Part shown: positions 1 through 57,528 of the stretch, piece after piece | Layout of the letters: every line of letters starts with the position of its first letter | Position numbering within the stretch: position 1 is the stretch's first letter | From: Bacilli bacterium | Lineage (GTDB): Bacteria > Bacillota_I > Bacilli_A > JAJDGJ01 | Reading direction: 5' to 3' | Length of the DNA stretch: 57,528 nt | Assembly (NCBI GenBank): GCA_031272545.1 | Contig: JAISTP010000054.1 | Location: 1 to 57,528, forward strand | Made by a program: the position numbers and the translations under genes | Notes under the pieces: generated by a model | What the model was told of the DNA's origin: nothing | Database searches by the model: none | Seen by the model: only the letters and a program-made list of their open reading frames with translations

Positions 1-20
1 TTTATTGAATTGACAGTTTT

Positions 21-39
21 GTTTAGTTTTGAAAGATCA
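21..39 (-). promoter_or_regulatory. boxA-like antitermination element of an rRNA leader
   Basis: On the minus strand this reads TGATCTTTCAAAACTAAAC. It closely resembles the boxA/leader element (TGNTCTTTNAAAACT...) found ahead of rRNA genes in Firmicutes. It lies about 40 nt downstream of the predicted start site of the strong promoter at 85-113. The rRNA genes themselves would be to the left of the window. The match is by eye. Confidence 0.55.
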
Positions 40-84
40 TTCTTGCGTTCAGGCTTTCGTTTCCTACTTCCCGGCCGCTCATAT

Positions 85-113
85 ATAATATAACATTTAG
101 ACTTCTGTGTCAA
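85..113 (-). promoter_or_regulatory. Strong sigma-A promoter of an rRNA-type operon leaving the window leftward
   Basis: Read on the minus strand there is a perfect -35 TTGACA (108-113), a 17-nt spacer and a -10 TATTAT (85-90). Upstream lie A- and T-tracts (114-150) that resemble an UP element. The transcript would start near position 78 and run off the left edge. The initial transcribed region is much richer in GC than its surroundings, as is common for stable RNA leaders. That an rRNA operon follows is inferred; no rRNA is in the window. Confidence 0.7.
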
Positions 114-120
114 TAAAAAG

Positions 121-504
121 TTACAAAAAATATGATTTTTTTTAACATTTCTACTAACTATTATTAATCTATAATTTATTGTTATCAATTTTAACTAAAA
201 ACTACTTATTTTAATTAATTAAAACTAAAATTATTATTAAAAAGTAATATAAAATTATAATATAGTTTATTAACTAACTATAAAACTAAGAGAATAAAAA
301 ATAACATATTATTTATTAGTACAATAATTAAATAAGAATAATAATTTAAATTTAAATTTCTAATTTAAATCTTTTAGATATAATATTTAGTTATTTTATT
401 ATTATAAAAAACTTTTTAATATCTTATTTATAGATTAATTTTTCAAAAATAGAAATGTTGCTATATTATAACATATAATTTAATATTATCAAATATTTTT
501 ACTT
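121..504. other. AT-rich intergenic region without recognisable gene
   Basis: About 380 bases of very AT-rich sequence lie between the rRNA-type promoter and the terminator of the glycosyltransferase operon. I see no convincing reading frame, RNA gene, or repeat. The part next to position 114 may act as an UP element for the promoter at 85-113. Confidence 0.5.
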
Positions 505-531
505 AAAAAAAAGATGGCTATAAACCATCTT
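505..531 (-). terminator. Rho-independent terminator of the galU/GT4 operon
   Basis: Minus-strand hairpin with stem AAGATGG/CCATCTT (511-517 with 525-531) and a 7-nt loop, followed by a run of T. It lies 22 bases after the stop codon of the glycosyltransferase gene. Confidence 0.85.
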
Positions 532-552
532 ATACATTTATTCATTTTAATT

Positions 553-1554
553 TTAGCTATTTAATAATTCTTGATATATTTCTTTTAATCTTTTACCAAT
601 TAAATTAATATCTTTGTCTTTGGCTACTTCATAACCATTTAACCTAATATTGTTAATTGGATTATCAATAAAATACTCAATACCTTGACGAAAAGATTTT
701 AAATTTTTTGCTTTTAAAACATTTACTTTATCACTTAGCCAATCTTGATAAACAGGAATATCTCTAATTAAAACATTTTGTTTACTTGCTAGTGCTTCTA
801 ATACAACAATACCTTCTGTTTCTTCATAAGACATAAAAACAAACATATTAGCTCCAGAAAATGCTCCTTCAATAATATCACCACTTATATAGCCTGGAAA
901 AAAACAATTATTAGATTTATTTTCCATAGCAGAAGTTATTTTAGGTGGAATACTAACTTTTGGTGTTTGGCCAAACCATATAAATTTATAATTAGGTAAT
1001 GATTTAGCTAATTTAATAAAATCTAAGATCCCTTTTCTTTCAAACCATAAACCAACAGAAATAATTACAATATCTTCTTTTTTTATATCAAAATATTTAT
1101 AAAATTTAATTTCTTTATCACGACTAGGCTTAAATCGATTAATATTAATACCATTAGATAAACTTACAATAGGAACTTTAATGCCATAACCTTCTAATAA
1201 TTTTTTTGAATATTCAGTTGGTGTAATAATTAAATCAGCTTTAGAATAAAGATAAATTAACCATTTTTTTAAACCTGGTGCTAAAAAATTAGAAAAAGTA
1301 AATGAGTTCTCAAAATCTTCCTTAGTGGAATGAGCATGATATATTACTTTTGCTCCTTGTTTACGAGCATAAGATATAGCTTCATTAGATTTTAAAAATA
1401 CGGTATTAATATGTAAAATGTCATAATTATCCTTATAATCAGTAGTATATTCAATATTTTGTTGTTCACAAATTCTCATTTGATGCTTAAAAGCACGTCC
1501 TATTCCAGATTTAGAAATGTTATCAATACCCTCAAAATAAATGCATACTTTCAT
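553..1554 (-). CDS. Glycosyltransferase family 4 protein (glycolipid type likely)
   Basis: GT-B fold glycosyltransferase of family GT4, about 333 residues and full length for the family. The N-terminal half has the KSGIGRA loop (about residue 15) and HINT near residue 50. The C-terminal donor-binding half has FERKG (about residue 175) and the E-x7-E motif EETEGIVVLE (about residue 245). The start is set at ATG 1554; a GTG at 1563 is possible but sits inside the likely ribosome site. It begins 12 nt after the galU stop, so the two form one operon, which suggests a UDP-sugar donor. The N-terminal pattern recalls the LafB/CpoA-type galactosyltransferases that build the diglycosyl-diacylglycerol anchor of lipoteichoic acid. 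That specific role is inference; the family call is firm. Confidence 0.8.
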   Translation of the reverse strand: MKVCIYFEGIDNISKSGIGRAFKHQMRICEQQNIEYTTDYKDNYDILHINTVFLKSNEAISYARKQGAKVIYHAHSTKEDFENSFTFSNFLAPGLKKWLIYLYSKADLIITPTEYSKKLLEGYGIKVPIVSLSNGININRFKPSRDKEIKFYKYFDIKKEDIVIISVGLWFERKGILDFIKLAKSLPNYKFIWFGQTPKVSIPPKITSAMENKSNNCFFPGYISGDIIEGAFSGANMFVFMSYEETEGIVVLEALASKQNVLIRDIPVYQDWLSDKVNVLKAKNLKSFRQGIEYFIDNPINNIRLNGYEVAKDKDINLIGKRLKEIYQELLNS

Positions 1555-1566
1555 AAATTTCACTCT

Positions 1567-2436
1567 TTACTTACTAATTTCTTTAATATATTCTTTCACT
1601 TTATCTTTTAAATCATCTCTATTTAAGGCAAAGTCTATTTGAGCTTTAAGATAACCAAATTTATCGCCAACATCATATCTTGTACCTTCAAAATTATAAG
1701 CATAAATACTTTCTTTTTCTAGTAAAGTTACTAAACCATCCGTCAATTGAATTTCATTACCTTTACCTGGCTTAGTATTTTCTAAAATTTCAAAGATTGT
1801 ACTTGTTAAAACGTAACGCCCTAAAACAGCATAATTACTAGGTGCTTGTGATAAAGATGGTTTTTCAATCATACTATTCATTTTAAATAATCGATCATCA
1901 AGTTTATTATCAATACCAATAACACCATATTTATCAATTTGACTATCTTCTACAAACTGTACTCCTAAGATGCTAGAATTAGTTTTTTCATATGCATCAA
2001 TTAATTGTTTTAAAGCTGGTTTTTCTTTATTTACAACAACATCATCACCTAATAAAATAGCAAAAGGTTCATCTTTAACAATCTCTTTTGCGCAAAGAAT
2101 TGCATGTCCAAGTCCTTTAGGTTCTTTTTGTCTAACATAAATTATCTTAGCCATATTAGCAATATCTCTAATCATTTGACATTCTTTATCCTTGCCACTT
2201 ATTTTAAGTCTTGTCTCTAATTCAAAATTAACATCAAAATGATTTTCTAAGCTAGCTTTTGAAGAACTAGTAATGATTATTATTTCTTCAATACCTGAAG
2301 CAACTGCTTCTTCAACGATATATTGGATTGTTGGAATATCAACAATAGGCAACATTTCTTTAGGTATTGATTTAGTAGCTGGTAAAAACCTTGTACCTAA
2401 CCCAGCTGCTGGTATAATCGCTTTCTTTACTTTCAT
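1567..2436 (-). CDS. galU: UTP--glucose-1-phosphate uridylyltransferase
   Basis: Makes UDP-glucose from UTP and glucose-1-phosphate, the donor for glycolipid and wall sugars. The 289-residue length is usual. The N-terminus carries the nucleotide-binding signature AAGLGTRFLPATKSIPKEML (about residues 10-29), followed by the PIVDIPTIQYIVEEA segment. The middle has LLGDD (about residue 130) and the C-terminal half GRYVL and EIQLTD, all typical of GalU. A clear ribosome site GAGGTG precedes the ATG. The glycosyltransferase gene follows within one operon, in line with a UDP-sugar user. Cytoplasmic. Very secure. Confidence 0.96.
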   Translation of the reverse strand: MKVKKAIIPAAGLGTRFLPATKSIPKEMLPIVDIPTIQYIVEEAVASGIEEIIIITSSSKASLENHFDVNFELETRLKISGKDKECQMIRDIANMAKIIYVRQKEPKGLGHAILCAKEIVKDEPFAILLGDDVVVNKEKPALKQLIDAYEKTNSSILGVQFVEDSQIDKYGVIGIDNKLDDRLFKMNSMIEKPSLSQAPSNYAVLGRYVLTSTIFEILENTKPGKGNEIQLTDGLVTLLEKESIYAYNFEGTRYDVGDKFGYLKAQIDFALNRDDLKDKVKEYIKEISK

Positions 2437-2496
2437 GATTTTATCACCTCGTTTTTAATTATACTATATTATCAATAATAACTTATATACGTTCAC

Positions 2497-2528
2497 AAAA
2501 AAAAGAGTGTGTTTTTTACATACTCTTT
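2497..2528 (-). terminator. Rho-independent terminator of the uracil permease gene
   Basis: Minus-strand 10-bp stem (2502-2511 with 2519-2528, one G-T pair) and a 7-nt loop, followed by a run of eight T. It lies just after the permease stop codon and separates it from galU. Confidence 0.85.
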
Positions 2529-2545
2529 ACTAATTATCTTATATA

Positions 2546-3838
2546 TTAATCAATTTCAATATCTTTATTTTCAAAATTCTTATCTTTAGGAAGAATTAAA
2601 TTTAAGATAATTCCGACAACAGCTGCTAGACCCATTCCAGAAAGTTCACCACCATTTGCACTATCCCAAACAATGGCTGCACCTCCTAAACCAATTACTA
2701 ACATAGTAGCCGCAATAACTAAATTACGAGAACTATTAAAATCAACTTTATTTTCAATTAATACTTTAACCCCATTAGAAGCAATAATTCCAAATAACAT
2801 AATAGAAATACCACCCATTACTGCACTAGGAATACTATTGATAAATACTGCTACTGGATGAATAAATGCTAGAATCATCGCAAAGATAGCCGCTAAACCA
2901 ACAACATAAACTGAGGCAACTTTAGTCATTGCAATAACACCATTATTTTCACCATAAGTAGTATTGGCTGGACCACCAATTAAACCAGCAACTATTTTTG
3001 CAATACCATCACCAAGCAAAGTATTTTTTAAACCAGGATCTTTCCCCAAAAAGTCTTGATCACAAATATTAGAAGTGATACTATGTTCACCAATATGTTC
3101 AGTTATGGTAACTAAAGCAATTGGTGCAAAAGCTAATGCCATACCAAAATTAAATTGATAAGTTACTCCTGGAAATTGAAAATCAGGTATCGCAAATAAT
3201 TTTAAATTACTAAATAAAGATGTGTCGACTAAACCAAGTGGTAAAGAAACTAAATAGCCAACAACAATACCACAAAGTATTGGAATTATTTTAAAGAAAC
3301 CTTTACCTTTTATTGATACTAACGCTGTAACAAGTAATGTAATTAAAGCTACGATAACAAATTTAGGATCAAATTGACCTTTAAGCATACCTGCATTAGT
3401 AATCGCACTATTAGCAAGACTTAAACCGATAATCATAATCATTGGCCCTATTACAATTGGCGGAATTAACTTATTAATCCAACTCATTCCAGTAAATCTT
3501 ACAATAGTAGAAATAATTAAATAAACAATACCACCACATAAAATACCACTAGCCATCATACCATGACCGCCTAAACTTAAAGCAGCAGCACTAGCGTTTA
3601 TATAAGCAAAAGAAGAACCCAAATAAATAGGCACTTTAGCTTTAGTACAAATTATATAGATAATTGTTCCTAAACCAGAAGTAAAAATAGCAACAGCTGG
3701 ATCAATTTTAAGTAATGTTGGAACTAAAACAGTTGCTCCAAACATTGCAAAAACATGTTGTAAAGATAATAATGCCCATAAACCTTTATTCTTTGGTTTA
3801 TCGTGTGGTCCAATAATTAGTTTTTTATTTTTATTCAT
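2546..3838 (-). CDS. uraA: Uracil permease, NCS2 (UraA/PyrP) family
   Basis: Membrane symporter that imports uracil with protons, 430 residues, with many hydrophobic helices over its whole length. The N-terminal LLSLQHVFAMFGATVLVP (about residues 23-40) is the hallmark of the UraA branch. The region ITEHIGEHS (about residue 255) carries the conserved glutamate/histidine of the substrate site, and the following GDGIAKIVAGLIGGPANTTYGENN block matches uracil permeases rather than xanthine permeases. GGAGT precedes the ATG. It is a single-gene unit: the acetate kinase terminator lies upstream and its own terminator downstream. No PyrR-type leader is evident in the 50-base upstream gap. Confidence 0.9.
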   Translation of the reverse strand: MNKNKKLIIGPHDKPKNKGLWALLSLQHVFAMFGATVLVPTLLKIDPAVAIFTSGLGTIIYIICTKAKVPIYLGSSFAYINASAAALSLGGHGMMASGILCGGIVYLIISTIVRFTGMSWINKLIPPIVIGPMIMIIGLSLANSAITNAGMLKGQFDPKFVIVALITLLVTALVSIKGKGFFKIIPILCGIVVGYLVSLPLGLVDTSLFSNLKLFAIPDFQFPGVTYQFNFGMALAFAPIALVTITEHIGEHSITSNICDQDFLGKDPGLKNTLLGDGIAKIVAGLIGGPANTTYGENNGVIAMTKVASVYVVGLAAIFAMILAFIHPVAVFINSIPSAVMGGISIMLFGIIASNGVKVLIENKVDFNSSRNLVIAATMLVIGLGGAAIVWDSANGGELSGMGLAAVVGIILNLILPKDKNFENKDIEID

Positions 3839-3865
3839 GACTAACTCCTTTAAATAGTTTTTTCT

Positions 3866-3891
3866 TAAAAAAAAGACTTTAGAAGTCTTTT
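3866..3891 (-). terminator. Rho-independent terminator of acetate kinase gene
   Basis: Minus-strand stem AAAAGACTT/AAGTCTTTT (3871-3879 with 3883-3891), a 3-nt loop and a long T run. The right arm overlaps the ackA stop codon (3890-3892), so termination follows translation immediately. Confidence 0.85.
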
Positions 3892-5083
3892 ATTTTAAAT
3901 TAAGTAATTTCATTGTATCTTGAGCAATTACTAATTCTTCATTAGTAGGAATTAAATATACTTTAACTTTTGAATCATCAGCAGAAATTAAAGTTTCTTT
4001 TCCTCTAACATTATTTCTTTCTTTATCTAGTTTTACACCTAAAGCATCAGTTAATTTTTCACAAATCATTTCTCTAAATGAGATACTATTTTCACCAAGT
4101 CCTGCTGTAAAAACAATCGCATCTAAGCCACCAAGTTTTACAAAATAACTTCCAATTGTATCAACGATACGATTAATATAAATTTCAACAGTTAGTTTAG
4201 CTCTTTCATCACCAGCATTATAACCATCTTCAATATCACGAGCATCACTTGAGATACCACTTACTCCAAGCATACCTGATTCTTTATTTAAAATATCAGT
4301 TATTTCATAAGCTGTTTTACCAGTCTTATCCATTAAGAAAGTAATAATAGCTGGATCAATATCACCAGATCTTGTACCCATCATTACTCCAGCTAAAGGA
4401 GTTAATCCCATAGAAGTATTAATTGATTTACCATTTTTAATAGCAGCTAAACTAGCACCATTTCCTAAATGGCAAGTAATAATTTTAGATGAGCTAGGAT
4501 TTCCTAATAAATCAATACATCTTTCAGAAACATATAAATGTGATGTTCCATGGAAACCATATTTTCTAACACCATATTCTTTATAAAATTCATAAGGAAT
4601 TGGATAAACAAAAGTATCTGCTTCCATAGTTTGGTGAAATGCTGTATCAAAAACAGCAACATGTCCAACATTAGCTAAAGCTTTTTTAAAAGCATGATAT
4701 CCAATTAAGTTTGCTGGATTGTGTAAAGGTGCTAAATCAGAAAGTTCTTCCATTGTTTTAGAAACTTCATCATCTAAGACTACTGAAGAAGCAAATTTTT
4801 CTCCACCGTGAACACAACGATGTCCAACACCATCTATTTCATCAAGTGATTTAACAACATTATATTTTGTTAAAGCTTCTAATACTAAATTAACAGCTTT
4901 CTCATGATTTTCAATATCTAAAATATCCTTATGTTTTTCTCCATTTATTTCTATATTGAAGATTGAATCTTCTAAACCAATACGTTCAATAACACCTGAA
5001 CATAATACATTTGCTGAAGGCATATCAAGAAGTTGATACTTCAATGAAGATGACCCAGCGTTAACAGCCATAATTTTTGACAT
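3890..5083 (-). CDS. ackA: Acetate kinase
   Basis: Converts acetyl phosphate and ADP to acetate and ATP, a main energy step of fermentation. Signature motifs are AVNAGSSSLKYQ near the N-terminus, the HRCVHGGE block (about residue 90), FDTAFHQTM (about 145), YGFHGTSH (about 175), CHLGNGAS (about 203) and GLTPLAGVMMGTRSGDIDP (about 225). The start is placed at ATG 5083, seven bases from a perfect AGGAGG. An in-frame ATG at 5089 is only one base from that site and is unlikely. It is monocistronic with its own terminator. No phosphotransacetylase gene is nearby. It fits the acetate-producing glutamate pathway at 20-31 kb. Confidence 0.97.
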   Translation of the reverse strand: MSKIMAVNAGSSSLKYQLLDMPSANVLCSGVIERIGLEDSIFNIEINGEKHKDILDIENHEKAVNLVLEALTKYNVVKSLDEIDGVGHRCVHGGEKFASSVVLDDEVSKTMEELSDLAPLHNPANLIGYHAFKKALANVGHVAVFDTAFHQTMEADTFVYPIPYEFYKEYGVRKYGFHGTSHLYVSERCIDLLGNPSSSKIITCHLGNGASLAAIKNGKSINTSMGLTPLAGVMMGTRSGDIDPAIITFLMDKTGKTAYEITDILNKESGMLGVSGISSDARDIEDGYNAGDERAKLTVEIYINRIVDTIGSYFVKLGGLDAIVFTAGLGENSISFREMICEKLTDALGVKLDKERNNVRGKETLISADDSKVKVYLIPTNEELVIAQDTMKLLNLK

Positions 5084-5167
5084 TGTCATTCCTCCTATAT
5101 ATCATTAAATATTTTACATTATTATCAAGTTAAAGTAAATAATAAAAAATTAAAATAATTTTTAAAA

Positions 5168-5749
5168 TTAATTATCTAAAATAATAGATTTGTATAAAGC
5201 TAAAGGTTCTCTAAATAAACTATACCAACCAATTAAACCATTAAAATTTTTTGAACTAATCATTTGGCATTTATTTTTAAATACTCTTTGACATAGTAAA
5301 TGTGAACGAAGAATATGAAAATTAGTTGTAACAACAGCTATTTTATTATTTTCTTTTTTACTATCATTATCAATAAGTTTTTTAGCATTAACTAAATTTT
5401 GATAAGTCGTAAAAGATTTATCATCTACTAAAATACTATTATTATTAATACCTTTCTGGAGTAGATAATTCTTCATAACACTAGCTTCACTATATTTTTC
5501 ATCACTACCCTTAGCTCCAGTAACAACTACTTTAGTATCACTATTACTTTTTAAATATAATAAAGCAGCATCTAAACGATATTGTAATGCTAAAGTAGGA
5601 ATATTATCATTTACTTTTGCACCTAAAACAATTAAATAATCAACTTTATCTACTGTTTTTTTATTCATATTAAGACAGATTAATAGTAATGGAATAAGAT
5701 AGGCAATTACTATAACAATCAATATACCACTAATAATTTTCTTAATCAT
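5168..5749 (-). CDS. YdcF/SanA family membrane protein (DUF218)
   Basis: Protein of 193 residues with one N-terminal membrane segment (about 5-28) followed by a DUF218 domain. The domain begins VDYLIVLGAKV (about residue 37) and contains VVVTGAKG and a conserved SFTTYQN segment. Relatives (SanA, ElyC, YdcF) affect envelope integrity, but the biochemical function of the fold is unsettled. The start codon overlaps the end of the upstream DUF3800 gene by 8 bases (ATGATTAA), implying coupled translation. The wall-polymer gene upstream makes an envelope role plausible. The family is secure; the function is not known. Confidence 0.8.
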   Translation of the reverse strand: MIKKIISGILIVIVIAYLIPLLLICLNMNKKTVDKVDYLIVLGAKVNDNIPTLALQYRLDAALLYLKSNSDTKVVVTGAKGSDEKYSEASVMKNYLLQKGINNNSILVDDKSFTTYQNLVNAKKLIDNDSKKENNKIAVVTTNFHILRSHLLCQRVFKNKCQMISSKNFNGLIGWYSLFREPLALYKSIILDN

Positions 5750-6383
5750 ATAAAAGATTCTCTGGTACTAGACATTTTTTTATATTATCAAATAAAGGTA
5801 CAAATGTATAAGCTTCATTTTCATTATTAAAATAACCAAATATTGTATTTGATACATAATCAGCTAATTGAATAGGACGACTTATTTTAGAATCTAAATA
5901 TTCTACATCAATACGATGAACTTGATAATAAAAATCTAAAATTAATAATGAAGCTAAATCATTTTCAAATTCTTTAATAACACTACGATAATCTACTTTT
6001 AAACATAAATCATCACTTTTTTTAATAAGATTATCTTCTAAAACTAAAGAAACTAATTTTTCAAAAATATAATTATAAGCACTAAATTCACTTAATCTTA
6101 TTCCATTTTTTTCTTTTAAAACATTCTTATCCATAATAACTGAATAAACATGATATTTATTGGCCAATAAGGCTTGGACAAACTTAGCTTTATGAGAATC
6201 ACTAATATGTGATGCTTTCATTTCTTTATTAGTGTTCTGACCATTTCTAATTTCTATTTCAATATCTTTTTGTAACTTATTTAAACCATCTACATCATTA
6301 GAAACAATACCACTAATTACATAATAACGATCATCGATATTATTAAAGGTACCAGATTCATCAATAAACATAAAATGTTTCAT
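5742..6383 (-). CDS. DUF3800 domain protein
   Basis: 213-residue soluble protein. It starts with the DUF3800 signature FMFIDESGTF (about residues 4-13) and ends with the second conserved block RPIQLADYVSNTIFG (about residues 167-181). The acidic residues in both blocks (D8, E9 and the Asp of QLAD) are arranged as in RNase-H-like nucleases, and catalytic activity is suspected for the family but not established. Many DUF3800 genes occur in mobile or defence islands. Here it sits in an ordinary operon between a wall-polymer transferase and a DUF218 protein, with no nuclease partner or mobile element. Function unknown. Confidence 0.75.
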   Translation of the reverse strand: MKHFMFIDESGTFNNIDDRYYVISGIVSNDVDGLNKLQKDIEIEIRNGQNTNKEMKASHISDSHKAKFVQALLANKYHVYSVIMDKNVLKEKNGIRLSEFSAYNYIFEKLVSLVLEDNLIKKSDDLCLKVDYRSVIKEFENDLASLLILDFYYQVHRIDVEYLDSKISRPIQLADYVSNTIFGYFNNENEAYTFVPLFDNIKKCLVPENLLYD

Positions 6384-6403
6384 TTAATCACCTCAATCAA
6401 TAA

Positions 6404-7720
6404 TTATTTTAATTTAAATAACTCTTCAATAGTTCTTTTAGCAGAATTACCATCTTCTAAAGGATTAAACATCTTATTAAATTTTAAATATTTTGCTTTA
6501 TAATCGATATTTAAAGATAAAGAATCTTTTAAATCATTAACTAATTCATCCATATTTTGTGATATATTAAAAGGTAGTTTTTTAATATCAAAATAAAATC
6601 CTCTTGTTAGATTTTGATATGTTTCTAAATCATACATATAAAGTAATATTGGTCTATTTAATATCGCATAATCAAACATTGTCGATGAATAATCAGTTAT
6701 CATAACATCACTCATTAAATATAAATCTCTAATATCAACATCTTTTGATAAATCATAAATAAAATCATCATCTTCATCAATAGTTAAATATTGTCTTATT
6801 AAATAATGAATGCGTAAAATTAAGATACAATTTTTAGAAAATAATTCTCTTAATTTAACTAAATCAAGTTTTAAATCAAAACAATATCCTTCACCTACTT
6901 TATAATCATTTTCACGCCACGTAGGAGCATATAAAATAACTTTTTTATCATGAGGAATATTATATTTATCTTTTAAAGATAAGATATAAGATGAATTATT
7001 ATTGTTAACTAAATAATCATTACGAGGATATCCTGTTAATTTCATAACATTTTCTTTTTTTACTTTCTTTAATGCAAAAGCACTACTAATATGTTTAGAA
7101 TAAAATTTAGATGGTGAACACATTAAACTATATCTTCTTGCATCTAATTCATATGATATTTTTGTTCTTAAAACGGAACGATTATTATTATCACCTTTGA
7201 CATCAATATCCCAACCTAATTTTTTTAAAGGTGTTCCATGCCATGTTTGTAAATAGAATTGATGTTCTTTTATTTTAAATGCTTGATCAAATACAGAACA
7301 ACTTATAATATATTTAGCTTGCGCCATATAACGATAATAAGGTCTTTTTTGATATTGAATTAATTTAATACGATCATTTAATTGGTATTCCTTAATTGTT
7401 TTTAAAAAATTAAAACTAGAAGAATTTAAAGTTGATGCATCTAACATATAATTTTCATATTCACAAAATTTTTCTATAAAAGTATGTTTTCTAAAAGAAA
7501 TTACAAAATTATAATTATTAAATTCTTTATTATTTTTTAAATAATCAAAAAGAGCTCGTGGATTATCACTAAAGTTTCTTCCTTGAAATGATTCAAGAAA
7601 AATTAAATTATCATCAATTTGATAACGATTACGATAATAGATAACATATCTAATTCTGGTAAAGATTAATTTAAATGTTCTATGAATTTTAAAAAAAATT
7701 TTTTTCATTATTTTGATCAT
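6404..7720 (-). CDS. CDP-glycerol glycerophosphotransferase family protein (teichoic-acid type)
   Basis: Peripheral membrane enzyme that transfers glycerol phosphate from CDP-glycerol onto a lipid-linked or glycolipid acceptor. Family motifs present are LQTWHGTPLKKLG (about residue 160), GYPRNDYL, LYAPTWREND (about 290) and MITDYSSTMFDYA (about 340). The N-terminus is basic and amphipathic. The longest possible frame begins at TTG 7780, but a sigma-A promoter (7752-7780) overlaps that codon, so translation should start downstream at ATG 7720 just after GGAG; ATG 7708 is an alternative. It is the first gene of an operon with DUF3800 and DUF218. TagB, TagF or TarF type cannot be told apart by eye. 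Confidence 0.85.
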   Translation of the reverse strand: MIKIMKKIFFKIHRTFKLIFTRIRYVIYYRNRYQIDDNLIFLESFQGRNFSDNPRALFDYLKNNKEFNNYNFVISFRKHTFIEKFCEYENYMLDASTLNSSSFNFLKTIKEYQLNDRIKLIQYQKRPYYRYMAQAKYIISCSVFDQAFKIKEHQFYLQTWHGTPLKKLGWDIDVKGDNNNRSVLRTKISYELDARRYSLMCSPSKFYSKHISSAFALKKVKKENVMKLTGYPRNDYLVNNNNSSYILSLKDKYNIPHDKKVILYAPTWRENDYKVGEGYCFDLKLDLVKLRELFSKNCILILRIHYLIRQYLTIDEDDDFIYDLSKDVDIRDLYLMSDVMITDYSSTMFDYAILNRPILLYMYDLETYQNLTRGFYFDIKKLPFNISQNMDELVNDLKDSLSLNIDYKAKYLKFNKMFNPLEDGNSAKRTIEELFKLK

Positions 7721-7751
7721 ACTCCAAAAAGTAATAATTAATTTCTTGTAA

Positions 7752-7780
7752 ATTGTAGCATTAATTTTTAAATCAAGCAA
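7752..7780 (-). promoter_or_regulatory. Sigma-A promoter of the CDP-glycerol transferase operon
   Basis: Minus strand: -35 TTGCTT (7775-7780), 17-nt spacer, -10 TACAAT (7752-7757), predicted start near 7745. It begins directly downstream of the tRNA terminator, and it decides the start of the following gene. Confidence 0.65.
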
Positions 7781-7792
7781 ATTAAAATTTAA

Positions 7793-7818
7793 TAAAAAAA
7801 GCCTTATAATAAAGGCTT
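7793..7818 (-). terminator. Rho-independent terminator of the tRNA-Arg gene
   Basis: Minus-strand stem AAGCCTT/AAGGCTT (7799-7805 with 7812-7818), a 6-nt loop and a run of seven T, 12 bases after the tRNA 3' CCA. Confidence 0.85.
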
Positions 7819-7829
7819 ATAAAATCTAA

Positions 7830-7906
<77 letters not shown>

Positions 7907-7922
7907 CTTACCAACATTGATT

Positions 7923-7951
7923 ATTATACCTAAAAATCAATTTAAGTGCAA
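7923..7951 (-). promoter_or_regulatory. Promoter of tRNA-Arg
   Basis: Minus strand: -35 TTGCAC (7946-7951), 17-nt spacer, perfect -10 TATAAT (7923-7928), ending 16 bases before the mature tRNA 5' end. Confidence 0.8.
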
Positions 7952-8030
7952 TACTAAATATAATTAATTAAATTTAATTTGATAAATAAAATTACTTTAA
8001 AAAGATATTTCAAAAGTTAATACTCAAGGC

Positions 8031-8052
8031 ATTATCATAAGTTAATGATAAT
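8031..8052 (+). repeat. 22-bp inverted repeat upstream of the ABC operon promoter
   Basis: ATTATCAT and ATGATAAT separated by 6 bases, ending 19 bases before the -35 box. It could be an operator. No regulator can be named. AT-rich and possibly fortuitous. Confidence 0.3.
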
Positions 8053-8071
8053 ATTTATTTTATAAAAAATA

Positions 8072-8100
8072 TTGACACTTAAATTTATTAGTGCTACAAT
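8072..8100 (+). promoter_or_regulatory. Promoter of the leader peptide and amino-acid ABC transporter operon
   Basis: Perfect -35 TTGACA (8072-8077), 17-nt spacer and -10 TACAAT (8095-8100). Transcription would start near 8107, giving an approximately 220-nt leader that contains a short reading frame and a terminator before the first transporter gene. Confidence 0.85.
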
Positions 8101-8137
8101 CTACACATTCAAATACACATAAAAGGAGGATACTATT

Positions 8138-8221
8138 ATGTTCTACAATAATAACTTAAATAACTTTGAACATCATCATATCATGATTAATAATAGTATT
8201 CGCCATACTATGCTTTTTTGA
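8138..8221 (+). CDS. Histidine-rich leader peptide (putative attenuator peptide)
   Basis: A 27-codon reading frame with ATG at 8138 and TGA at 8219-8221. It is preceded by a near-perfect AGGAGG at the ideal 8-nt distance and a strong promoter. The peptide contains three consecutive His codons (12-14, positions 8171-8179) plus His at codon 23, so 4 of 27 residues are His. A strong terminator (8256-8290) follows, then the genes of an amino-acid ABC transporter. This is the layout of a ribosome-mediated transcription attenuator sensing charged tRNA-His. An Asn run (codons 4-6) is also present but lies earlier and Asn is common in this genome. The histidine specificity is inferred from the codons. 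Confidence 0.75.
   Translation: MFYNNNLNNFEHHHIMINNSIRHTMLF
8193..8211 (+). promoter_or_regulatory. Candidate pause hairpin inside the leader peptide frame
   Basis: ATAGTAT (8193-8199) pairs with ATACTAT (8205-8211) around a TCGCC loop, starting 14 nt after the last of the three His codons. In a classical attenuator this would be the 1:2 pause structure that is melted by the translating ribosome. Seen as base pairing only; the pausing role is inferred. Confidence 0.4.
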
Positions 8222-8225
8222 TATG

Positions 8226-8262
8226 TTAGTTTAAAAGAATTGCATAATAATATCTAAACTAG
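8226..8262 (+). promoter_or_regulatory. Candidate antiterminator pairing of the His leader
   Basis: TTAGTTTA (8226-8233) can pair with TAAACTAG (8255-8262, one U-G pair), which is the 5' arm of the terminator. A ribosome that reaches the TGA at 8219-8221 would cover 8226-8233 and let the terminator form. One stalled at the His codons would leave it free. The pairing is short and AT-rich, so its strength needs a folding calculation. Confidence 0.4.
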
Positions 8263-8290
8263 GTGAATACTTAACTCACCTAGTTTTTTT
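8256..8290 (+). terminator. Attenuator terminator ahead of the ABC transporter
   Basis: A perfect 11-bp stem (8256-8266 with 8276-8286), a 9-nt loop and a run of seven T (8284-8290). It lies between the leader peptide stop and the first structural gene, so it must be read through for transporter expression. Confidence 0.88.
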
Positions 8291-8329
8291 GTGTATTTGA
8301 GAATAAATTAAATTGAGAGGATAATAAAA

Positions 8330-9109
8330 ATGAAAAAAATAATTACATTAACAATGGCACTTTTCTTAATAATATCGCTAAGTGCTTGTGGATCAAAAAA
8401 TGAAACATCTGATACAATGAAAAAAGATACATTAATTGTTGGATTAGATGATACTTTTGCGCCAATGGGATTTAAAGATAAAGATGGAAAAATCATTGGT
8501 TTTGATGTTGACTTAGCTAATGAAGTAGGAAAAATTATTGGTAAAAAAATGCAATTTCAACCTATTGATTGGTCAATGAAAGAAACAGAATTAAATAATA
8601 AAAATATTGATTTAATTTGGAATGGTTATTCAATTACTGAAGAAAGAAAAAAACAAGTATTATTTAGTGAACCATATATAGATAATGAACAAATCATTGT
8701 TGTATTAAAAGATAGTCCTATTACTAAGAAAAGTGATTTAGCTGGTAAAACAGTTACCACACAAAAAGACTCAAGTACTGAAGATGCTTTTAAAAATGAT
8801 ACAACTGGTATTGTAAGTAAATTTAAAGGTGGAGCTCCAGTACTATATCCAACATTTGATGATTGCTTTATGGACTTAGATAGTAAAAGAGCTGATGCGC
8901 TTGTCGGTGATTCAGTTTTAATTAAATATATGATTAAACAAAAAGATACTGATAAATATCGTATTTTAACAGATACTTTTGGAAGTGAAGAAATGGGTGT
9001 AGGAATGAGAAAAAGTGATACTGATTTAAAAAAGGCCATTGATGATGCCCTTAATGAATTAAAAGCTAATGGTACTTATCAAAAAATATATGATAAATGG
9101 TTTGATTAG
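8330..9109 (+). CDS. Amino-acid ABC transporter substrate-binding lipoprotein
   Basis: A 259-residue type 3 solute-binding protein, anchored outside the membrane by a lipid. The signal peptide has a lipobox LSAC with Cys at about residue 20. Mature features of polar amino-acid binders are present: GLDDTFAPMGF, GFDVDLANEVG, the Arg of SITEERKK that binds the substrate carboxylate, TQKDSSTEDAF, and the Asp of LVGDS. It is the first structural gene after the histidine-type attenuator and is followed by permease and ATPase genes, so histidine (or another cationic/polar amino acid) is the likely substrate. The ligand cannot be assigned from the protein sequence alone. Confidence 0.9.
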   Translation: MKKIITLTMALFLIISLSACGSKNETSDTMKKDTLIVGLDDTFAPMGFKDKDGKIIGFDVDLANEVGKIIGKKMQFQPIDWSMKETELNNKNIDLIWNGYSITEERKKQVLFSEPYIDNEQIIVVLKDSPITKKSDLAGKTVTTQKDSSTEDAFKNDTTGIVSKFKGGAPVLYPTFDDCFMDLDSKRADALVGDSVLIKYMIKQKDTDKYRILTDTFGSEEMGVGMRKSDTDLKKAIDDALNELKANGTYQKIYDKWFD

Positions 9110-9119
9110 GTAAAAGATT

Positions 9120-9749
9120 ATGAATTTATTTATTGATATATTACCTAGTTTATTAAATGGTTTAAAGACAACTTTATTATTATTTATTGTTGTCTTAATC
9201 ATTTCAATACCTTTAGGATTTATTGTTGCATTAATTAGAATACATGCTCATAAAATAATTACAACGATTATCCAATTCTATATCTTTATCATGAGAGGAA
9301 CTCCTTTATTATTACAAATTATGTTTATCTTTTTTGGACTTCCTTATTTAGGTATTACTTTAAATCGTATTCCAGCGGCCTTAATTGCTTTTATCTTAAA
9401 CTATACAGCTTATTATGCGGAAATATTTAGAGGTGGTATTCTAGCAATACCTAAAAATCAATCAGAAGCAATTAAAGTTCTAGGAATTGGTCAAATAAGA
9501 GGTTTTCTAAAAATTATTATGCCCCAAGTATTTAAAATAGTATTACCTTCGGTAGGTAATGAAGTAATCAATCTTGTTAAAGATACATCTTTAATTTATA
9601 TTATTGGAATAACTGAAATTTTAAGAGCTGGACAAACAGCAGTAAATACTTATGCTACACCAATACCATTTATCTTTGTTGGAATATTTTATTTAATAAT
9701 AACTGCTTTTATTACATTAATATTAAATAAAATAGAAAAGAAAATATAG
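9120..9749 (+). CDS. Amino-acid ABC transporter permease (HisM/ArtQ type)
   Basis: A 209-residue inner membrane permease of the polar amino-acid transporter family with about five hydrophobic helices. The N-terminal LLNGLKTTLLLFI and the MRGTPLLLQIMF segment (about residue 58) are typical. The cytoplasmic EAA loop that contacts the ATPase is EAIKVLGIGQIRGFLKIIMP (about residues 117-136). It starts 10 bases after the binding-protein gene and is followed 9 bases later by the ATPase. A single permease gene implies a homodimer. Confidence 0.93.
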   Translation: MNLFIDILPSLLNGLKTTLLLFIVVLIISIPLGFIVALIRIHAHKIITTIIQFYIFIMRGTPLLLQIMFIFFGLPYLGITLNRIPAALIAFILNYTAYYAEIFRGGILAIPKNQSEAIKVLGIGQIRGFLKIIMPQVFKIVLPSVGNEVINLVKDTSLIYIIGITEILRAGQTAVNTYATPIPFIFVGIFYLIITAFITLILNKIEKKI

Positions 9750-9758
9750 GAGGCTATT

Positions 9759-10439
9759 ATGTTAGAAGTTAAAAATATAAGTAAAAGTTTTAATGATAAT
9801 GTTGTTATTAAAAACTTTTCATTAACAATTAAAGATCATGAGATAGTTGCACTAGTTGGAAAATCAGGAACAGGTAAAACTACCTTCATGCGCTTAATAA
9901 ATAATTTAGAGAAAGCTAATAAAGGAAGTATCGCTATCAATGATATTGTTTTGTGTAACACTATTAATGATAAAATAGTATATGCAAAACACAAAGATAC
10001 TAAAAAATATCATTTACAATTAGGAATGGTATTTCAAGATTATGCTTTATTTCCTAATTATGATGTCTTAAATAATTTATTAATAGCTCCTTTAGCTCAA
10101 AAAATAGATACTAAAGAAAATTTAACTAAAAAAGCTAAAAAAATTCTAAAAGATGTTGAACTTAGTAATAAAATTAATGCTCGTATTGATACTTTATCTG
10201 GTGGCCAACAACAAAGAGTAGCCATCGCTAGAGCCTTAATGTTAAATCCAGCTATTATTTGTTTTGATGAACCAACATCAGCTTTAGATGAAGAAACAAC
10301 TAATAACATATCTGAATTAATTAAAAAAATAGCTCAAGATGGCACAGGTGTATTAATAATTACTCATGATAAACAATTTGCTAAAAACACCGCAACAAGA
10401 ATAATAAATTCAAATAAATTCATATCAAAAGAAAATTAA
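9759..10439 (+). CDS. Amino-acid ABC transporter ATP-binding protein
   Basis: ATPase subunit that powers the importer, 226 residues. Walker A is GKSGTGKTT (about residue 34), the Q loop is MVFQDYALFPN (about 90), the signature is LSGGQQQR (about 147), Walker B is IICFDEP (about 167) and the switch His lies in IITHD (about 203). This is the GlnQ/HisP group. AGGAGG precedes the ATG. It is the last gene of the operon and ends at a bidirectional terminator. Confidence 0.95.
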   Translation: MLEVKNISKSFNDNVVIKNFSLTIKDHEIVALVGKSGTGKTTFMRLINNLEKANKGSIAINDIVLCNTINDKIVYAKHKDTKKYHLQLGMVFQDYALFPNYDVLNNLLIAPLAQKIDTKENLTKKAKKILKDVELSNKINARIDTLSGGQQQRVAIARALMLNPAIICFDEPTSALDEETTNNISELIKKIAQDGTGVLIITHDKQFAKNTATRIINSNKFISKEN

Positions 10440-10464
10440 AAAAGCTAATATCTATTAGCTTTTT
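10439..10464. terminator. Bidirectional terminator between converging operons
   Basis: Stem with AAAAAGCTAAT on one side and ATTAGCTTTTT on the other (10439-10449 with 10454-10464) and a 4-nt loop. T runs occur on both strands, so it can end both the ABC operon (+) and the zinc-efflux operon (-). Confidence 0.82.
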
Positions 10465-10465
10465 A

Positions 10466-10918
10466 TTATAAATTAAAATCTTTTTCACTTAATACTTTAA
10501 TACCATTATTTTTTAAATAGGCTGCGCAAACACCAATGCCTTTTTTTATTTCATTATTAAAATTACCACTATAAATATAATTGTTACCACAAGAAGGACT
10601 ATTACTTTTTAATATAACTTTATCAATATTTTGTTTTTTAAGTATATCTAAACTAAGTTGTGCTCCTTTAATAAAGTAATAACTTAAATCTTCATTATTA
10701 CTATTAATAACTTGGGCTTTATTATTTAAAACATCATATCCATCACCATTAATAATTTCACAAGGCAAACGAGGACAACTTAATCCACCAAGAAGTTCTG
10801 GACAAAAATCAATTATTTCATAATCTTCTAATAATGAAGAAATATCAACATTTAGTTTCTTACCATCATAACGACATATTTTATTTAATAAACAAGAACT
10901 AACACCAATTTTATTCAT
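10466..10918 (-). CDS. DUF523 family protein
   Basis: About 150 residues, cysteine-bearing. Family motifs are GVSSCLLNKICRYDG at the N-terminus, CPELLGGLSCPRLPCEI in the middle and LKSNSPSCGNNYIYSG further on. The conserved Cys residues suggest metal or cofactor binding, but no activity is established for DUF523. The start is placed at ATG 10918, which overlaps the repressor gene by 8 bases (ATGAATAA); longer frames upstream lack a ribosome site. It is the third gene of the zinc/cadmium efflux operon, which hints at a metal- or thiol-related role here (inference). Confidence 0.8.
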   Translation of the reverse strand: MNKIGVSSCLLNKICRYDGKKLNVDISSLLEDYEIIDFCPELLGGLSCPRLPCEIINGDGYDVLNNKAQVINSNNEDLSYYFIKGAQLSLDILKKQNIDKVILKSNSPSCGNNYIYSGNFNNEIKKGIGVCAAYLKNNGIKVLSEKDFNL

Positions 10919-11261
10919 TAATATGATCAACTCCATTATTAAAGATTTGCATAATATGATTATCATTTAAAGAATAAAAGACATGTTTACCTTCTTTTCT
11001 AACTTTAACTAATTTATATTGTTTTAATATTTTTAATTGATGTGAAACAGCCGATTGCTGCATTTTTAAACAAGCAGCTATTTCATGAACACAAGTTTCT
11101 TGAATACTTAATAATTGAAGTATTTTAATTCTTGTTTTATCTCCAAATATCTTAAAAAATTCTGATAGATCATAAGCAATATTATCACTTATTAATAATG
11201 ATGCTAATTTTTCAATTATTACTTCTGGATTAGTTTCATTAGTACATATCTCATCTTTCAT
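10911..11261 (-). CDS. ArsR/SmtB family zinc-type metal-responsive repressor
   Basis: A 116-residue winged-helix repressor. Residues 40-95 hold the DNA-binding fold (FGDKTRIKILQLL ... MQQSAVSHQLKILKQ ... RKEGKHVFY). The C-terminal helix has D-x-H-x10-H-x2-E (the Asp of NDNH, that His, then H and E of DHINE), exactly the alpha-5 Zn site pattern of SmtB. An ETCVHE segment occupies the alpha-3 position but keeps only one Cys of the CadC-type CxC site. It is cotranscribed with the upstream P1B ATPase and very probably binds the palindrome at 13329-13352, releasing it with zinc. Zn over Cd/Pb is inferred from the motif. Confidence 0.88.
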   Translation of the reverse strand: MKDEICTNETNPEVIIEKLASLLISDNIAYDLSEFFKIFGDKTRIKILQLLSIQETCVHEIAACLKMQQSAVSHQLKILKQYKLVKVRKEGKHVFYSLNDNHIMQIFNNGVDHINE

Positions 11262-11265
11262 ATTA

Positions 11266-13317
11266 TTACTCCTTTATTTTTAAAATACGTAAAGCATTTA
11301 AAATAGCTAATAAAGCAACACCTACATCTGCAACTACAGCTTCCCATATTGTTGCAACACCTAAAATACCTAATAATAATACTAATAATTTAATAGATAA
11401 AGCAAGAACAATATTTTCAATAACAATAATTCTTGTTTTATGAGCAATATCAATACTTTGGGCAATTTTATTAATATTATCATTCATTATAACTACATCA
11501 GCTGCTTCAATAGCTGCATCACTTCCAATACCACCCATTGCAACACCAACATCAACCATACTTAAAACTGGAGCATCATTGATTCCATCGCCAACAAACA
11601 TTATCTTATAATTTTTCTTAAAAGATAAGACTTTATCAACTTTATCTTGTGGTAATAAATTACTAAAATATTCTTTTATTCCTATTTTTTTAGCAACATC
11701 TTGAACAACATCATTATTATCTCCACTTAACATAACTATTTTATTAATACCAAGTTTTAATAATCTTTTAATACCTACAATTGAGCTAGCTTTAATTTCA
11801 TCACTAATTTCAATATATCCCATAAATAAATTATCATATGCAACATATATCATAGTATTAACATTATTAATTTTATTAAAGCTAATATTATATTGATTCA
11901 TTAATTTATCATTACCAACCAATAATAATTTATTATTGTAGTTTAAGCTAATTCCTAAACCGCTAATTTCTTGATAATTACTTATCTTACTTTGATCAAT
12001 AGCATTTCTTTGATAATCTTTAATAGCATTAGCTATTGGATGATTTGAATAATATTCACCAATTAATGCATACTTAATTAAATCTTCCTTACTTATATTT
12101 ATAGGTTTAATATCACTAACGACAAAATTACCTTTAGTTATTGTTCCTGTTTTATCAAAAACTACCATATCAATATTATTTAAAGCTTCAAGATAATTAG
12201 CTCCTTTAATTAAAATACCATGATAAGAAGCATTTCCTATTCCCGCAAAAAAACTTAAAGGAATAGAAAGTACTAAAGCACAAGGACAAGATAGAACTAA
12301 AAAAACTAAAGCTTTATAAATCCAAGGATAAAAATTATTATTTAATATTAAAGGTGGTATTAAGGCAATAAATAAAGCTAATAAAACAATAATCGGAGTA
12401 TATAAACGAGAAAATTTAGTGATAAAATTTTCTGTTTTAGATTTATGCATAGAACTATTTTCTAATAAGTTCAATATTTTCGCAACAGTTGAATCTTGAT
12501 ATCTTTTAGTAACCTTAATTTTTAAAGTTCCTCTTTGATTAATCGAACCACTTAATATTTCATCATTAATACTAACTTTAATTAATTTAGATTCACCAGT
12601 TAAAGACTTATTATCAATAAAAGAATTACCATCAATAACAATACCATCTAAAGGTACTTTTTCACCAGGTTTAACAATAATAATATCATTAACCTTAACA
12701 TCATCTGGATTTACTTGAATAATAATATTATTATCTATTCTATTCGCAAAATCACTTTTTAAATCCATCAATTCACTAATATTTCTTCTTGATTTATTAA
12801 CGGCAATATCTTGAAAGAATTCACCTATTTTATAAAATATCATAATAGCTATGGCTTCTTGATATTGGCCAATCGCAAAAGCTGCTATTGAAGCGATACC
12901 CATTAAGAAATTTTCATCAAACACTTGACCTTTAATTAAATTTTTAAAAACTTTAATTAAAATATCATACCCACATATTAAAAAAGAAACTAAATAAAAA
13001 ATTAATTTATATTCACTAAATAGAGGGATATAAGAAAATAATAAAACTAATATTCCTAAGAATAAAGATAATAATATATGATAATTAACACTAGTACTTA
13101 ACTGTTTATTACTATTATTATATTCATTAATTACTACCCCATCTTCAACACTATCAATAATATTTTGTATTTCATCTTTAGATATTTCACCATCTATTTG
13201 CAGTATTTGATTGTTAAAATCAACGACTGCATTAATAATTTTATTATTTTTATTCAATTTATCTTCAATCATATTAGCACAATGAGCACAATCTAAATTA
13301 TTAATATGATATTTCAT
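11266..13317 (-). CDS. Zn2+/Cd2+-exporting P1B-type ATPase
   Basis: A 683-residue membrane pump that extrudes divalent soft metals. The N-terminal heavy-metal domain has CAHC (residues 10-13). The transmembrane metal site is CPC in LSCPCALVLS, and the last helix carries the ADVG motif (VVADVGVALLAILNALRIL), the pair typical of the Zn/Cd/Pb (ZntA/CadA) class rather than the copper class. Catalytic motifs are LTGES, DKTGT, NHPIA and GDGINDAP. It is the first gene of the operon, with GAGGTG before the ATG and a promoter/operator directly upstream. Complete length. Confidence 0.93.
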   Translation of the reverse strand: MKYHINNLDCAHCANMIEDKLNKNNKIINAVVDFNNQILQIDGEISKDEIQNIIDSVEDGVVINEYNNSNKQLSTSVNYHILLSLFLGILVLLFSYIPLFSEYKLIFYLVSFLICGYDILIKVFKNLIKGQVFDENFLMGIASIAAFAIGQYQEAIAIMIFYKIGEFFQDIAVNKSRRNISELMDLKSDFANRIDNNIIIQVNPDDVKVNDIIIVKPGEKVPLDGIVIDGNSFIDNKSLTGESKLIKVSINDEILSGSINQRGTLKIKVTKRYQDSTVAKILNLLENSSMHKSKTENFITKFSRLYTPIIVLLALFIALIPPLILNNNFYPWIYKALVFLVLSCPCALVLSIPLSFFAGIGNASYHGILIKGANYLEALNNIDMVVFDKTGTITKGNFVVSDIKPINISKEDLIKYALIGEYYSNHPIANAIKDYQRNAIDQSKISNYQEISGLGISLNYNNKLLLVGNDKLMNQYNISFNKINNVNTMIYVAYDNLFMGYIEISDEIKASSIVGIKRLLKLGINKIVMLSGDNNDVVQDVAKKIGIKEYFSNLLPQDKVDKVLSFKKNYKIMFVGDGINDAPVLSMVDVGVAMGGIGSDAAIEAADVVIMNDNINKIAQSIDIAHKTRIIVIENIVLALSIKLLVLLLGILGVATIWEAVVADVGVALLAILNALRILKIKE

Positions 13318-13328
13318 AGTATCACCTC

Positions 13329-13352
13329 ATATATGAATATATATTCATATAT
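13329..13352 (-). promoter_or_regulatory. 24-bp palindromic operator for the ArsR/SmtB-type repressor
   Basis: Perfect inverted repeat centred between 13340 and 13341 (half-site ATATATGAATAT). It matches the TATGAAN4-6TTCATA style of SmtB/CzrA operators. It overlaps the -10 box and start site of the efflux promoter, where binding would block transcription. Confidence 0.75.
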
Positions 13353-13377
13353 TAATATATTGATAATTATTTGTCAA
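13349..13377 (-). promoter_or_regulatory. Promoter of the zinc efflux operon
   Basis: Minus strand: perfect -35 TTGACA (13372-13377), 17-nt spacer, -10 TAATAT (13349-13354). The -10 box shares four bases with the palindromic operator. The -35 box lies 2 bases from the terminator stem of the preceding sirtuin gene. Confidence 0.8.
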
Positions 13378-13379
13378 AT

Positions 13380-13409
13380 AAAGAACTAGATATTCTTATC
13401 TAGTTCTTT
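13380..13409 (-). terminator. Hairpin terminator overlapping the 3' end of the sirtuin gene
   Basis: A perfect 13-bp stem (13380-13392 with 13397-13409) with a 4-nt loop that includes the sirtuin stop codon (13386-13388). The following T tract is short and interrupted (TTCTTTATTT), so termination may be partial. Confidence 0.65.
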
Positions 13410-14093
13410 AAAGAAATCTCCAGCATCGCCAATTACCATAACATCAAAATTATGATATGCAGTTGGTTCATTATTAACTAAAATAGTTTTAGTCTTACTT
13501 GCTTTATAATCAATTAATCCTGCAAAAGGATATACCTTCATACTCGTTCCAACAACAACAATCAAATCAGCGCTTCTTATCGCTCTAATAGATTGATCTA
13601 CTGTTTGCGGATTTAATCCTTCTTCATATAAAACAACATCTGGTCTAATAATACCATTATCTTCTTGATGAATATTTGAATTTAAGTAATCTTTAACATC
13701 AATATTAGCCCCACACTTAGTACAATATAAATTATATAAACTACCATGAAATAGTAATACCTTTTTAGAATTAGCTTTCAAATGTAAATCATCAATATTT
13801 TGCGTTATTATTGTAACTTCATGTTCATTATCTAATTTTGCCATTGTTTGATGAATAATATTTGGTTTAGCATCTAAATGATATAATTGTTTTACAAAAT
13901 TATAAAACTCTTCTTGTTCATTAATAAAACAACTATGAGATAATAAGTACTCTGCTTGTTTATTAGTATTATAAATACCCTTTAATGAACGATAATCAGG
14001 TATCCCACTTAATGTCGAAACACCAGCTCCGGTAAGAAAAACAATTTTCTTACTTTCTTTAATTAATTTTATAGCCTCTTTAATTTTTTCCAT
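13386..14093 (-). CDS. Sir2 family NAD-dependent protein deacylase
   Basis: A 235-residue sirtuin. The NAD-binding motif is GAGVSTLSGIPDYRS (about residues 22-36), the TQNIDDLH block is near 108 and the catalytic His is in FHGSLY (about 120). The ribose-binding GTSMKVYPF and the terminal LVNNEP follow. The zinc ribbon shows only the first Cys pair (YCTKCG, about residue 128); the usual second CxxC before GIIRPDVV is missing. That is seen in some bacterial sirtuins and may mean weak or no Zn binding. It starts 10 bases after the dacA-like gene and is last in the ymdB-dac-sir2 run. Confidence 0.9.
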   Translation of the reverse strand: MEKIKEAIKLIKESKKIVFLTGAGVSTLSGIPDYRSLKGIYNTNKQAEYLLSHSCFINEQEEFYNFVKQLYHLDAKPNIIHQTMAKLDNEHEVTIITQNIDDLHLKANSKKVLLFHGSLYNLYCTKCGANIDVKDYLNSNIHQEDNGIIRPDVVLYEEGLNPQTVDQSIRAIRSADLIVVVGTSMKVYPFAGLIDYKASKTKTILVNNEPTAYHNFDVMVIGDAGDFFKELDKNI

Positions 14094-14103
14094 TATTTAC
14101 CCC

Positions 14104-15369
14104 TTACTTTCTAATTATATCTAAAATTAATTCCAATAATTTTTGATAATTATATTTTTCAATAACATTATTAGTGATGATAACATTTGGTAAGTCATCT
14201 TGATAAAAAATAATATTATTAAAATTAATCTTTCCTAAATTACCCCCTTTTTTAACATTATATATTTTATTTAAATGATTAAACTTATGATCTAAATAAT
14301 AACTTAATTGATAATTTTTAGGATAATAAACTAATAAATCTTTATTTAACATGTATTCAACTTTATTTTTATTATAACCAAAATTAATCTTTAAATTTAA
14401 ATTATCTTTAATATTAATTACTGATAAAGTATTTAAATAGTTTATCATTTTAACACTATCATCATGCATTGTTTGATAATTTTTATTCGCATAACTAACT
14501 ATCAAAAAATGTTGATTATACTTATTTTTATAAAGATTAATAATGCTCATACTATATTCATCCATATTAGAACCAGTCTTAAGTCCATAAACACCTTTAA
14601 TATTAGAAAATTGTTCAATCATATGATTAACATTATTAACCCATAATTTCTTTTTATTATATTGACCAATTAAAACGCTATCTTTTGAACCAGCCTCTAT
14701 TATTTCAGGATACTTCTCTTCAATTATTTTAATAACTTTAATAGTATCTTCAATACTTAATAAATTACTACCTGAATTAGTTTTTAAACCTGCTTCTGTT
14801 AAATCTTTACCATCTAAACCAGATGTCGAGACAAAACTAGCATTATTAAGATGATGCTCTTTAGCAAATTCATTCATTTTAATAACCGCATTTGCATGCG
14901 AACCAAAGACATATTCAGCTAAAGCAATAGTCGCATCATTACCACTAGCCATCATCACACAATAATATAATTCTTTAATCGTATAAACTTCATTAGCTTT
15001 AATTCCTGATTGAGCAAAATTACCATTCTTATTGATTTTAGTAATAGTACTACTAATTTTTACTTTATCATTAAATGAGATATTTTTCTTTTTCATTTCT
15101 TCTTCTAAAGTAGCTAAAAAGACAATTTTAGAACAACTATAAACTGGAAAAGCTTCTGATATATTATTTTCATAAATAATTTGATTAGTATCTAAATTCA
15201 TAATTAAACTAGCTTTACTATTTAATTTTAAATTACTAGTAAAGTTTTTTTCATTACTATCTATCCCATTATTAACTTGATAATTTAATGGTAAAAAGTA
15301 TTTAATAATTAAAAATAAACTAAATAAAACTATGATACTAATAGATATGATAAATATTCTTTTTTTCAT
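14104..15369 (-). CDS. D-alanyl-D-alanine carboxypeptidase, S11 family (DacA/PBP5-like)
   Basis: A 421-residue wall-trimming enzyme that removes the terminal D-Ala of murein stem peptides. An N-terminal membrane segment (about 5-25) serves as signal or anchor. The active-site triad motifs are SCSK (SxxK, about residue 78), SGN in MMASGNDAT (about 142) and KTG in GLKTGSN (about 265). A beta-rich C-terminal domain follows. It begins 2 bases after the ymdB gene, so the two are probably cotranscribed. The C-terminus (about 100 residues beyond the KTG domain) is Asn/Lys-rich and I do not recognise a second known domain there. Confidence 0.88.
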   Translation of the reverse strand: MKKRIFIISISIIVLFSLFLIIKYFLPLNYQVNNGIDSNEKNFTSNLKLNSKASLIMNLDTNQIIYENNISEAFPVYSCSKIVFLATLEEEMKKKNISFNDKVKISSTITKINKNGNFAQSGIKANEVYTIKELYYCVMMASGNDATIALAEYVFGSHANAVIKMNEFAKEHHLNNASFVSTSGLDGKDLTEAGLKTNSGSNLLSIEDTIKVIKIIEEKYPEIIEAGSKDSVLIGQYNKKKLWVNNVNHMIEQFSNIKGVYGLKTGSNMDEYSMSIINLYKNKYNQHFLIVSYANKNYQTMHDDSVKMINYLNTLSVINIKDNLNLKINFGYNKNKVEYMLNKDLLVYYPKNYQLSYYLDHKFNHLNKIYNVKKGGNLGKINFNNIIFYQDDLPNVIITNNVIEKYNYQKLLELILDIIRK

Positions 15370-15371
15370 TA

Positions 15372-16160
15372 TTACATTTGATAATTATTTAATGGCGAAA
15401 GATTAATTCTTTCAATACCGATACAATTATGATTTAAATCAAACTTCATCACAACAGCATTTAAAATACCTGGTTCTTTACCTGGTTCAAATTTATGAGG
15501 TAATCCATCTTTCATTTTTAAAACAACATTTTCTTTATCCATACCAATACATTGATTGAAAGGACCACACATACCTACATCAGTTATGTAAGCACAACCT
15601 TTATCTAAGATTCTCTCATCAGCAGTTTGTACATGAGTATGAGTTCCTAAAACAGCACTTACTTGACCATCAAACTCATAACCAAAACATATTTTTTCAG
15701 CTGTGGCATCACAATGTAAATCCACAATATGAATATCACTATCACTTTGTGCAACAATATCTTCCATAACTTCGACTGGATGATTGACAATTCCCCCATA
15801 AAATACTCTTCCTAACATATTAGTAACTTGAATTTTACTACCATTTACATTAAAAGTAACGCTACCTAGTCCTGGAGCTCTTCTACTTAAATTAGCTGGT
15901 CTAACAATACATGATTCTTCATCAATCCAATTTGTTATTTTATGTTGATCAAAAGTATGATTTCCTAAAGTAATACAATCAATACCATAATCTAATAATT
16001 CATAATAATGTTCTTTACTTATCCCTTTACCGTGAGTAGCATTTTCACCATTTCCAATAACAAAATCAATATCATATTTATCTTTTAATAAAGGTAAATA
16101 CTTTTTTACTAAATTTCTTCCTACTTCTCCAAAAATATCACCAATAAATAATATATTCAT
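15372..16160 (-). CDS. ymdB: YmdB family metallophosphoesterase (TIGR00282)
   Basis: A 262-residue cytoplasmic phosphodiesterase; relatives hydrolyse 2',3'-cyclic nucleotides and influence RNase Y targets and biofilm decisions. Metal ligands are visible in GDIFGEVGR (Asp8), GNGENATHGKG, LGNHTFDQ, DLHCDAT and GTHTHVQTADE. GGGAG precedes the ATG. It follows rny, the usual neighbour in Firmicutes, but a terminator (16176-16206) lies between them, so its level may depend on read-through. It is followed closely by a carboxypeptidase gene. Confidence 0.92.
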   Translation of the reverse strand: MNILFIGDIFGEVGRNLVKKYLPLLKDKYDIDFVIGNGENATHGKGISKEHYYELLDYGIDCITLGNHTFDQHKITNWIDEESCIVRPANLSRRAPGLGSVTFNVNGSKIQVTNMLGRVFYGGIVNHPVEVMEDIVAQSDSDIHIVDLHCDATAEKICFGYEFDGQVSAVLGTHTHVQTADERILDKGCAYITDVGMCGPFNQCIGMDKENVVLKMKDGLPHKFEPGKEPGILNAVVMKFDLNHNCIGIERINLSPLNNYQM

Positions 16161-16175
16161 ATGTACTCCCTTTCT

Positions 16176-16206
16176 AAAAAAATAGAACTTAAAGTTCTAT
16201 TTTTTT
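16176..16206 (-). terminator. Terminator after rny
   Basis: Symmetric hairpin (stem about 16180-16188 with 16194-16202) with T runs on both strands, placed between the rny stop and the ymdB ribosome site. It probably reduces read-through into ymdB. Confidence 0.75.
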
Positions 16207-16217
16207 TTTGTTAATAA

Positions 16218-17780
16218 TTATTTAGCTACTTCACTAGCTTTTGTTTCTCTAACAACTGAAACTTTAATTTGTCCAGGATAAGTTAATTCATTTTCTATTC
16301 TTTCTTTAATATCACGAGCAATTTTATAACATCCTAAATCATCAATTTCATCAGGACGAACAATAACTCTAATTTCTCTACCAGCTTGAATAGCATAAGT
16401 TTCACTAACACCTTTAAATGAATGAGCAATGTTTTCAAGATTTTCTAATCTTTGAATATAAGCTTGCATTGATTCAGCTCTTGCTCCTGGTCGTGAAGCA
16501 CTTAAAGCATCAGCCGCAGCTACTAATACCGGAATAACACCATTTGCTGGTTTATTACCATGATGTGATTCAATAGCATTAATCACAAATGGATGTTCTC
16601 CATACTTTTTAGCATATTTAGCTCCTAATTCAACATGAGAACCTTCTTGTTCAAAATCAACAGCTTTACCAATATCATGTAATAATCCAGCACGTCTAGC
16701 TAAATTAACATCTTCCCCTAACTCAGCGGCTAGCATTCCACTTAAGAAAGCTACTTCCATCGAATGTTTTAAAGCTGATTGACCATAAGAAGTACGATAT
16801 TTTAATTTACCAATTAATTTAACCAATTCTTTATTAATCTTAGTAATTCCTAAATCAAAGATAGCTTGTTCACCAGCTTCTTTAATTGATTTATTAATAT
16901 TATCACGTGCTTTCTTAACTAATTCTTCAATACGTGAAGGTTGAATACGCCCATCTTCAATTAACATTTCTAAAGCCATACGAGCTGTTTCTCTTCTAAT
17001 TGGATCAAAACAAGATACCGTGATAATTTCAGGGGTATCATCAATAATTAAATCAACACCAGTAGCATTTTCAATAGCTCTAATATTACGTCCTTCACGT
17101 CCGATAATACGGCCCTTCATTTCTTCATTAGGTAATGATACAGCACTAATCATTCTTTCACCTGCTTGATCAGCACTATACTTTTGAACAGCATTCGCCA
17201 CAATTTCAGCAGCTCTACTTTCAGCTTTTTCTTTTGCTTCTTCTTCGGCTTCTTTAATTAAAGAAGCTGTTTCCATTTCAATTTGTGAATGAACCAATGA
17301 AATAAGTTCATCTTTAGCTTCAACTTTAGAATAACCAGATATTTTTTCTAATAAATTAATTTGTTCATTAATTTTATTATCTAATTCTTCTTCCGCTTTT
17401 TTTACTTTATTTATTTTTTTATCTAACTCTGTCTCTTTAGACATTAACAATTCTTGACGTCCTGAAACCATCAATTCTCTTTTATCAATTGATTGTTCTC
17501 TTTTTAAAAGATTATTTTCACTTTCACTTATTTCTTGACGTCTTGCCTTAATTTCCTGCTCAGCTTCTAATTTATATTCATGAGCAAGTGTCTTTGCATC
17601 TAAAACTGCATTTTTTTCAATATTGATAGCTTTTTTATTAGCATCATCAATAATATCATCAGCATTAGCCTTAGCTTTTAATATTTTAAAATGACTTAAT
17701 AATTTCAAAAATAAAAAACCTAGAACAAAGGCAACTATGAATATGATAACATCTATTAGACCTAAACTTGATAAGTCCAT
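16218..17780 (-). CDS. rny: Ribonuclease Y
   Basis: Membrane-tethered endoribonuclease that starts mRNA turnover in many Firmicutes, 520 residues as usual. A transmembrane anchor (about 8-28) is followed by a long charged coiled coil (about 30-195), a KH domain with [15 protein letters not shown] (about residue 215) and an HD domain with [10 protein letters not shown] (about residue 353). The C-terminus ends in the typical [20 protein letters not shown] precedes the ATG and a promoter lies at 17815-17843. Its NrnA and YmdB neighbours make this an RNA-degradation locus. Confidence 0.97.
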
Positions 17781-17814
17781 AGATTGCCTCCTATTATTTT
17801 TTTTAGATGTTCTA

Positions 17815-17843
17815 ATTATACAATATTAATGTTTAAACTACAA
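17815..17843 (-). promoter_or_regulatory. Promoter of rny
   Basis: Minus strand: -35 TTGTAG (17838-17843), 17-nt spacer, -10 TATAAT (17815-17820). It lies just beyond the nrnA stop codon. Confidence 0.6.
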
Positions 17844-17847
17844 TATT

Positions 17848-18780
17848 CTAAAATAACTTGGCCACTAAATTATCTAAAATGGTTTGAACACGAGCTAAAC
17901 TAGTAGCTTTGATACCACTTGCAAATTTGTGACCACCACCACCCATTGCTTGAGCAACATCATTAATTTGAATATGTTTAGATCTAATAGAGACATGATA
18001 AAAACCAGTATCTTCAGAATAGACAACACTTACCCAAATATCAATTCCTTCAATATCAGCTAAAACATTAACATGTTCTTTAGCTTTTTCAAAACAAATA
18101 TCAAATTGTTCATAGTCTTCTTTTTCTAAAATATAATAAGCTAAACGATTACCAATAATTTGATAATTTTGTAGAATATAACCCACTAATTTAGTATCAT
18201 TAACACTTCTTTTATATAAATTTTCATAAGATTTTGTTAGATCAACACCATTATCTAAAAGATAAGAAGCCATCGCAAATACTTCACTAGTCGTATTGTT
18301 ATGTAAAAAACGACCAGTATCACCAACAATACCAATAAAAAAGTAAGTACTTGCAATAGAAGATAATGTATAAGTACTATTTTTTATTAAATTAGCTAAT
18401 ATAAAACTTGTAGCACATTTATCAACTTCTACTAAATTAATATTTCCATATTGTTCGACAATAGGATGATGATCAATTTTAATAATTTCTCTAGCTAAAT
18501 TATATCTTTCATCATCAATACGACTAGTATTTGCGGTATCTAAGACAATAGCTAAAGAAGATTGAATTACTTCATCATTAACTTTATCTTTTCTAGGAAA
18601 AGTAGTTCCATTTAAACTATCATTATTTTTACCTAGAGCATAAACTTTTTTATTATTAAAGTTATCTAAAATAAATTGTTTTAACCCAAATTGACTTCCT
18701 AAAGCATCAGGATCAGGAAATTGATGGGTAAAAATACAAATAGAATCATATTCTTCTATTTTATTAAATATTTCATTCAT
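17848..18780 (-). CDS. nrnA: DHH/DHHA1 family phosphoesterase, NrnA-like oligoribonuclease/pAp phosphatase
   Basis: A 310-residue cytoplasmic enzyme expected to degrade nanoRNAs and dephosphorylate 3'-phosphoadenosine 5'-phosphate. DHH-domain motifs are THQFPDPDALGSQ (about residues 18-30), VLDTAN (about 84), the name-giving DHHP (about 105) and VGDTGRF (about 155). The DHHA1 end has GGGGHKFASG (about 283). It lies one promoter upstream of RNase Y. Other DHH proteins such as c-di-AMP hydrolases have extra GGDEF/PAS or membrane parts that are absent here, so NrnA type is preferred. Confidence 0.88.
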   Translation of the reverse strand: MNEIFNKIEEYDSICIFTHQFPDPDALGSQFGLKQFILDNFNNKKVYALGKNNDSLNGTTFPRKDKVNDEVIQSSLAIVLDTANTSRIDDERYNLAREIIKIDHHPIVEQYGNINLVEVDKCATSFILANLIKNSTYTLSSIASTYFFIGIVGDTGRFLHNNTTSEVFAMASYLLDNGVDLTKSYENLYKRSVNDTKLVGYILQNYQIIGNRLAYYILEKEDYEQFDICFEKAKEHVNVLADIEGIDIWVSVVYSEDTGFYHVSIRSKHIQINDVAQAMGGGGHKFASGIKATSLARVQTILDNLVAKLF

Positions 18781-18809
18781 GTTATCCCTCTTTATCTTAA
18801 TATCTTAAT

Positions 18810-19919
18810 TTATTTTAAAGTAAATTTAAGATATACTTCTTTTTGTTTATTATCAATAATTCCAAAATAAACATCATTATTAGAACTCATTACACTAAAA
18901 GCTCTTAAGTTACCAATATCTTCTCTTAAATTATTGGTTAAATCTAGAACAAAATAAATACCATTATTAACTAATATTGCTTTATCATCAATTAACGAAA
19001 CTAATGACTCACTATTGGCATAAGTTATTATTTTAGAAAAATCTGGTTTAATGAAAATAGTACTACTTCCATTATTAAAAACAACAAAAGAATCATTTTT
19101 ATAAATATTTATTTCACTATTTTCTAAACTATAATTTTTAAAATAAGCACTAACATCATATTTGATAATTGGTTTAATTTTCGTAATACTATTTTTATCA
19201 TTAATATTATAACCTTCAATTACATAAGTATTATTAGTTTTAACAATCATAAATAATCCTTTACCAAGATTGTTAATTGCAATAACTCTTCTAACATTTT
19301 CATCATTATTTTGAAGAACTTTCATTTTGTTATTCTTATTAAAAGAAACAACACTTTGTAAGTTTTGAATCATAATAACATTATCACCATCAACAATAGG
19401 ATTAGTATATTGATCATTTAAATTATCATAAGTGACTAAATCATCTTTACTAACACGCGACATTCCAGTATGAGTAAAATCGGTATTAGATTCAATGCTA
19501 GTATAAATACTATTGTTTGCATAAACAGTATTAGTATCAAAAATTAATTCAAAATCATTTCTTTTAAAGATTTCATTACATTTTGAATCACGTTCTTTAT
19601 AATAAGAAATATTACTACCATCTTGTACTAAGATAATATCATCATTACCACTACGATATACTTTACTACTATTTGTTAGACCACAATAATTAGCATTTTT
19701 AGCATCACTAAAACTATATTTTTTTACTATTCCAGATACATCGCCAGTTTTAAAACTATTAACTCCAAGAATTAATAAATCGCTTTTCTTAAAACCTTTA
19801 TCATTAACAGTAACAATTTTAGTAATATTTTTTACAAATACTTTATTACCCAAATCATTTTGAATTAACAAAATGCTTAACAATAATAATAATAATATAA
19901 CAAGTAGTTTATTTCTCAT
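18810..19919 (-). CDS. Unknown membrane-anchored extracytoplasmic protein
   Basis: 369 residues. A very hydrophobic N-terminal segment (LLVILLLLLLSILLI, about residues 5-19) after a short basic start indicates a signal anchor, with the rest outside. The remainder is soluble, rich in Asn, Asp, Ser and Tyr, and alternates short beta-like hydrophobic stretches with polar turns, which suggests a beta-propeller-like fold (inference). Two Cys (NYCGL, about residue 78, and SKCNEI, about 113) could form a disulfide. I recognise no family. It has its own promoter (19940-19968) and is 29 bases upstream of nrnA. Confidence 0.65.
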   Translation of the reverse strand: MRNKLLVILLLLLLSILLIQNDLGNKVFVKNITKIVTVNDKGFKKSDLLILGVNSFKTGDVSGIVKKYSFSDAKNANYCGLTNSSKVYRSGNDDIILVQDGSNISYYKERDSKCNEIFKRNDFELIFDTNTVYANNSIYTSIESNTDFTHTGMSRVSKDDLVTYDNLNDQYTNPIVDGDNVIMIQNLQSVVSFNKNNKMKVLQNNDENVRRVIAINNLGKGLFMIVKTNNTYVIEGYNINDKNSITKIKPIIKYDVSAYFKNYSLENSEINIYKNDSFVVFNNGSSTIFIKPDFSKIITYANSESLVSLIDDKAILVNNGIYFVLDLTNNLREDIGNLRAFSVMSSNNDVYFGIIDNKQKEVYLKFTLK

Positions 19920-19939
19920 TTATTTAATCACCTCATATG

Positions 19940-19968
19940 ATTATAAACAAAAAAGCAATAAATATCAA
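19940..19968 (-). promoter_or_regulatory. Promoter embedded in the preceding operon's terminator
   Basis: Minus strand: -35 TTGATA (19963-19968), 17-nt spacer, perfect -10 TATAAT (19940-19945), then GAGGTG and the ATG of the unknown surface protein. The -35 box lies in the loop and stem of the cit operon terminator (19952-19979). Confidence 0.65.
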
Positions 19969-19979
19969 TTTATTGCTTT
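19946..19979 (-). terminator. Terminator of the mesaconase/citDEF operon
   Basis: A perfect 12-bp stem (19952-19963 with 19968-19979), a 4-nt ATCA loop (19964-19967) and a T run on the minus strand. It lies 18 bases after the citF stop. Confidence 0.88.
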
Positions 19980-19997
19980 CTATATTCATAAGATAAA

Positions 19998-21473
19998 TTA
20001 CTTAACTTTATATAAATAATCTAATAATGTACCATCACGATATTCAAGAATTCCAACTTTTTCATCACTTAATTTAATAGGTTGAGGTTTGTTTGTTAGA
20101 GAAATAGCAATTTCATATAATTCTTCAATCGTTCTAATTTTTAAATTAGTTTCTTTCTTTAATTTTTCAATTAATTCTTTATGTTTAGGATTAATTGCGA
20201 CACCATATTCAGTTACTAAAACATCAATACTTTCACCAGGAGTAGTTATAGTAGTTACTTTATCTTTAACAACACTTAATCTAGAAGAAACTAATTTAGA
20301 AACAATGATAGCTAATTTAGCACCAGCAGCAGTATCACTATGACCACCTGAACCACCCATAATAACACCATTTGAAGCAGTAGTTACATTAACATTATAA
20401 TTTAAATCAATTTCAGTTGCTCCTAAAATAACAACATCTAAATCTTTAACGATATTTGTTTTATCATAAGGATTAGCATAATGAGATGCAGACATTTTTA
20501 AATGATTTTTGTTACGAACAATAGAAGAAGTAGCTTCTAAATCAAAGCATTGCACATCTTCTAATCTTTCAAAAAGATTAGCTTCTAACATTTTAACTAA
20601 ATATCCAGTAATTCCTCCAGATGCAAAAGAACCTTTGATATTATTTGCTTGCATTATTTTCATAAGTTCATCAGCTACAGCTAAAGAAATACCACCAGCT
20701 CCTGTTTGAAAAGAAAAACCATCTTTTAATAAACCACTATGTTCAATAACTACGGCCGCATATTCGGCAATTAATAAACCAAGTGGATCTTTAGTTATTT
20801 GAGTAGTTCCTGATACAATACCTTTTGGATCACCAATTTGTTCTACTTTAATAACATAATCAACATTGTTACCATCAATTTCAATATCCGCAACTTTATT
20901 AACAATATTATCAGTAACCGCAACAACTTTATTAGCCATTAAAGCATCCGCATAAGCATATCCTAATACCCCACAAGAACTTTTACCTTCAGAACCATTA
21001 ATATTACTTTCTTGATCAACACATGGACTAGCAATGAAAGCAACATCAATATTAACTTCTTTTTCCATAATAAGACGAGCACGAGCTCCATGTGAGTGCA
21101 TATAAACACCATCTTTTAAATAACCTTGAGAAATACAATCAGCTACAGGACCAGACATATATGCTGTATAAACTTTAGTAATATTTTTATTTTTTATTAA
21201 CTCAACCATATTAGCATGAACAGGAAAAATAGAACTAGCTACAATAGTAATATCTTTTAAATTTAATTCTTTAATTAAATCAAACATAATATTGGCAACA
21301 CCATCACCATTACGTAAATGATGATGAAAACTAAAAGTCATTCCATCTTTAAAATCAATCATATTTTTAAGTTCATTTAAATTAATTAATTTCTTATTTA
21401 AATCTTTACCTTTATTATTTTTAATATCATAATCATGAAATTGATATTCTTTAATACCATCAAATTTATTCAT
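19998..21473 (-). CDS. citF: Citrate lyase-type alpha subunit (citramalate lyase CoA-transferase subunit by context)
   Basis: About 491 residues, the usual size of CitF. The subunit exchanges the acetyl group on the acyl-carrier subunit for citrate or citramalate. It has CoA-transferase features: FSFHHHLRNGDGV near the N-terminus, the glycine-rich QTGAGGISLAVADE, ASGGITGYLVKMLEA and MGGSGGHSDTAAGAK. The start is ATG 21473, overlapping citE by 8 bases (ATGAATAA), with AGGTG six bases ahead. Because the operon also encodes glutamate mutase and methylaspartase, the substrate is probably citramalate rather than citrate (inference). No citC, citX or citG is in the window. Confidence 0.92.
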   Translation of the reverse strand: MNKFDGIKEYQFHDYDIKNNKGKDLNKKLINLNELKNMIDFKDGMTFSFHHHLRNGDGVANIMFDLIKELNLKDITIVASSIFPVHANMVELIKNKNITKVYTAYMSGPVADCISQGYLKDGVYMHSHGARARLIMEKEVNIDVAFIASPCVDQESNINGSEGKSSCGVLGYAYADALMANKVVAVTDNIVNKVADIEIDGNNVDYVIKVEQIGDPKGIVSGTTQITKDPLGLLIAEYAAVVIEHSGLLKDGFSFQTGAGGISLAVADELMKIMQANNIKGSFASGGITGYLVKMLEANLFERLEDVQCFDLEATSSIVRNKNHLKMSASHYANPYDKTNIVKDLDVVILGATEIDLNYNVNVTTASNGVIMGGSGGHSDTAAGAKLAIIVSKLVSSRLSVVKDKVTTITTPGESIDVLVTEYGVAINPKHKELIEKLKKETNLKIRTIEELYEIAISLTNKPQPIKLSDEKVGILEYRDGTLLDYLYKVK

Positions 21474-22320
21474 TGATAACACCTGCTTTCTTAGCATTTT
21501 CTAAAACTAAATGAGAACGATTAATAATAGGTGCATCAACCATTTTACCATTTAAACTAAATACGCCAATACCATCTTCTTTAGCTTTATTAGCTGCATA
21601 GACAACTTCACGAGCATAATCAATCTCTTTTTGAGTTGGAGTAAAAATAGCATTAACATAACGAACTTGACGCGGATTAATACATGCCTTACCAGTAAAA
21701 CCATAAGCTTTAGCTTTTTTTGTATCAATATTTAACATTTCAAAATCTTCAACATCAGTAAAAGGCGTATCTAAACTAAATTTATTCAAAGCTTTACAAG
21801 TTAAAGCAATACTTTGACGTGCCATTAATATTTCATCACTTTGTTTAGTTCTTTCAATTTGCATATCTAAAGAATAATCTTCAGCACCAAATAACATTCC
21901 TGAAACTAAATCACTAGCACTTAAAATATCTTTTAAATTTAAAACACCACTAGCACTTTCAATTAAAGTAATAATTTTAATATTAGTATCTTTAATTTCA
22001 TTTTCTAAAGCTATAACACTTTCAACATCAGCTTTAGCAAGCATAATAAAATCGATATCAAATTCTTTGACCATATTAATATCATCATAAAAATATGGTG
22101 AATCTAAAGGATTAATACGGACAATACGAACAACACTATCTTTTTTAAAAAACTTAAAAGCTTCATTTAATAATTCACGAGCACTATCTTTTTGACTTAA
22201 ACTAATAGCATCTTCTAAATCAAATATAATAGCATCACTACCTAGAAGATGAGCTGTTTGAACCATTCCAGGATTATTAGCAGGAATAAATAAAGCACTT
22301 CTTATAAAAGGCATTTCCAT
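21466..22320 (-). CDS. citE: Citrate lyase-type beta subunit (citramalyl lyase by context)
   Basis: A 284-residue HpcH/HpaI-type aldolase-lyase that cleaves the acyl thioester to oxaloacetate or, for citramalate, pyruvate plus acetyl-carrier. Motifs are RSALFIPANNPGM at the N-terminus, DAIIFDLEDAIS (about residue 30), FIMLAKAD, TLIESASGVLN (about 117), MLFGAEDYSLDM and KACINPRQV (about 218). The first base of its start codon is the last base of the citD stop codon (TAATG), which fits the fixed subunit ratio of the complex. The pathway context favours citramalate over citrate. Confidence 0.93.
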   Translation of the reverse strand: MEMPFIRSALFIPANNPGMVQTAHLLGSDAIIFDLEDAISLSQKDSARELLNEAFKFFKKDSVVRIVRINPLDSPYFYDDINMVKEFDIDFIMLAKADVESVIALENEIKDTNIKIITLIESASGVLNLKDILSASDLVSGMLFGAEDYSLDMQIERTKQSDEILMARQSIALTCKALNKFSLDTPFTDVEDFEMLNIDTKKAKAYGFTGKACINPRQVRYVNAIFTPTQKEIDYAREVVYAANKAKEDGIGVFSLNGKMVDAPIINRSHLVLENAKKAGVINE

Positions 22321-22577
22321 TACTTTAACCCCCTTTTTAAAGCCGTTCTTACGCGAGCTGCAATCGCATAATCTAAAGCACCTTGATCTTTTAAATTAAT
22401 TGTAATATTTTCAATATTAAATTCATCTAAAACATTATTAACTACTTTTAAGATGTCTTCTTCAAACATATCTTTAACTGGACTTTCTAAATTAATGATA
22501 CGACCACTATCATTATTAGATATTTCTACTAAAACATCATTAGATTCTAAAGTTCCAGCTACACTATCTTTAATCAT
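22320..22577 (-). CDS. citD: Citrate lyase-type acyl carrier protein (gamma subunit)
   Basis: An 85-residue carrier that holds the phosphoribosyl-dephospho-CoA arm. The attachment segment VAGTLESNDV near the N-terminus contains the Ser (residue 12) that corresponds to the modified Ser of known CitD proteins. The rest resembles CitD (INLESPVKDMF ... INLKDQGALDYAIAARVRTAL). Its stop codon overlaps the citE start by one base. The genes for making and attaching the prosthetic group are not in this window and must be elsewhere. Confidence 0.93.
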   Translation of the reverse strand: MIKDSVAGTLESNDVLVEISNNDSGRIINLESPVKDMFEEDILKVVNNVLDEFNIENITINLKDQGALDYAIAARVRTALKRGLK

Positions 22578-22579
22578 GA

Positions 22580-23137
22580 TTATTCTTTCTCCTTTAAATA
22601 TTCTTGTGGACCTTGAATATATAAATCATTACCATGAATATCATTAACAACAATTATAGGAAGATTTTCTACTTCAAGTCTTCTTACCGCTTCTGATTGT
22701 AAATCTTCATAAGCAATAATTTCAGCTTTTTTTACACAATTACCTATTAAAGCAGCGGCACCACCAACTGCCGCAAAATAAACAGCTCTACCTTTTAAAG
22801 CTTCTTTTACCGTATCACTTCTTTTACCTTTACCAATCATCCCAATTAAACCTTCTTCAATAAGACGAGGAGTATAAGCATCCATACGATATGAAGTAGT
22901 AGGCCCACCACTACCAAAAGCAAAACCAGGTTTAGTTGGAGTTGGTCCAACATAATAAATAACTTGATTCTTAACATCAAAAGGCATTTTTTCACCTTTA
23001 TCTAAAGCTTCAATAAATCTTTTATGAGCAGCATCCCTAGCTGTATAAATAACACCAGATAATAAAACTTGATCACCACTTTTTAAATCCTTAATTTTAT
23101 CAAAAGTAAGAGGTGTTTCTAATTTAATCGTACTCAT
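22580..23137 (-). CDS. Class I fumarase-type hydratase, beta subunit (mesaconase by context)
   Basis: 185 residues, homologous to the C-terminal part of class I fumarases and to the beta subunit of tartrate dehydratase. Typical blocks are LKSGDQVLLSGVIYTARDAAHKR cut short here as LLSGVIYTARDAAH, YYVGPTPTKPG, GSGGPTTSYRMD, GKGKRSD and FAAVGGAAALIG. Together with the alpha subunit it forms an oxygen-sensitive [4Fe-4S] hydro-lyase. In this operon the expected reaction is hydration of mesaconate to (S)-citramalate, linking methylaspartase to the lyase. Fumarase or tartrate dehydratase activity cannot be excluded from sequence. It follows the alpha gene without a gap. Confidence 0.9.
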   Translation of the reverse strand: MSTIKLETPLTFDKIKDLKSGDQVLLSGVIYTARDAAHKRFIEALDKGEKMPFDVKNQVIYYVGPTPTKPGFAFGSGGPTTSYRMDAYTPRLIEEGLIGMIGKGKRSDTVKEALKGRAVYFAAVGGAAALIGNCVKKAEIIAYEDLQSEAVRRLEVENLPIIVVNDIHGNDLYIQGPQEYLKEKE

Positions 23138-23980
23138 TTATAACACCACCTTTATATGACGAGCTGCATGACAATTAATGTTTACAGCTACTGGAAGTCC
23201 TGCAATGTGAGTTGCAAACATTTCAATATTTACTTTTAAAACAAAAGTTTTACCACCAAAACCTTGAGGACCTATACCCATTTTATTTATTTCTTCTTCT
23301 AATTCTTTTTCTAAAGCTAATAATTTTTCATTTGGATTAACATAATCAAGATTACGAATTGCAGCTTGTTTAGCTAATTTAGCAACCATTTCAAAATCTC
23401 CACCTAAACCAACACCAATAACTAAAGGAGGACAAGGATTAGGTCCAGCTTCTTTAACTACTTTTAAAATAAATTCTTTAGCACCTTCAATACCAGCTGC
23501 TGGAGGAAACATTTTTAATTGTGACATGTTTTCACTTCCAAAGCCTTTAGCAGCTAAAACTAAAGTAAGCTTATCTCCTTCAACAATATCATAATGAATA
23601 ATAGCTGGTGTATTATTCAAAGTATTAACACGATCAAGAGGATTATTTACCACACTTTTACGAAGATAACCTTCAGTATAACCTTGAGCTACTCCTTCAT
23701 TAATCGCATCAGTTAATAATCCACCTTCAATATGAACATCTTGTCCAATACTAGCAAAACACACAACCATACCTGTATCTTGACACATAGGACGTTGTTC
23801 ATTACGAGCAATATTAGCATTTTCAATAATAATATTTAACATTTCTTTAGCTAGTTTACCATCTTCTTCACTAGCTTTCTTTTCAATCATAGCTTGAACA
23901 TCATGAGGTAAATCACATGTCATTCTTATACATGCGCCTTTAACTTGTTCAACTACATCTTGATAATTAATAGTTCTCAT
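23138..23980 (-). CDS. Class I fumarase-type hydratase, alpha subunit (mesaconase by context)
   Basis: 280 residues and the iron-sulfur part of a two-subunit class I hydro-lyase. Three Cys able to bind the [4Fe-4S] cluster are seen: RPMCQDTGM (about residue 63), GPNPCPPLVIGVGLGG (about 184) and NINCHAARH (near the C-terminus). Other family blocks are FGSENMSQLKMFPPA and GPQGFGGKTF. AAGGAG precedes the ATG. It follows a terminator (24000-24026), so transcription needs read-through or an unseen promoter. Mesaconate is the expected substrate given methylaspartase upstream and the lyase downstream. Confidence 0.9.
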   Translation of the reverse strand: MRTINYQDVVEQVKGACIRMTCDLPHDVQAMIEKKASEEDGKLAKEMLNIIIENANIARNEQRPMCQDTGMVVCFASIGQDVHIEGGLLTDAINEGVAQGYTEGYLRKSVVNNPLDRVNTLNNTPAIIHYDIVEGDKLTLVLAAKGFGSENMSQLKMFPPAAGIEGAKEFILKVVKEAGPNPCPPLVIGVGLGGDFEMVAKLAKQAAIRNLDYVNPNEKLLALEKELEEEINKMGIGPQGFGGKTFVLKVNIEMFATHIAGLPVAVNINCHAARHIKVVL

Positions 23981-23999
23981 TTTTAACTCCTTTTTAAAT

Positions 24000-24026
24000 A
24001 AAAAGTAGCTATCTTAGATAGCTACT
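24000..24026 (-). terminator. Terminator inside the glutamate fermentation locus
   Basis: A stem of 9-10 bp (24004-24013 with 24017-24026) followed on the minus strand by a T-rich stretch. It lies between the DUF4176 gene and the mesaconase alpha gene and may set the ratio of upstream to downstream genes. Confidence 0.75.
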
Positions 24027-24030
24027 CTAT

Positions 24031-24681
24031 TTACTCTTCAATATTATCTTCTTTAACTTTTTCAACTAGATAATCTTTATGATAAATCTTATTTGAAATT
24101 AAACTTTCTTTCAACATAAGTTCATATCCATCATTTTCTAAATCAGTATAACCAACAAAGACAACTTCTTCAATATTTTCAGCATTAAAATAAACATACA
24201 TAGAATCATTGAAAACACCCATTGGATATGGAATACCACGATAATCAATAAAGTAATCTTTACCTTTAGGTTGAACCATTCTTTGTTCAATAACTAAAGA
24301 TACTAATTTATCATCTTTTTCTATTTTAACAATAGAACCAAGTGGTAAATATTCTTTTAAGTATTGTTCTGAACAACTAAGTAAATCATTAAAATCTACA
24401 CATAACATTGTAAAATGCTCTAATTCATCAGTAACTGATACATAAGCACCAATCTTTTCAATGGAAATTAAACCATTTTCATAATAATTCTCATTACCAT
24501 TTAGAAAATCTAAAATACTAGTAATTAAATCATTATCTAAAACATTTTTATCAATAAAATCATTAATGTATTCAATATATTTATCATTATTAATGTTTAC
24601 GTCTACTAATTCTTCTAGGTTATACTGGTCAAGTTGTTTATGAACTAGACCAATTAAATAATCTTGTTGTATTTCGTTCAT
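24031..24681 (-). CDS. DUF4176 domain protein
   Basis: 216 residues, acidic, without signal peptide or membrane segment. The N-terminal 90 residues are helical-looking and unrecognised. The second part matches DUF4176: YLPLGSIVKIEK (about 111), the DY-x-GIPYPMGVF block (about 142-152) and YVYFNAENIEEVVFVGYTD (about 157-175). DUF4176 proteins are often encoded near type VII secretion genes; none is seen here. The gene has its own promoter and terminator although it sits between two enzymes of one pathway. Function unknown. Confidence 0.75.
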   Translation of the reverse strand: MNEIQQDYLIGLVHKQLDQYNLEELVDVNINNDKYIEYINDFIDKNVLDNDLITSILDFLNGNENYYENGLISIEKIGAYVSVTDELEHFTMLCVDFNDLLSCSEQYLKEYLPLGSIVKIEKDDKLVSLVIEQRMVQPKGKDYFIDYRGIPYPMGVFNDSMYVYFNAENIEEVVFVGYTDLENDGYELMLKESLISNKIYHKDYLVEKVKEDNIEE

Positions 24682-24711
24682 GATCGTACCCCTAACATAT
24701 ATAGTACTAAC

Positions 24712-24740
24712 ATTATAACAAAATCAGCAAAAGTATACAA
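24712..24740 (-). promoter_or_regulatory. Promoter of the DUF4176 gene
   Basis: Minus strand: -35 TTGTAT (24735-24740), 17-nt spacer ending in an extended TGT, perfect -10 TATAAT (24712-24717). It starts four bases past the methylaspartase stop codon. Confidence 0.7.
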
Positions 24741-24743
24741 ATA

Positions 24744-25976
24744 TTATTTTCTGTTAGCAAGAGCAACTACACGATTCATTTCATTATTAACAATCATGTA
24801 ACCTTCATCTACACCCATACCTGGTTTAGCAAGAACTTGGAATGCTTCTGTAGCCATAGCAACATTAGTTGTACAACGAGCAGAGATATCAGTTTCATTA
24901 CAAGTACCACCTACATAAGAACCAAATCCTCTTTCATTACAATATAATACCGCTTTAGCAACATTATGAACACTTCCTAAATCAGGAGTCTTAATTTGCA
25001 TAATATGTCCAGCATTAGCGTTAACAAAATCAACTACATCATCAAAAGTATTACACCATTCATCTGCTACAAGTAAAGCAGTAGAATTCTTAGCTTTTAA
25101 AGCAGCAGTTAAAGCAGCTAAACATTCAATTTGTTTGTCTTTATTACCAGCATCCATTGGACCTTCAATAACTAATTGATAAGGAGCAGCAATTTTTTCT
25201 AAAGAAATAATGTAATCAGCTTGTGCTTCAGCATCTAAATTGAAAGCATCTCCAATAGTTCCATAAACATCAATGTGAATACGAGGATTATAACCTTCTT
25301 CACCTAAAGTCTTAATTCTATTTGCTAGCCATTTAACATAATCAGCTAAAATACTACCATCTTTACCTAATTTAGTTTCAACATTATTAATTAAAGCATG
25401 TGGTAAAACATCAGCATGTTTAATAATCATTTTATCAGCATTTAAATAACGATCATCACCTGATTGAGTAAAAATAGGTCTTCTAGAAATACCTGCAGTA
25501 TTAAATTCATCTTTAATTACTTCAGCCATAGTAACTTTTTTAGCTTTTGCAGCAGCATCAAGTAACGCTTGAGAAACACCATATCTAATAGCAGTATGTA
25601 ATCTTTTTCCATCTACTTCCATAGCATCTAATTCTTCAGCATTTTTTAAGAAAGATTCAGCTTCTAAACCTTTTAACCAAGCAACTAAATTCTTTTCAAT
25701 GAAAGGAATATAATCTTTAGCAAGGAAAAGAGGATCTCTTCCACCAGCTCCTGAATATTGAACAGCAGCACAATCACCTACAGCAACTGAGCCATCTTCT
25801 AATACAAGTTGAACACTAATAGATTCACCTGGCACTCTTATAGATTTAAATCCTTCAGTAACTGGTTCTCCAATATACGCTAAACCATCAGTTGTAGCTC
25901 CCATTTTAATAGCTTTTTGATCATCAAAGTAGAAACCTGTTCTACCTTCACTACAAATAACATCAATAATTTTCAT
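24744..25976 (-). CDS. mal: Methylaspartate ammonia-lyase
   Basis: An enolase-superfamily lyase of 410 residues, near the usual length, that removes ammonia from (2S,3S)-3-methylaspartate to give mesaconate, the second step of the methylaspartate route. The catalytic Lys lies in MQIKTPDLGS (about residue 330). Metal ligands are expected in HIDVYGTIGD, VIEGPMDAG and LLVADEWCN. The C-terminal block GGTCNETDISARCTTNVAMA is typical. The gene directly follows glutamate mutase epsilon with GGAG before the ATG. Highly conserved and secure. Confidence 0.96.
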   Translation of the reverse strand: MKIIDVICSEGRTGFYFDDQKAIKMGATTDGLAYIGEPVTEGFKSIRVPGESISVQLVLEDGSVAVGDCAAVQYSGAGGRDPLFLAKDYIPFIEKNLVAWLKGLEAESFLKNAEELDAMEVDGKRLHTAIRYGVSQALLDAAAKAKKVTMAEVIKDEFNTAGISRRPIFTQSGDDRYLNADKMIIKHADVLPHALINNVETKLGKDGSILADYVKWLANRIKTLGEEGYNPRIHIDVYGTIGDAFNLDAEAQADYIISLEKIAAPYQLVIEGPMDAGNKDKQIECLAALTAALKAKNSTALLVADEWCNTFDDVVDFVNANAGHIMQIKTPDLGSVHNVAKAVLYCNERGFGSYVGGTCNETDISARCTTNVAMATEAFQVLAKPGMGVDEGYMIVNNEMNRVVALANRK

Positions 25977-25996
25977 TTTAACATTAACTCCTTATT

Positions 25997-27466
25997 TTAT
26001 TTTTTTACATAACCTTCTGGACGACCAATTAAATGACCTTGTCCAACCGCATAAATATCATCAACAGTCATTTCAAAACCAACTGGACGATTTTCTTCAT
26101 CAGCACGTTCTTGTAATTTCTTTTTGTTGATTTCTTTAATATCATCAGTAAATGGAACATTACCAAAATCTAAATATCTTACAGCTCCTTGATTATCTCT
26201 AGCAGGTAACATTTTACCAGGGTTAAAATCAGAAGGGGCAAATGGTAAATCCATTATACCTGATTTAAACGCTTCCACAACACCTACAGCTAAATCACCA
26301 TTACCAGCTTGATAAGTAGCTTCAATAATACATTTAGTTTCTTTTTCAATTAAATCCATTTCAGCTTTTAATTCTTCAGACATAACAGCTTTTTGATCTT
26401 CAAGTAAATTTAAAACCATCTTAGTAGTTTTAATAGCATTAGCATTAGCTTCTTTAGTTGGAATACCAATAGCTTCATGAGTAGTTTTAACAATTACTTT
26501 TGTAACTTGGGCTAAAGCAGCAGTAACAGAAGCATTAGCAATTACTCCATAAGCTTTTGATTCATCAGCTGGGAAACCACCCATCCATTGATGAAATACT
26601 GTAGTAACATAAACATCATTATAACCTTTATCAGCTAAATATCTTTTAGTTAAATCTTTTAAAACTAACATAGTCGCAATATCTTGAACTTGATTACCAC
26701 ATTGACCATAACCAACAGTGATGTTTTTAACACCTTGTTCAGCAGCCAATAAAGCTTCAATGATTGCAACAGCATTAGACATACTTGGTGGTACTAAAGT
26801 TCCTGTTAAAGGACCAAATGGCTCACGATTAATATGAACACCATGTTCTTCATAAATAGCAGCTAATCTATCACAATATTGCCAATCTAATAAAGATTTT
26901 TCTAAGCTAACATTTTTAGCATAAGGAATATTATAAGAAATTGCCCCACCTTCATTTGAAGTCCAACCAGCAGCATGAATGATTTCTGCTAATAATCTTG
27001 AATCAGGTGTACCATGTCTTGCTTCTAGTGGAACATTTACTGCTTCTAAAACTTGGCGACAACCTTTAACACCATGATTTACTGCAGGAAAACCATTTAA
27101 CATAGATCTACCTTCAGCAATTGATGCTCTGATGCCTTCTTCACAATTTTCATATCTATTTTGTCTAGTATATGAATCAATAGTAGATGGTAATAAATCA
27201 GCTCCACCTTCATCTTGTAAAAATTTCATTAATTCAATATGACCATCAATAGTTGCAACACCAGCTCTTGGTTGAGCTAAAGTAATACCTTTTTTATCAG
27301 CTTCAACTAACACATCAGCAAAGTTTTTTGAAGCAGGTACATTTTTAGCATAAGCAATACAAGCTTCTAAATCTTCAATTTCTTTACCTGTTGGCCAAGT
27401 AGCTAAAACTTCTTTTCTAGTTGCATAGAACTCTTCATCAGTCCATTTTTTATTCTTTAATTTCAT
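25997..27466 (-). CDS. glmE: Glutamate mutase epsilon (large, catalytic) subunit
   Basis: About 489 residues, the coenzyme-B12-dependent TIM-barrel subunit that rearranges L-glutamate to 3-methylaspartate together with GlmS. Characteristic segments are [16 protein letters not shown] near residue 70, [39 protein letters not shown] and [15 protein letters not shown]. The start is ATG 27466 with a perfect AGGAGG six bases upstream; it overlaps the end of glmL by 17 bases. A longer frame upstream lies wholly inside glmL and has no ribosome site. Confidence 0.96.
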
Positions 27467-28871
27467 TATTATCCTCCTTGATTTCAATTAAATATTTTTT
27501 CATAATTCTTAAAGCTTGATTAGGCAATTTTGTGGCTAACAAGCCCATTGCTGATAAAATATAAGTTTTATCTAACAAATAACGAGGATGCATCGGTTTT
27601 AATAAATCAGGTTGTTCATTATCAAACTTAGCAGCCTTTAAAATATCAGCAGGTTTATCATTAAACACAAGAACGCCACCAGTTCCGACTAAATAACGAA
27701 TTTGTGTTAAATCTTTTCCATATTGAGAATACATACTTCCAAAAGGTGAAAACGATGTTTCGATATAACCAGCATGGCGATTCAAAGCTAATTCAGTACA
27801 TATCTTAGCAATTGTAGCATCAAAAATTTTATCTTCTTTATTTATTGGTACTAATTTAATATCCTCATGACGAAGATTAATTTGTCTTTCAACTTCATCC
27901 TTAGAAATGTCATTAGGATAATATTTTTTAAACATACGATATCCAGCCGCTTGATAACAAGCAAGAACAGAATATCTCATTCCAAGATCTCCTTCAACAC
28001 TTCTTTTAGCAAAAGGTTCTTGCAAACCTTTCATTGTGATACCACCTTTGGTAGGATAACCATCACAAAGTGAATGAACATCAGTAGTAGCTCCACCGAT
28101 ATCTACAACAACTAAATCACCAATACCATCTTCTTCATCAGTTCCTTTAGCAAGTAATGAAGCTGCATTTAAAACAGCAGCTGGAGTTGGCATTAAAACA
28201 TCACCAACATATTTAATTGCATTATCTAATCCTTTAGCATATACAATATTCTTCATAAACACTTCTCTTATTACATCTCTAACATTATCGACATTTAAGA
28301 TATTAATACTTGGCATAACGTTTTCACAACGATAGTAATCAAAACCAACTTTATTAAAGATCTCAGCAACTTGTGGTTGTGCTGCTTTATTACAAGCAAC
28401 AATAATTGGAATAGTAATTTTAAATTTAGCTAATACTTTAGCATTATTAATAATAACTTCTTTATTACCACCATCTGTTCCACCACATAATAAAATAATT
28501 TCAGGTTTCATAGCTAACATTTCCTCAACATCAGCCTCAGCTAGTTCATAAGAGTAAGTATTAAGAATTTTTGCTCCAGCTCCTAATGAAGCACGACGTG
28601 CTGCTTCACTTGTAAGTTCAGGAACTAAACCAATGGCAATCATTTTCAAACCACCAGCAGCACTTGAACAACCAATTTTTTCAACAAATTCTATATTATT
28701 TTCTAAAATAACTGGTTCAAGTTGAGCATAAGCTTCATTAAAGCCACGCATAATATCATCTTCAATTGTAGTTATTGCTTTTGCCGTAGCAATTATTTCT
28801 TCATTTTCAATATCTACAATGGTAAGTTTAGTATTAGTGCTACCAAAATCAACTAGTAAATAGCACTTCAT
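27450..28871 (-). CDS. glmL: Glutamate mutase-associated protein GlmL (MutL, reactivating chaperone type)
   Basis: 473-residue ASKHA-fold ATPase always found between the two glutamate mutase subunit genes; it is thought to reactivate the enzyme by exchanging damaged cobalamin. The phosphate-binding segment is [15 protein letters not shown] at the N-terminus, with [11 protein letters not shown] (about residue 67), [11 protein letters not shown] (about 126), [13 protein letters not shown] (about 250) and VGTGGVLVF (about 397). It begins two bases after the glmS stop. This is not the DNA repair MutL. Confidence 0.94.
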
Positions 28872-28873
28872 TA

Positions 28874-29290
28874 TTAAATTCCTAAATCTTGTTTTAGTTC
28901 ATTAATTGAATCTTCAATTCTAGTTCCAGGTGGAAATGCTCTATCATAACCCATATCTAAGAATTTAGGTTCAACAACATTCCAATCTTGTTTACCAACA
29001 ACAATGTTACCACCAATGTAAAGAAGAATATCACCAATACCAGCTTCAACACATTTTTCTCTTAATCCACGTGCATCTAATTCTCCTTGTCCATAAAGCG
29101 ATGAAACTAAAATAGCATCTGCATTAGTTTCAATGGCAGCATTAATGAAATCTTCTTGTGTTGAAAGAACACCAATATTAACCACATTAAAACCAGCATT
29201 TGTTAAAGCATAATCGATAATCTTATTTCCTACAGCATGAACATCTGCACCAATTACACCAATAACAACCGTTTTGTTTAATTTGTCCAT
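28874..29290 (-). CDS. glmS: Glutamate mutase sigma (small, B12-binding) subunit
   Basis: 138 residues, full length. It has the cobalamin-binding signature D-x-H-x-x-G in [14 protein letters not shown] (about residues 12-25), where His is the lower cobalt ligand. [14 protein letters not shown] and IGGNIVVG complete the Rossmann-like B12 domain. GGAGG precedes the ATG at 7 bases. It is the first gene of the glm operon, with a structured leader and a palindrome-linked promoter upstream. It should not be confused with glucosamine synthase, which shares the symbol. Confidence 0.95.
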
Positions 29291-29317
29291 TTGAATACCT
29301 CCATATATATTTGTATA

Positions 29318-29434
29318 CTTAAATTATAGTCCTATTTTTAAGCAATGGATTAAGAATTATTTAAGTATTTATTTATTAAAAAATTAAATAATTCAAAAAA
29401 TGCTTTTTATATTATTTAAAAGGACTAATTTAAG
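29318..29434 (-). ncRNA. Structured 5' leader of the glm operon (candidate cis-regulatory RNA)
   Basis: On the minus strand the predicted 5' end (about 29434) begins a stem in which 29421-29434 pairs with 29318-29333 (9 bp, a 2-nt bulge, then 5 bp). Inside it, 29384-29394 pairs perfectly with 29354-29364 (11 bp). No cobalamin riboswitch core, terminator or known class is recognised. The SD sequence lies just outside the outer stem. The AT-rich setting makes chance pairing possible. Confidence 0.35.
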
Positions 29435-29440
29435 ATATTT

Positions 29441-29469
29441 TTAATAAAATAAATATAACTTTCTTTCAA
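29441..29469 (-). promoter_or_regulatory. Promoter of the glm operon
   Basis: Minus strand: -35 TTGAAA (29464-29469), 17-nt spacer, -10 TATTAA (29441-29446). A 15-bp palindrome (29472-29486) ends two bases upstream of the -35 box. The symporter promoter at 31366-31394 has the same arrangement. Confidence 0.6.
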
Positions 29470-29471
29470 TA

Positions 29472-29486
29472 TGTGCAAATTGCACA
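29472..29486 (-). promoter_or_regulatory. 15-bp palindromic operator upstream of the glm promoter
   Basis: TGTGCAA-N-TTGCACA, a perfect palindrome with one central base, centred about 10 bp upstream of the -35 box (near -45). That is a typical activator position. A near-identical copy precedes the symporter promoter at 31396-31410. The regulator is unknown. Confidence 0.65.
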
Positions 29487-29544
29487 AAAATAAAATATTA
29501 TTTATTTTTTTAATTTTTTTGTCTAAAAATAGCACTTTTTTTAT

Positions 29545-29591
29545 AAAAAAAGCTATACATAATTAATAATTTTAATTGTATAACTTTTTTT
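29545..29591 (-). terminator. Terminator of the symporter gene
   Basis: A long minus-strand hairpin (AAAAAAAG, a G-U pair, TATACA, then further AT pairs; arms 29545-29566 and 29571-29591) with a run of seven T. It lies 17 bases after the symporter stop codon and separates it from the glm promoter. Confidence 0.78.
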
Positions 29592-29607
29592 AATTTAAAT
29601 ATAATAA

Positions 29608-31209
29608 TTATTTACTAGATTTTTTTCTCCAGAAGATAACACCATCAAAATAAGGCTTTTCATCTTCTTCTAATTCACTAACATCAAACATTTCATTATC
29701 AGTTTTTGCTTTTTCACGTCTTTCAAAATCTTTTAAAGCTAATAAAGCAGGTTTAGATATGATTAAAATACCAATAATATTGATCCATACCATTATCGCA
29801 AAACCAGTATCCGCAATATTCCATGCAGCTGCATTAGTCTTTAATCCCATAAAGAAAGCTGAGCATAGGAAGATAACTTTTAAAACACTACGACAATAGA
29901 ATCTTAATTTTTCAGAATATTTCTTTAATAATAATTCTAAATTAGTTTCTGCATAGTAATAATAAGCCATTAATGTTGTAAAAGCAAAGAAGAATAAAGC
30001 AATAGCTACAAATTTACCGCCAAAACCAGTTAATAAAGTATTAAAAGCTTGTGGAGTAAACATTGAAATAGATTCAGCTGATCCATGACCAACAGTATTA
30101 GTTAATAATTCTTGAAAATTACTATTACCTTCATAACCTTTATAAACTTGGAATAAACCATCAGCATTCTTACCTTGACCAGTATTGAATGTTTGATATG
30201 TACCAGTAATTAAAATTGCTAAACCAGTAGCACTACAAACTAATAAAGTATCAAAATAAACAGAGAAAGCTTGAACTAATCCTTGTTTAGCAGGATGAGA
30301 TACTTCAGCAGCAGCAGCCGCATGTGCTCCTGTACCTTGACCAGCTTCATTTGAGAAGACTCCACGTTTAACACCCCAAATAATAGCCCAACCTAGTGAA
30401 CCACCAAGTGCCGCATTTAAACCAAATGCTCCAGAGAATATTTCACCAAAGACATGAGGTACTTTACCAATATTAAGTAAAATGATTAAAATAGCAACTA
30501 AAATATAACTTAAAGACATAACTGGAACTAAAATAGAAGCTGCTTTTGCAATACCTTTAGTTCCACCAATAATGATTAAAGCTAATAAAACAACAGTAAT
30601 TATCATTGGTACCATTGTACTAACACCAAAGTTTTCAGAAATAGCAGTTACAATAGCATTTGATTGTACAGAAGGTTTTAAAATAGCTTCAGCGAGAATA
30701 GCCGCAATCATAAAAGCAACAGAAAAGAATTTTAAACCACTCTTATCAAAATAATAAGCTGGTCCTCCACGATACTCACCATCAATTTCTTCTTTATATA
30801 ATTGTGCTAAAGTAGATTCCACAAAAGCAGTTCCTGAACCAATAAAAGCAATAAACCACATCCAGAACATTGCTCCTGGTCCACCATAAGCAATTGCTGT
30901 TGCTACACCAACAATATTACCTGTTCCAACACGTCCTGCTACAGCCATTGCAAAGGCTTGAAAAGATGATACTCCCTTTTCAGATGAACTACCACCAAGT
31001 AACAATTTTACCATTTTCTTTATTTTTCTTAGTTGTAAAAATCTTGTTCTAATTGAAAAATAAAGTCCAGCTCCAACAAGAACAATTACCATTGGTGGAG
31101 ACCATAATAATGTTTGTAAAGCCCCAAAGAAACCATCAAAACCTTCAAAATGCATTAAGCCATTCCAAGCATCAACTGTTTGGCTGATAAAAATTTCTAT
31201 AATTCCCAT
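29608..31209 (-). CDS. Sodium:amino-acid symporter, AGCS family
   Basis: About 533-residue membrane protein with roughly ten hydrophobic helices that imports alanine, glycine or glutamine-type amino acids with sodium. Family blocks are FQAFAMAVAGRVGTGNIVGVA cut here to AVAGRVGTGNIVGVATAIAY, GPGAMFWMWFIAFIG, EYRGGPAYYF and RGVFSNEAGQGTGAHAAAAA. The start is set at ATG 31209 after AAAGGG; the longer frame from TTG 31278 overlaps a terminator-like hairpin and lacks a ribosome site. The operator-promoter shared with glmS suggests that it feeds glutamate fermentation, so glutamine or glutamate uptake is plausible (inference). The C-terminus is a charged cytoplasmic tail. Confidence 0.9.
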   Translation of the reverse strand: MGIIEIFISQTVDAWNGLMHFEGFDGFFGALQTLLWSPPMVIVLVGAGLYFSIRTRFLQLRKIKKMVKLLLGGSSSEKGVSSFQAFAMAVAGRVGTGNIVGVATAIAYGGPGAMFWMWFIAFIGSGTAFVESTLAQLYKEEIDGEYRGGPAYYFDKSGLKFFSVAFMIAAILAEAILKPSVQSNAIVTAISENFGVSTMVPMIITVVLLALIIIGGTKGIAKAASILVPVMSLSYILVAILIILLNIGKVPHVFGEIFSGAFGLNAALGGSLGWAIIWGVKRGVFSNEAGQGTGAHAAAAAEVSHPAKQGLVQAFSVYFDTLLVCSATGLAILITGTYQTFNTGQGKNADGLFQVYKGYEGNSNFQELLTNTVGHGSAESISMFTPQAFNTLLTGFGGKFVAIALFFFAFTTLMAYYYYAETNLELLLKKYSEKLRFYCRSVLKVIFLCSAFFMGLKTNAAAWNIADTGFAIMVWINIIGILIISKPALLALKDFERREKAKTDNEMFDVSELEEDEKPYFDGVIFWRKKSSK

Positions 31210-31279
31210 ACTAACAACCCTTTCTAAAAAATTTTCTATGTTATTAAAATACCAATAATGACCAATATTTTGCAACAAT

Positions 31280-31344
31280 AAAAAAAGATAATATTTACTT
31301 ATTATTAAATAAATTAATTAAAAATACATAAATATTATCTTTTT
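31280..31344 (-). terminator. Terminator-like hairpin in the symporter leader (possible attenuator)
   Basis: A perfect stem of 14-16 bp (31282-31297 with 31329-31344), a 31-nt loop and a run of seven T on the minus strand. It lies downstream of the predicted symporter start site (about 31359) and 70 bases before the start codon. It could be an attenuator of the symporter, or the terminator of the upstream tRNA-gene operon. Confidence 0.6.
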
Positions 31345-31365
31345 ATTAGCTAAATATTAACAAAA

Positions 31366-31394
31366 ATAATATAAAAAAGACTAATAATTTTCAA
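31366..31394 (-). promoter_or_regulatory. Promoter of the amino-acid symporter gene
   Basis: Minus strand: -35 TTGAAA (31389-31394), 17-nt spacer, -10 TATTAT (31366-31371). The palindromic operator ends one base upstream of the -35 box, as in the glm promoter. Confidence 0.65.
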
Positions 31395-31395
31395 A

Positions 31396-31410
31396 TGTAC
31401 AAATTGCACA
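31396..31410 (-). promoter_or_regulatory. Palindromic operator upstream of the symporter promoter
   Basis: Same 15-mer as at 29472-29486 with one change (TGTACAA-N-TTGCACA on the plus strand), including a shared flanking A run. This second copy links symporter and glutamate mutase regulation. Confidence 0.65.
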
Positions 31411-31465
31411 AAAAAACGAAATTTATATAAATGTAAAGTATTTTTATATCTAAATACTATAAAAA

Positions 31466-32722
31466 TTAATAATAAATATTAAAAACATCAACATTAATGT
31501 CAAATTGTGAACAATATCTTGTTTCAATAAATTGTGCATTACAACTTAAAATAAGTTTTTTAGAATAAACATTATTAGTATCACAAGAAATCATTATTGG
31601 ATTAATCCCAGATTGTTTAGCCATATAAATCATATCTTTTAAAATACTTTTAGCATATTTTTGATTACGAAATTCTCTAGCAACACTTAAACCAATATGA
31701 CCTCCATATTCTTTTAGAAAATCATTTAAATCTAACCTTAATTGTGCCATTCCGACTAATTGTTTTTTCTTATTATAAGCTAAATATTGTATTGAACAAA
31801 CCCACTCATCTTTTACTGTGGCTTTATCCATACTGCCATAAGTATCTTTTAACCATTCTTCATAAGTATTTAATTCATCTAAATAACCAGTTCCATTTAA
31901 AGTATCATTATGCTTAATAAAATCTTCTTTATATTTCATAACAGCTTCTTTATCATTCATCGTTGGAATAATTAAGTCTACTTCAGGTAATTCTTCTTTT
32001 TGTACTATTATTTCACTAAAATAATTAAAACAATAATTAGCACAAACTAAGCCAAAGACACTTGGTACAAAAGCATTACTACTTAATAATGGTAAAGATT
32101 TTCTATGTTTAGAAGTATCACCATCATATTCTACTTTAAAAGGTTGCTCATTAGAAAATACAACTGGTATTTTAGCTTTAATACGTTCTTTTTTTACCAT
32201 TCCCCTTAATACTTTCGCAATTGGATCAGTAGTTGTTTTATCTAGAGTTGTAAGTGAAACTTTCTCACTATGAATTTTATTAGCAGCTCCCATACTACAA
32301 ACAAAAGGTATTTGATGTAATAAAGACTCTTTTATAATTAACATTTTAGCTTCAATAGTATCACAAGCATCAATAATAAAATCTACTTTTTCATTAAAAA
32401 GTAATGCTTTATTTTCATCATTAAAAAACATTTTTAAAGCTATTACTTCACAATTAGGATTAATATCTAAAATTCTATCTTTCATAACTTCAACTTTACT
32501 CTTACCTATTGTGGAATGCAAAGCAACTAATTGACGATTTAAATTAGTTATATCGACATCATCTTTATCAATAAGAACAATTTTATTAAAACCACATCGA
32601 GCTATAGCTTCAGCCGCAAAAGAACCAACTCCACCTAAACCAATAATCGCAATCGTATGATCTTGAATATCTTTTAATTGTTCTTTAAACATAATTTCTA
32701 ATCTTTGAAATTGATTATTCAT
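31466..32722 (-). CDS. TcdA-like tRNA t6A dehydratase fused to a GNAT acetyltransferase
   Basis: 418 residues in two parts. Residues 1-245 are an E1-like/ThiF-fold domain of the TcdA type (cyclises t6A37 to ct6A in tRNA): IIGLGGVGSFAAEAIARCG (about 26), DKDDVDITNLNRQ, STIGKSKVEVMKDRI, DACDTIEAK and SMGAANK. Residues about 255-418 look like a GNAT N-acetyltransferase: GGHIGLSVAREFRNQKYAKS gives the acetyl-CoA loop, followed by ISCDTNNVYSKKLI. TcdA is usually a separate protein of about 250-270 residues. It overlaps miaA, another A37-region tRNA modifier, by 8 bases (ATGAATAA). The target of the acetyltransferase half is unknown. Confidence 0.82.
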   Translation of the reverse strand: MNNQFQRLEIMFKEQLKDIQDHTIAIIGLGGVGSFAAEAIARCGFNKIVLIDKDDVDITNLNRQLVALHSTIGKSKVEVMKDRILDINPNCEVIALKMFFNDENKALLFNEKVDFIIDACDTIEAKMLIIKESLLHQIPFVCSMGAANKIHSEKVSLTTLDKTTTDPIAKVLRGMVKKERIKAKIPVVFSNEQPFKVEYDGDTSKHRKSLPLLSSNAFVPSVFGLVCANYCFNYFSEIIVQKEELPEVDLIIPTMNDKEAVMKYKEDFIKHNDTLNGTGYLDELNTYEEWLKDTYGSMDKATVKDEWVCSIQYLAYNKKKQLVGMAQLRLDLNDFLKEYGGHIGLSVAREFRNQKYAKSILKDMIYMAKQSGINPIMISCDTNNVYSKKLILSCNAQFIETRYCSQFDINVDVFNIYY

Positions 32723-33638
32723 TAATAAACCCCCTTACTAAAGATATAGCTTCATTAATACATTTTTTAAAATCATTAATATCGACATTAATCCATTTAA
32801 CTTCCATTTGATTATTAAACCAAGTATATTGTTTCTTGGCATAACGACGAGAATTTTGTTTAACTTTATCAATAGCATCTTCTAAATTAATTTCATTATT
32901 AAAATAAGGTATAAATTCTTTATAACCAATAGCTTGTAAAGCTTGATAATTACAATTATTGTATTTATGATATAAAGTTGTAACTTCATCTATCAATCCA
33001 TTATTAACCATCTTATCAACACGATTATTAATACATTGATATAATAATTCTCTTTCCATAGTTAAACCAATAAAAAGAATATCATATAAAGGTTGATGAT
33101 TTTGTTTATTAATAAAATCACTTTTTTTTATATTATTCTCATCAAATATTTCTAAAGCTCGTAAAACTCTTTTTCTATTGTTAGGATGTAATTTCTTACT
33201 AGCATCTAAATCTACTTCTTCTAATAATTTAAATATCTCTTCATTAGTATAATTATCATATTTTTTTAATTTATCTTTATTACGACCTTTTAAATCATTT
33301 AATTGATAATCATATAATAAACTTTTTAAATATAGACCACTACCACCTACAATAATAGGTATTTTATTATCTTTAAATAAAGAATTAATAATTTTAGTAG
33401 CTTCTTCTTTAAAAGAAGCAATATCTAAACTATCACTAATTTTTAAATAATCTACTAAATGATGTTTAACTATCCTTCTTTCTTCCTTAGTAGGTTTAGC
33501 ATTTAAAATATTCATTTCTTGATATACTTGAAAAGCATCCCCATTAATTATTTCAGTATTAAATTGTTTTGCTAGAGCCAAAGATAAAGCTGTTTTACCA
33601 ACACCTGTAGGTCCTACTATACAAATTATTTTATTCAT
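32715..33638 (-). CDS. miaA: tRNA dimethylallyltransferase
   Basis: 307 residues, adds a dimethylallyl group to N6 of A37 in tRNAs that read UNN codons. The P-loop is GPTGVGKTALSLALA (about residues 8-22). NGDAFQVYQEM, ILNAKPTKEE, IIVGGSGLYLKSLLY and RRYAKKQYTWFNN are typical. It overlaps the upstream nucleotidyltransferase gene by 4 bases (ATGA) and the following TcdA fusion by 8. The operon groups several tRNA maturation functions. Confidence 0.95.
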   Translation of the reverse strand: MNKIICIVGPTGVGKTALSLALAKQFNTEIINGDAFQVYQEMNILNAKPTKEERRIVKHHLVDYLKISDSLDIASFKEEATKIINSLFKDNKIPIIVGGSGLYLKSLLYDYQLNDLKGRNKDKLKKYDNYTNEEIFKLLEEVDLDASKKLHPNNRKRVLRALEIFDENNIKKSDFINKQNHQPLYDILFIGLTMERELLYQCINNRVDKMVNNGLIDEVTTLYHKYNNCNYQALQAIGYKEFIPYFNNEINLEDAIDKVKQNSRRYAKKQYTWFNNQMEVKWINVDINDFKKCINEAISLVRGFINE

Positions 33639-34810
33639 TTAATCATCCTATACTTCTTAATAATATCATTTTGATAAGTATTTATTCTTTCATCTATTTC
33701 ATTTATATCATAATTAATAACACGCCCAGCATAATCACAAGTACCTATTATTTCAAGTAAGTAAAATAAATTACGATATTTATTTTTTAATAATTTCATT
33801 TCTTCAATATTATTACCTTCGGCTAGTTCTCTTATTTTCATATGATCATTAATTAAATTAGTAATCATTTTAATATCTTTTTTATTTTCACAAAAATAAG
33901 GTTGATATTTTTCAAAATAAATTACACTTTCTATTTCATGATCTTTATTAGTTAATAGCTTACCATAATCATGAAATAATAAGGCAATAAAAACTAAATA
34001 ATATTCTCTAGTACCAAGTTTATTTTTAAAATAACTTAAAGCTATTAAACATCCTTTAACATGTTTAAATAAACTCTTTTCTGGATGAAATTTATTGATT
34101 GTAAGATGTTCTTTTAATTTATCTAATTCAAGAAAATCATCTAAATAAAAGAAAAATTCATCAATATTAAAATAAGAACTTAAAATAATACTTCTAAATA
34201 AATTAATAGTTTTAGTACTAGGTTGATACCATAAATATTTAGATAAACCAATATTAACATTCTTACAATCTTCACTTATCTTTAGATTATAAATAAAAGC
34301 ATATTTTAATAAACGAAGAACACGAATACTATCTTCTTGATAAGTATCTTTATTTACAACGTTAATAATTCTATCATTAATATCTTTCATCCCATTAACA
34401 TAATCAAGTATTTTATTATTTCGATAATCATACATTAAGGCATTCATTGTAAAATCACGGCGTAAAACAGTATCTTTTATCGCAATATTATCAAAAGATA
34501 ATTCATAATCATCATAACAATGACCTATTTTTGTTTCTTTTCTTGTTAAAGAAATATCCATCTTATTTTTAGTAGTAATTACTTTAAATTTATCATTGAT
34601 AAATAAAATATCATCTTTTAAAATATTTTTTAATTTATCAAAACTAATATTATTTACTTCTACATCAATATCATTAATATCAACACAAAGAAAGAAATTT
34701 CTTAAACAACCGCCAACTAAATAAACATTACCATGATTATTTATAATTTTATCTAAGATATTTCTTTGTTCATTATTAAGAATTAAATTACTTAATTTTT
34801 CTATTTTCAA
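33635..34810 (-). CDS. CCA-adding enzyme / poly(A) polymerase family nucleotidyltransferase with HD domain
   Basis: About 391 residues, class II tRNA nucleotidyltransferase fold. The catalytic head is YLVGGCLRNFF (about residue 30) with DINDIDVEV (about 45). The next block is LRRDFTMNALMYD (about 118). The C-terminal part has an HD motif in LLFHDYGKL (about 280). With no other candidate in view, the 3' CCA end of tRNA is the likely substrate. The start is uncertain: TTG 34810 with a weak GGGTG gives the family-like N-terminus KIEKLSN; TTG 34834 is an alternative. The gene overlaps purB. Confidence 0.82.
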   Translation of the reverse strand: MKIEKLSNLILNNEQRNILDKIINNHGNVYLVGGCLRNFFLCVDINDIDVEVNNISFDKLKNILKDDILFINDKFKVITTKNKMDISLTRKETKIGHCYDDYELSFDNIAIKDTVLRRDFTMNALMYDYRNNKILDYVNGMKDINDRIINVVNKDTYQEDSIRVLRLLKYAFIYNLKISEDCKNVNIGLSKYLWYQPSTKTINLFRSIILSSYFNIDEFFFYLDDFLELDKLKEHLTINKFHPEKSLFKHVKGCLIALSYFKNKLGTREYYLVFIALLFHDYGKLLTNKDHEIESVIYFEKYQPYFCENKKDIKMITNLINDHMKIRELAEGNNIEEMKLLKNKYRNLFYLLEIIGTCDYAGRVINYDINEIDERINTYQNDIIKKYRMIK

Positions 34811-36095
34811 ACACCCTTTTATAGATAGTATCAACTTCTTTTAAAGCAAATTTAACATCAAAACAACTAGCTAATTCTTCTGGTGTTAAAATATTCATAA
34901 CTAATGCTGAAGAGCTTAAAAGTACATGTAAATCAATACCTTCTTTATAAGACTTTAAAGCTAATGGTTGCACAGTATCATAGGCTTCTTCTCTAGATAG
35001 ACCATGTTCAACTAAAGTATTTAATACTCTTCCTGAAAAAACAGCTCCATGAGTTAAATAAATATTTTCAACCATTTTTTCTTCATCAACTTCTAAATTT
35101 AATAAAATATTTTTAAAACGACGCAATACATAGTGAAGTAAAGTTGTTGCATCAGGAATAATAATTCTTTCAGCACTACTATGTGAAATATCTCTTTCAT
35201 GCCATAAAACAATATTTTCAAATGAAGTAACCATGTAACCTCTCATTACACGAGCACAACCACATAAATTCTCACAAGAGATAGGATTTCTTTTATGAGG
35301 CATAGCAGAAGAACCCTTTTGACCTTTACTAAAACCTTCTTTTACTTCATTAACTTCACTTCTTTGTAAATGTCTAAATTCAGTACAAATTTTCTCAACA
35401 CTAGAAGCAATTAAAGCAAGTGTTGAAAGATATTGGGCATGGCGATCACGTTGTAATATTTGCGTAGAAATATTACTAGAAGCAATATCTAATTTTAAAC
35501 ATACATAATCTTGGACAAAAGGAGGTGTATTAGAAAAAGTTCCAACAGCTCCACTAATTTTACCAACTTCAATATTTTTTTGTGCATTTTTAAATCTTTC
35601 AATATTACGAACAAATTCATCATAATATAAAGCAAGTTTTAATCCAAAAGTAGTTATCTCCGCATGAATACCATGGGTACGACCAATACATGCACTATAT
35701 TTATATTGATGAGCCATTTTATTTAATATTTGTAAGACATCATAAATTTCTTTTTCTAATAATTCATTAGCTTGTTTAATTAAATAACCATAAGCTGTAT
35801 CTACAACATCAGTACTTGTTAAACCATAATGAACCCATTTTTTTTCATAACCAAGACTTTCACTCACAGTTCTAGTAAAAGCAATAACATCATGTTTAGT
35901 TAAAGCTTCAATCTCTTTAATTCTATCAACATTAAAAGTAGCTTTTTCTTTTAATAATTCTACATCAACTTCAGGTATTACACCTAATTTAGACCAAGCT
36001 TCACAAGCTAATAATTCAACTTTTAGCCAAGCATCAAACTTAGCTTGATCACTCCAAATATTATCCATTTCTTTTGTGCTATATCTTTCTATCAT
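34788..36095 (-). CDS. purB: Adenylosuccinate lyase
   Basis: 435 residues, cytoplasmic; releases fumarate from SAICAR and adenylosuccinate in purine synthesis. The fumarase-superfamily signature GSSAMPHKRNPI lies near residue 258. WVHYGLTSTDVVDTA (about 82) and GRTHGIHAEITTFG (about 138) carry the other active-site residues. The start is ATG 36095 eight bases after GGAG; the frame could extend to TTG 36113 but that codon overlaps the ribosome site. It heads an operon with the nucleotidyltransferase, miaA and the TcdA fusion. Confidence 0.96.
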   Translation of the reverse strand: MIERYSTKEMDNIWSDQAKFDAWLKVELLACEAWSKLGVIPEVDVELLKEKATFNVDRIKEIEALTKHDVIAFTRTVSESLGYEKKWVHYGLTSTDVVDTAYGYLIKQANELLEKEIYDVLQILNKMAHQYKYSACIGRTHGIHAEITTFGLKLALYYDEFVRNIERFKNAQKNIEVGKISGAVGTFSNTPPFVQDYVCLKLDIASSNISTQILQRDRHAQYLSTLALIASSVEKICTEFRHLQRSEVNEVKEGFSKGQKGSSAMPHKRNPISCENLCGCARVMRGYMVTSFENIVLWHERDISHSSAERIIIPDATTLLHYVLRRFKNILLNLEVDEEKMVENIYLTHGAVFSGRVLNTLVEHGLSREEAYDTVQPLALKSYKEGIDLHVLLSSSALVMNILTPEELASCFDVKFALKEVDTIYKRVFENRKIK

Positions 36096-36181
36096 TAACT
36101 TCACTCCATTCAATAGTATTTTAACATAAATAGCATCGCAAGCATATGTTTATACTTAAACACTTATAATCTTTTAAACAA

Positions 36182-36206
36182 TAAAAAGTCGCTATAAGCG
36201 ACTTTT
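36182..36206 (-). terminator. Terminator of the purine permease gene
   Basis: A perfect stem AAAAGTCGCT/AGCGACTTTT (36184-36193 with 36197-36206), a 3-nt loop and T run on the minus strand, 16 bases after the stop codon. Confidence 0.9.
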
Positions 36207-36221
36207 AATAAATTAATATAA

Positions 36222-37544
36222 CTATAAAGCTTTGCTTATAAAGTAAATAATAAAGCAGATAGCTAAGCCATACATTATTGGATTAATTTTTTCTCTTTCT
36301 TTCTTAACAACTTTCATAATAACCCAAATTAAGAAACCAACAGCTATACCAGTCGCAATGCTATAACTTAAAACCATAAACATCATAGTTAAAAAAGCAG
36401 CTGCAGTATCCGCAATATCTTCAAAATCAATATGCTTTACACTAGACATCATAATACAACCTACCGCTACTAAAGCAGGAGTAGTAACTGAAGAAGTAAT
36501 AACACTCATTAAAGGAGAAAAGAAAGTAGCTAATAAAAATAAAATAGCAACAGTACAAGCTACTAAACCTGTTCTCCCTCCTGATTCAACACCTACGGTA
36601 CTTTCCGCATATGAAGTAACTGAAGAAGTACCAACAATTGCTCCTAAAGTAGTAGCTGTCGCATCAGACATTAAGGCTTTATTTGCATCAATTAACTCAC
36701 CTTTAGGTGTTAATAAACCAGCACGAGTCGCAATACCAACTAAAGTACCAGCAGTATCAAAGAAATCAAGAAATAATACTGTAAAGATAGCCATTAAAAA
36801 TTTTGGATCTGTTAATAAAGGTAATAATGGTTGATCAAATAATTTTCCAAATACTGGACTTAAACTTGGTGGAGTATCAAATACATGTGTTGGCATTGGA
36901 CATACTCCAATAATAACACCAACAATAGCAGTAATAATCATACCAATAAAAATAGCAGCTTTAGTATTTCGTGATAATAAAATTAAAACAACAATAATAC
37001 CAAAAACAGCTAATAAAACACTTTTATCACCAAGGTTACCTAAAGTAACTAATGTAGAAGTATCGGCTTTAATAACTCCAGCACTTTTTAAACCTACTAA
37101 TGTAATAAACATTCCAATACCAGCACTAACCGCGTATTTTAAAGATTTCGGAATCGCATTAATGATTTTCTCACGAAGTCCACTAGCTGCTATGATAATA
37201 AAAATAAGTCCAGAACAAAATACCGCAAATAAACCTTGACTAAAACTATAACCTAATCCATTTGCTGCAGCTGGCAAACAAATAGTATATGCAAAGAAAG
37301 CGTTCATTCCCATACCAGGAGCTTGTGCTACAGGATAATTAGCATATAATCCCATAATTAAAGTTCCGATTGCCGCCGCAATAGCAGTAGCCACAAAAAC
37401 AGCATTTTTATCCATTCCTGCATCACTTAGTATTGTAGGATTAACAAAAAGAATGTAACACATACTTAGGAAAACAGTAACTCCAGCTATAATTTCGCGA
37501 GAGACAGTAGATTTTCTTTCACTAATCTTAAAAAATTTATCCAA
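36222..37544 (-). CDS. pbuG: Guanine/hypoxanthine permease, NCS2 AzgA/PbuG type
   Basis: 440-residue membrane symporter for purine bases. The N-terminal REIIAGVTVFLSMCYILFVN and the APGMGMNAFFAY block (about residue 75) define the AzgA/PbuG branch. DFFDTAGTLVGIATRAG (about 265) and the TSSVTSYAESTVGVESGGRT region (about 308) are its second signature. The start is TTG 37544, nine bases after GGAGG; no in-frame ATG is near. A guanine riboswitch with terminator controls the leader, which supports guanine or hypoxanthine as substrate. It is a single-gene unit. Confidence 0.93.
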   Translation of the reverse strand: MDKFFKISERKSTVSREIIAGVTVFLSMCYILFVNPTILSDAGMDKNAVFVATAIAAAIGTLIMGLYANYPVAQAPGMGMNAFFAYTICLPAAANGLGYSFSQGLFAVFCSGLIFIIIAASGLREKIINAIPKSLKYAVSAGIGMFITLVGLKSAGVIKADTSTLVTLGNLGDKSVLLAVFGIIVVLILLSRNTKAAIFIGMIITAIVGVIIGVCPMPTHVFDTPPSLSPVFGKLFDQPLLPLLTDPKFLMAIFTVLFLDFFDTAGTLVGIATRAGLLTPKGELIDANKALMSDATATTLGAIVGTSSVTSYAESTVGVESGGRTGLVACTVAILFLLATFFSPLMSVITSSVTTPALVAVGCIMMSSVKHIDFEDIADTAAAFLTMMFMVLSYSIATGIAVGFLIWVIMKVVKKEREKINPIMYGLAICFIIYFISKAL

Positions 37545-37581
37545 AATAATAAACCTCCATATTTGATTTAACCATTAAAAT

Positions 37582-37611
37582 AAAAAAGCCCACATTATAA
37601 ATAAGGGCTTT
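37582..37611 (-). terminator. Expression-platform terminator of the guanine riboswitch
   Basis: Minus-strand stem AAAGCCC/GGGCTTT (37605-37611 with 37585-37591) and a T run. Its 5' arm CCCTTAT (37601-37607) is complementary to ATAAGGG in the 3' strand of aptamer stem P1 (37625-37631), so the two structures compete. Confidence 0.85.
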
Positions 37612-37622
37612 AAAAATAAAAA

Positions 37623-37695
37623 TACCCTTATAGTCTCACATTTACGGTGTAAGGTAGAAACTTGTTAGCCATATCCTAACCTTTATATAATGGTA
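37623..37695 (-). promoter_or_regulatory. Guanine-sensing purine riboswitch
   Basis: Minus-strand purine aptamer. P1 pairs 37686-37695 with 37623-37632 (one mismatch). P2 is GTTAG/CTAAC with the GATATGG loop, J2/3 is AAGTTTCTACC, and P3 has the CCGTAAA loop between TTACA and TGTGA-like arms. The specificity base before P1 is C (GACTAT), the guanine form; adenine switches have T. With guanine bound, P1 forms and frees the terminator, so the permease gene is switched off. Confidence 0.95.
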
Positions 37696-37700
37696 TAAGT

Positions 37701-37709
37701 ATTATAACA
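37701..37709 (-). promoter_or_regulatory. Extended -10 promoter of the riboswitch-permease unit
   Basis: Minus strand TGT-TATAAT (37701-37709), directly upstream of the aptamer. No good -35 box is seen at the right distance, which fits an extended -10 promoter. Confidence 0.6.
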
Positions 37710-37769
37710 CATTTTTAGACAAAAAATAGACAAATTTTTAATAATATAGCACTTATTAATTAAATAAAT

Positions 37770-38375
37770 TTATTTTTGACCTGCTAAATGCCATAAATAT
37801 AAAGAGGCAACTGAAGCAAAAGGAGTATATCTTTGATAATATTCATTAAATAGTTCTTTCTTAATTTCTTGATGATGATAAAGTAATTTCATTCCTCTTA
37901 TAATAGCTAAATCATCATATGCAAGAACATTCATTCGATTCATACTAAAAATCATTAACATTTCAGCACTCCATTGACCAATACCTTTTAATTTAGTTAA
38001 TTCTTTTATAACATCTTCATCGCTTGAAGAAGATAAACTATTTAAATCAAATTCTTTATTAATAATCTTAGCAGTAATATCTTTAATATAATTAGCTTTT
38101 TTAAAAGTCATACCGCAACTTTGAATATCTTCAATACTAGCCATATTAATTACTTCAGGAGTAATATTAATAAATTTATCTTTAAATCTTTGCCAAACAA
38201 GATGATGAGCTTTAGTAGATATTTGTTGGCCAATAATAGTATTTATTAAGGCTTGAAATAAATCAGGAATAATTTCTCTTTTAATCATCCCTACTTTATC
38301 AATATAAGCTTTTAATTCTTTATCTTTACTTTTAAGATAAGCTAACTCTTTATTACTATATTTAAAATAAGTCAT
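37770..38375 (-). CDS. DNA-3-methyladenine glycosylase II-like (HhH-GPD) protein
   Basis: About 201 residues, base-excision repair glycosylase of the helix-hairpin-helix superfamily. The N-terminal half has ALINTIIGQQISTKAHHLVW; the hairpin is LTKLKGIGQWSAEML (about residue 127), and the catalytic Asp is expected in LAYDDLAIIRG (about 152). The absence of a C-terminal Cys cluster argues against EndoIII/MutY. The start is ATG 38375, one base past the glutaminase stop; the TTG at 38384 is less likely. It resembles the short AlkA-type proteins without the N-terminal domain. Confidence 0.85.
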   Translation of the reverse strand: MTYFKYSNKELAYLKSKDKELKAYIDKVGMIKREIIPDLFQALINTIIGQQISTKAHHLVWQRFKDKFINITPEVINMASIEDIQSCGMTFKKANYIKDITAKIINKEFDLNSLSSSSDEDVIKELTKLKGIGQWSAEMLMIFSMNRMNVLAYDDLAIIRGMKLLYHHQEIKKELFNEYYQRYTPFASVASLYLWHLAGQK

Positions 38376-38376
38376 A

Positions 38377-39309
38377 TTATTCAAAAAGACTAATTCCTAA
38401 TTCAGTAGTCAGTTTTTCTAAAAAAGCAATACCTAAATAAGAATTACCTTTACTATCTAATGAAGGGCCAAAAACACCAATGCCCATACCATCATTATCT
38501 AAAGAAACAGACATAATACCACCACCAACACCAGATTTTGAAGGTAAGCCAACACGTAAAGCAAACTCACCAGAACCATCATACATTCCACATAAACACA
38601 TAATAGCACGTAATTCTTTAGCAACAATACTAGAAAAAATACTAAAACCATTTAAATTCATACCATTATGAGCAATACTTAAAGCAATTTTCGCAAGATC
38701 TTCACATGTTACTTCAATAGAACATATTTTAAAATAAGCATCTAAAATAACTTCAATATCACCTTCTAAAACACCAGTACTATTCATATAATAAGCTAAT
38801 GATTTATTTCTTGAACCAGTACTAGCTTCTGATTGATAAACATTTTTATCATAGGTAATATCATCATTACCAGTAATATTTTTTATTAAAGAAATAATAC
38901 GCTGTACTTTTTCTTCGGAAGTATCCCCTTTAATAAAAGAAGTACAAACAATTGCTCCGGCATTAATAAAAGGATTCAAAGGTTTATTATCTTCTTTTAA
39001 TTCAAGATTAGCAATACTATTAAAAGATGAAGAAGTTGGTTCAATATTAACTTTCTTAAAAACCTTTTCATGACCACTATCTAATATCGCTTGAATTAAA
39101 ATACATACTTTAGAAACACTTTGCATAGAAAACTTCTTTTGATAATCACCGATACCATAAATAGTACCATTACTTGTAATTAAAGCTGCTCCAAATAAAT
39201 TAGGATCTACTTTCGCAAGTTCAGGAATATAAGAAGCAACTTCACCTTTTTGTTTAAGTTCTAAACATTCATAATAAACTTTATCAATTGTATTTTGAAT
39301 ATTTTTCAT
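38377..39309 (-). CDS. glsA: Glutaminase
   Basis: About 310 residues, beta-lactamase-fold enzyme converting glutamine to glutamate and ammonia. The catalytic Ser-x-x-Lys is in KFSMQSVSKVC (about residue 55). NPFINAGAI (about 108), the Tyr of LAYYMNSTG (about 185) and GLPSKSGVGGGIM (about 255) complete the site. The start is ATG 39309 with GAGG eight bases upstream; longer frames lack a ribosome site. It supplies glutamate and fits the methylaspartate fermentation encoded at 20-31 kb. Confidence 0.95.
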   Translation of the reverse strand: MKNIQNTIDKVYYECLELKQKGEVASYIPELAKVDPNLFGAALITSNGTIYGIGDYQKKFSMQSVSKVCILIQAILDSGHEKVFKKVNIEPTSSSFNSIANLELKEDNKPLNPFINAGAIVCTSFIKGDTSEEKVQRIISLIKNITGNDDITYDKNVYQSEASTGSRNKSLAYYMNSTGVLEGDIEVILDAYFKICSIEVTCEDLAKIALSIAHNGMNLNGFSIFSSIVAKELRAIMCLCGMYDGSGEFALRVGLPSKSGVGGGIMSVSLDNDGMGIGVFGPSLDSKGNSYLGIAFLEKLTTELGISLFE

Positions 39310-39379
39310 ATAATCATCCTCTTTCATAAAATAACATTCATAGTATAACAAATTAATAGTTAGAATACATTTATATCCA

Positions 39380-41533
39380 CTAAATATTATTTAAAAAACT
39401 TGCTAGTATCTTTTCACATTCATCTTTATTTTCTATCGTAAAACTAATCATTTTATAATTAGTTTTTTGATCATTAAATAATGGTTTATCAGAAAATAAT
39501 TCTAAACAATCATAACCACGATATACTAAAGGTAATTTCTTATTATTATCACTAGTTAAATAATATTGTTTTTCTTGACATAAGTGACAATCATTACATT
39601 TATCTTTTTTATTATTATTTATCGGACAATACTCCATAATCATTAAAGGAAGATAAGTATATGCTAAACTAGTAGTTGTTTGATTAACTATTTTATTATT
39701 AAATAATTTATCTTCAAAACTTACCATAACATTAGTTACATTATATTCTTTAAGTAACTGTAATCCATATATATTAGTAATATTCATTGATAAATTAACT
39801 TCTAATTGTTTATTTTTTAATTTATGTAACATCCCTAATTCACTAACCATAACTTTTGAATAAGGTGTTATAATATCAATAATTTCACCAAAATATTCAT
39901 CTTTAATTACTCTAGGCAAAACAGGAATAATTACTTTAAAATCTTTATTAATTTCATTAAGTAATTTTAGATTATCTACATAAACTTCTTCAACATGATA
40001 CTTTATTAATATTTTGGCTTGTTCATAAGTTCTTATACAAAATTTATAGCCATAAAATGAAACAGGTTCTTTATTAAAACTAATATTATTATTTTTAATT
40101 AATTTATTCTTAAATAAATTAGAATTAACTAAATTATCAATGATATTACGTTTAAAACTATTAATTAAACCTTTTGAGACAAAGAATTCTCTAGTACCTT
40201 GTACATCAATATTAAAACGAATTGGAGTATCATTAGTTTTGGAAAATATTTTAACAATATCATCATGATTCATAATATTATTAATTGGCTTTTCAATAAC
40301 AAAATCACTAATAAAAGAATTATTATTTACTAATACAATAATAGGTTTATTCAATTCTAAAAAAATGCTTATATCATAATTAAGCTTGCGATAATATTTT
40401 TTACTACAAACTTTTATTTCATCACTTAAGCGATTACTTTTTACTAAATAGACATCATCATTTTTATTAACATGATTATCTTTATTAATTCTGATAACAT
40501 TATTATCAATTTGATTAACTTCTTTAACTAACCATCCACTTTCATAATTATCATTAACTATTCTAATATTATCTTTAAGATATATTTTTTTAGATGTTTT
40601 AATATCAAGATACTTATTATTAAAACTAATTATTTTACCTAAATATAGACCATTATTATTAATTCTTTTTTTATTACTAAGTTCATTACTAGAAGCTGAT
40701 AATAATTTTCCTTTAGTATATTGTCTATTAAAAGCTATTTGAACATTATCAAACATAACTTTATCTTCATGATTATTTAAAATACTTTGATAATATTTAA
40801 TTACTGAATAAAGATATTCTTTAGATTTTAAACGTCCTTCAATCTTAAAAGAATCAACACTATTATTAAGTAAGAGAATGTCATTTTTAATAGCTAAATC
40901 TTTAAGACTTAATTGATAATCATCTTTATTATTAAAATAATGATGACGACGACAATTTTGTTCACAACTACCTCTATTACCTGAACCTGTTTGATAGAAT
41001 GCTGAATAATAACATTGTCCTGAATATGAAGTACATAAAGCTCCATGGATAAATACTTCTAATGATAATAAAGGAAAGATATGATGATAATGTTTAATTT
41101 TATCTAAACTTAACTCACGAGGTATCACTACTCTTTTAATATTATTAGCTAAAGCAAAAGCTAAACAATTAAAATTATGTAAATGCATTTGCGTTGAACC
41201 ATGTAATTCTAATGTAGGATAAACATTTTTTAAATAATATAATAAACCAAGATCTTGAATTATTAAAGCATCAATATTAAGAGATATTAAATCATCAACA
41301 TATTTAATTACATCATCAAACTCATTATCAAAAATTAAAGTATTTAAAGTAACATATACTTTAGTATGATAAAGATGAGCATAAATAATAATATCATTTA
41401 AATCTTCTAAATTTAAACTAGCCGCTTGACGTGCTGAAAAAGCTGGACCACTAACATAAATAGCATCAGCTTGAAGATTGATTGCTAGAACAGCACTATC
41501 TTTATCTTTGATAGGAACTAATAACTCACTCAT
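39380..41533 (-). CDS. Peptidase U32 family protein (RlhA-like, with DUF3656 region)
   Basis: 717 residues. The N-terminal half is the U32 fold with EVFIHGALCTSYSGQCYYS (about residue 163) and GNRGSCEQNCRRHH (about 190), giving four clustered Cys that may bind an iron-sulfur centre, then SFKIEGRLKSKEY (about 228). A long second half follows, as in RlhA/YdcP, which hydroxylates C2501 of 23S rRNA. A CxxC-rich block near residue 650 (YCPINNNKKDKCNDCHLCQ) could be another metal site. Despite the family name, proteolysis is doubtful; rRNA or tRNA hydroxylation is the likelier role. It overlaps the CPBP gene by 4 bases. Confidence 0.82.
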   Translation of the reverse strand: MSELLVPIKDKDSAVLAINLQADAIYVSGPAFSARQAASLNLEDLNDIIIYAHLYHTKVYVTLNTLIFDNEFDDVIKYVDDLISLNIDALIIQDLGLLYYLKNVYPTLELHGSTQMHLHNFNCLAFALANNIKRVVIPRELSLDKIKHYHHIFPLLSLEVFIHGALCTSYSGQCYYSAFYQTGSGNRGSCEQNCRRHHYFNNKDDYQLSLKDLAIKNDILLLNNSVDSFKIEGRLKSKEYLYSVIKYYQSILNNHEDKVMFDNVQIAFNRQYTKGKLLSASSNELSNKKRINNNGLYLGKIISFNNKYLDIKTSKKIYLKDNIRIVNDNYESGWLVKEVNQIDNNVIRINKDNHVNKNDDVYLVKSNRLSDEIKVCSKKYYRKLNYDISIFLELNKPIIVLVNNNSFISDFVIEKPINNIMNHDDIVKIFSKTNDTPIRFNIDVQGTREFFVSKGLINSFKRNIIDNLVNSNLFKNKLIKNNNISFNKEPVSFYGYKFCIRTYEQAKILIKYHVEEVYVDNLKLLNEINKDFKVIIPVLPRVIKDEYFGEIIDIITPYSKVMVSELGMLHKLKNKQLEVNLSMNITNIYGLQLLKEYNVTNVMVSFEDKLFNNKIVNQTTTSLAYTYLPLMIMEYCPINNNKKDKCNDCHLCQEKQYYLTSDNNKKLPLVYRGYDCLELFSDKPLFNDQKTNYKMISFTIENKDECEKILASFLNNI

Positions 41534-42243
41534 AGACTCACCATCGCAATAAAGGCAATTAAGTTATTACAAAAATGTAATACATATGTAGCTAAGATAT
41601 TATGATTAGATTTATAATAAACATAAATAATTACCAAAGAAACAATAAAATATTGTAAGAAAATAAAAAGATTACTGATACTAAAATTAGTAATAAAACT
41701 AAAATCATGAGCTAAACCAAATAATAAAGCCGCAATAATATAAAAATATAATCTATTACTTTTTTTATCTTTAACAAAGACACCCATTAAACTCATTCTA
41801 AAAATTAATTCTTCTAAAAAAGGAATTATTAAGACAATTAAAGAAAAAACAATAATGACTGGAGCATGATTAGCCATTTCATTAATAACTTCTTGATTTT
41901 GACTAGTACCATTAGAATTCATTCCTTCAATAAAAACTCTGATAATATTAAATACTATTGAAAAAGCCCAATATGCTAGAAAACCTAAAACACCATATTT
42001 AATTGCTTCTTTATAATGATCTATGCTATATAATATTTTACTTTTTAAATAATTAAAATTAGTAATAATAATTAAGATTAAAGTTAAAACAGCAGTAAAT
42101 CCTACAAAATATAAAGATGTTAAACTATCAATTAATGATGATTTGGAAGTACTAGAACCAAATAAATTATAGATTAATAATCCAGAAAATAATTGAACAA
42201 CTAAATAAATTATTATATTAATTAAAGCTTTAATACGACTCAT
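41530..42243 (-). CDS. CPBP family intramembrane metalloprotease
   Basis: 237 residues with about seven hydrophobic segments. Abi/CAAX-protease motifs are EELIFR (EExxxR, about residue 144), FGLAHD (FxxxH, about 174) and HFCNN (HxxxN, about 222), which form the zinc site in the membrane. Family members include prenyl-protein proteases and bacteriocin-immunity proteins. There is no bacteriocin or peptide gene next to it, so the substrate is unknown. GGAGG precedes the ATG, and an ileS terminator lies just upstream. Confidence 0.85.
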   Translation of the reverse strand: MSRIKALINIIIYLVVQLFSGLLIYNLFGSSTSKSSLIDSLTSLYFVGFTAVLTLILIIITNFNYLKSKILYSIDHYKEAIKYGVLGFLAYWAFSIVFNIIRVFIEGMNSNGTSQNQEVINEMANHAPVIIVFSLIVLIIPFLEELIFRMSLMGVFVKDKKSNRLYFYIIAALLFGLAHDFSFITNFSISNLFIFLQYFIVSLVIIYVYYKSNHNILATYVLHFCNNLIAFIAMVSL

Positions 42244-42258
42244 AGAAAAAACCTCCTA

Positions 42259-42287
42259 TAAAAAAAGAAGTATAAAAATACTTCTTT
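42259..42287 (-). terminator. Terminator of ileS
   Basis: A perfect stem AAAGAAGTAT/ATACTTCTTT (42264-42273 with 42278-42287), a 4-nt loop and a T run on the minus strand. Confidence 0.88.
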
Positions 42288-42323
42288 AGTATAACATTAT
42301 TGATAAATAAAAACTAATATAAA

Positions 42324-45056
42324 TTAACCATTAAGAACATCATCACAACGTTGACATACTTCGCCAACCATTTCCTCTTCTTCAAAAATATTCCAACAAC
42401 GAGGACACATATGACCCTCAAATTTTTCAACCTTAATAAATGCTGAATCATATTCATTTGCAACTAAATCGTCGCTAATAACTACTTTTGAAACAATAAA
42501 TAATTGATTTAAAGGTTTAATATCATTCATAAAAGCATATTCATCTTTAAATCTTATTGTTAATCTAGCATCTAAAGATTTCCCAATTACTTTTTCATCA
42601 CGAGCTACTTCTAAAGCTTTTAAAATATCATTACGACAAAGCATAAATTTGTCATAAGTAACTTCAATTTCATCGGCATTATCAATATCTAAATAAGGAG
42701 GTAAAAGTTCTAAATGAACTGACTTTTTCTTATTAGTTTTTGGTAAATATTTATATACTTCTTCAGAAGTATGAGGAATAAATGGTGCTAAAAGCATATT
42801 AATTGTTTCTAAGCAATGATAAAGAACAGTTTGAACTTGCATTCTTCTTTTATCTTTTTCTTTTAAAATATAAAGAATATCTTTAGAAAATTCCATATAG
42901 AAAGCACTTAATTCTTTAACAATAAAATTATTAACACTATTATAAACATTACTATATTCATAAGCATTATAATAATCAACACATGCATGATGAAGTTTAT
43001 CTAATTTAATTAAAATATATTTATCTACATCAGCTAAATCATTAACATCAATTAATTCAGCTTCACTAAAATTATATAAGTTACCTAATAAGAAACGATA
43101 AGTATTTCTAACCTTACGATAAGTATCTGATACTTGTTTTAAAACTTCATCTGAAATACGAACATCTGCTTGATAATCAGTACTAGCGACCCAAAATCTA
43201 AAAACATCAGCTCCATATTGATTAATAATTTTAATTGGTTCCATTGTATTACCTAATGATTTAGACATTTTATTACCATGTCCATCTAAAGTAAAACCAT
43301 GAGATAAAACTTCACGATAAGGAGAACGCCCATAAAAACAAGTACCAACAATTAAAGAAGAATTAAACCAACCACGGTATTGATCAGAACCTTCTAAATA
43401 CATATCAACAGGATATTCCATTCCTCTTGCTTTAATACATCCAGTATGTGATGAGCCAGAATCAAACCAAACATCCATGATGTCACTTTCTTTACGATAA
43501 TTTTTATAATTAGGATGTTTTTCTTTGAAACTATCTGGTAATAAATCTTCTACTTCACTATCAAACCAATAATTAGAACCATATTGTCCAATTTTATCAG
43601 CTACAAAAGCAAAGATATCTTCTTCAATAAATGGAACATCATTTTCATCATAAATAATTGGAATAGGCACGCCCCAAGCACGTTGACGAGAAATACACCA
43701 ATCTCCACGATCACTAATCATATTATGCATTCTTAATTTACCCCAAGAAGGAGTCCATTTAACATTATTGATTTCATTAAGTAGTTCTTCACGACGCTTA
43801 TCAATACTACAAAACCATTGTAAAGCTGCCATAAAGATAATAGGCTTTTTAGTACGCCAATCATATGGATAACTATGTTCAATATCAACAGCTCCAACTA
43901 ATGTACCTTTTTGATTCATTTTTTCAATAATAACTTTATTAGCTTTTTCCCAATATAAACCTTCTAAATCTGGACCAGCTTCCGCAGACATTAATCCTTG
44001 TTTATCACATGAAAGAATAACTGGTAAATCAAAAGTACCTTCATATTCTTTAGCGACTAAGAAGTCTTCTGTTCCATGAGCAGGAGCAGTTGTAACACAA
44101 CCTGTTCCATCATCAGTAGTAACATGATCTCCTAAAATAACAGGACAAACACGATCATTTAATGGATTAGTAGCTTTAACACCAAGTAAATCACTAGCAT
44201 TATATTCTTTAACTAGTTCTAATTTTAAATTAAGTTTTTCTTCAACACTTTCAGCTAAATCTACTGCAAAAAATAATTTACCTTTTTCACTATTATAAAC
44301 ACCATATTTAAAAGTTTCACCAATAGAAATACCAACAGTAGAAACTAAAGTCCATGGCATTGTTGTCCAACACATAATATTAACATCTTCATCAAGAATA
44401 CCTTTACCATCAACAACTTTGAACTTAACATAAACTGAAGTATCAACCTTATTATGATATTCTAATTCACCTTCAGCTAAAGCAGTTTCTGAAGTTGGAG
44501 ACCAATATACAGGTTTAAATCCTTGATAAATTAAGCCATCTGTAGCCATTTTACCAAAGATTTTAATTTGTTCAGCTTCATAAGCTTTAGTCATTGTAAT
44601 ATAAGGATTTTTATAATCTCCAAAAGAGCCTAATCTTTTAAAACCTTTCATTTGAATTGCAATTTGTTTATAAGCATATTCTTCGCAAAGTTTTCTAAAT
44701 TCAGCAATACTCATTTTCTTACGGTCAACACCAGTTTTAGTAATAGCTGTTTCAATAGGTAATCCATGAGTATCCCAACCAGGAATATAAGGCGTTTGAT
44801 ATCCTTGAATAGATTTTGAACGATTAACAATATCTTTTAAAACTTTATTTAAACCATGACCAATATGGATATCACCATTAGCATAAGGTGGACCATCATG
44901 TAAAACAAATGTTTTATTTCCTTCTCTTTCTTTTAATAATTCATCATAAAAATCCATATCATCCCACATTTTTTGGATAACTGGTTCTTTTTGTGGAAGT
45001 TTTCCACGCATTTCAAAATCTGTTTTTGGCATTAATAGCGTATTTTTGTAATCCAT
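42324..45056 (-). CDS. ileS: Isoleucyl-tRNA synthetase
   Basis: 910 residues, charges tRNA-Ile. The HIGH motif is in PYANGDIHIGHGLN (about residue 57) and KMSKS in GHGNKMSKSLGNT (about 595). The editing domain has GWDTHGLPIE and the TTDDGTGCVTTAPAHGTED segment. The C-terminal zinc finger is CPRCW...CQRCDD, the bacterial type 1 form. GGAGG precedes the ATG. Expression is under the Ile T-box leader at 45074-45285. In many Firmicutes ileS follows divIVA after the ylm genes; here it follows ylmH directly. Confidence 0.98.
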   Translation of the reverse strand: MDYKNTLLMPKTDFEMRGKLPQKEPVIQKMWDDMDFYDELLKEREGNKTFVLHDGPPYANGDIHIGHGLNKVLKDIVNRSKSIQGYQTPYIPGWDTHGLPIETAITKTGVDRKKMSIAEFRKLCEEYAYKQIAIQMKGFKRLGSFGDYKNPYITMTKAYEAEQIKIFGKMATDGLIYQGFKPVYWSPTSETALAEGELEYHNKVDTSVYVKFKVVDGKGILDEDVNIMCWTTMPWTLVSTVGISIGETFKYGVYNSEKGKLFFAVDLAESVEEKLNLKLELVKEYNASDLLGVKATNPLNDRVCPVILGDHVTTDDGTGCVTTAPAHGTEDFLVAKEYEGTFDLPVILSCDKQGLMSAEAGPDLEGLYWEKANKVIIEKMNQKGTLVGAVDIEHSYPYDWRTKKPIIFMAALQWFCSIDKRREELLNEINNVKWTPSWGKLRMHNMISDRGDWCISRQRAWGVPIPIIYDENDVPFIEEDIFAFVADKIGQYGSNYWFDSEVEDLLPDSFKEKHPNYKNYRKESDIMDVWFDSGSSHTGCIKARGMEYPVDMYLEGSDQYRGWFNSSLIVGTCFYGRSPYREVLSHGFTLDGHGNKMSKSLGNTMEPIKIINQYGADVFRFWVASTDYQADVRISDEVLKQVSDTYRKVRNTYRFLLGNLYNFSEAELIDVNDLADVDKYILIKLDKLHHACVDYYNAYEYSNVYNSVNNFIVKELSAFYMEFSKDILYILKEKDKRRMQVQTVLYHCLETINMLLAPFIPHTSEEVYKYLPKTNKKKSVHLELLPPYLDIDNADEIEVTYDKFMLCRNDILKALEVARDEKVIGKSLDARLTIRFKDEYAFMNDIKPLNQLFIVSKVVISDDLVANEYDSAFIKVEKFEGHMCPRCWNIFEEEEMVGEVCQRCDDVLNG

Positions 45057-45073
45057 TTTTTTTCCTCCTTAAA

Positions 45074-45097
45074 ATAAAAAAAGTTCCTTAAAGGAAC
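45074..45097 (-). terminator. T-box terminator ahead of ileS
   Basis: Minus-strand stem GTTCCT/AGGAAC (45083-45088 with 45092-45097) and seven T. Its 5' arm overlaps the alternative antiterminator formed with the T-box sequence. Confidence 0.85.
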
Positions 45098-45285
45098 GAA
45101 ATCATCGCGGTACCATCCTATTTCACATAAATGTGCCCTCAATGGCGATAATGGTGCCACCATGTTTACTTACTTAATTCAATAAACAAGCTCCCAAATG
45201 ATCTATTTACTAGCTTTTTAAAGTTTTACACCAACCAACTTTTCTCTTAAAAAAATACTAATAAAACATTTTGTTCAACGCTTAT
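45074..45285 (-). promoter_or_regulatory. T-box riboswitch, isoleucine specific
   Basis: Leader with the conserved T-box TGGTACCGCG (45106-45115), preceded by a Stem I that has an AGAGA/GA-motif region and a specifier loop. The likely specifier is ATC (45200-45202), which matches ileS downstream. Uncharged tRNA-Ile would pair with the specifier and the T-box bulge and stabilise the antiterminator. The 5' limit is approximate. Confidence 0.93.
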
Positions 45286-45292
45286 GATAAAT

Positions 45293-45320
45293 ATTATACT
45301 AAAATAAAAATAAATTTCAA
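45293..45320 (-). promoter_or_regulatory. Promoter of the T-box/ileS unit
   Basis: Minus strand: -35 TTGAAA (45315-45320), 16-nt spacer, perfect -10 TATAAT (45293-45298), just beyond the ylmH stop codon. Confidence 0.72.
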
Positions 45321-45327
45321 GACTAAT

Positions 45328-46095
45328 TTATTTATATTTACGATAAGCAACTCGATACTTAGCTTTTTTAGTTAATCTATATTGATCAATAATAAATTTA
45401 CCATAACCTTTTATTGAGATAATATCATTTACATTAATTATTAATGAATGATTATCTTGATATAAATAATTAACTTTAACAACATTACTTAAAATAAGTT
45501 CTCTAGTTTTATTAGAACTTAAATTAGTTATTCCTTTAACAACATTATCTAAACGAAGTGAATTAATTAACATTTCTTCATTTTGATAATATCTAATAAT
45601 TTCTATATTGTTATGAATAACTTTTAAATCTAAATTAACTTTATTTATTCGAGATAAATTATCAAATATATAATTTTCTAAGCTTTTTGAAACTTCAAAA
45701 TAAGCATTATTTTCAATAATATAAATATCCCCTAAATATTCTCTTTGAATATTTAAATTTAATAAAGCTCCTAAAATATCTTGATGTCTAATAGTTATAA
45801 ATTTATTATTAAATTTAAAAGTAAACAAAGAAATATAATCGTCAAAATTAATAATAATTTTATTTTTACTTAAAATAGCTAAATGATATTCTGTATTAAT
45901 AAAATAAGAAATAAAATAACAATTGATATTACTATAATGATTACAAATATCTTGAATAATCTTTTCTTGAGCTGGATTTATAAAATAAAGAATTTTAAAA
46001 GAGCTAAAAGATAACTCATTTTCAATAATATCTCTAGCTCTTATAATTAAATCTTTATGTTCTGGATGAAACTTTAAATAATTAGTAAGTATCAT
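45328..46095 (-). CDS. ylmH: YlmH family S4-domain RNA-binding protein
   Basis: 255 residues. The C-terminal S4 RNA-binding domain is LRLDNVVKGITNLSSNKTRE onward (about residues 180-230); the N-terminal part, with DYISLFTFKFNNK and RQDILGALLNLNIQREYLGD-like blocks, is typical of YlmH. Relatives bind ribosomes and have been linked to rescue of stalled peptidyl-tRNA and to cell division. It overlaps sepF by 14 bases and is the last gene of the division cluster. ylmG and divIVA, usually adjacent, are missing. Confidence 0.9.
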   Translation of the reverse strand: MILTNYLKFHPEHKDLIIRARDIIENELSFSSFKILYFINPAQEKIIQDICNHYSNINCYFISYFINTEYHLAILSKNKIIINFDDYISLFTFKFNNKFITIRHQDILGALLNLNIQREYLGDIYIIENNAYFEVSKSLENYIFDNLSRINKVNLDLKVIHNNIEIIRYYQNEEMLINSLRLDNVVKGITNLSSNKTRELILSNVVKVNYLYQDNHSLIINVNDIISIKGYGKFIIDQYRLTKKAKYRVAYRKYK

Positions 46096-46483
46096 TATCT
46101 TCTGAAATTTGACCAGCTACGCCAAAATTAGGAGGTGTAGCAAGAAAGTTATCAGCACCAGTTTTTTGAAGATTACCTTCAATGGCATAAATAACGCCAC
46201 TTAAAAAATCAATAATTCTAGTTGCTTGTTCACCTGTTACACGATGTAAGTTAATAATACAACCACGACGTGCTTTTAAATGATCCGCAATACTTTGTGC
46301 TTCGGCATAACTTCTTGGTTCAAAAACAACTAATTGTGATTCTTTATTAGTAAAATCAGAAGTCATCCCATCAAAACCACTTGTTTCATAAGCTGAAGTT
46401 GGTGCATCAAATAAATCATTTGATGAATCTAATTCTTCATCACTTTGACCTAATGCCCAATCTTTAATATCTTTTAAACCCAT
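46082..46483 (-). CDS. sepF: Cell division protein SepF
   Basis: 133 residues, FtsZ-binding membrane anchor that shapes the division ring. An N-terminal amphipathic helix (MGLKDIKDWALG) is followed by an acidic linker and the conserved core VVFEPRSYAEAQSIADHL, INLHRV and RIIDFLSGVIYAI (about residues 52-112). GGGGG precedes the ATG. It sits between ftsZ and ylmH as in most Firmicutes. Confidence 0.94.
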   Translation of the reverse strand: MGLKDIKDWALGQSDEELDSSNDLFDAPTSAYETSGFDGMTSDFTNKESQLVVFEPRSYAEAQSIADHLKARRGCIINLHRVTGEQATRIIDFLSGVIYAIEGNLQKTGADNFLATPPNFGVAGQISEDNDTY

Positions 46484-46495
46484 ACTATTGCCCCC

Positions 46496-47602
46496 TTATC
46501 TATTACGTAAAAATGCAGGTACTTCTAATTCATCTGAACTAGCTTTAGTAGTTTCATTTTCATTTGTTTCAACAACAGTAGTTGAAACTTCTTCATCATC
46601 TTTAATATCTTCAACAATATTTTCAGTAGATGAAAGTGGTGGATTAACTTCAAGTTCAGGTAATTCAAAACCTGTCGCAATAACAGTTACCACAATATCA
46701 TCATTTAAGTTTTCATTTACTGCTATACCAAAAATAACTTCAATATCATCATTTCCAGCATATTCTTCAATTACTCTTACAGCATCTTCAGCATCTTGTA
46801 AAGTAACTGATGTTCCACCTGTTACATTAATAATAGCATGACTAGCTCCTGCAATACTTGCTTCTAATAATGGTGAAGCAATAGCTTGTTTGGCGGCAAC
46901 TTCTGCTTTATTATCTCCACTACCTAAACCAATACCAATTAAAGCAGAACCTTTATCTTGCATAACTGCTTTAACATCATTTAAGTCTAAGTTAATATGT
47001 GCTGGTACCGCAATTAAATCAGTAATTGTTTGTACACCTTGAATTAATATTTTATCCGCTTCATTAAAAGCTTCACTAACTGGAATCTTTCCTACAAATT
47101 CTAATAATTTATCATTAGAAATAATAATTAAAGAATCAACATTTTCTTTTAATTTTTTTAGTCCACCAATTGAACGTGACGTTCTAGCTTTACCTTCAAA
47201 AGTAAATGGTCTAGAAACTACACCAACTGTTAAAGCTCCTAATTCTTTAGCAACACGTGCTATAACTGGTGCAGCACCTGTACCAGTTCCACCACCCATA
47301 CCGCAAGTAACAAATACCATATCGGCACCTCTAAGGGCTTCTTTGATAGTTTCTTCACTTTCTAAAGCAGCTTTTTCACCTACTTCAGGATCAGCTCCAG
47401 CTCCTAGTCCTTTCGTAAGACTTACACCTAATTCAATCTTGTTTTTAACAATTGAATTGGCAAGTATTTGTAAATCAGTGTTGGCAACAATTAAGTCAAC
47501 TCCTTCAATACCTTCAGCTTGCATTCTTGCAACTGCGTTGCATCCTGCACCACCTACTCCTACTACTTTAATATTTGCAAATTGATTTTCGATGTTTTCC
47601 AT
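46496..47602 (-). CDS. ftsZ: Cell division protein FtsZ
   Basis: 368-residue tubulin-like GTPase that forms the division ring. The GTP-binding loop GGGTGTGAAPV is near residue 105, with VVGVGGAGCNAV at the N-terminus and NVDSLIIISND, NLDLNDVKAVM further on. After a short, acidic and Thr-rich linker (about 318-358) the conserved C-terminal peptide LEVPAFLRNR ends the protein; it binds FtsA and SepF, both encoded alongside. GGAGGG precedes the ATG. Confidence 0.98.
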   Translation of the reverse strand: MENIENQFANIKVVGVGGAGCNAVARMQAEGIEGVDLIVANTDLQILANSIVKNKIELGVSLTKGLGAGADPEVGEKAALESEETIKEALRGADMVFVTCGMGGGTGTGAAPVIARVAKELGALTVGVVSRPFTFEGKARTSRSIGGLKKLKENVDSLIIISNDKLLEFVGKIPVSEAFNEADKILIQGVQTITDLIAVPAHINLDLNDVKAVMQDKGSALIGIGLGSGDNKAEVAAKQAIASPLLEASIAGASHAIINVTGGTSVTLQDAEDAVRVIEEYAGNDDIEVIFGIAVNENLNDDIVVTVIATGFELPELEVNPPLSSTENIVEDIKDDEEVSTTVVETNENETTKASSDELEVPAFLRNR

Positions 47603-47617
47603 AATAGCCCTCCGAGT

Positions 47618-48877
47618 CTAATTATTAAATATATACGAAACTAAACGTTTAATAAAGTCATTCGACACATTACTATTCATATTATACAATAAATTATTTT
47701 CACTAACAAGCTTTAATGACTCATTATAATCATTTTTATTTACATAAAGCTTGATTTCACCACGAATTCGTGAAAATTTGGCTTCATTGATAATAGAACC
47801 AATACATTTTTGATATCCTGAATATCGAGCTCCAATAAATTCTTTTTTCATAATAATTGGACGATAATCAAGACATTCTTCCATAATTTTATCTAATCCA
47901 TTAATTAATGAACCACCAGAACAAAAATAAATTAATTCATCATTACCAAGTTCATATCGTTTTAATTCATCATTAATCAACGATAACAATTCAACAATAC
48001 GTGCTTTTGATACTTCAGAAATAAACTTCTGCGTTATTTTTATCTGTTCATCATTAATTTCATCATGCCAAGAATAAATGATAATATCATTTATTTTAGC
48101 TAAATCTAAATTAACATATTTCTTTTTAAAAGTTTCTGCTTTTTCAAAATCAATATTAGCACAAATAGCAATATCATTAGTAATATTGTTACCACCAATA
48201 TCAATAATTGAAGTAGCTTTTAAACTGCCATTTTTAAAATGAGCCAACTTAGTATTAGTAGCATTTAAATCAACTATAACAGCACCAATATTATTACTTT
48301 GACTTGTTAAAGCAAAGTTTTGTAAAGCAATAATATCTAAACAAACATCTACAATGTTAAATCCTGCTTGTTCAGCAACCTTAATAAAAGGATATGCAAT
48401 GATACTAGGTATAGTATAAATACTAGCTTCCATATTAATATACCTTGTTTCTAAGCCAACTGGATTAGAAACAAAACCAAAACCATAAGCCATATATTTA
48501 TCAACACTAACATTAACGACAAAATCATCACTAGTATCATTTTTAGAAATTAATTCTTTAATACCTAAAGCAACTTCTTCTTTAGTAACAACATGATGAT
48601 CATTATTAATATCTACTTTAACACTATCTTTAAATTTCTTACAATGAATAGAAGGAATAATCAAGATTGTATTTTCAATTGGATAACCTAACTTACTAGC
48701 AATATTATCTTTAAGCTTTCTTAACTCTTCTACAACATCTTCTTTTTCAAGACCTTGTTTTAAGATAATTTCATGAGCAGCTAAAATATTAATTTTTGAA
48801 TTGAAATATTCCGCGACTATAGCTTTTAAAGAATATTCCGATATTTCTAAACTCATATATATTTCTTTATAATCCAC
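47618..48877 (-). CDS. ftsA: Cell division protein FtsA
   Basis: 419-residue actin-like protein that tethers FtsZ to the membrane. Features are the SEYSLKAIVAEY phosphate-1 segment, an inserted 1C domain, AVIVDLNATNTKLAHF (about 220), SIIDIGGNNITNDIA (about 238) and CSGGSLINGLD (about 325). The C-terminus DFIKRLVSYIFNN is the expected amphipathic membrane helix. The start is GTG 48877, eight bases after AGGAGG; the first ATG downstream (48856) has no such site. The sequence is more diverged than FtsZ. Confidence 0.93.
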   Translation of the reverse strand: MDYKEIYMSLEISEYSLKAIVAEYFNSKINILAAHEIILKQGLEKEDVVEELRKLKDNIASKLGYPIENTILIIPSIHCKKFKDSVKVDINNDHHVVTKEEVALGIKELISKNDTSDDFVVNVSVDKYMAYGFGFVSNPVGLETRYINMEASIYTIPSIIAYPFIKVAEQAGFNIVDVCLDIIALQNFALTSQSNNIGAVIVDLNATNTKLAHFKNGSLKATSIIDIGGNNITNDIAICANIDFEKAETFKKKYVNLDLAKINDIIIYSWHDEINDEQIKITQKFISEVSKARIVELLSLINDELKRYELGNDELIYFCSGGSLINGLDKIMEECLDYRPIIMKKEFIGARYSGYQKCIGSIINEAKFSRIRGEIKLYVNKNDYNESLKLVSENNLLYNMNSNVSNDFIKRLVSYIFNN

Positions 48878-48889
48878 TTTTATTACCTC

Positions 48890-49699
48890 CTATTTACATT
48901 TTGTGATAACAGCTTTATTACTATCATCGATATATTGAATAATATTACATGAATATTGAGCATTAGCCGCAAAATTATGATAATTAGTACCTACTTTAAC
49001 TAAATAATCAAGACTACTATATAAATAAATTTTTTTAGGACCATTCATAATAATCTTAAAATATTCTTTATCATAATTCTTCGGATCATAAACAATTTGA
49101 GACATGGAACTAACAACTGAACTATCTAATTGAGCTAAAGAACTAATTAATCTTTTTAACATGTCTTCACTAATTTTACTTGTTAATTGCGGATAGTTAC
49201 CTATATATTTCTTTAAAACACTATCTTTCATAATAATCTTATTACCTTTTTCATCATAGAAAACAGTATTTTTACCATCTATTTGATAAAATAATAATCT
49301 ATTTTCTTTAACACTTATTGTAACATTACCTAATAAGGACTTGTCAACACTAAATTCTTGATAATAATTAGTATTGGCTAATTGCATTTTAATTAAGAAT
49401 TTAGGATGTAATAAAGAAAAATCATTTTGATGCAGATTAATTTGATCTTCAATCTCACTTTGCGTAAATCTATCATTATTAATAATAGTAATAGAATTAA
49501 TCTTAGAAAAAGGGGTTATCAAATAAATAACAAGTGCAAATAATATAATAATTAGTATAATTCTAAAATTTCTTAATCTTCTTCTTTTAAATTGCATTTG
49601 TTGGGATTGATTTTTAAAATATTCAATATTATTAATATCATAAAGATTATTATCGACATTATTCAGTTTAGTCGCCTTATTTTTATTATTATTAATCAA
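48890..49699 (-). CDS. divIB: Cell division protein DivIB/FtsQ
   Basis: 269-residue bitopic membrane protein of the divisome. A cytoplasmic tail (about 1-43), one transmembrane segment (IILIIILFALVIYLI, about 47-61), a POTRA-type domain (INSITIINNDRFTQSEIEDQ, about 69 onward) and a beta domain with NRLLFYQIDGKN and NYPQLT are seen. The start is TTG 49699 and overlaps murB by 8 bases. The order murB-divIB-ftsA-ftsZ is classic for Firmicutes. Confidence 0.9.
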   Translation of the reverse strand: MINNNKNKATKLNNVDNNLYDINNIEYFKNQSQQMQFKRRRLRNFRIILIIILFALVIYLITPFSKINSITIINNDRFTQSEIEDQINLHQNDFSLLHPKFLIKMQLANTNYYQEFSVDKSLLGNVTISVKENRLLFYQIDGKNTVFYDEKGNKIIMKDSVLKKYIGNYPQLTSKISEDMLKRLISSLAQLDSSVVSSMSQIVYDPKNYDKEYFKIIMNGPKKIYLYSSLDYLVKVGTNYHNFAANAQYSCNIIQYIDDSNKAVITKCK

Positions 49700-50597
49700 A
49701 ATTAACTAACTCCACTTCTTCATGTAATTCAATATTGCTTTTTTCTAATACTCTTTTTTTAACTAAACAAATTAAATTATAAATATCACTAGCACTAGCA
49801 CGATCACGATTAATAATAAAATTAGAATGTTTCATTGATACTTGAGCATCATTAATTTTATAACCTCTTAAATTAGCTTCATCTATTAATTGCCATGAAA
49901 AAATCTCATTACTAGGATTTTTAAAAGTAGAACCAGCACAATAAGCTCCAATAGGTTGCGTCGCAAGTCTTTTACTTTTACGATGTTCTATTAATTCAAT
50001 AATTACATCTTTATTCGCATATTCTAATTCTAAATTTACTGCTAAAATAACCCATTCACGATGCTTTTGAAATATAGAATTACGATAAGTAAAGGATAAA
50101 TCTTCTTTAGGTATCCATTCTAATTTACCATCTTTATAAACAAGAACTTCTTTAACAACATTAGCCATTTCTTTTTTATAAGCACCAGCATTCATATAAA
50201 TAGATCCCCCAACACAGCCAGGAATACCTGAAGCAAATTCTAATCCACTTAAACCTTCTTCAGCACTAATATAAGCTAATGAAATAAGATTAACCCCACA
50301 CATAGCATAAACCATATTATTATTTATTTCATAAGAGTTTAATTTTTTAGTAGAAATAATAATACCATCAAATAATTTATCACTAATTAAGACATTAGAA
50401 CCATTACCTAAGATGAAATATTTAATATTATTAGTTAAACAATAATCAATTGTTTTAGTAACATCACTTAAATCAATGGCATCCACAAATATCATAGCAG
50501 GTCCCCCAACTTTAAAAGTTGTATGTTTATAAAGAGGTTCATTTTCAATAAGATTATTGATGTTAAGCTTTTTTAAATCTTCTAAAATATTATTCAT
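49692..50597 (-). CDS. murB: UDP-N-acetylenolpyruvoylglucosamine reductase
   Basis: About 301 residues, FAD/NADPH enzyme that makes UDP-MurNAc. FAD-binding parts are KVGGPAMIFVDA, LGNGSNVLIS (about residue 60), GLEFASGIPGCVGGSIYMNA cut as GIPGCVGGSIYMNAGAY (about 125). The catalytic Ser lies in CAGSTFKNP (about 222) and the Glu in HEEVELV at the end. The start is ATG 50597, overlapping murG by 8 bases (ATGAATAA). It is the shorter type II MurB common in Firmicutes. Confidence 0.95.
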   Translation of the reverse strand: MNNILEDLKKLNINNLIENEPLYKHTTFKVGGPAMIFVDAIDLSDVTKTIDYCLTNNIKYFILGNGSNVLISDKLFDGIIISTKKLNSYEINNNMVYAMCGVNLISLAYISAEEGLSGLEFASGIPGCVGGSIYMNAGAYKKEMANVVKEVLVYKDGKLEWIPKEDLSFTYRNSIFQKHREWVILAVNLELEYANKDVIIELIEHRKSKRLATQPIGAYCAGSTFKNPSNEIFSWQLIDEANLRGYKINDAQVSMKHSNFIINRDRASASDIYNLICLVKKRVLEKSNIELHEEVELVNFD

Positions 50598-51669
50598 TAT
50601 CTTCACCAGCCTCTTTTTTTAATAATTGATATATTAATAAAGCGCTATCATCAAAATTAAGTTTTTTTGTATTTAAAGCCATTTTATCTAAAATTTGTGA
50701 GTTATTAATTAAATAATCTATTCTAGATTCTAACATTTTTTCATCTAATTCAGCTTCTTTAATTACTTCCACACATTCATTTTTTAATAATAATTGCGCA
50801 TTTTTATTTTGATGATCATTAGCGACATGTTCACTAGGAATAAGAATACTAGGTTTATTAGCACTAATTATTTCAGTAATAGCACTGGCTCCAGCTCGTG
50901 AAATTATTAAAGAACATGATTTTATTAATGATGGCAAATTATCTTCATAAGCAATAACTCTTACTTTATCATCAAATTTTAAATTTTGATATTGTTCATA
51001 ATAATTATGACCACTAATATAAATTAATTGATAATTACTAGGTTTTAAATTAGTGATCATTTTATGAATAACTTCATCCATTAACATTGAGCCTTGCGAT
51101 CCCATAACAACTAAAATAGTAGGTAATTCATTACTTAAACCATAATCATTTAGATTCGCAAAATTACTTTTTCTAACATGATAACTAACAGGATTACCAT
51201 AATTATATATTGGTGTTTTAGTATTTAAATCTAAAGGATATGCACAAATTAAAGCTTGAGCTTTATTTAATAATTGATGATTAGCTTTACCTATAATTGA
51301 ATTTTGTTCATGAAGATAATAAGGAATATTTAAAGCTGAACTTGCTTTTAATACTGCATAACTAGCGTAACCACCGAAACCAATAACAACATCAGGTTTA
51401 AATTTATTTAATATTTTTTTACAAGTATTTATATTGAAAAAAACATCTTTATAACCATTTATCTTTTTAATCAATGAACCACTAGGAGTATGAATATTTA
51501 AACCATAAAAATCAAAGCCATACTCTTTAACTTTAGTAGCTTCAATACGATATATCGAACCAATAAATAATATTTGAGCTTGTTTATCTTGTGATTTAAT
51601 ATATTCAGCTAAAGCTAAAGCAGGATATAAATGACCACCAGTCCCACCAGCACTAAAAACTATTCTCAT
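50590..51669 (-). CDS. murG: UDP-GlcNAc--lipid I GlcNAc transferase
   Basis: About 359 residues, peripheral membrane GT28 enzyme that makes lipid II. The N-terminal loop FSAGGTGGHLYPALALA and the second loop VIGFGGYASYAVL (about 95) flank the lipid I site. The UDP-GlcNAc part has MGSQGSMLMDE (about 190) and SRAGASAITEI (about 258). The start is ATG 51669, six bases after AGGTG; GTG/ATG codons slightly upstream overlap that site. It overlaps murD. Confidence 0.96.
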   Translation of the reverse strand: MRIVFSAGGTGGHLYPALALAEYIKSQDKQAQILFIGSIYRIEATKVKEYGFDFYGLNIHTPSGSLIKKINGYKDVFFNINTCKKILNKFKPDVVIGFGGYASYAVLKASSALNIPYYLHEQNSIIGKANHQLLNKAQALICAYPLDLNTKTPIYNYGNPVSYHVRKSNFANLNDYGLSNELPTILVVMGSQGSMLMDEVIHKMITNLKPSNYQLIYISGHNYYEQYQNLKFDDKVRVIAYEDNLPSLIKSCSLIISRAGASAITEIISANKPSILIPSEHVANDHQNKNAQLLLKNECVEVIKEAELDEKMLESRIDYLINNSQILDKMALNTKKLNFDDSALLIYQLLKKEAGEDNE

Positions 51670-52978
51670 CATTATCACCTCTTATTAGCTTATTGAAATG
51701 AGCACCTCTAACTTCATAATTATCATATTGATCATATGAAGAAGTAGCTGGTGAAAATAAAATATTTATATCATGATATTTGTTTAAAATATCTTTAACA
51801 ACTTCATTTAAACTATTCATTTTATTTAAAGGTACTTTAATATCATTAAACTTATCTTTAATTTGTCCATAAGCATAAACACTTATAATATTATGATGAT
51901 CATTAATATAATTAATTAATAAATTATTATCTAAACCTTTATCAAATCCACCTAAGATTAAAACTAATTCTTTATTTGATAAAGCTTTTAATGCAGTAAT
52001 CGTTGAATCAGGAGTAGTTGCTTTTGAATCATTATAATAAGTATTATTATTTAGACCATTTACTAATTCCAGACGATACTCAACACCCTTAAAATTATTA
52101 ATTACTTTTTTAATAACACAATTATCAATATTCATTAATTTCGCAAAACCGACAGCAACTAAAATATTAGCTAAATTATGTTGACCAATAATCTTAATTT
52201 CATTAGTATTCATAATCAATTCATCTTTAAAGAAAATATTATTATCTTTTAAATAAATATCAGCCTTCTTCATCAATGAAAAAGTAATTATATTACAATT
52301 AATATTCTTAACATATTTAACAACATTAGTATCATCAATATTTAATAAGAAATAATCATCTTTATTCATATTTTGATAGATACTTAATTTAGACTCATAA
52401 TAAGATTCTAGTGTTGGCATATAATCTAAATGATCAGGAGCTAAATTTAAAATAGTCGCAATATGAGGTTTAAATTTATCAATACCCATTAATTGAAAAC
52501 TACTTAATTCAGTAACAATAATATTATCATTACCATATTCACAAACTACTTCACTTAAAGCCGTTCCAATATTACCAGCACATAAAACATGAGCTAATTG
52601 TTCTTTAATAATATCATATACTAAAGTTGTAACTGTTGTTTTCCCATTTGTGCCAGTAATAGCTAAATAAGTGTTATTAGTTAAATTGTAAGCTAATTCA
52701 ATCTCAGTAATAATCTTAATTCCTTTTTTTAATGCTTCTTGAATAAAAGGAATAGAATATTTAATACCTGGATTTTTAACTATAAAAGCAAAATCTTCAT
52801 CCAATAATGAAAGAGGATGTCCATTATCAAAAACTTTAATCCCCGACAAATTATCTTTATCTTTTAAACTTAGACTATCATTTATTGTGACTACTATTTC
52901 ATAATTAAACTTCTTTAAAAGATGAATAGCACCATAACCTGAACGTCCTAAGCCCATAACTAATACTTTATTAGACAA
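51653..52978 (-). CDS. murD: UDP-N-acetylmuramoylalanine--D-glutamate ligase
   Basis: 441 residues, ATP-dependent Mur ligase adding D-Glu. The N-terminus VLVMGLGRSGYGAIHLL binds the UDP substrate, the ATP loop is AITGTNGKTTVTTLV (about residue 107), and ELSSFQLM, NLAPDHLDYM, YYNDSKATTPDST and LILGGFDKG follow. The start is TTG 52978 with GGTG seven bases upstream; it overlaps the mraY stop by 8 bases. murC and murE are not in this cluster. Confidence 0.96.
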   Translation of the reverse strand: MSNKVLVMGLGRSGYGAIHLLKKFNYEIVVTINDSLSLKDKDNLSGIKVFDNGHPLSLLDEDFAFIVKNPGIKYSIPFIQEALKKGIKIITEIELAYNLTNNTYLAITGTNGKTTVTTLVYDIIKEQLAHVLCAGNIGTALSEVVCEYGNDNIIVTELSSFQLMGIDKFKPHIATILNLAPDHLDYMPTLESYYESKLSIYQNMNKDDYFLLNIDDTNVVKYVKNINCNIITFSLMKKADIYLKDNNIFFKDELIMNTNEIKIIGQHNLANILVAVGFAKLMNIDNCVIKKVINNFKGVEYRLELVNGLNNNTYYNDSKATTPDSTITALKALSNKELVLILGGFDKGLDNNLLINYINDHHNIISVYAYGQIKDKFNDIKVPLNKMNSLNEVVKDILNKYHDINILFSPATSSYDQYDNYEVRGAHFNKLIRGDNDENSF

Positions 52979-53951
52979 AATAAATCACCATTCCTAACAA
53001 ACCAAAAATAAAACCAAAACAACTTAATAATAAGACACTACCACTTTCTTTATATTTACCCATTTCAAAATGATGGTGTAAAGGAGCCATCCTAAAGAAA
53101 CGTTTACCTGTCTTTTTAAAATAAACAATTTGTATTACAACTGAAACAGCTTCTAACACATATACTAAACCAATAACAACTGAAACAATTTCAATTTTTA
53201 ATAATAAGGCAATAATCGCATAAAAGCCACCTAAGGCTAAAGAACCAGTGTCACCCATAAATATTTGAGCAGGTTTTTTATTAAAAACAAGAAAACCAAG
53301 TAAACCACCAATAATAGCTAGAATATAACTAAGTTCAATACTTTGTTTTTGAACAAAAGCAATAATCGCAATAAAAGTTAATGAAATAATAGTTACTATT
53401 GAAGCTAAACCATCTAAACCATCAGTGAAATTAATAGCATTAGTATATGACATAAACATTAATATCGCAAAAACAATATAGAGAAGTTTAAAATCAATAC
53501 TAAAGAAAATAAAACTCACAGTTGTATGATAAGTATTAGTAAATAATGAAGGATTAATAATAATGATTGCGATAATAACTAAAGCTTGTAATAATAATTT
53601 CATTTTAATACTTAAGCCATCATTACTTTTGAAGACAACAATTAAAAGATCATCAATCAAACCGATAGCAAAATAACCTAATGTCGCCATGGTAATAGCC
53701 ATGCATTCAGGAGTAAAAAATACTTTAATATGTGTAAAGAACATAACAATTACTGCTGCTAAAATAAAAACAATACCACCCATAGTCGGTGTTCCTTGTT
53801 TTTTTAAATGTGATTTAGGACCATCTACTCTTATTGTTTGACCAAATTTTAAACGATGCAACAATGGAATAATTAAAGGCATAAAAGCCACAGTAACAAT
53901 AAAAACAATTACTCCTGTTATTAATGCTAGTTGCAACATATCATTTAACAT
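52971..53951 (-). CDS. mraY: Phospho-N-acetylmuramoyl-pentapeptide transferase
   Basis: 326-residue polytopic membrane enzyme that makes lipid I. The key motifs are KKQGTPTMGGIVFI (about residue 49), DDLLIVVFKSNDGL (about 100), NAINFTDGLDGLAS (about 172), FMGDTGSLALGG (about 232) and the HHHFE cluster (about 291). Hydrophobic helices fill the rest, as expected. It lies between the penicillin-binding protein gene and murD; in many relatives murE would sit beside it. Confidence 0.97.
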   Translation of the reverse strand: MLNDMLQLALITGVIVFIVTVAFMPLIIPLLHRLKFGQTIRVDGPKSHLKKQGTPTMGGIVFILAAVIVMFFTHIKVFFTPECMAITMATLGYFAIGLIDDLLIVVFKSNDGLSIKMKLLLQALVIIAIIIINPSLFTNTYHTTVSFIFFSIDFKLLYIVFAILMFMSYTNAINFTDGLDGLASIVTIISLTFIAIIAFVQKQSIELSYILAIIGGLLGFLVFNKKPAQIFMGDTGSLALGGFYAIIALLLKIEIVSVVIGLVYVLEAVSVVIQIVYFKKTGKRFFRMAPLHHHFEMGKYKESGSVLLLSCFGFIFGLLGMVIYFV

Positions 53952-53960
53952 ACTATCCCT

Positions 53961-56087
53961 CTATTTCAAATATACTGTAAGACTATGTTTATCAGTTAAT
54001 GTTGTGCCAACATTGATACTTTGTTTATAAACATAACCCTCTCCTTTAATAGTGACTTTTAAATTTAATAATGATGTAAGTTTCAAAACATCAGCTTTTG
54101 AATAACCAGTTAAATCAATCATTTGATAAGATTTAGCATTAGTTAATAAGAATATTTTTTGATTACTACTTATATCACTATAAGGTAAAGGTTCTTGATT
54201 TTGAATAATTTTACCATTTCCTAGTATAACATATTTTATATTATTAGTATTTAACTTATTTTTTGCATACACAACACTTTTATTAATAAAAGACTCTAAG
54301 TTAAAAATATTAACTTCTTTTGTAGTCGTAGTACTTTTCTTATCACTTTTCACATTAAGATAAGCTAATGTATTACTAGCAACATTTTTAATAAATTTTG
54401 AACGTGCCGCATAAGTAGGATAAGTATCATGTTTAGTTACTAAATAAATATTAACTTTAGGATTACTAGCTGGAGCTGTCATTAAAAATGAAGTATAATA
54501 ACATGTCTCACAAGTAGCATATTTACCATTAACAACATATTCAGCGGTACCTGTTTTACCAGCGACTGTATAATCACTTAAACGATACCATTTATAACCA
54601 GTTCCTCTTTCATCTTCAACAACTTTAGTCATTAATTTAAGCATTTTTTTAGCCGTACTAGCTTTAATTGGTGTTGCGACTTGTGTTGGTTTAAATTCTT
54701 TAATAATTTCACCAGCACTAGAAACAATCTTTTCAGTAATATATGGTTTCATCTCTTTACCTTCATTAGTAATAGCAGAAAAAGCTTGCATTAATTGAAC
54801 TGGCGTAATTGAAGAAGCTTGACCAAAACCAGAAGTATAAATTTCTTGTTTTCGATTCATAACTTTTTGACCACTACTTTCTCCAGCAATCTCAATATTA
54901 GTTTTTTGATAAAATTTAAATTTACTCATATAACTTTCAAAAGTACTAGTTTTTAAATAATGTTCAAATAAATTAACTATCCCGGTATTTGAAGAACGCA
55001 TATATCCTTCATCATAACTAATTGTGCCCCAATTATAATTTTCATAATTGTGGACTGTTTGTACTACAACTCCATTTTCTTTAATAGCTGCTGGTCCTGA
55101 ATAATATTTAGCACTTCCATTATATTCACCAGAATCCATAGCCGCAGCATAAGTAAAAGTTTTCATTGTCGAACCAGGTTCAAATTGTAATGATACAAAT
55201 GGATTATTAAAATCTTTAATATTAAGTTTATTTGGATCAAAAGTAGGACGATTAGAAACAGCTAATACCTCATTAGTTTTAGCATCAGTCACAACAGCTA
55301 AAGCAAAATCAGCAGGATTACTATTTAACATTTCATCCATATTAGACTCGACAATTCTTTGAATATTATTATCAATTGTAAGATAAACATCATCACCATT
55401 AACTGCTGGTTTACTAGAAATTACTTTTTTTACATAACCATTATTATCAACTTGAACTTTTTCTACACCATCAGTTCCCTTTAATTCATCATCATAAGTT
55501 GCTTCAACACCTAATTTACCTACCATACGATTTTCTTTTTCATCATAAGTAGCATAACCAATTGTCGATGATGCAAAAACACCATTTGGATAGAAACGTG
55601 ATACAACACTTTCAAATTCAATACCAGGTAAATTTAATTTTTCTATTTTCTCTTTAGTAGCTAAATCTAGTCCCTTACCTTTAGGACCTAAATAAGTTTG
55701 ATAAAGATTAGTCTTATTTAAATAAGATAAAATAGTACTTTCTTTCATATCTAAAATCGGTGCTAATTTTTTAGCGGTAGCTTCTTTATCTACAACATAA
55801 GCTGGTTTATCATTAACTTCATCATAACGAGATTTATTTAAATAAGCAACTATAGTATAAGTATAGCTATCTTTAGCAATTACTTCACCATTTCGATCGT
55901 AGATATTACCTCTAACAGCACTGATTACTTTTTCTTCTACGCCTCTATTTTCAGCCCATTTTTTAACATCAGCACCAGAAATTAAATGATCTCCAGTAAT
56001 CATAAGATAGAAGATATTAATTAATAATATTAAAAATAGGAGTAAAAATACTCCTTTGATTTTATTAATTATTTTCTTATTCAACAT
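53961..56087 (-). CDS. Penicillin-binding protein 2B-type transpeptidase with PASTA domains
   Basis: 708-residue class B PBP, the division-specific transpeptidase by position. A short tail, a membrane anchor (about 12-30), a dimerisation domain (RGNIYDRNGEVIA, about residue 59) and the transpeptidase domain follow. Active-site motifs are STMK in FEPGSTMKTF (about 305), SSN in RSSNTGI (about 360) and KTG in VAGKTGTAEY (about 510). The last 120 residues hold two PASTA-like repeats (about 590-648 and 650-708), which bind uncrosslinked murein. It overlaps ftsL by 11 bases. Equivalent to PBP2B/SpoVD; the role in septation is inferred from ftsL. Confidence 0.94.
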   Translation of the reverse strand: MLNKKIINKIKGVFLLLFLILLINIFYLMITGDHLISGADVKKWAENRGVEEKVISAVRGNIYDRNGEVIAKDSYTYTIVAYLNKSRYDEVNDKPAYVVDKEATAKKLAPILDMKESTILSYLNKTNLYQTYLGPKGKGLDLATKEKIEKLNLPGIEFESVVSRFYPNGVFASSTIGYATYDEKENRMVGKLGVEATYDDELKGTDGVEKVQVDNNGYVKKVISSKPAVNGDDVYLTIDNNIQRIVESNMDEMLNSNPADFALAVVTDAKTNEVLAVSNRPTFDPNKLNIKDFNNPFVSLQFEPGSTMKTFTYAAAMDSGEYNGSAKYYSGPAAIKENGVVVQTVHNYENYNWGTISYDEGYMRSSNTGIVNLFEHYLKTSTFESYMSKFKFYQKTNIEIAGESSGQKVMNRKQEIYTSGFGQASSITPVQLMQAFSAITNEGKEMKPYITEKIVSSAGEIIKEFKPTQVATPIKASTAKKMLKLMTKVVEDERGTGYKWYRLSDYTVAGKTGTAEYVVNGKYATCETCYYTSFLMTAPASNPKVNIYLVTKHDTYPTYAARSKFIKNVASNTLAYLNVKSDKKSTTTTKEVNIFNLESFINKSVVYAKNKLNTNNIKYVILGNGKIIQNQEPLPYSDISSNQKIFLLTNAKSYQMIDLTGYSKADVLKLTSLLNLKVTIKGEGYVYKQSINVGTTLTDKHSLTVYLK

Positions 56088-56370
56088 TTTTTATCGAACC
56101 CTCATAATTTTTTAAACCACTACTTTGTGCAATACTACTTAAACGATCAAAAGAACTTAATTCATCTATTTTTAAAGTTTTAGTCTCATTACTATTAGCT
56201 AATTGTTCATTGGTATAGTTTAATTTTTGTAATTGATTATCTAATTCAATATTATAATTCTTCCAAAAAATTGATGAAAAGATATACATAATAAAAACTA
56301 AAACAAATACCAATTTAAATTTAACAGTAAATGTTCTTTTTTTATAACCTTTTTTTACTACTCTTTTCAT
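56077..56370 (-). CDS. ftsL: Cell division protein FtsL
   Basis: 97-residue bitopic protein. It has a strongly basic N-terminus (MKRVVKKGYKKRTF), one membrane segment (FKLVFVLVFIMYIFSSIF, about 18-35) and an extracellular coiled coil (about 40-90). Sequence similarity in this family is low, so the call rests on size, topology and place between rsmH and the PBP gene. Partner of DivIB and the PBP. Confidence 0.85.
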   Translation of the reverse strand: MKRVVKKGYKKRTFTVKFKLVFVLVFIMYIFSSIFWKNYNIELDNQLQKLNYTNEQLANSNETKTLKIDELSSFDRLSSIAQSSGLKNYEGSIKNVE

Positions 56371-56371
56371 G

Positions 56372-57319
56372 CTATACCTCCTTAGCTTTTCTTTCGATAC
56401 ATCTTAACTTACTAGAATGAGCACGATTATTATGCATAATTTCCTCATCACTAGGCAAAATAACTTTCTTATTAATTAATTGATAATCAATCTTTTCTAA
56501 TCCTCTTACATCAACTAACTCTTTAGGTAATTTAGAAGTCGTATATTCCTTAAAAATATTTTTTACCAAACGATCTTCTAGAGAGTGAAAAGAAATTACC
56601 ACCACTCTACCTTCATAATTTAACATTGAAATAGCTTGGTGTAATGATTGTTCAATAACAGCTAATTCTTGATTAACTTCTATTCTTATTGCTTGAAAGG
56701 TCTGTTTAGCGGGATGACCTTTCTTTTTTAATACTTTTTGTGGAAGTGCTTCTTTAATAACACTAACTAATTCTAAAGTAGTCTTAATTGGTCTATTTTT
56801 AATAATACTTTTAACAATTAACTTAGCATTTTTTTCTTCACCATAACGATATAGAATATTAATTAAATCTTTTTCACTATATTCATTTACTACTTCATAA
56901 GCACTTAATTTTTGTTCTTGATTCATTCTCATATCAAGCAATGCATCACTATTATAAGAAAAACCTCTTTCTTTAATATCCAATTGCATTGATGAAACTC
57001 CCAAATCATAAATAAAGCCATCCACTCTTTCAATATTTAAGTTTAATAATTCTTTTTTTACATCTTTAAAATTAGCATGGACAACTTTAAAGTTAGAATA
57101 ATCTTTAAATTTTTCGATAGCATTATTAATTGCTAGAGAGTCTTGATCAAAACTAACTAACAAACCTTTATCACTTAAGGAATCAAGAATTGCTTGTGAA
57201 TGACCGCCAGCTCCTAAAGTCATATCTACATAGATGCCATCTTCTTTTATCTGTAATAATTGAATACTTTCTTTTAAAAGAACTGATTGATGAAACAATT
57301 CATTAGATTTCAAAATCAA
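56372..57319 (-). CDS. rsmH: 16S rRNA (cytosine(1402)-N(4))-methyltransferase
   Basis: 315 residues; methylates C1402 of 16S rRNA. The SAM-binding motif is YVDMTLGAGGHS (about residues 29-40), followed by FDQDSLAI, GFIYDLGVSSMQLD (about 100), ERGFSYNSDALLDMRMN and VVVISFHSLEDRLVK (about 235). The start is uncertain: TTG 57319 lies 4 bases after GGAGGAG; TTG 57313 or TTG 57298 (giving the family-like MFHQSVLLKE) are alternatives. It overlaps mraZ by about 17 bases. Confidence 0.95.
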   Translation of the reverse strand: MILKSNELFHQSVLLKESIQLLQIKEDGIYVDMTLGAGGHSQAILDSLSDKGLLVSFDQDSLAINNAIEKFKDYSNFKVVHANFKDVKKELLNLNIERVDGFIYDLGVSSMQLDIKERGFSYNSDALLDMRMNQEQKLSAYEVVNEYSEKDLINILYRYGEEKNAKLIVKSIIKNRPIKTTLELVSVIKEALPQKVLKKKGHPAKQTFQAIRIEVNQELAVIEQSLHQAISMLNYEGRVVVISFHSLEDRLVKNIFKEYTTSKLPKELVDVRGLEKIDYQLINKKVILPSDEEIMHNNRAHSSKLRCIERKAKEV

Positions 57320-57528
57320 CTAACTCCTCCGCAATATCTTCAAAAGAAGCATCAATTCCTTCATTGTACTTAGCCCATACTTCTTCATCCCATATTTCAA
57401 AATAATCTCCAACACCAACAATGATACATTTCTTTTTTAAAGATGCTAAATCAATTAAATGTTGTGGTAAGTTAATACGACCCATTTTATCAAACTCAAC
57501 ATCGACAGCTGAAGAAAGAACCATTCTA
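57303..57528 (-). CDS. mraZ: Transcriptional regulator MraZ (partial, 5' end outside the window)
   Basis: The C-terminal half of MraZ is visible, about 75 codons; the complete protein is about 140 residues, and the frame runs off the right edge. The second AbrB/SpoVT-like unit is seen: R-MVLSSAVDVEFDKMGRIN (the D-x-x-GRI motif) and YFEIWDEEVWAKY. The internal Met at 57524 is not the start: an Arg codon precedes it in frame, as in the family motif. MraZ is the usual first gene and autoregulator of the division/murein operon. Confidence 0.93.
   Translation of the reverse strand, partial: RMVLSSAVDVEFDKMGRINLPQHLIDLASLKKKCIIVGVGDYFEIWDEEVWAKYNEGIDASFEDIAEELVDFEI

Follow-up and report, generated by a model that had tools for sequence, protein, structure and literature searches.

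The importer operon at 8330-10439 of the window, by which we mean the whole stretch of 57,528 nt that was analyzed and that comes from a bacterium with a small genome, is preceded by a short reading frame carrying three consecutive His codons and by an intrinsic terminator, and this arrangement raises the question of whether a ribosome reading the frame decides if transcription enters the importer genes. Collectively, the anatomy of the locus, the folding of its leader, the T-boxes of His specificity that orthologous importers carry, and comparable Arg-codon leaders before a paralogous importer make it very likely that the region 8072-8290 controls a histidine ABC importer by ribosome-mediated transcription attenuation, as an earlier note on this DNA had proposed. 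The promoter, ribosome site, His-bearing frame, and terminator described in that note are all present. Specifically, a sigma-70-type promoter on the plus strand, with TTGACA at 8072-8077, a 17-nt spacer, and TACAAT at 8095-8100 preceded by TG (11 of 12 consensus matches), is followed by the Shine-Dalgarno sequence AAGGAGG (8123-8129), located 8 nt before the ATG at 8138. The leader peptide frame of 27 codons (8138-8221; MFYNNNLNNFEHHHIMINNSIRHTMLF, stop codon 8219-8221) carries CAT CAT CAT at codons 12-14 (8171-8179), the proposed stall site, and a fourth His at codon 23 (8204-8206). Behind the terminator lie the genes for a HisX-type lipoprotein, the substrate-binding protein (8330-9109), for a permease of the HEQRo_perm_3TM family (9120-9749), and for the ATPase of a polar amino acid importer (9759-10439), all on the plus strand. 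The upstream neighbors, a tRNA-Arg gene and a glycerol-phosphate transferase-like gene, are both on the opposite strand, so the terminator at 8256-8290 ends no preceding operon and belongs to the 5′ leader of the importer. A promoter-like match at 8297-8325 was dismissed because transcription from it would start no earlier than the ATG at 8330.

All possible helices of the leader region were listed exhaustively, and the three judged relevant form the classical 1:2, 2:3, 3:4 layout. Segment 1 (8128-8139), which spans the Shine-Dalgarno and start region, pairs as the protector with 8190-8201 (−10.6 kcal/mol), a helix that would mask the leader’s own ribosome site. Segment 2 (8190-8204) has a second partner in segment 3 (8256-8271), which comprises the terminator 5′ arm with its loop, while segment 4 (8276-8290) comprises the terminator 3′ arm (8276-8286) and seven T residues (8284-8290). 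The terminator helix, 8256-8266:8276-8286, has 11 bp and −14.4 kcal/mol; the antiterminator, 8195-8204:8262-8271, has 10 bp and −12.6 kcal/mol and joins AGUAUUCGCC, just 3′ of the His codons, to GGUGAAUACU, the GC-rich top of the terminator 5′ arm together with the loop. This pairing, which begins immediately 3′ of the His run, is the functional antiterminator and had been overlooked in the earlier note, where 8226-8233:8255-8262 was named instead. The latter helix exists, but at −4.6 kcal/mol it is not the best available, and it was rejected in this role with a probability of 0.39 without a ribosome and 0.02 with a stalled one. A 7-bp hairpin at 8193-8211, inside the frame, is likewise real but weak (−4.0 kcal/mol).

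Folding calculations with the terminator 3′ arm still unmade show that the 2:3 helix forms with a probability of 0.98 when the ribosome stands on any of His12-14 and of 0.00 when it stands at the stop codon or is absent; without a ribosome the 1:2 helix has a probability of 0.93. The interaction energy between the upstream segment and the terminator arm changes correspondingly from −7.1 kcal/mol in the stalled state to −0.6 kcal/mol at the stop, and by this measure 8 of 600 shuffled sequences switch as strongly. In the comparison of a ribosome at the His codons with one at the stop codon, which the earlier note had suggested, this antiterminator appears only in the stalled state; it is a different helix from the one named there. 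In the full-length equilibrium fold the terminator wins in every ribosome state, so the switch depends on the order of synthesis, as known attenuators likewise do. When pairing is allowed across the stalled ribosome, the 1:2 helix can still form. Moreover, under a stricter measure, occupancy of the whole terminator arm, 198 of 1,000 shuffles equal the window, which is not significant, because the 2:3 helix occupies only the GC-rich half of the arm and the loop. In these computations the antiterminator and the terminator are mutually exclusive and the former is favored by the stall, less clearly so when whole-arm occupancy is the yardstick.

From these elements we infer a cycle of leader translation, stalling, and termination in vivo. 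When charged tRNA-His is scarce, the ribosome would stall at His codons 12-14, disrupting the 1:2 helix and freeing segment 2 just ahead of it; segment 2 could then pair with 8262-8271 before the terminator 3′ arm is synthesized, and this pairing would block the GC-rich top of the terminator and let transcription enter the importer genes. With plentiful histidine, the ribosome would proceed to the stop codon, where it would mask the GC end of segment 2 and so allow the terminator to form. Were the leader not translated at all, the 1:2 pairing would retain segment 2, and the terminator would again be expected to form.

The combination of features is rare by chance. A His triple is expected in 26 random codons of the same base composition with p of about 0.0005; 3 of 2,000 shuffles contain a 2:3 helix of equal or greater strength, and 13 of 2,000 a 1:2 helix as strong; and the 5′UTR folds far better than its own shuffles (z = −4.4). 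On the plus strand of the window, the leader is the only short frame that is led by a Shine-Dalgarno sequence, contains a triple residue, and has a terminator directly behind it; the other strand has one comparable frame, with a weak 6-bp terminator. A scan of four family genomes for a Shine-Dalgarno sequence, an ATG, and three His codons returned 15 places, among which the leader is the only free-standing short in-frame case; the only other in-frame hit is embedded in a long gene that is read in a different frame.

The control of orthologous importers bears on the substrate. Relatives of the binding protein, 41-58% identical to it, occur in many Firmicutes, and 26 of about 100 are directly preceded by a T-box whose specifier is CAC (His). 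The specifier loop of these T-boxes reads GAA-CAC-A, in line with the published reading rule GAA...XXXA (PMC5794164); four from Trichococcus carry two extra bases, which makes their specifier reading less certain. In the tree, the window’s binding protein falls in a clade of 20 (support 99/83), 13 of which have a T-box(His), and is separate from the Arg and Lys paralogues encoded in the same genome. The Listeria orthologues are 45% identical to the binding protein, and the Listeria histidine transporter has been listed as T-box(His)-regulated (Ashniev 2022, PMC9413887). Since orthologous importers are preceded by CAC-specifier T-boxes, the substrate of the importer at 8330-10439 is very probably histidine, and the codon identity of the leader agrees with the T-box specifier of the orthologues. 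Other orthologues have further arrangements: in several Tenericutes-like genomes (L095, L103, L106, L110) a gene for a TrpR-like YerC/HisR protein lies directly upstream of the importer, and in Clostridium orthologues (L052, L053, L056, L057) a palindrome seen by eye at the promoter, AACACTTTA-TAAAGTGTT, matches HisR-type control. Across the Firmicutes, one importer is thus found with three devices that respond to a single signal (HisR, a T-box reading uncharged tRNA-His, and a ribosome reading His codons), which makes it a clean case of regulatory replacement. The earlier note had proposed aligning the leaders of orthologous transporters; the orthologues have T-box or HisR control in place of the leader, the importer is absent from the three other family genomes (G001-G003), and the sampled relatives yielded no orthologous His leader.

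Conservation of a frame together with its codon run is seen, however, in the Arg-codon leaders that precede a paralogous importer. One is in the same genome (L002; G000:C51, about 7292-7462, minus strand; MFLTNLKLNNLMVVRRARNFIS), and its orthologues are in another species of that genus (L008; G001:C74; MLDYKLQLNSALVLRDRRNYLSRNRDYAF) and in a neighboring genus (L012; G002:C7; MNNLNKLNSNIICVVRRRRNS). All three have a terminator, a 2:3 antiterminator, and, directly at the Arg codons, a 1:2 hairpin. Each base pair is conserved in 3 of 3, with one two-sided change in the 1:2 helix and one in the terminator, and the 2:3 helix is kept up through G-U changes, with three sequences being too few for covariation statistics. 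When the ribosome is stalled, the 2:3 helix has a probability of 0.99-1.00, and at the stop it is absent; this switch is matched by 1-4 of 600 shuffles. A search of 395 genomes of the class with a model of the Arg leader returned only the three family members as strong matches, and the weaker ones (E of 0.001 and above) look like chance. The substrate of this importer is presumably arginine. These leaders suggest that the lineage uses leader-peptide control more than once. A literature search, open-access in scope and therefore weak evidence, brought up no importer under an Arg-leader transcription attenuator; S. aureus rbfL (PMC13009471) was considered as a precedent and set aside, being translational and having a different target.

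Could the frame be no sensor at all? The terminator might be constitutive or controlled otherwise, by a protein or a ligand, and the His triple a product of chance or part of a small His-rich protein. Three His codons are few, near the minimum for known leaders, which counts against attenuation; orthologues do not conserve the leader; and the switch is not significant by whole-arm occupancy. Set against this are the rarity of both the His triple and the 2:3 helix in random sequence, the match between the leader codon and the His specifier of the orthologues’ T-boxes, the absence of any riboswitch family match at the locus, and the Arg leaders, which apply the same logic with another codon to the paralogous importer, and we regard this explanation as unlikely. 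Still less probable, in our judgment, is that the operon responds to the translation of its leader as such, through the 1:2 helix sequestering the Shine-Dalgarno sequence or through polarity and Rho, and so senses general translation rather than histidine: the 1:2 helix does hide the leader’s ribosome site, but an intrinsic terminator is present and the His run is placed exactly where a stall frees segment 2.

That orthologues elsewhere use HisR operators or T-boxes invites another reading, in which the operon answers to a repressor of the HisR type or to a degenerate T-box, and the leader frame has no regulatory role. The T-box model RF00230 has no match at the locus, although it finds 12 T-boxes elsewhere in the genome, and no YerC/HisR family protein was found in the four family genomes by a search that detected the B. 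subtilis positive control. HisR control was discarded on the ground that the family genomes are without HisR, and we give this whole reading very little credence. The gene hisD was not found in the family either, a soft negative given that the search also missed hisD in the B. subtilis control; together with the absence of HisR, this indicates that the organism is probably a histidine auxotroph.

The probable histidine attenuator of the window has an independent counterpart elsewhere. In an uncultured Clostridium (L065:2765-2961), a leader with five His codons, MKNSKITIKLNIQLHHHHHSTKGL, stands before the orthologous binding protein, permease, and ATPase genes. Its antiterminator has a probability of 0.98 with the ribosome stalled on His codons 1-4 and of 0.29 on the fifth, and a ribosome at the stop codon gives the terminator. 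The nearest tree relatives of the L065 binding protein (100/96) have T-box(His) control. Both importers with His leaders are nested among T-box(His) relatives, which suggests two independent swaps; by parsimony, and not as proof, a His leader seems to have replaced the T-box on this importer at least twice. The hairpins of the L065 leader also match RF04312, the “trpB ncRNA motif,” with 50.1 bits (E 3.5e-6 in a 451-base search), short of the gathering score of 59, and some 15 nt separate the end of the His5 frame from P1 of that motif. The published description of RF04312 presents it as a strong riboswitch candidate; the motif has >900 members across Firmicutes and Fusobacteria, most of them preceding an uncharacterized amino-acid ABC transporter, and its authors left room for a classic attenuator (PMC11109978). 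The match suggests that the motif is a leader-peptide attenuator, and the Clostridium leader gives this unexplained RNA motif a mechanism that can be tested directly: should RF04312 members prove in general to have a codon run that suits the gene behind it, the motif would be an attenuator. A broader proposal is tentative, and we rate it just short of even: that leader-peptide attenuators have repeatedly, and in modular fashion, taken the place of T-boxes and repressors on the amino-acid importers of low-GC Gram-positive bacteria, with His and Arg versions in one lineage and a further His version in a Clostridium, and that RF04312 is at least in part such an attenuator and not a riboswitch.

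Histidine attenuators as such have precedents in the Firmicutes, a group that the earlier note had linked with T-box control of histidine genes. They have been predicted on the his operon of the B. cereus group, Peptostreptococcaceae/Lutispora, and Erysipelotrichales (Ashniev 2022, PMC9413887) and on hisS*/hisZ of bacilli (Naville & Gautheret 2010, PMC2965389). Like the leader described here, these combine a short frame of 3-5 His codons, a terminator, and an alternative antiterminator, and substitute for T-box or HisR control; unlike it, they target the his operon or hisS paralogues, whereas here the target is a hisXYZ-type importer in another lineage. Table 3 of the former study places attenuators on his operons only and hisXYZ under HisR or T-box only. 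The his leader of E. coli and Salmonella (RF00514) shares the His codons, stall, antiterminator, and terminator, but the present locus is shorter, has three His codons and four segments instead of six, serves import and not synthesis, and gives no match to the RF00514 covariance model. The His T-box of hisXYZ (RF00230) has the same gene target and responds to the same signal, tRNA-His charging, but senses uncharged tRNA directly. The leucine-rich attenuator peptide of the S. aureus ilv-leu operon (PMC5794164) is another case of leader-peptide attenuation in a Firmicute, genetically supported there, that governs branched-chain amino acid synthesis in contrast to histidine import. Thus, the principle is known, and what appears to be new is the target, a hisXYZ-type importer, and the lineage; the use of a His leader on a histidine importer appears to be undescribed, relatives controlling this importer by other devices.

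Other RNA elements occur in the genome and its family. In L003 (G000:C23), a lysine riboswitch with an Rfam match precedes the gene for a third polar amino-acid binding protein of the family, and the same leader was recognized by eye in L116 (G002:C16); the family thus has three paralogous importers under two kinds of RNA control. T-boxes coexist with leader peptides in this genome, and the window itself contains a T-box with an AUC specifier before ileS (45089-45287, minus strand) and a purine riboswitch (37611-37710, minus strand). Upstream of hisS in the family genomes (L207-L210), where neither a T-box nor a leader frame was seen, a short conserved hairpin, AGTCAAG...CTTGACTA, and a T-rich stretch lie between the promoter and the hisS start in four of four genomes, and this hairpin is possibly another attenuator.

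Follow-up and report, generated by a model that had tools for sequence, protein, structure and literature searches.

Genes and palindromes at the glutamate mutase locus

The window, meaning the whole stretch of DNA analysed here, is a contig of 57,528 nucleotides from a Bacilli bacterium (GenBank assembly GCA_031272545.1, contig JAISTP010000054.1; genome G000 below). Its minus strand carries a glutamate mutase operon that begins with glmS, preceded by the symporter gene agcS (Table 1). A perfect 15-mer palindrome, TGTGCAA-N-TTGCACA, lies 5' of glmS, and a copy with one mismatch lies 5' of agcS. Both had been reported in an earlier sequence-only reading of the window, and both were confirmed when their coordinates were checked. 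As glmS and agcS are encoded on the minus strand, the two sites read TGTGCAATTTGCACA (29486-29472) and TGTGCAATTTGTACA (31410-31396), and in this orientation the motif is TGTGCA-N3-TGCACA, approximately 190-200 bp 5' of each gene.

Table 1. Coordinates of the genes, palindromes and promoter-like elements in the window.
Feature	Position	Strand	Remarks
Fumarase-type and citrate-lyase-type pathway genes, after methylaspartate ammonia-lyase	19998-23980		Pfam
Methylaspartate ammonia-lyase	24744..25976	-	TIGR01502
glmE, mutase subunit E	25997..27487	-	NCBIfam TIGR01503; true start probably internal
glmL, mutase accessory protein	27450..28871	-	NCBIfam NF040745
glmS, methylaspartate (glutamate) mutase subunit S	28874..29290	-	NCBIfam TIGR01501/NF002612; first gene of the operon
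TATAAT	29323..29328	-	38 bp before glmS ATG; 151 bp from palindrome centre
glmS promoter of the sequence-only reading, TTGAAA-17-TATTAA	29441..29469	-	-10 at +33 from palindrome centre
Putative operator palindrome TGTGCAATTTGCACA	29472..29486	-	196 bp 5' of glmS ATG
Refined core TTTTGTGCANTTTG of glmS site	29489-29476	-	
agcS, sodium:alanine/glycine-family amino-acid symporter	29608..31209	-	TIGR00835; PF01235
agcS promoter of the sequence-only reading, TTGAAA-17-TATTAT	31366..31394	-	-10 at +32 from palindrome centre
Putative operator palindrome TGTGCAATTTGTACA	31396..31410	-	201 bp 5' of agcS ATG (31209)

Many copies at random genomic positions would have spoken against a regulatory role, and such copies are not found. 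Throughout the genome (1,317,731 bases, 98% complete), the two copies in the window are the only matches to the 15-mer at zero or one mismatch. The two-mismatch sites whose context was checked are all intragenic, except for one 5' of the gene for the candidate regulator X, described below. No copy of the palindrome was found at the glutaminase gene near the operon (38377-39351, minus strand).

Positions 31282-31344, which separate the agcS palindrome from its gene, hold a 31-bp AT-only inverted repeat (87% complementary), followed on the minus strand by a T-run, which resembles a terminator or attenuator. The agcS leader of the related genome G001 folds no better than shuffled sequences. Elsewhere in the window, positions 31466-32722 (minus strand) encode a ThiF/TcdA-like adenylyltransferase fused to a GNAT acetyltransferase. 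G001 has a comparable long form (427 aa) and G002 a 245-aa form; in both, the gene lies immediately 5' of glmS, whereas in G000 agcS intervenes. A purine riboswitch (Rfam RF00167, 74 bits; 37611-37710, minus strand) precedes a 440-aa permease ORF (36222-37544), and a T-box leader (RF00230, 115 bits; 45089-45287, minus strand) precedes a 910-aa ORF (42324-45056). The sole helix-turn-helix gene among those scanned in the window, of ArsR type (10914-11261), was considered as a local regulator and rejected, as it is unlinked to the sites.

Conservation and further targets within the family

The window genome was compared with three other genomes of its family (G001, G002 and G003). The glmS site is kept in G001, of the same genus (TGTGCACTTTGCACA, -191), and in G002, of another genus (TGTGCAATTTGCATA, -192), which bears out the expectation that the palindrome would be conserved 5' of glmS in relatives. 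Its distance from the glmS ATG is 191-196 bp in all three species (two genera). The contig of G003 ends inside glmS. The agcS site is likewise kept in G001 (TGTGCATTTTGTATA), 204 bp 5' of the ATG, compared with 201 bp in G000. As the palindrome recurs 5' of glmS in G001 and G002 and 5' of agcS in G001, its presence is beyond chance. Alignment of the glmS upstream regions reveals two conserved blocks only: TTTTGTGCANTTTGCAYATATT, and TATAAT with the ribosome-binding region by the ATG. In G000 and G001 the second copy of agcS is without the site, as are agcS of G002 and glmS of the other families examined.

A matrix built from the known sites was scanned over about two thirds of the G000 genome, with pattern searches applied to the remainder. 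It brought out a single additional strong site between genes, TTTTGTGCACTTTGTTTA, which stands 215 bp 5' of a gene for a YjeM-type transporter. This third target in G000 encodes a glutamate/GABA-family amino-acid transporter and is followed by peptidase T; yjeM of G001 is without the site. Exact matches to the refined core TTTTGTGCANTTTG in the four family genomes number six, at glmS (three), agcS (two) and yjeM (one), with none elsewhere, and the one-mismatch copies are all intragenic except one in G003, beside the X gene. Thus, the co-regulation of uptake and fermentation genes put forward in the sequence-only reading gains a conserved element common to glmS and agcS, and a third target that is again an amino-acid transporter gene. 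On sequence comparison, co-regulation of the glutamate mutase operon and the symporter through one putative operator is well supported.

The occurrence of TGTGCTTTTTGCACA in G001 (C30; L063:3752-3766) was set aside, as it lies between two genes that converge, one for a malic enzyme and one for a GntR-type regulator; the latter adjoins a tryptophanase-like gene. In other families, cre-like sequences (AAGCGCTTACA/AACGCTTACA) are found 5' of glmS (L020, L021, L023-L025, L029). A cre is an even palindrome with a central CG, and these sequences suggest that control of glmS may be of CcpA type there instead.

A candidate regulator, X

X is a 199-aa protein (G000:C19:1899-2495) with the PucR C-terminal helix-turn-helix HTH_30 (PF13556). 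It matches HTH_30 at 52.3 bits, against a cut-off of 27, and its homologues beside msmX also score above the cut-off. X has no PucR domain (PF07905), no GGDEF_2 and no other Pfam match and is therefore, by its predicted domains, a short HTH_30 protein and not a full PucR. An AlphaFold model based on four sequences reached a pLDDT of 51, too poor for a fold search. X resembles B. subtilis yxkF, which we take to be an HTH_30 protein as well.

The X gene is the sole HTH_30 gene in the G000 genome, and 51 bp 5' of it stands AGTGCACTTTGTACA, a weaker site that is also intergenic. With TATAAT close by, this site overlaps the -35 region. In G003, the orthologue of X (53% identical) likewise carries the site in its own promoter, with TATAAT 30 bp past the centre; the X promoters of G001 and G002 are without it, leaving the site at X in two of the four family genomes. 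Only about five matrix scores in 814 kb are as high as those of the X-promoter sites, and two sites at the same gene are therefore unlikely by chance. Taken alone, the site at the X gene in two genomes is a moderate argument for X. No sites were found in the promoters of X homologues in other families. The X of the window's family shares only about 22-32% identity with X elsewhere over long alignments, and their orthology is therefore assumed.

Recurrence of the palindrome beside msmX across the class

The 17-mer TTTGTGCANTTTGYAYA was sought as an exact match in 395 genomes of the class, of which about 390 belong to other families. It occurs in 29 places, 24 of them outside the window's family, and 16 of these 24 fall in the short stretch that separates X, a short HTH_30 gene, from the gene for a UgpC/MsmX-type sugar-ABC ATPase. 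A further one of the 24, in another family, stands 41 bp 5' of the gene for a full-length PucR-GGDEF_2-HTH_30 protein (L274:1501-1542).

An independent test started from 30 msmX loci, the motif being unused in choosing them. Perfect TGTGCA-N3-TGCACA lies within 200 bp of msmX at 17 of the 30 (0 in shuffles), and a palindrome with at most two mismatches at 25 (about 0.1 in shuffles); X is upstream-adjacent to msmX in 26. In a second, more divergent msmX set, 12 of 20 loci have the palindrome at two mismatches or fewer, some apparently in tandem. At L310, L318, L322, L323, L340, L343 and L344, what seem to be two operators in tandem stand 5' of msmX with a spacing of about 33 bp, the second of them about 31 bp before TATAAT.

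At E<1e-100, MsmX is absent from all four genomes of the window's family and found in 78 of 120 class genomes. Among the ATPases of G000 the nearest shows 42% identity, and its gene has a permease gene after it, as potA does. It seems, therefore, that this family lost the target found across the class and retained X and the presumed operator, the latter now at amino-acid genes. The order of events, msmX loss relative to the appearance of the operator at amino-acid genes, is one that we infer.

Promoter geometry

Of 34 msmX loci, 30 have a TATAAT-like -10 element whose first base is 31 bp (±1) past the centre of the palindrome (0 of 300 shuffles); in the other four it starts at +62 to +64, and a second degenerate palindrome seems to stand in between. 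If transcription starts about 12 bp past the first base of the -10, the palindrome would thus be centred near -43. Judged by this centring near -42/-43, by the fixed distance to the -10 and by the poor -35 beside it, the msmX site is at a class II activator position.

In the window, the sequence-only reading had joined each palindrome to a TTGAAA box, a 17-nt spacer and TATTAA or TATTAT, and had placed both sites near -45, a common activator position. The boxes are present at offsets close to the msmX geometry of +31 (Table 1), and in G000 yjeM has TATAAT at +35 from the palindrome centre. However, the TTGAAA-17-TATTAA/TATTAT boxes are not conserved in relatives, including at G001 agcS, and with 16 promoter-like sites observed against 14.2 in shuffles they are not beyond chance. 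Over the six family targets, a -10-like sequence at about the +31 offset likewise shows no above-chance excess. The activator position is thus matched by the fixed geometry at msmX in other families, but is at chance in the window's own family. The module of that reading is partly supported overall, and its exact promoter is unproven.

The conserved element at glmS is instead the TATAAT nearer the gene, which all three orthologues keep. It is separated from the centre of the palindrome by 149, 150 and 151 bp, a constancy that no shuffle out of 300 reaches at a slack of 1, and its position relative to the ATG is one at which the G000 genome is enriched in TATAAT. A gap of 150 bp between the palindrome and this element would be odd for a sigma-70 activator. 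A sigma-54 enhancer system was considered and rejected, as RpoN (PF04552) is absent from G000 in a search with positive controls.

Proposed function of the palindrome and alternatives

It is proposed that TGTGCA-N3-TGCACA is the putative DNA operator of the small PucR-type helix-turn-helix protein X. In most families of the class, X would bind in the gap that separates its gene from msmX, with the site centre about 43 bp ahead of the transcription start. Most likely it would activate msmX, which encodes an ATPase common to sugar ABC importers. In the window's family, which is without MsmX, X and the presumed operator persist, and the latter would now serve from positions 5' of the glutamate mutase operon and of amino-acid transporter genes (agcS and, in G000, yjeM). 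There, the uptake of amino acids and the fermentation of glutamate are probably coupled through X, presumably in response to a sensed signal, for which the sequence-only reading had suggested glutamate as a possibility. We consider it probable, from the comparison of genomes, that the palindrome is the X operator and has moved from msmX to genes of glutamate uptake and fermentation.

The best-surviving alternative, although unlikely, is that X is a repressor that sits beside the promoter and blocks RNA polymerase, so that a signal derepresses msmX and the glutamate genes. The overlap with the -35 region in the G000 X promoter would fit such a role, and B. subtilis PucR has both activating and repressing roles; against this stand the apparent class II position of the msmX site with its poor -35, and the fact that PucR-type proteins are mostly activators (PMC7652997).

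Somewhat less likely again, the palindrome could be the operator of another regulator that controls msmX in most of the class, with X merely a neighbour in the msmX operon. X and msmX adjoin each other as yxkF and msmX do in their B. subtilis operon, where the named regulator is CcpA (PMC8849057). However, the motif is not a cre and X is itself a helix-turn-helix protein. Furthermore, in the window's family, from which msmX is gone, two of the four genomes still have the site at X, which is unlinked, and the full-length PucR protein gene (L274) carries it too.

Action in RNA, as a 6-bp hairpin (UGUGCA-NUU-UGYAYA) in the glmS and agcS leader transcripts, is very improbable. Across the five sites at glmS and agcS, the stem varies only by C-to-T substitutions in its 3' arm, with G-U pairs kept, but the stem is broken at the yjeM site (TGTTTA), the msmX site lies upstream of the promoter and is hence untranscribed from it, the leaders are without a common fold, and no Rfam match to the leader was found. 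A functionless sequence arising by chance or from a repeat can be practically dismissed: AT-rich intergenic DNA does yield many promoter-like boxes, but the palindrome is kept across genera at a similar distance, has zero stray exact copies and recurs class-wide between X and msmX.

Binding and activation by X are thus the preferred reading. On balance, and with less assurance, we favour the view that the regulator-operator pair outlived the loss of msmX and was re-used, with its operator unchanged, for glutamate uptake and B12-dependent glutamate fermentation. If true, control would have been rewired completely, from the catabolism of sugars to that of amino acids, on the same operator sequence, and the window's family would offer a clean natural case in which regulator and DNA site are kept and the pathway is exchanged. 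MsmX/MsmK serves many Gram-positive sugar importers, and the X-palindrome-msmX arrangement proposes both a role for the neighbouring gene and its operator. The sequence-only reading could match the palindrome to no regulator that it could name. The literature searched, which largely missed subscription papers, gave no report of the motif or of a role for yxkF or the 'leucine-rich protein' gene. X can now be offered as a concrete candidate for control of this lineage's glutamate mutase pathway, for which that literature names no regulator.

Comparison with known systems

The palindromes of CRP/FNR, Rex and Fur-type regulators have similar letters (TGTG...CACA) or a 7-1-7 symmetry, and are not matched here. 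CRP (TGTGA-N6-TCACA) and Rex (TTGTGA-N6-TCACAA) sites have even symmetry and other half-sites.

The class loci are more closely paralleled by B. subtilis, where yxkF and msmX form one operon (PMC8849057), and by S. suis, where a 'leucine-rich protein' gene lies before msmK (PMC8546688); in each, a gene directly precedes that of a shared sugar-ABC ATPase. At the class loci, this neighbour encodes a short HTH_30 protein, with the palindrome in the gap. Unlike the proposed X, yxkF has no regulatory role or operator in the literature searched. The window's family differs from yxkF-msmX in that msmX is absent and the site stands at amino-acid genes.

PutR (proline), AdeR (alanine) and GabR (GABA) are PucR-type regulators of catabolism, mostly activators, and several characterised PucR-type proteins bind inverted repeats (PMC7652997). 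X shares with them the PucR C-terminal HTH_30, an inverted-repeat operator and amino-acid-related targets (both putative for X). It differs in its length of about 200 aa without a PucR (PF07905) or GGDEF_2 match, in its putative 15-bp operator, TGTGCA-N3-TGCACA, and in its class-wide target, which would be a sugar ATPase.
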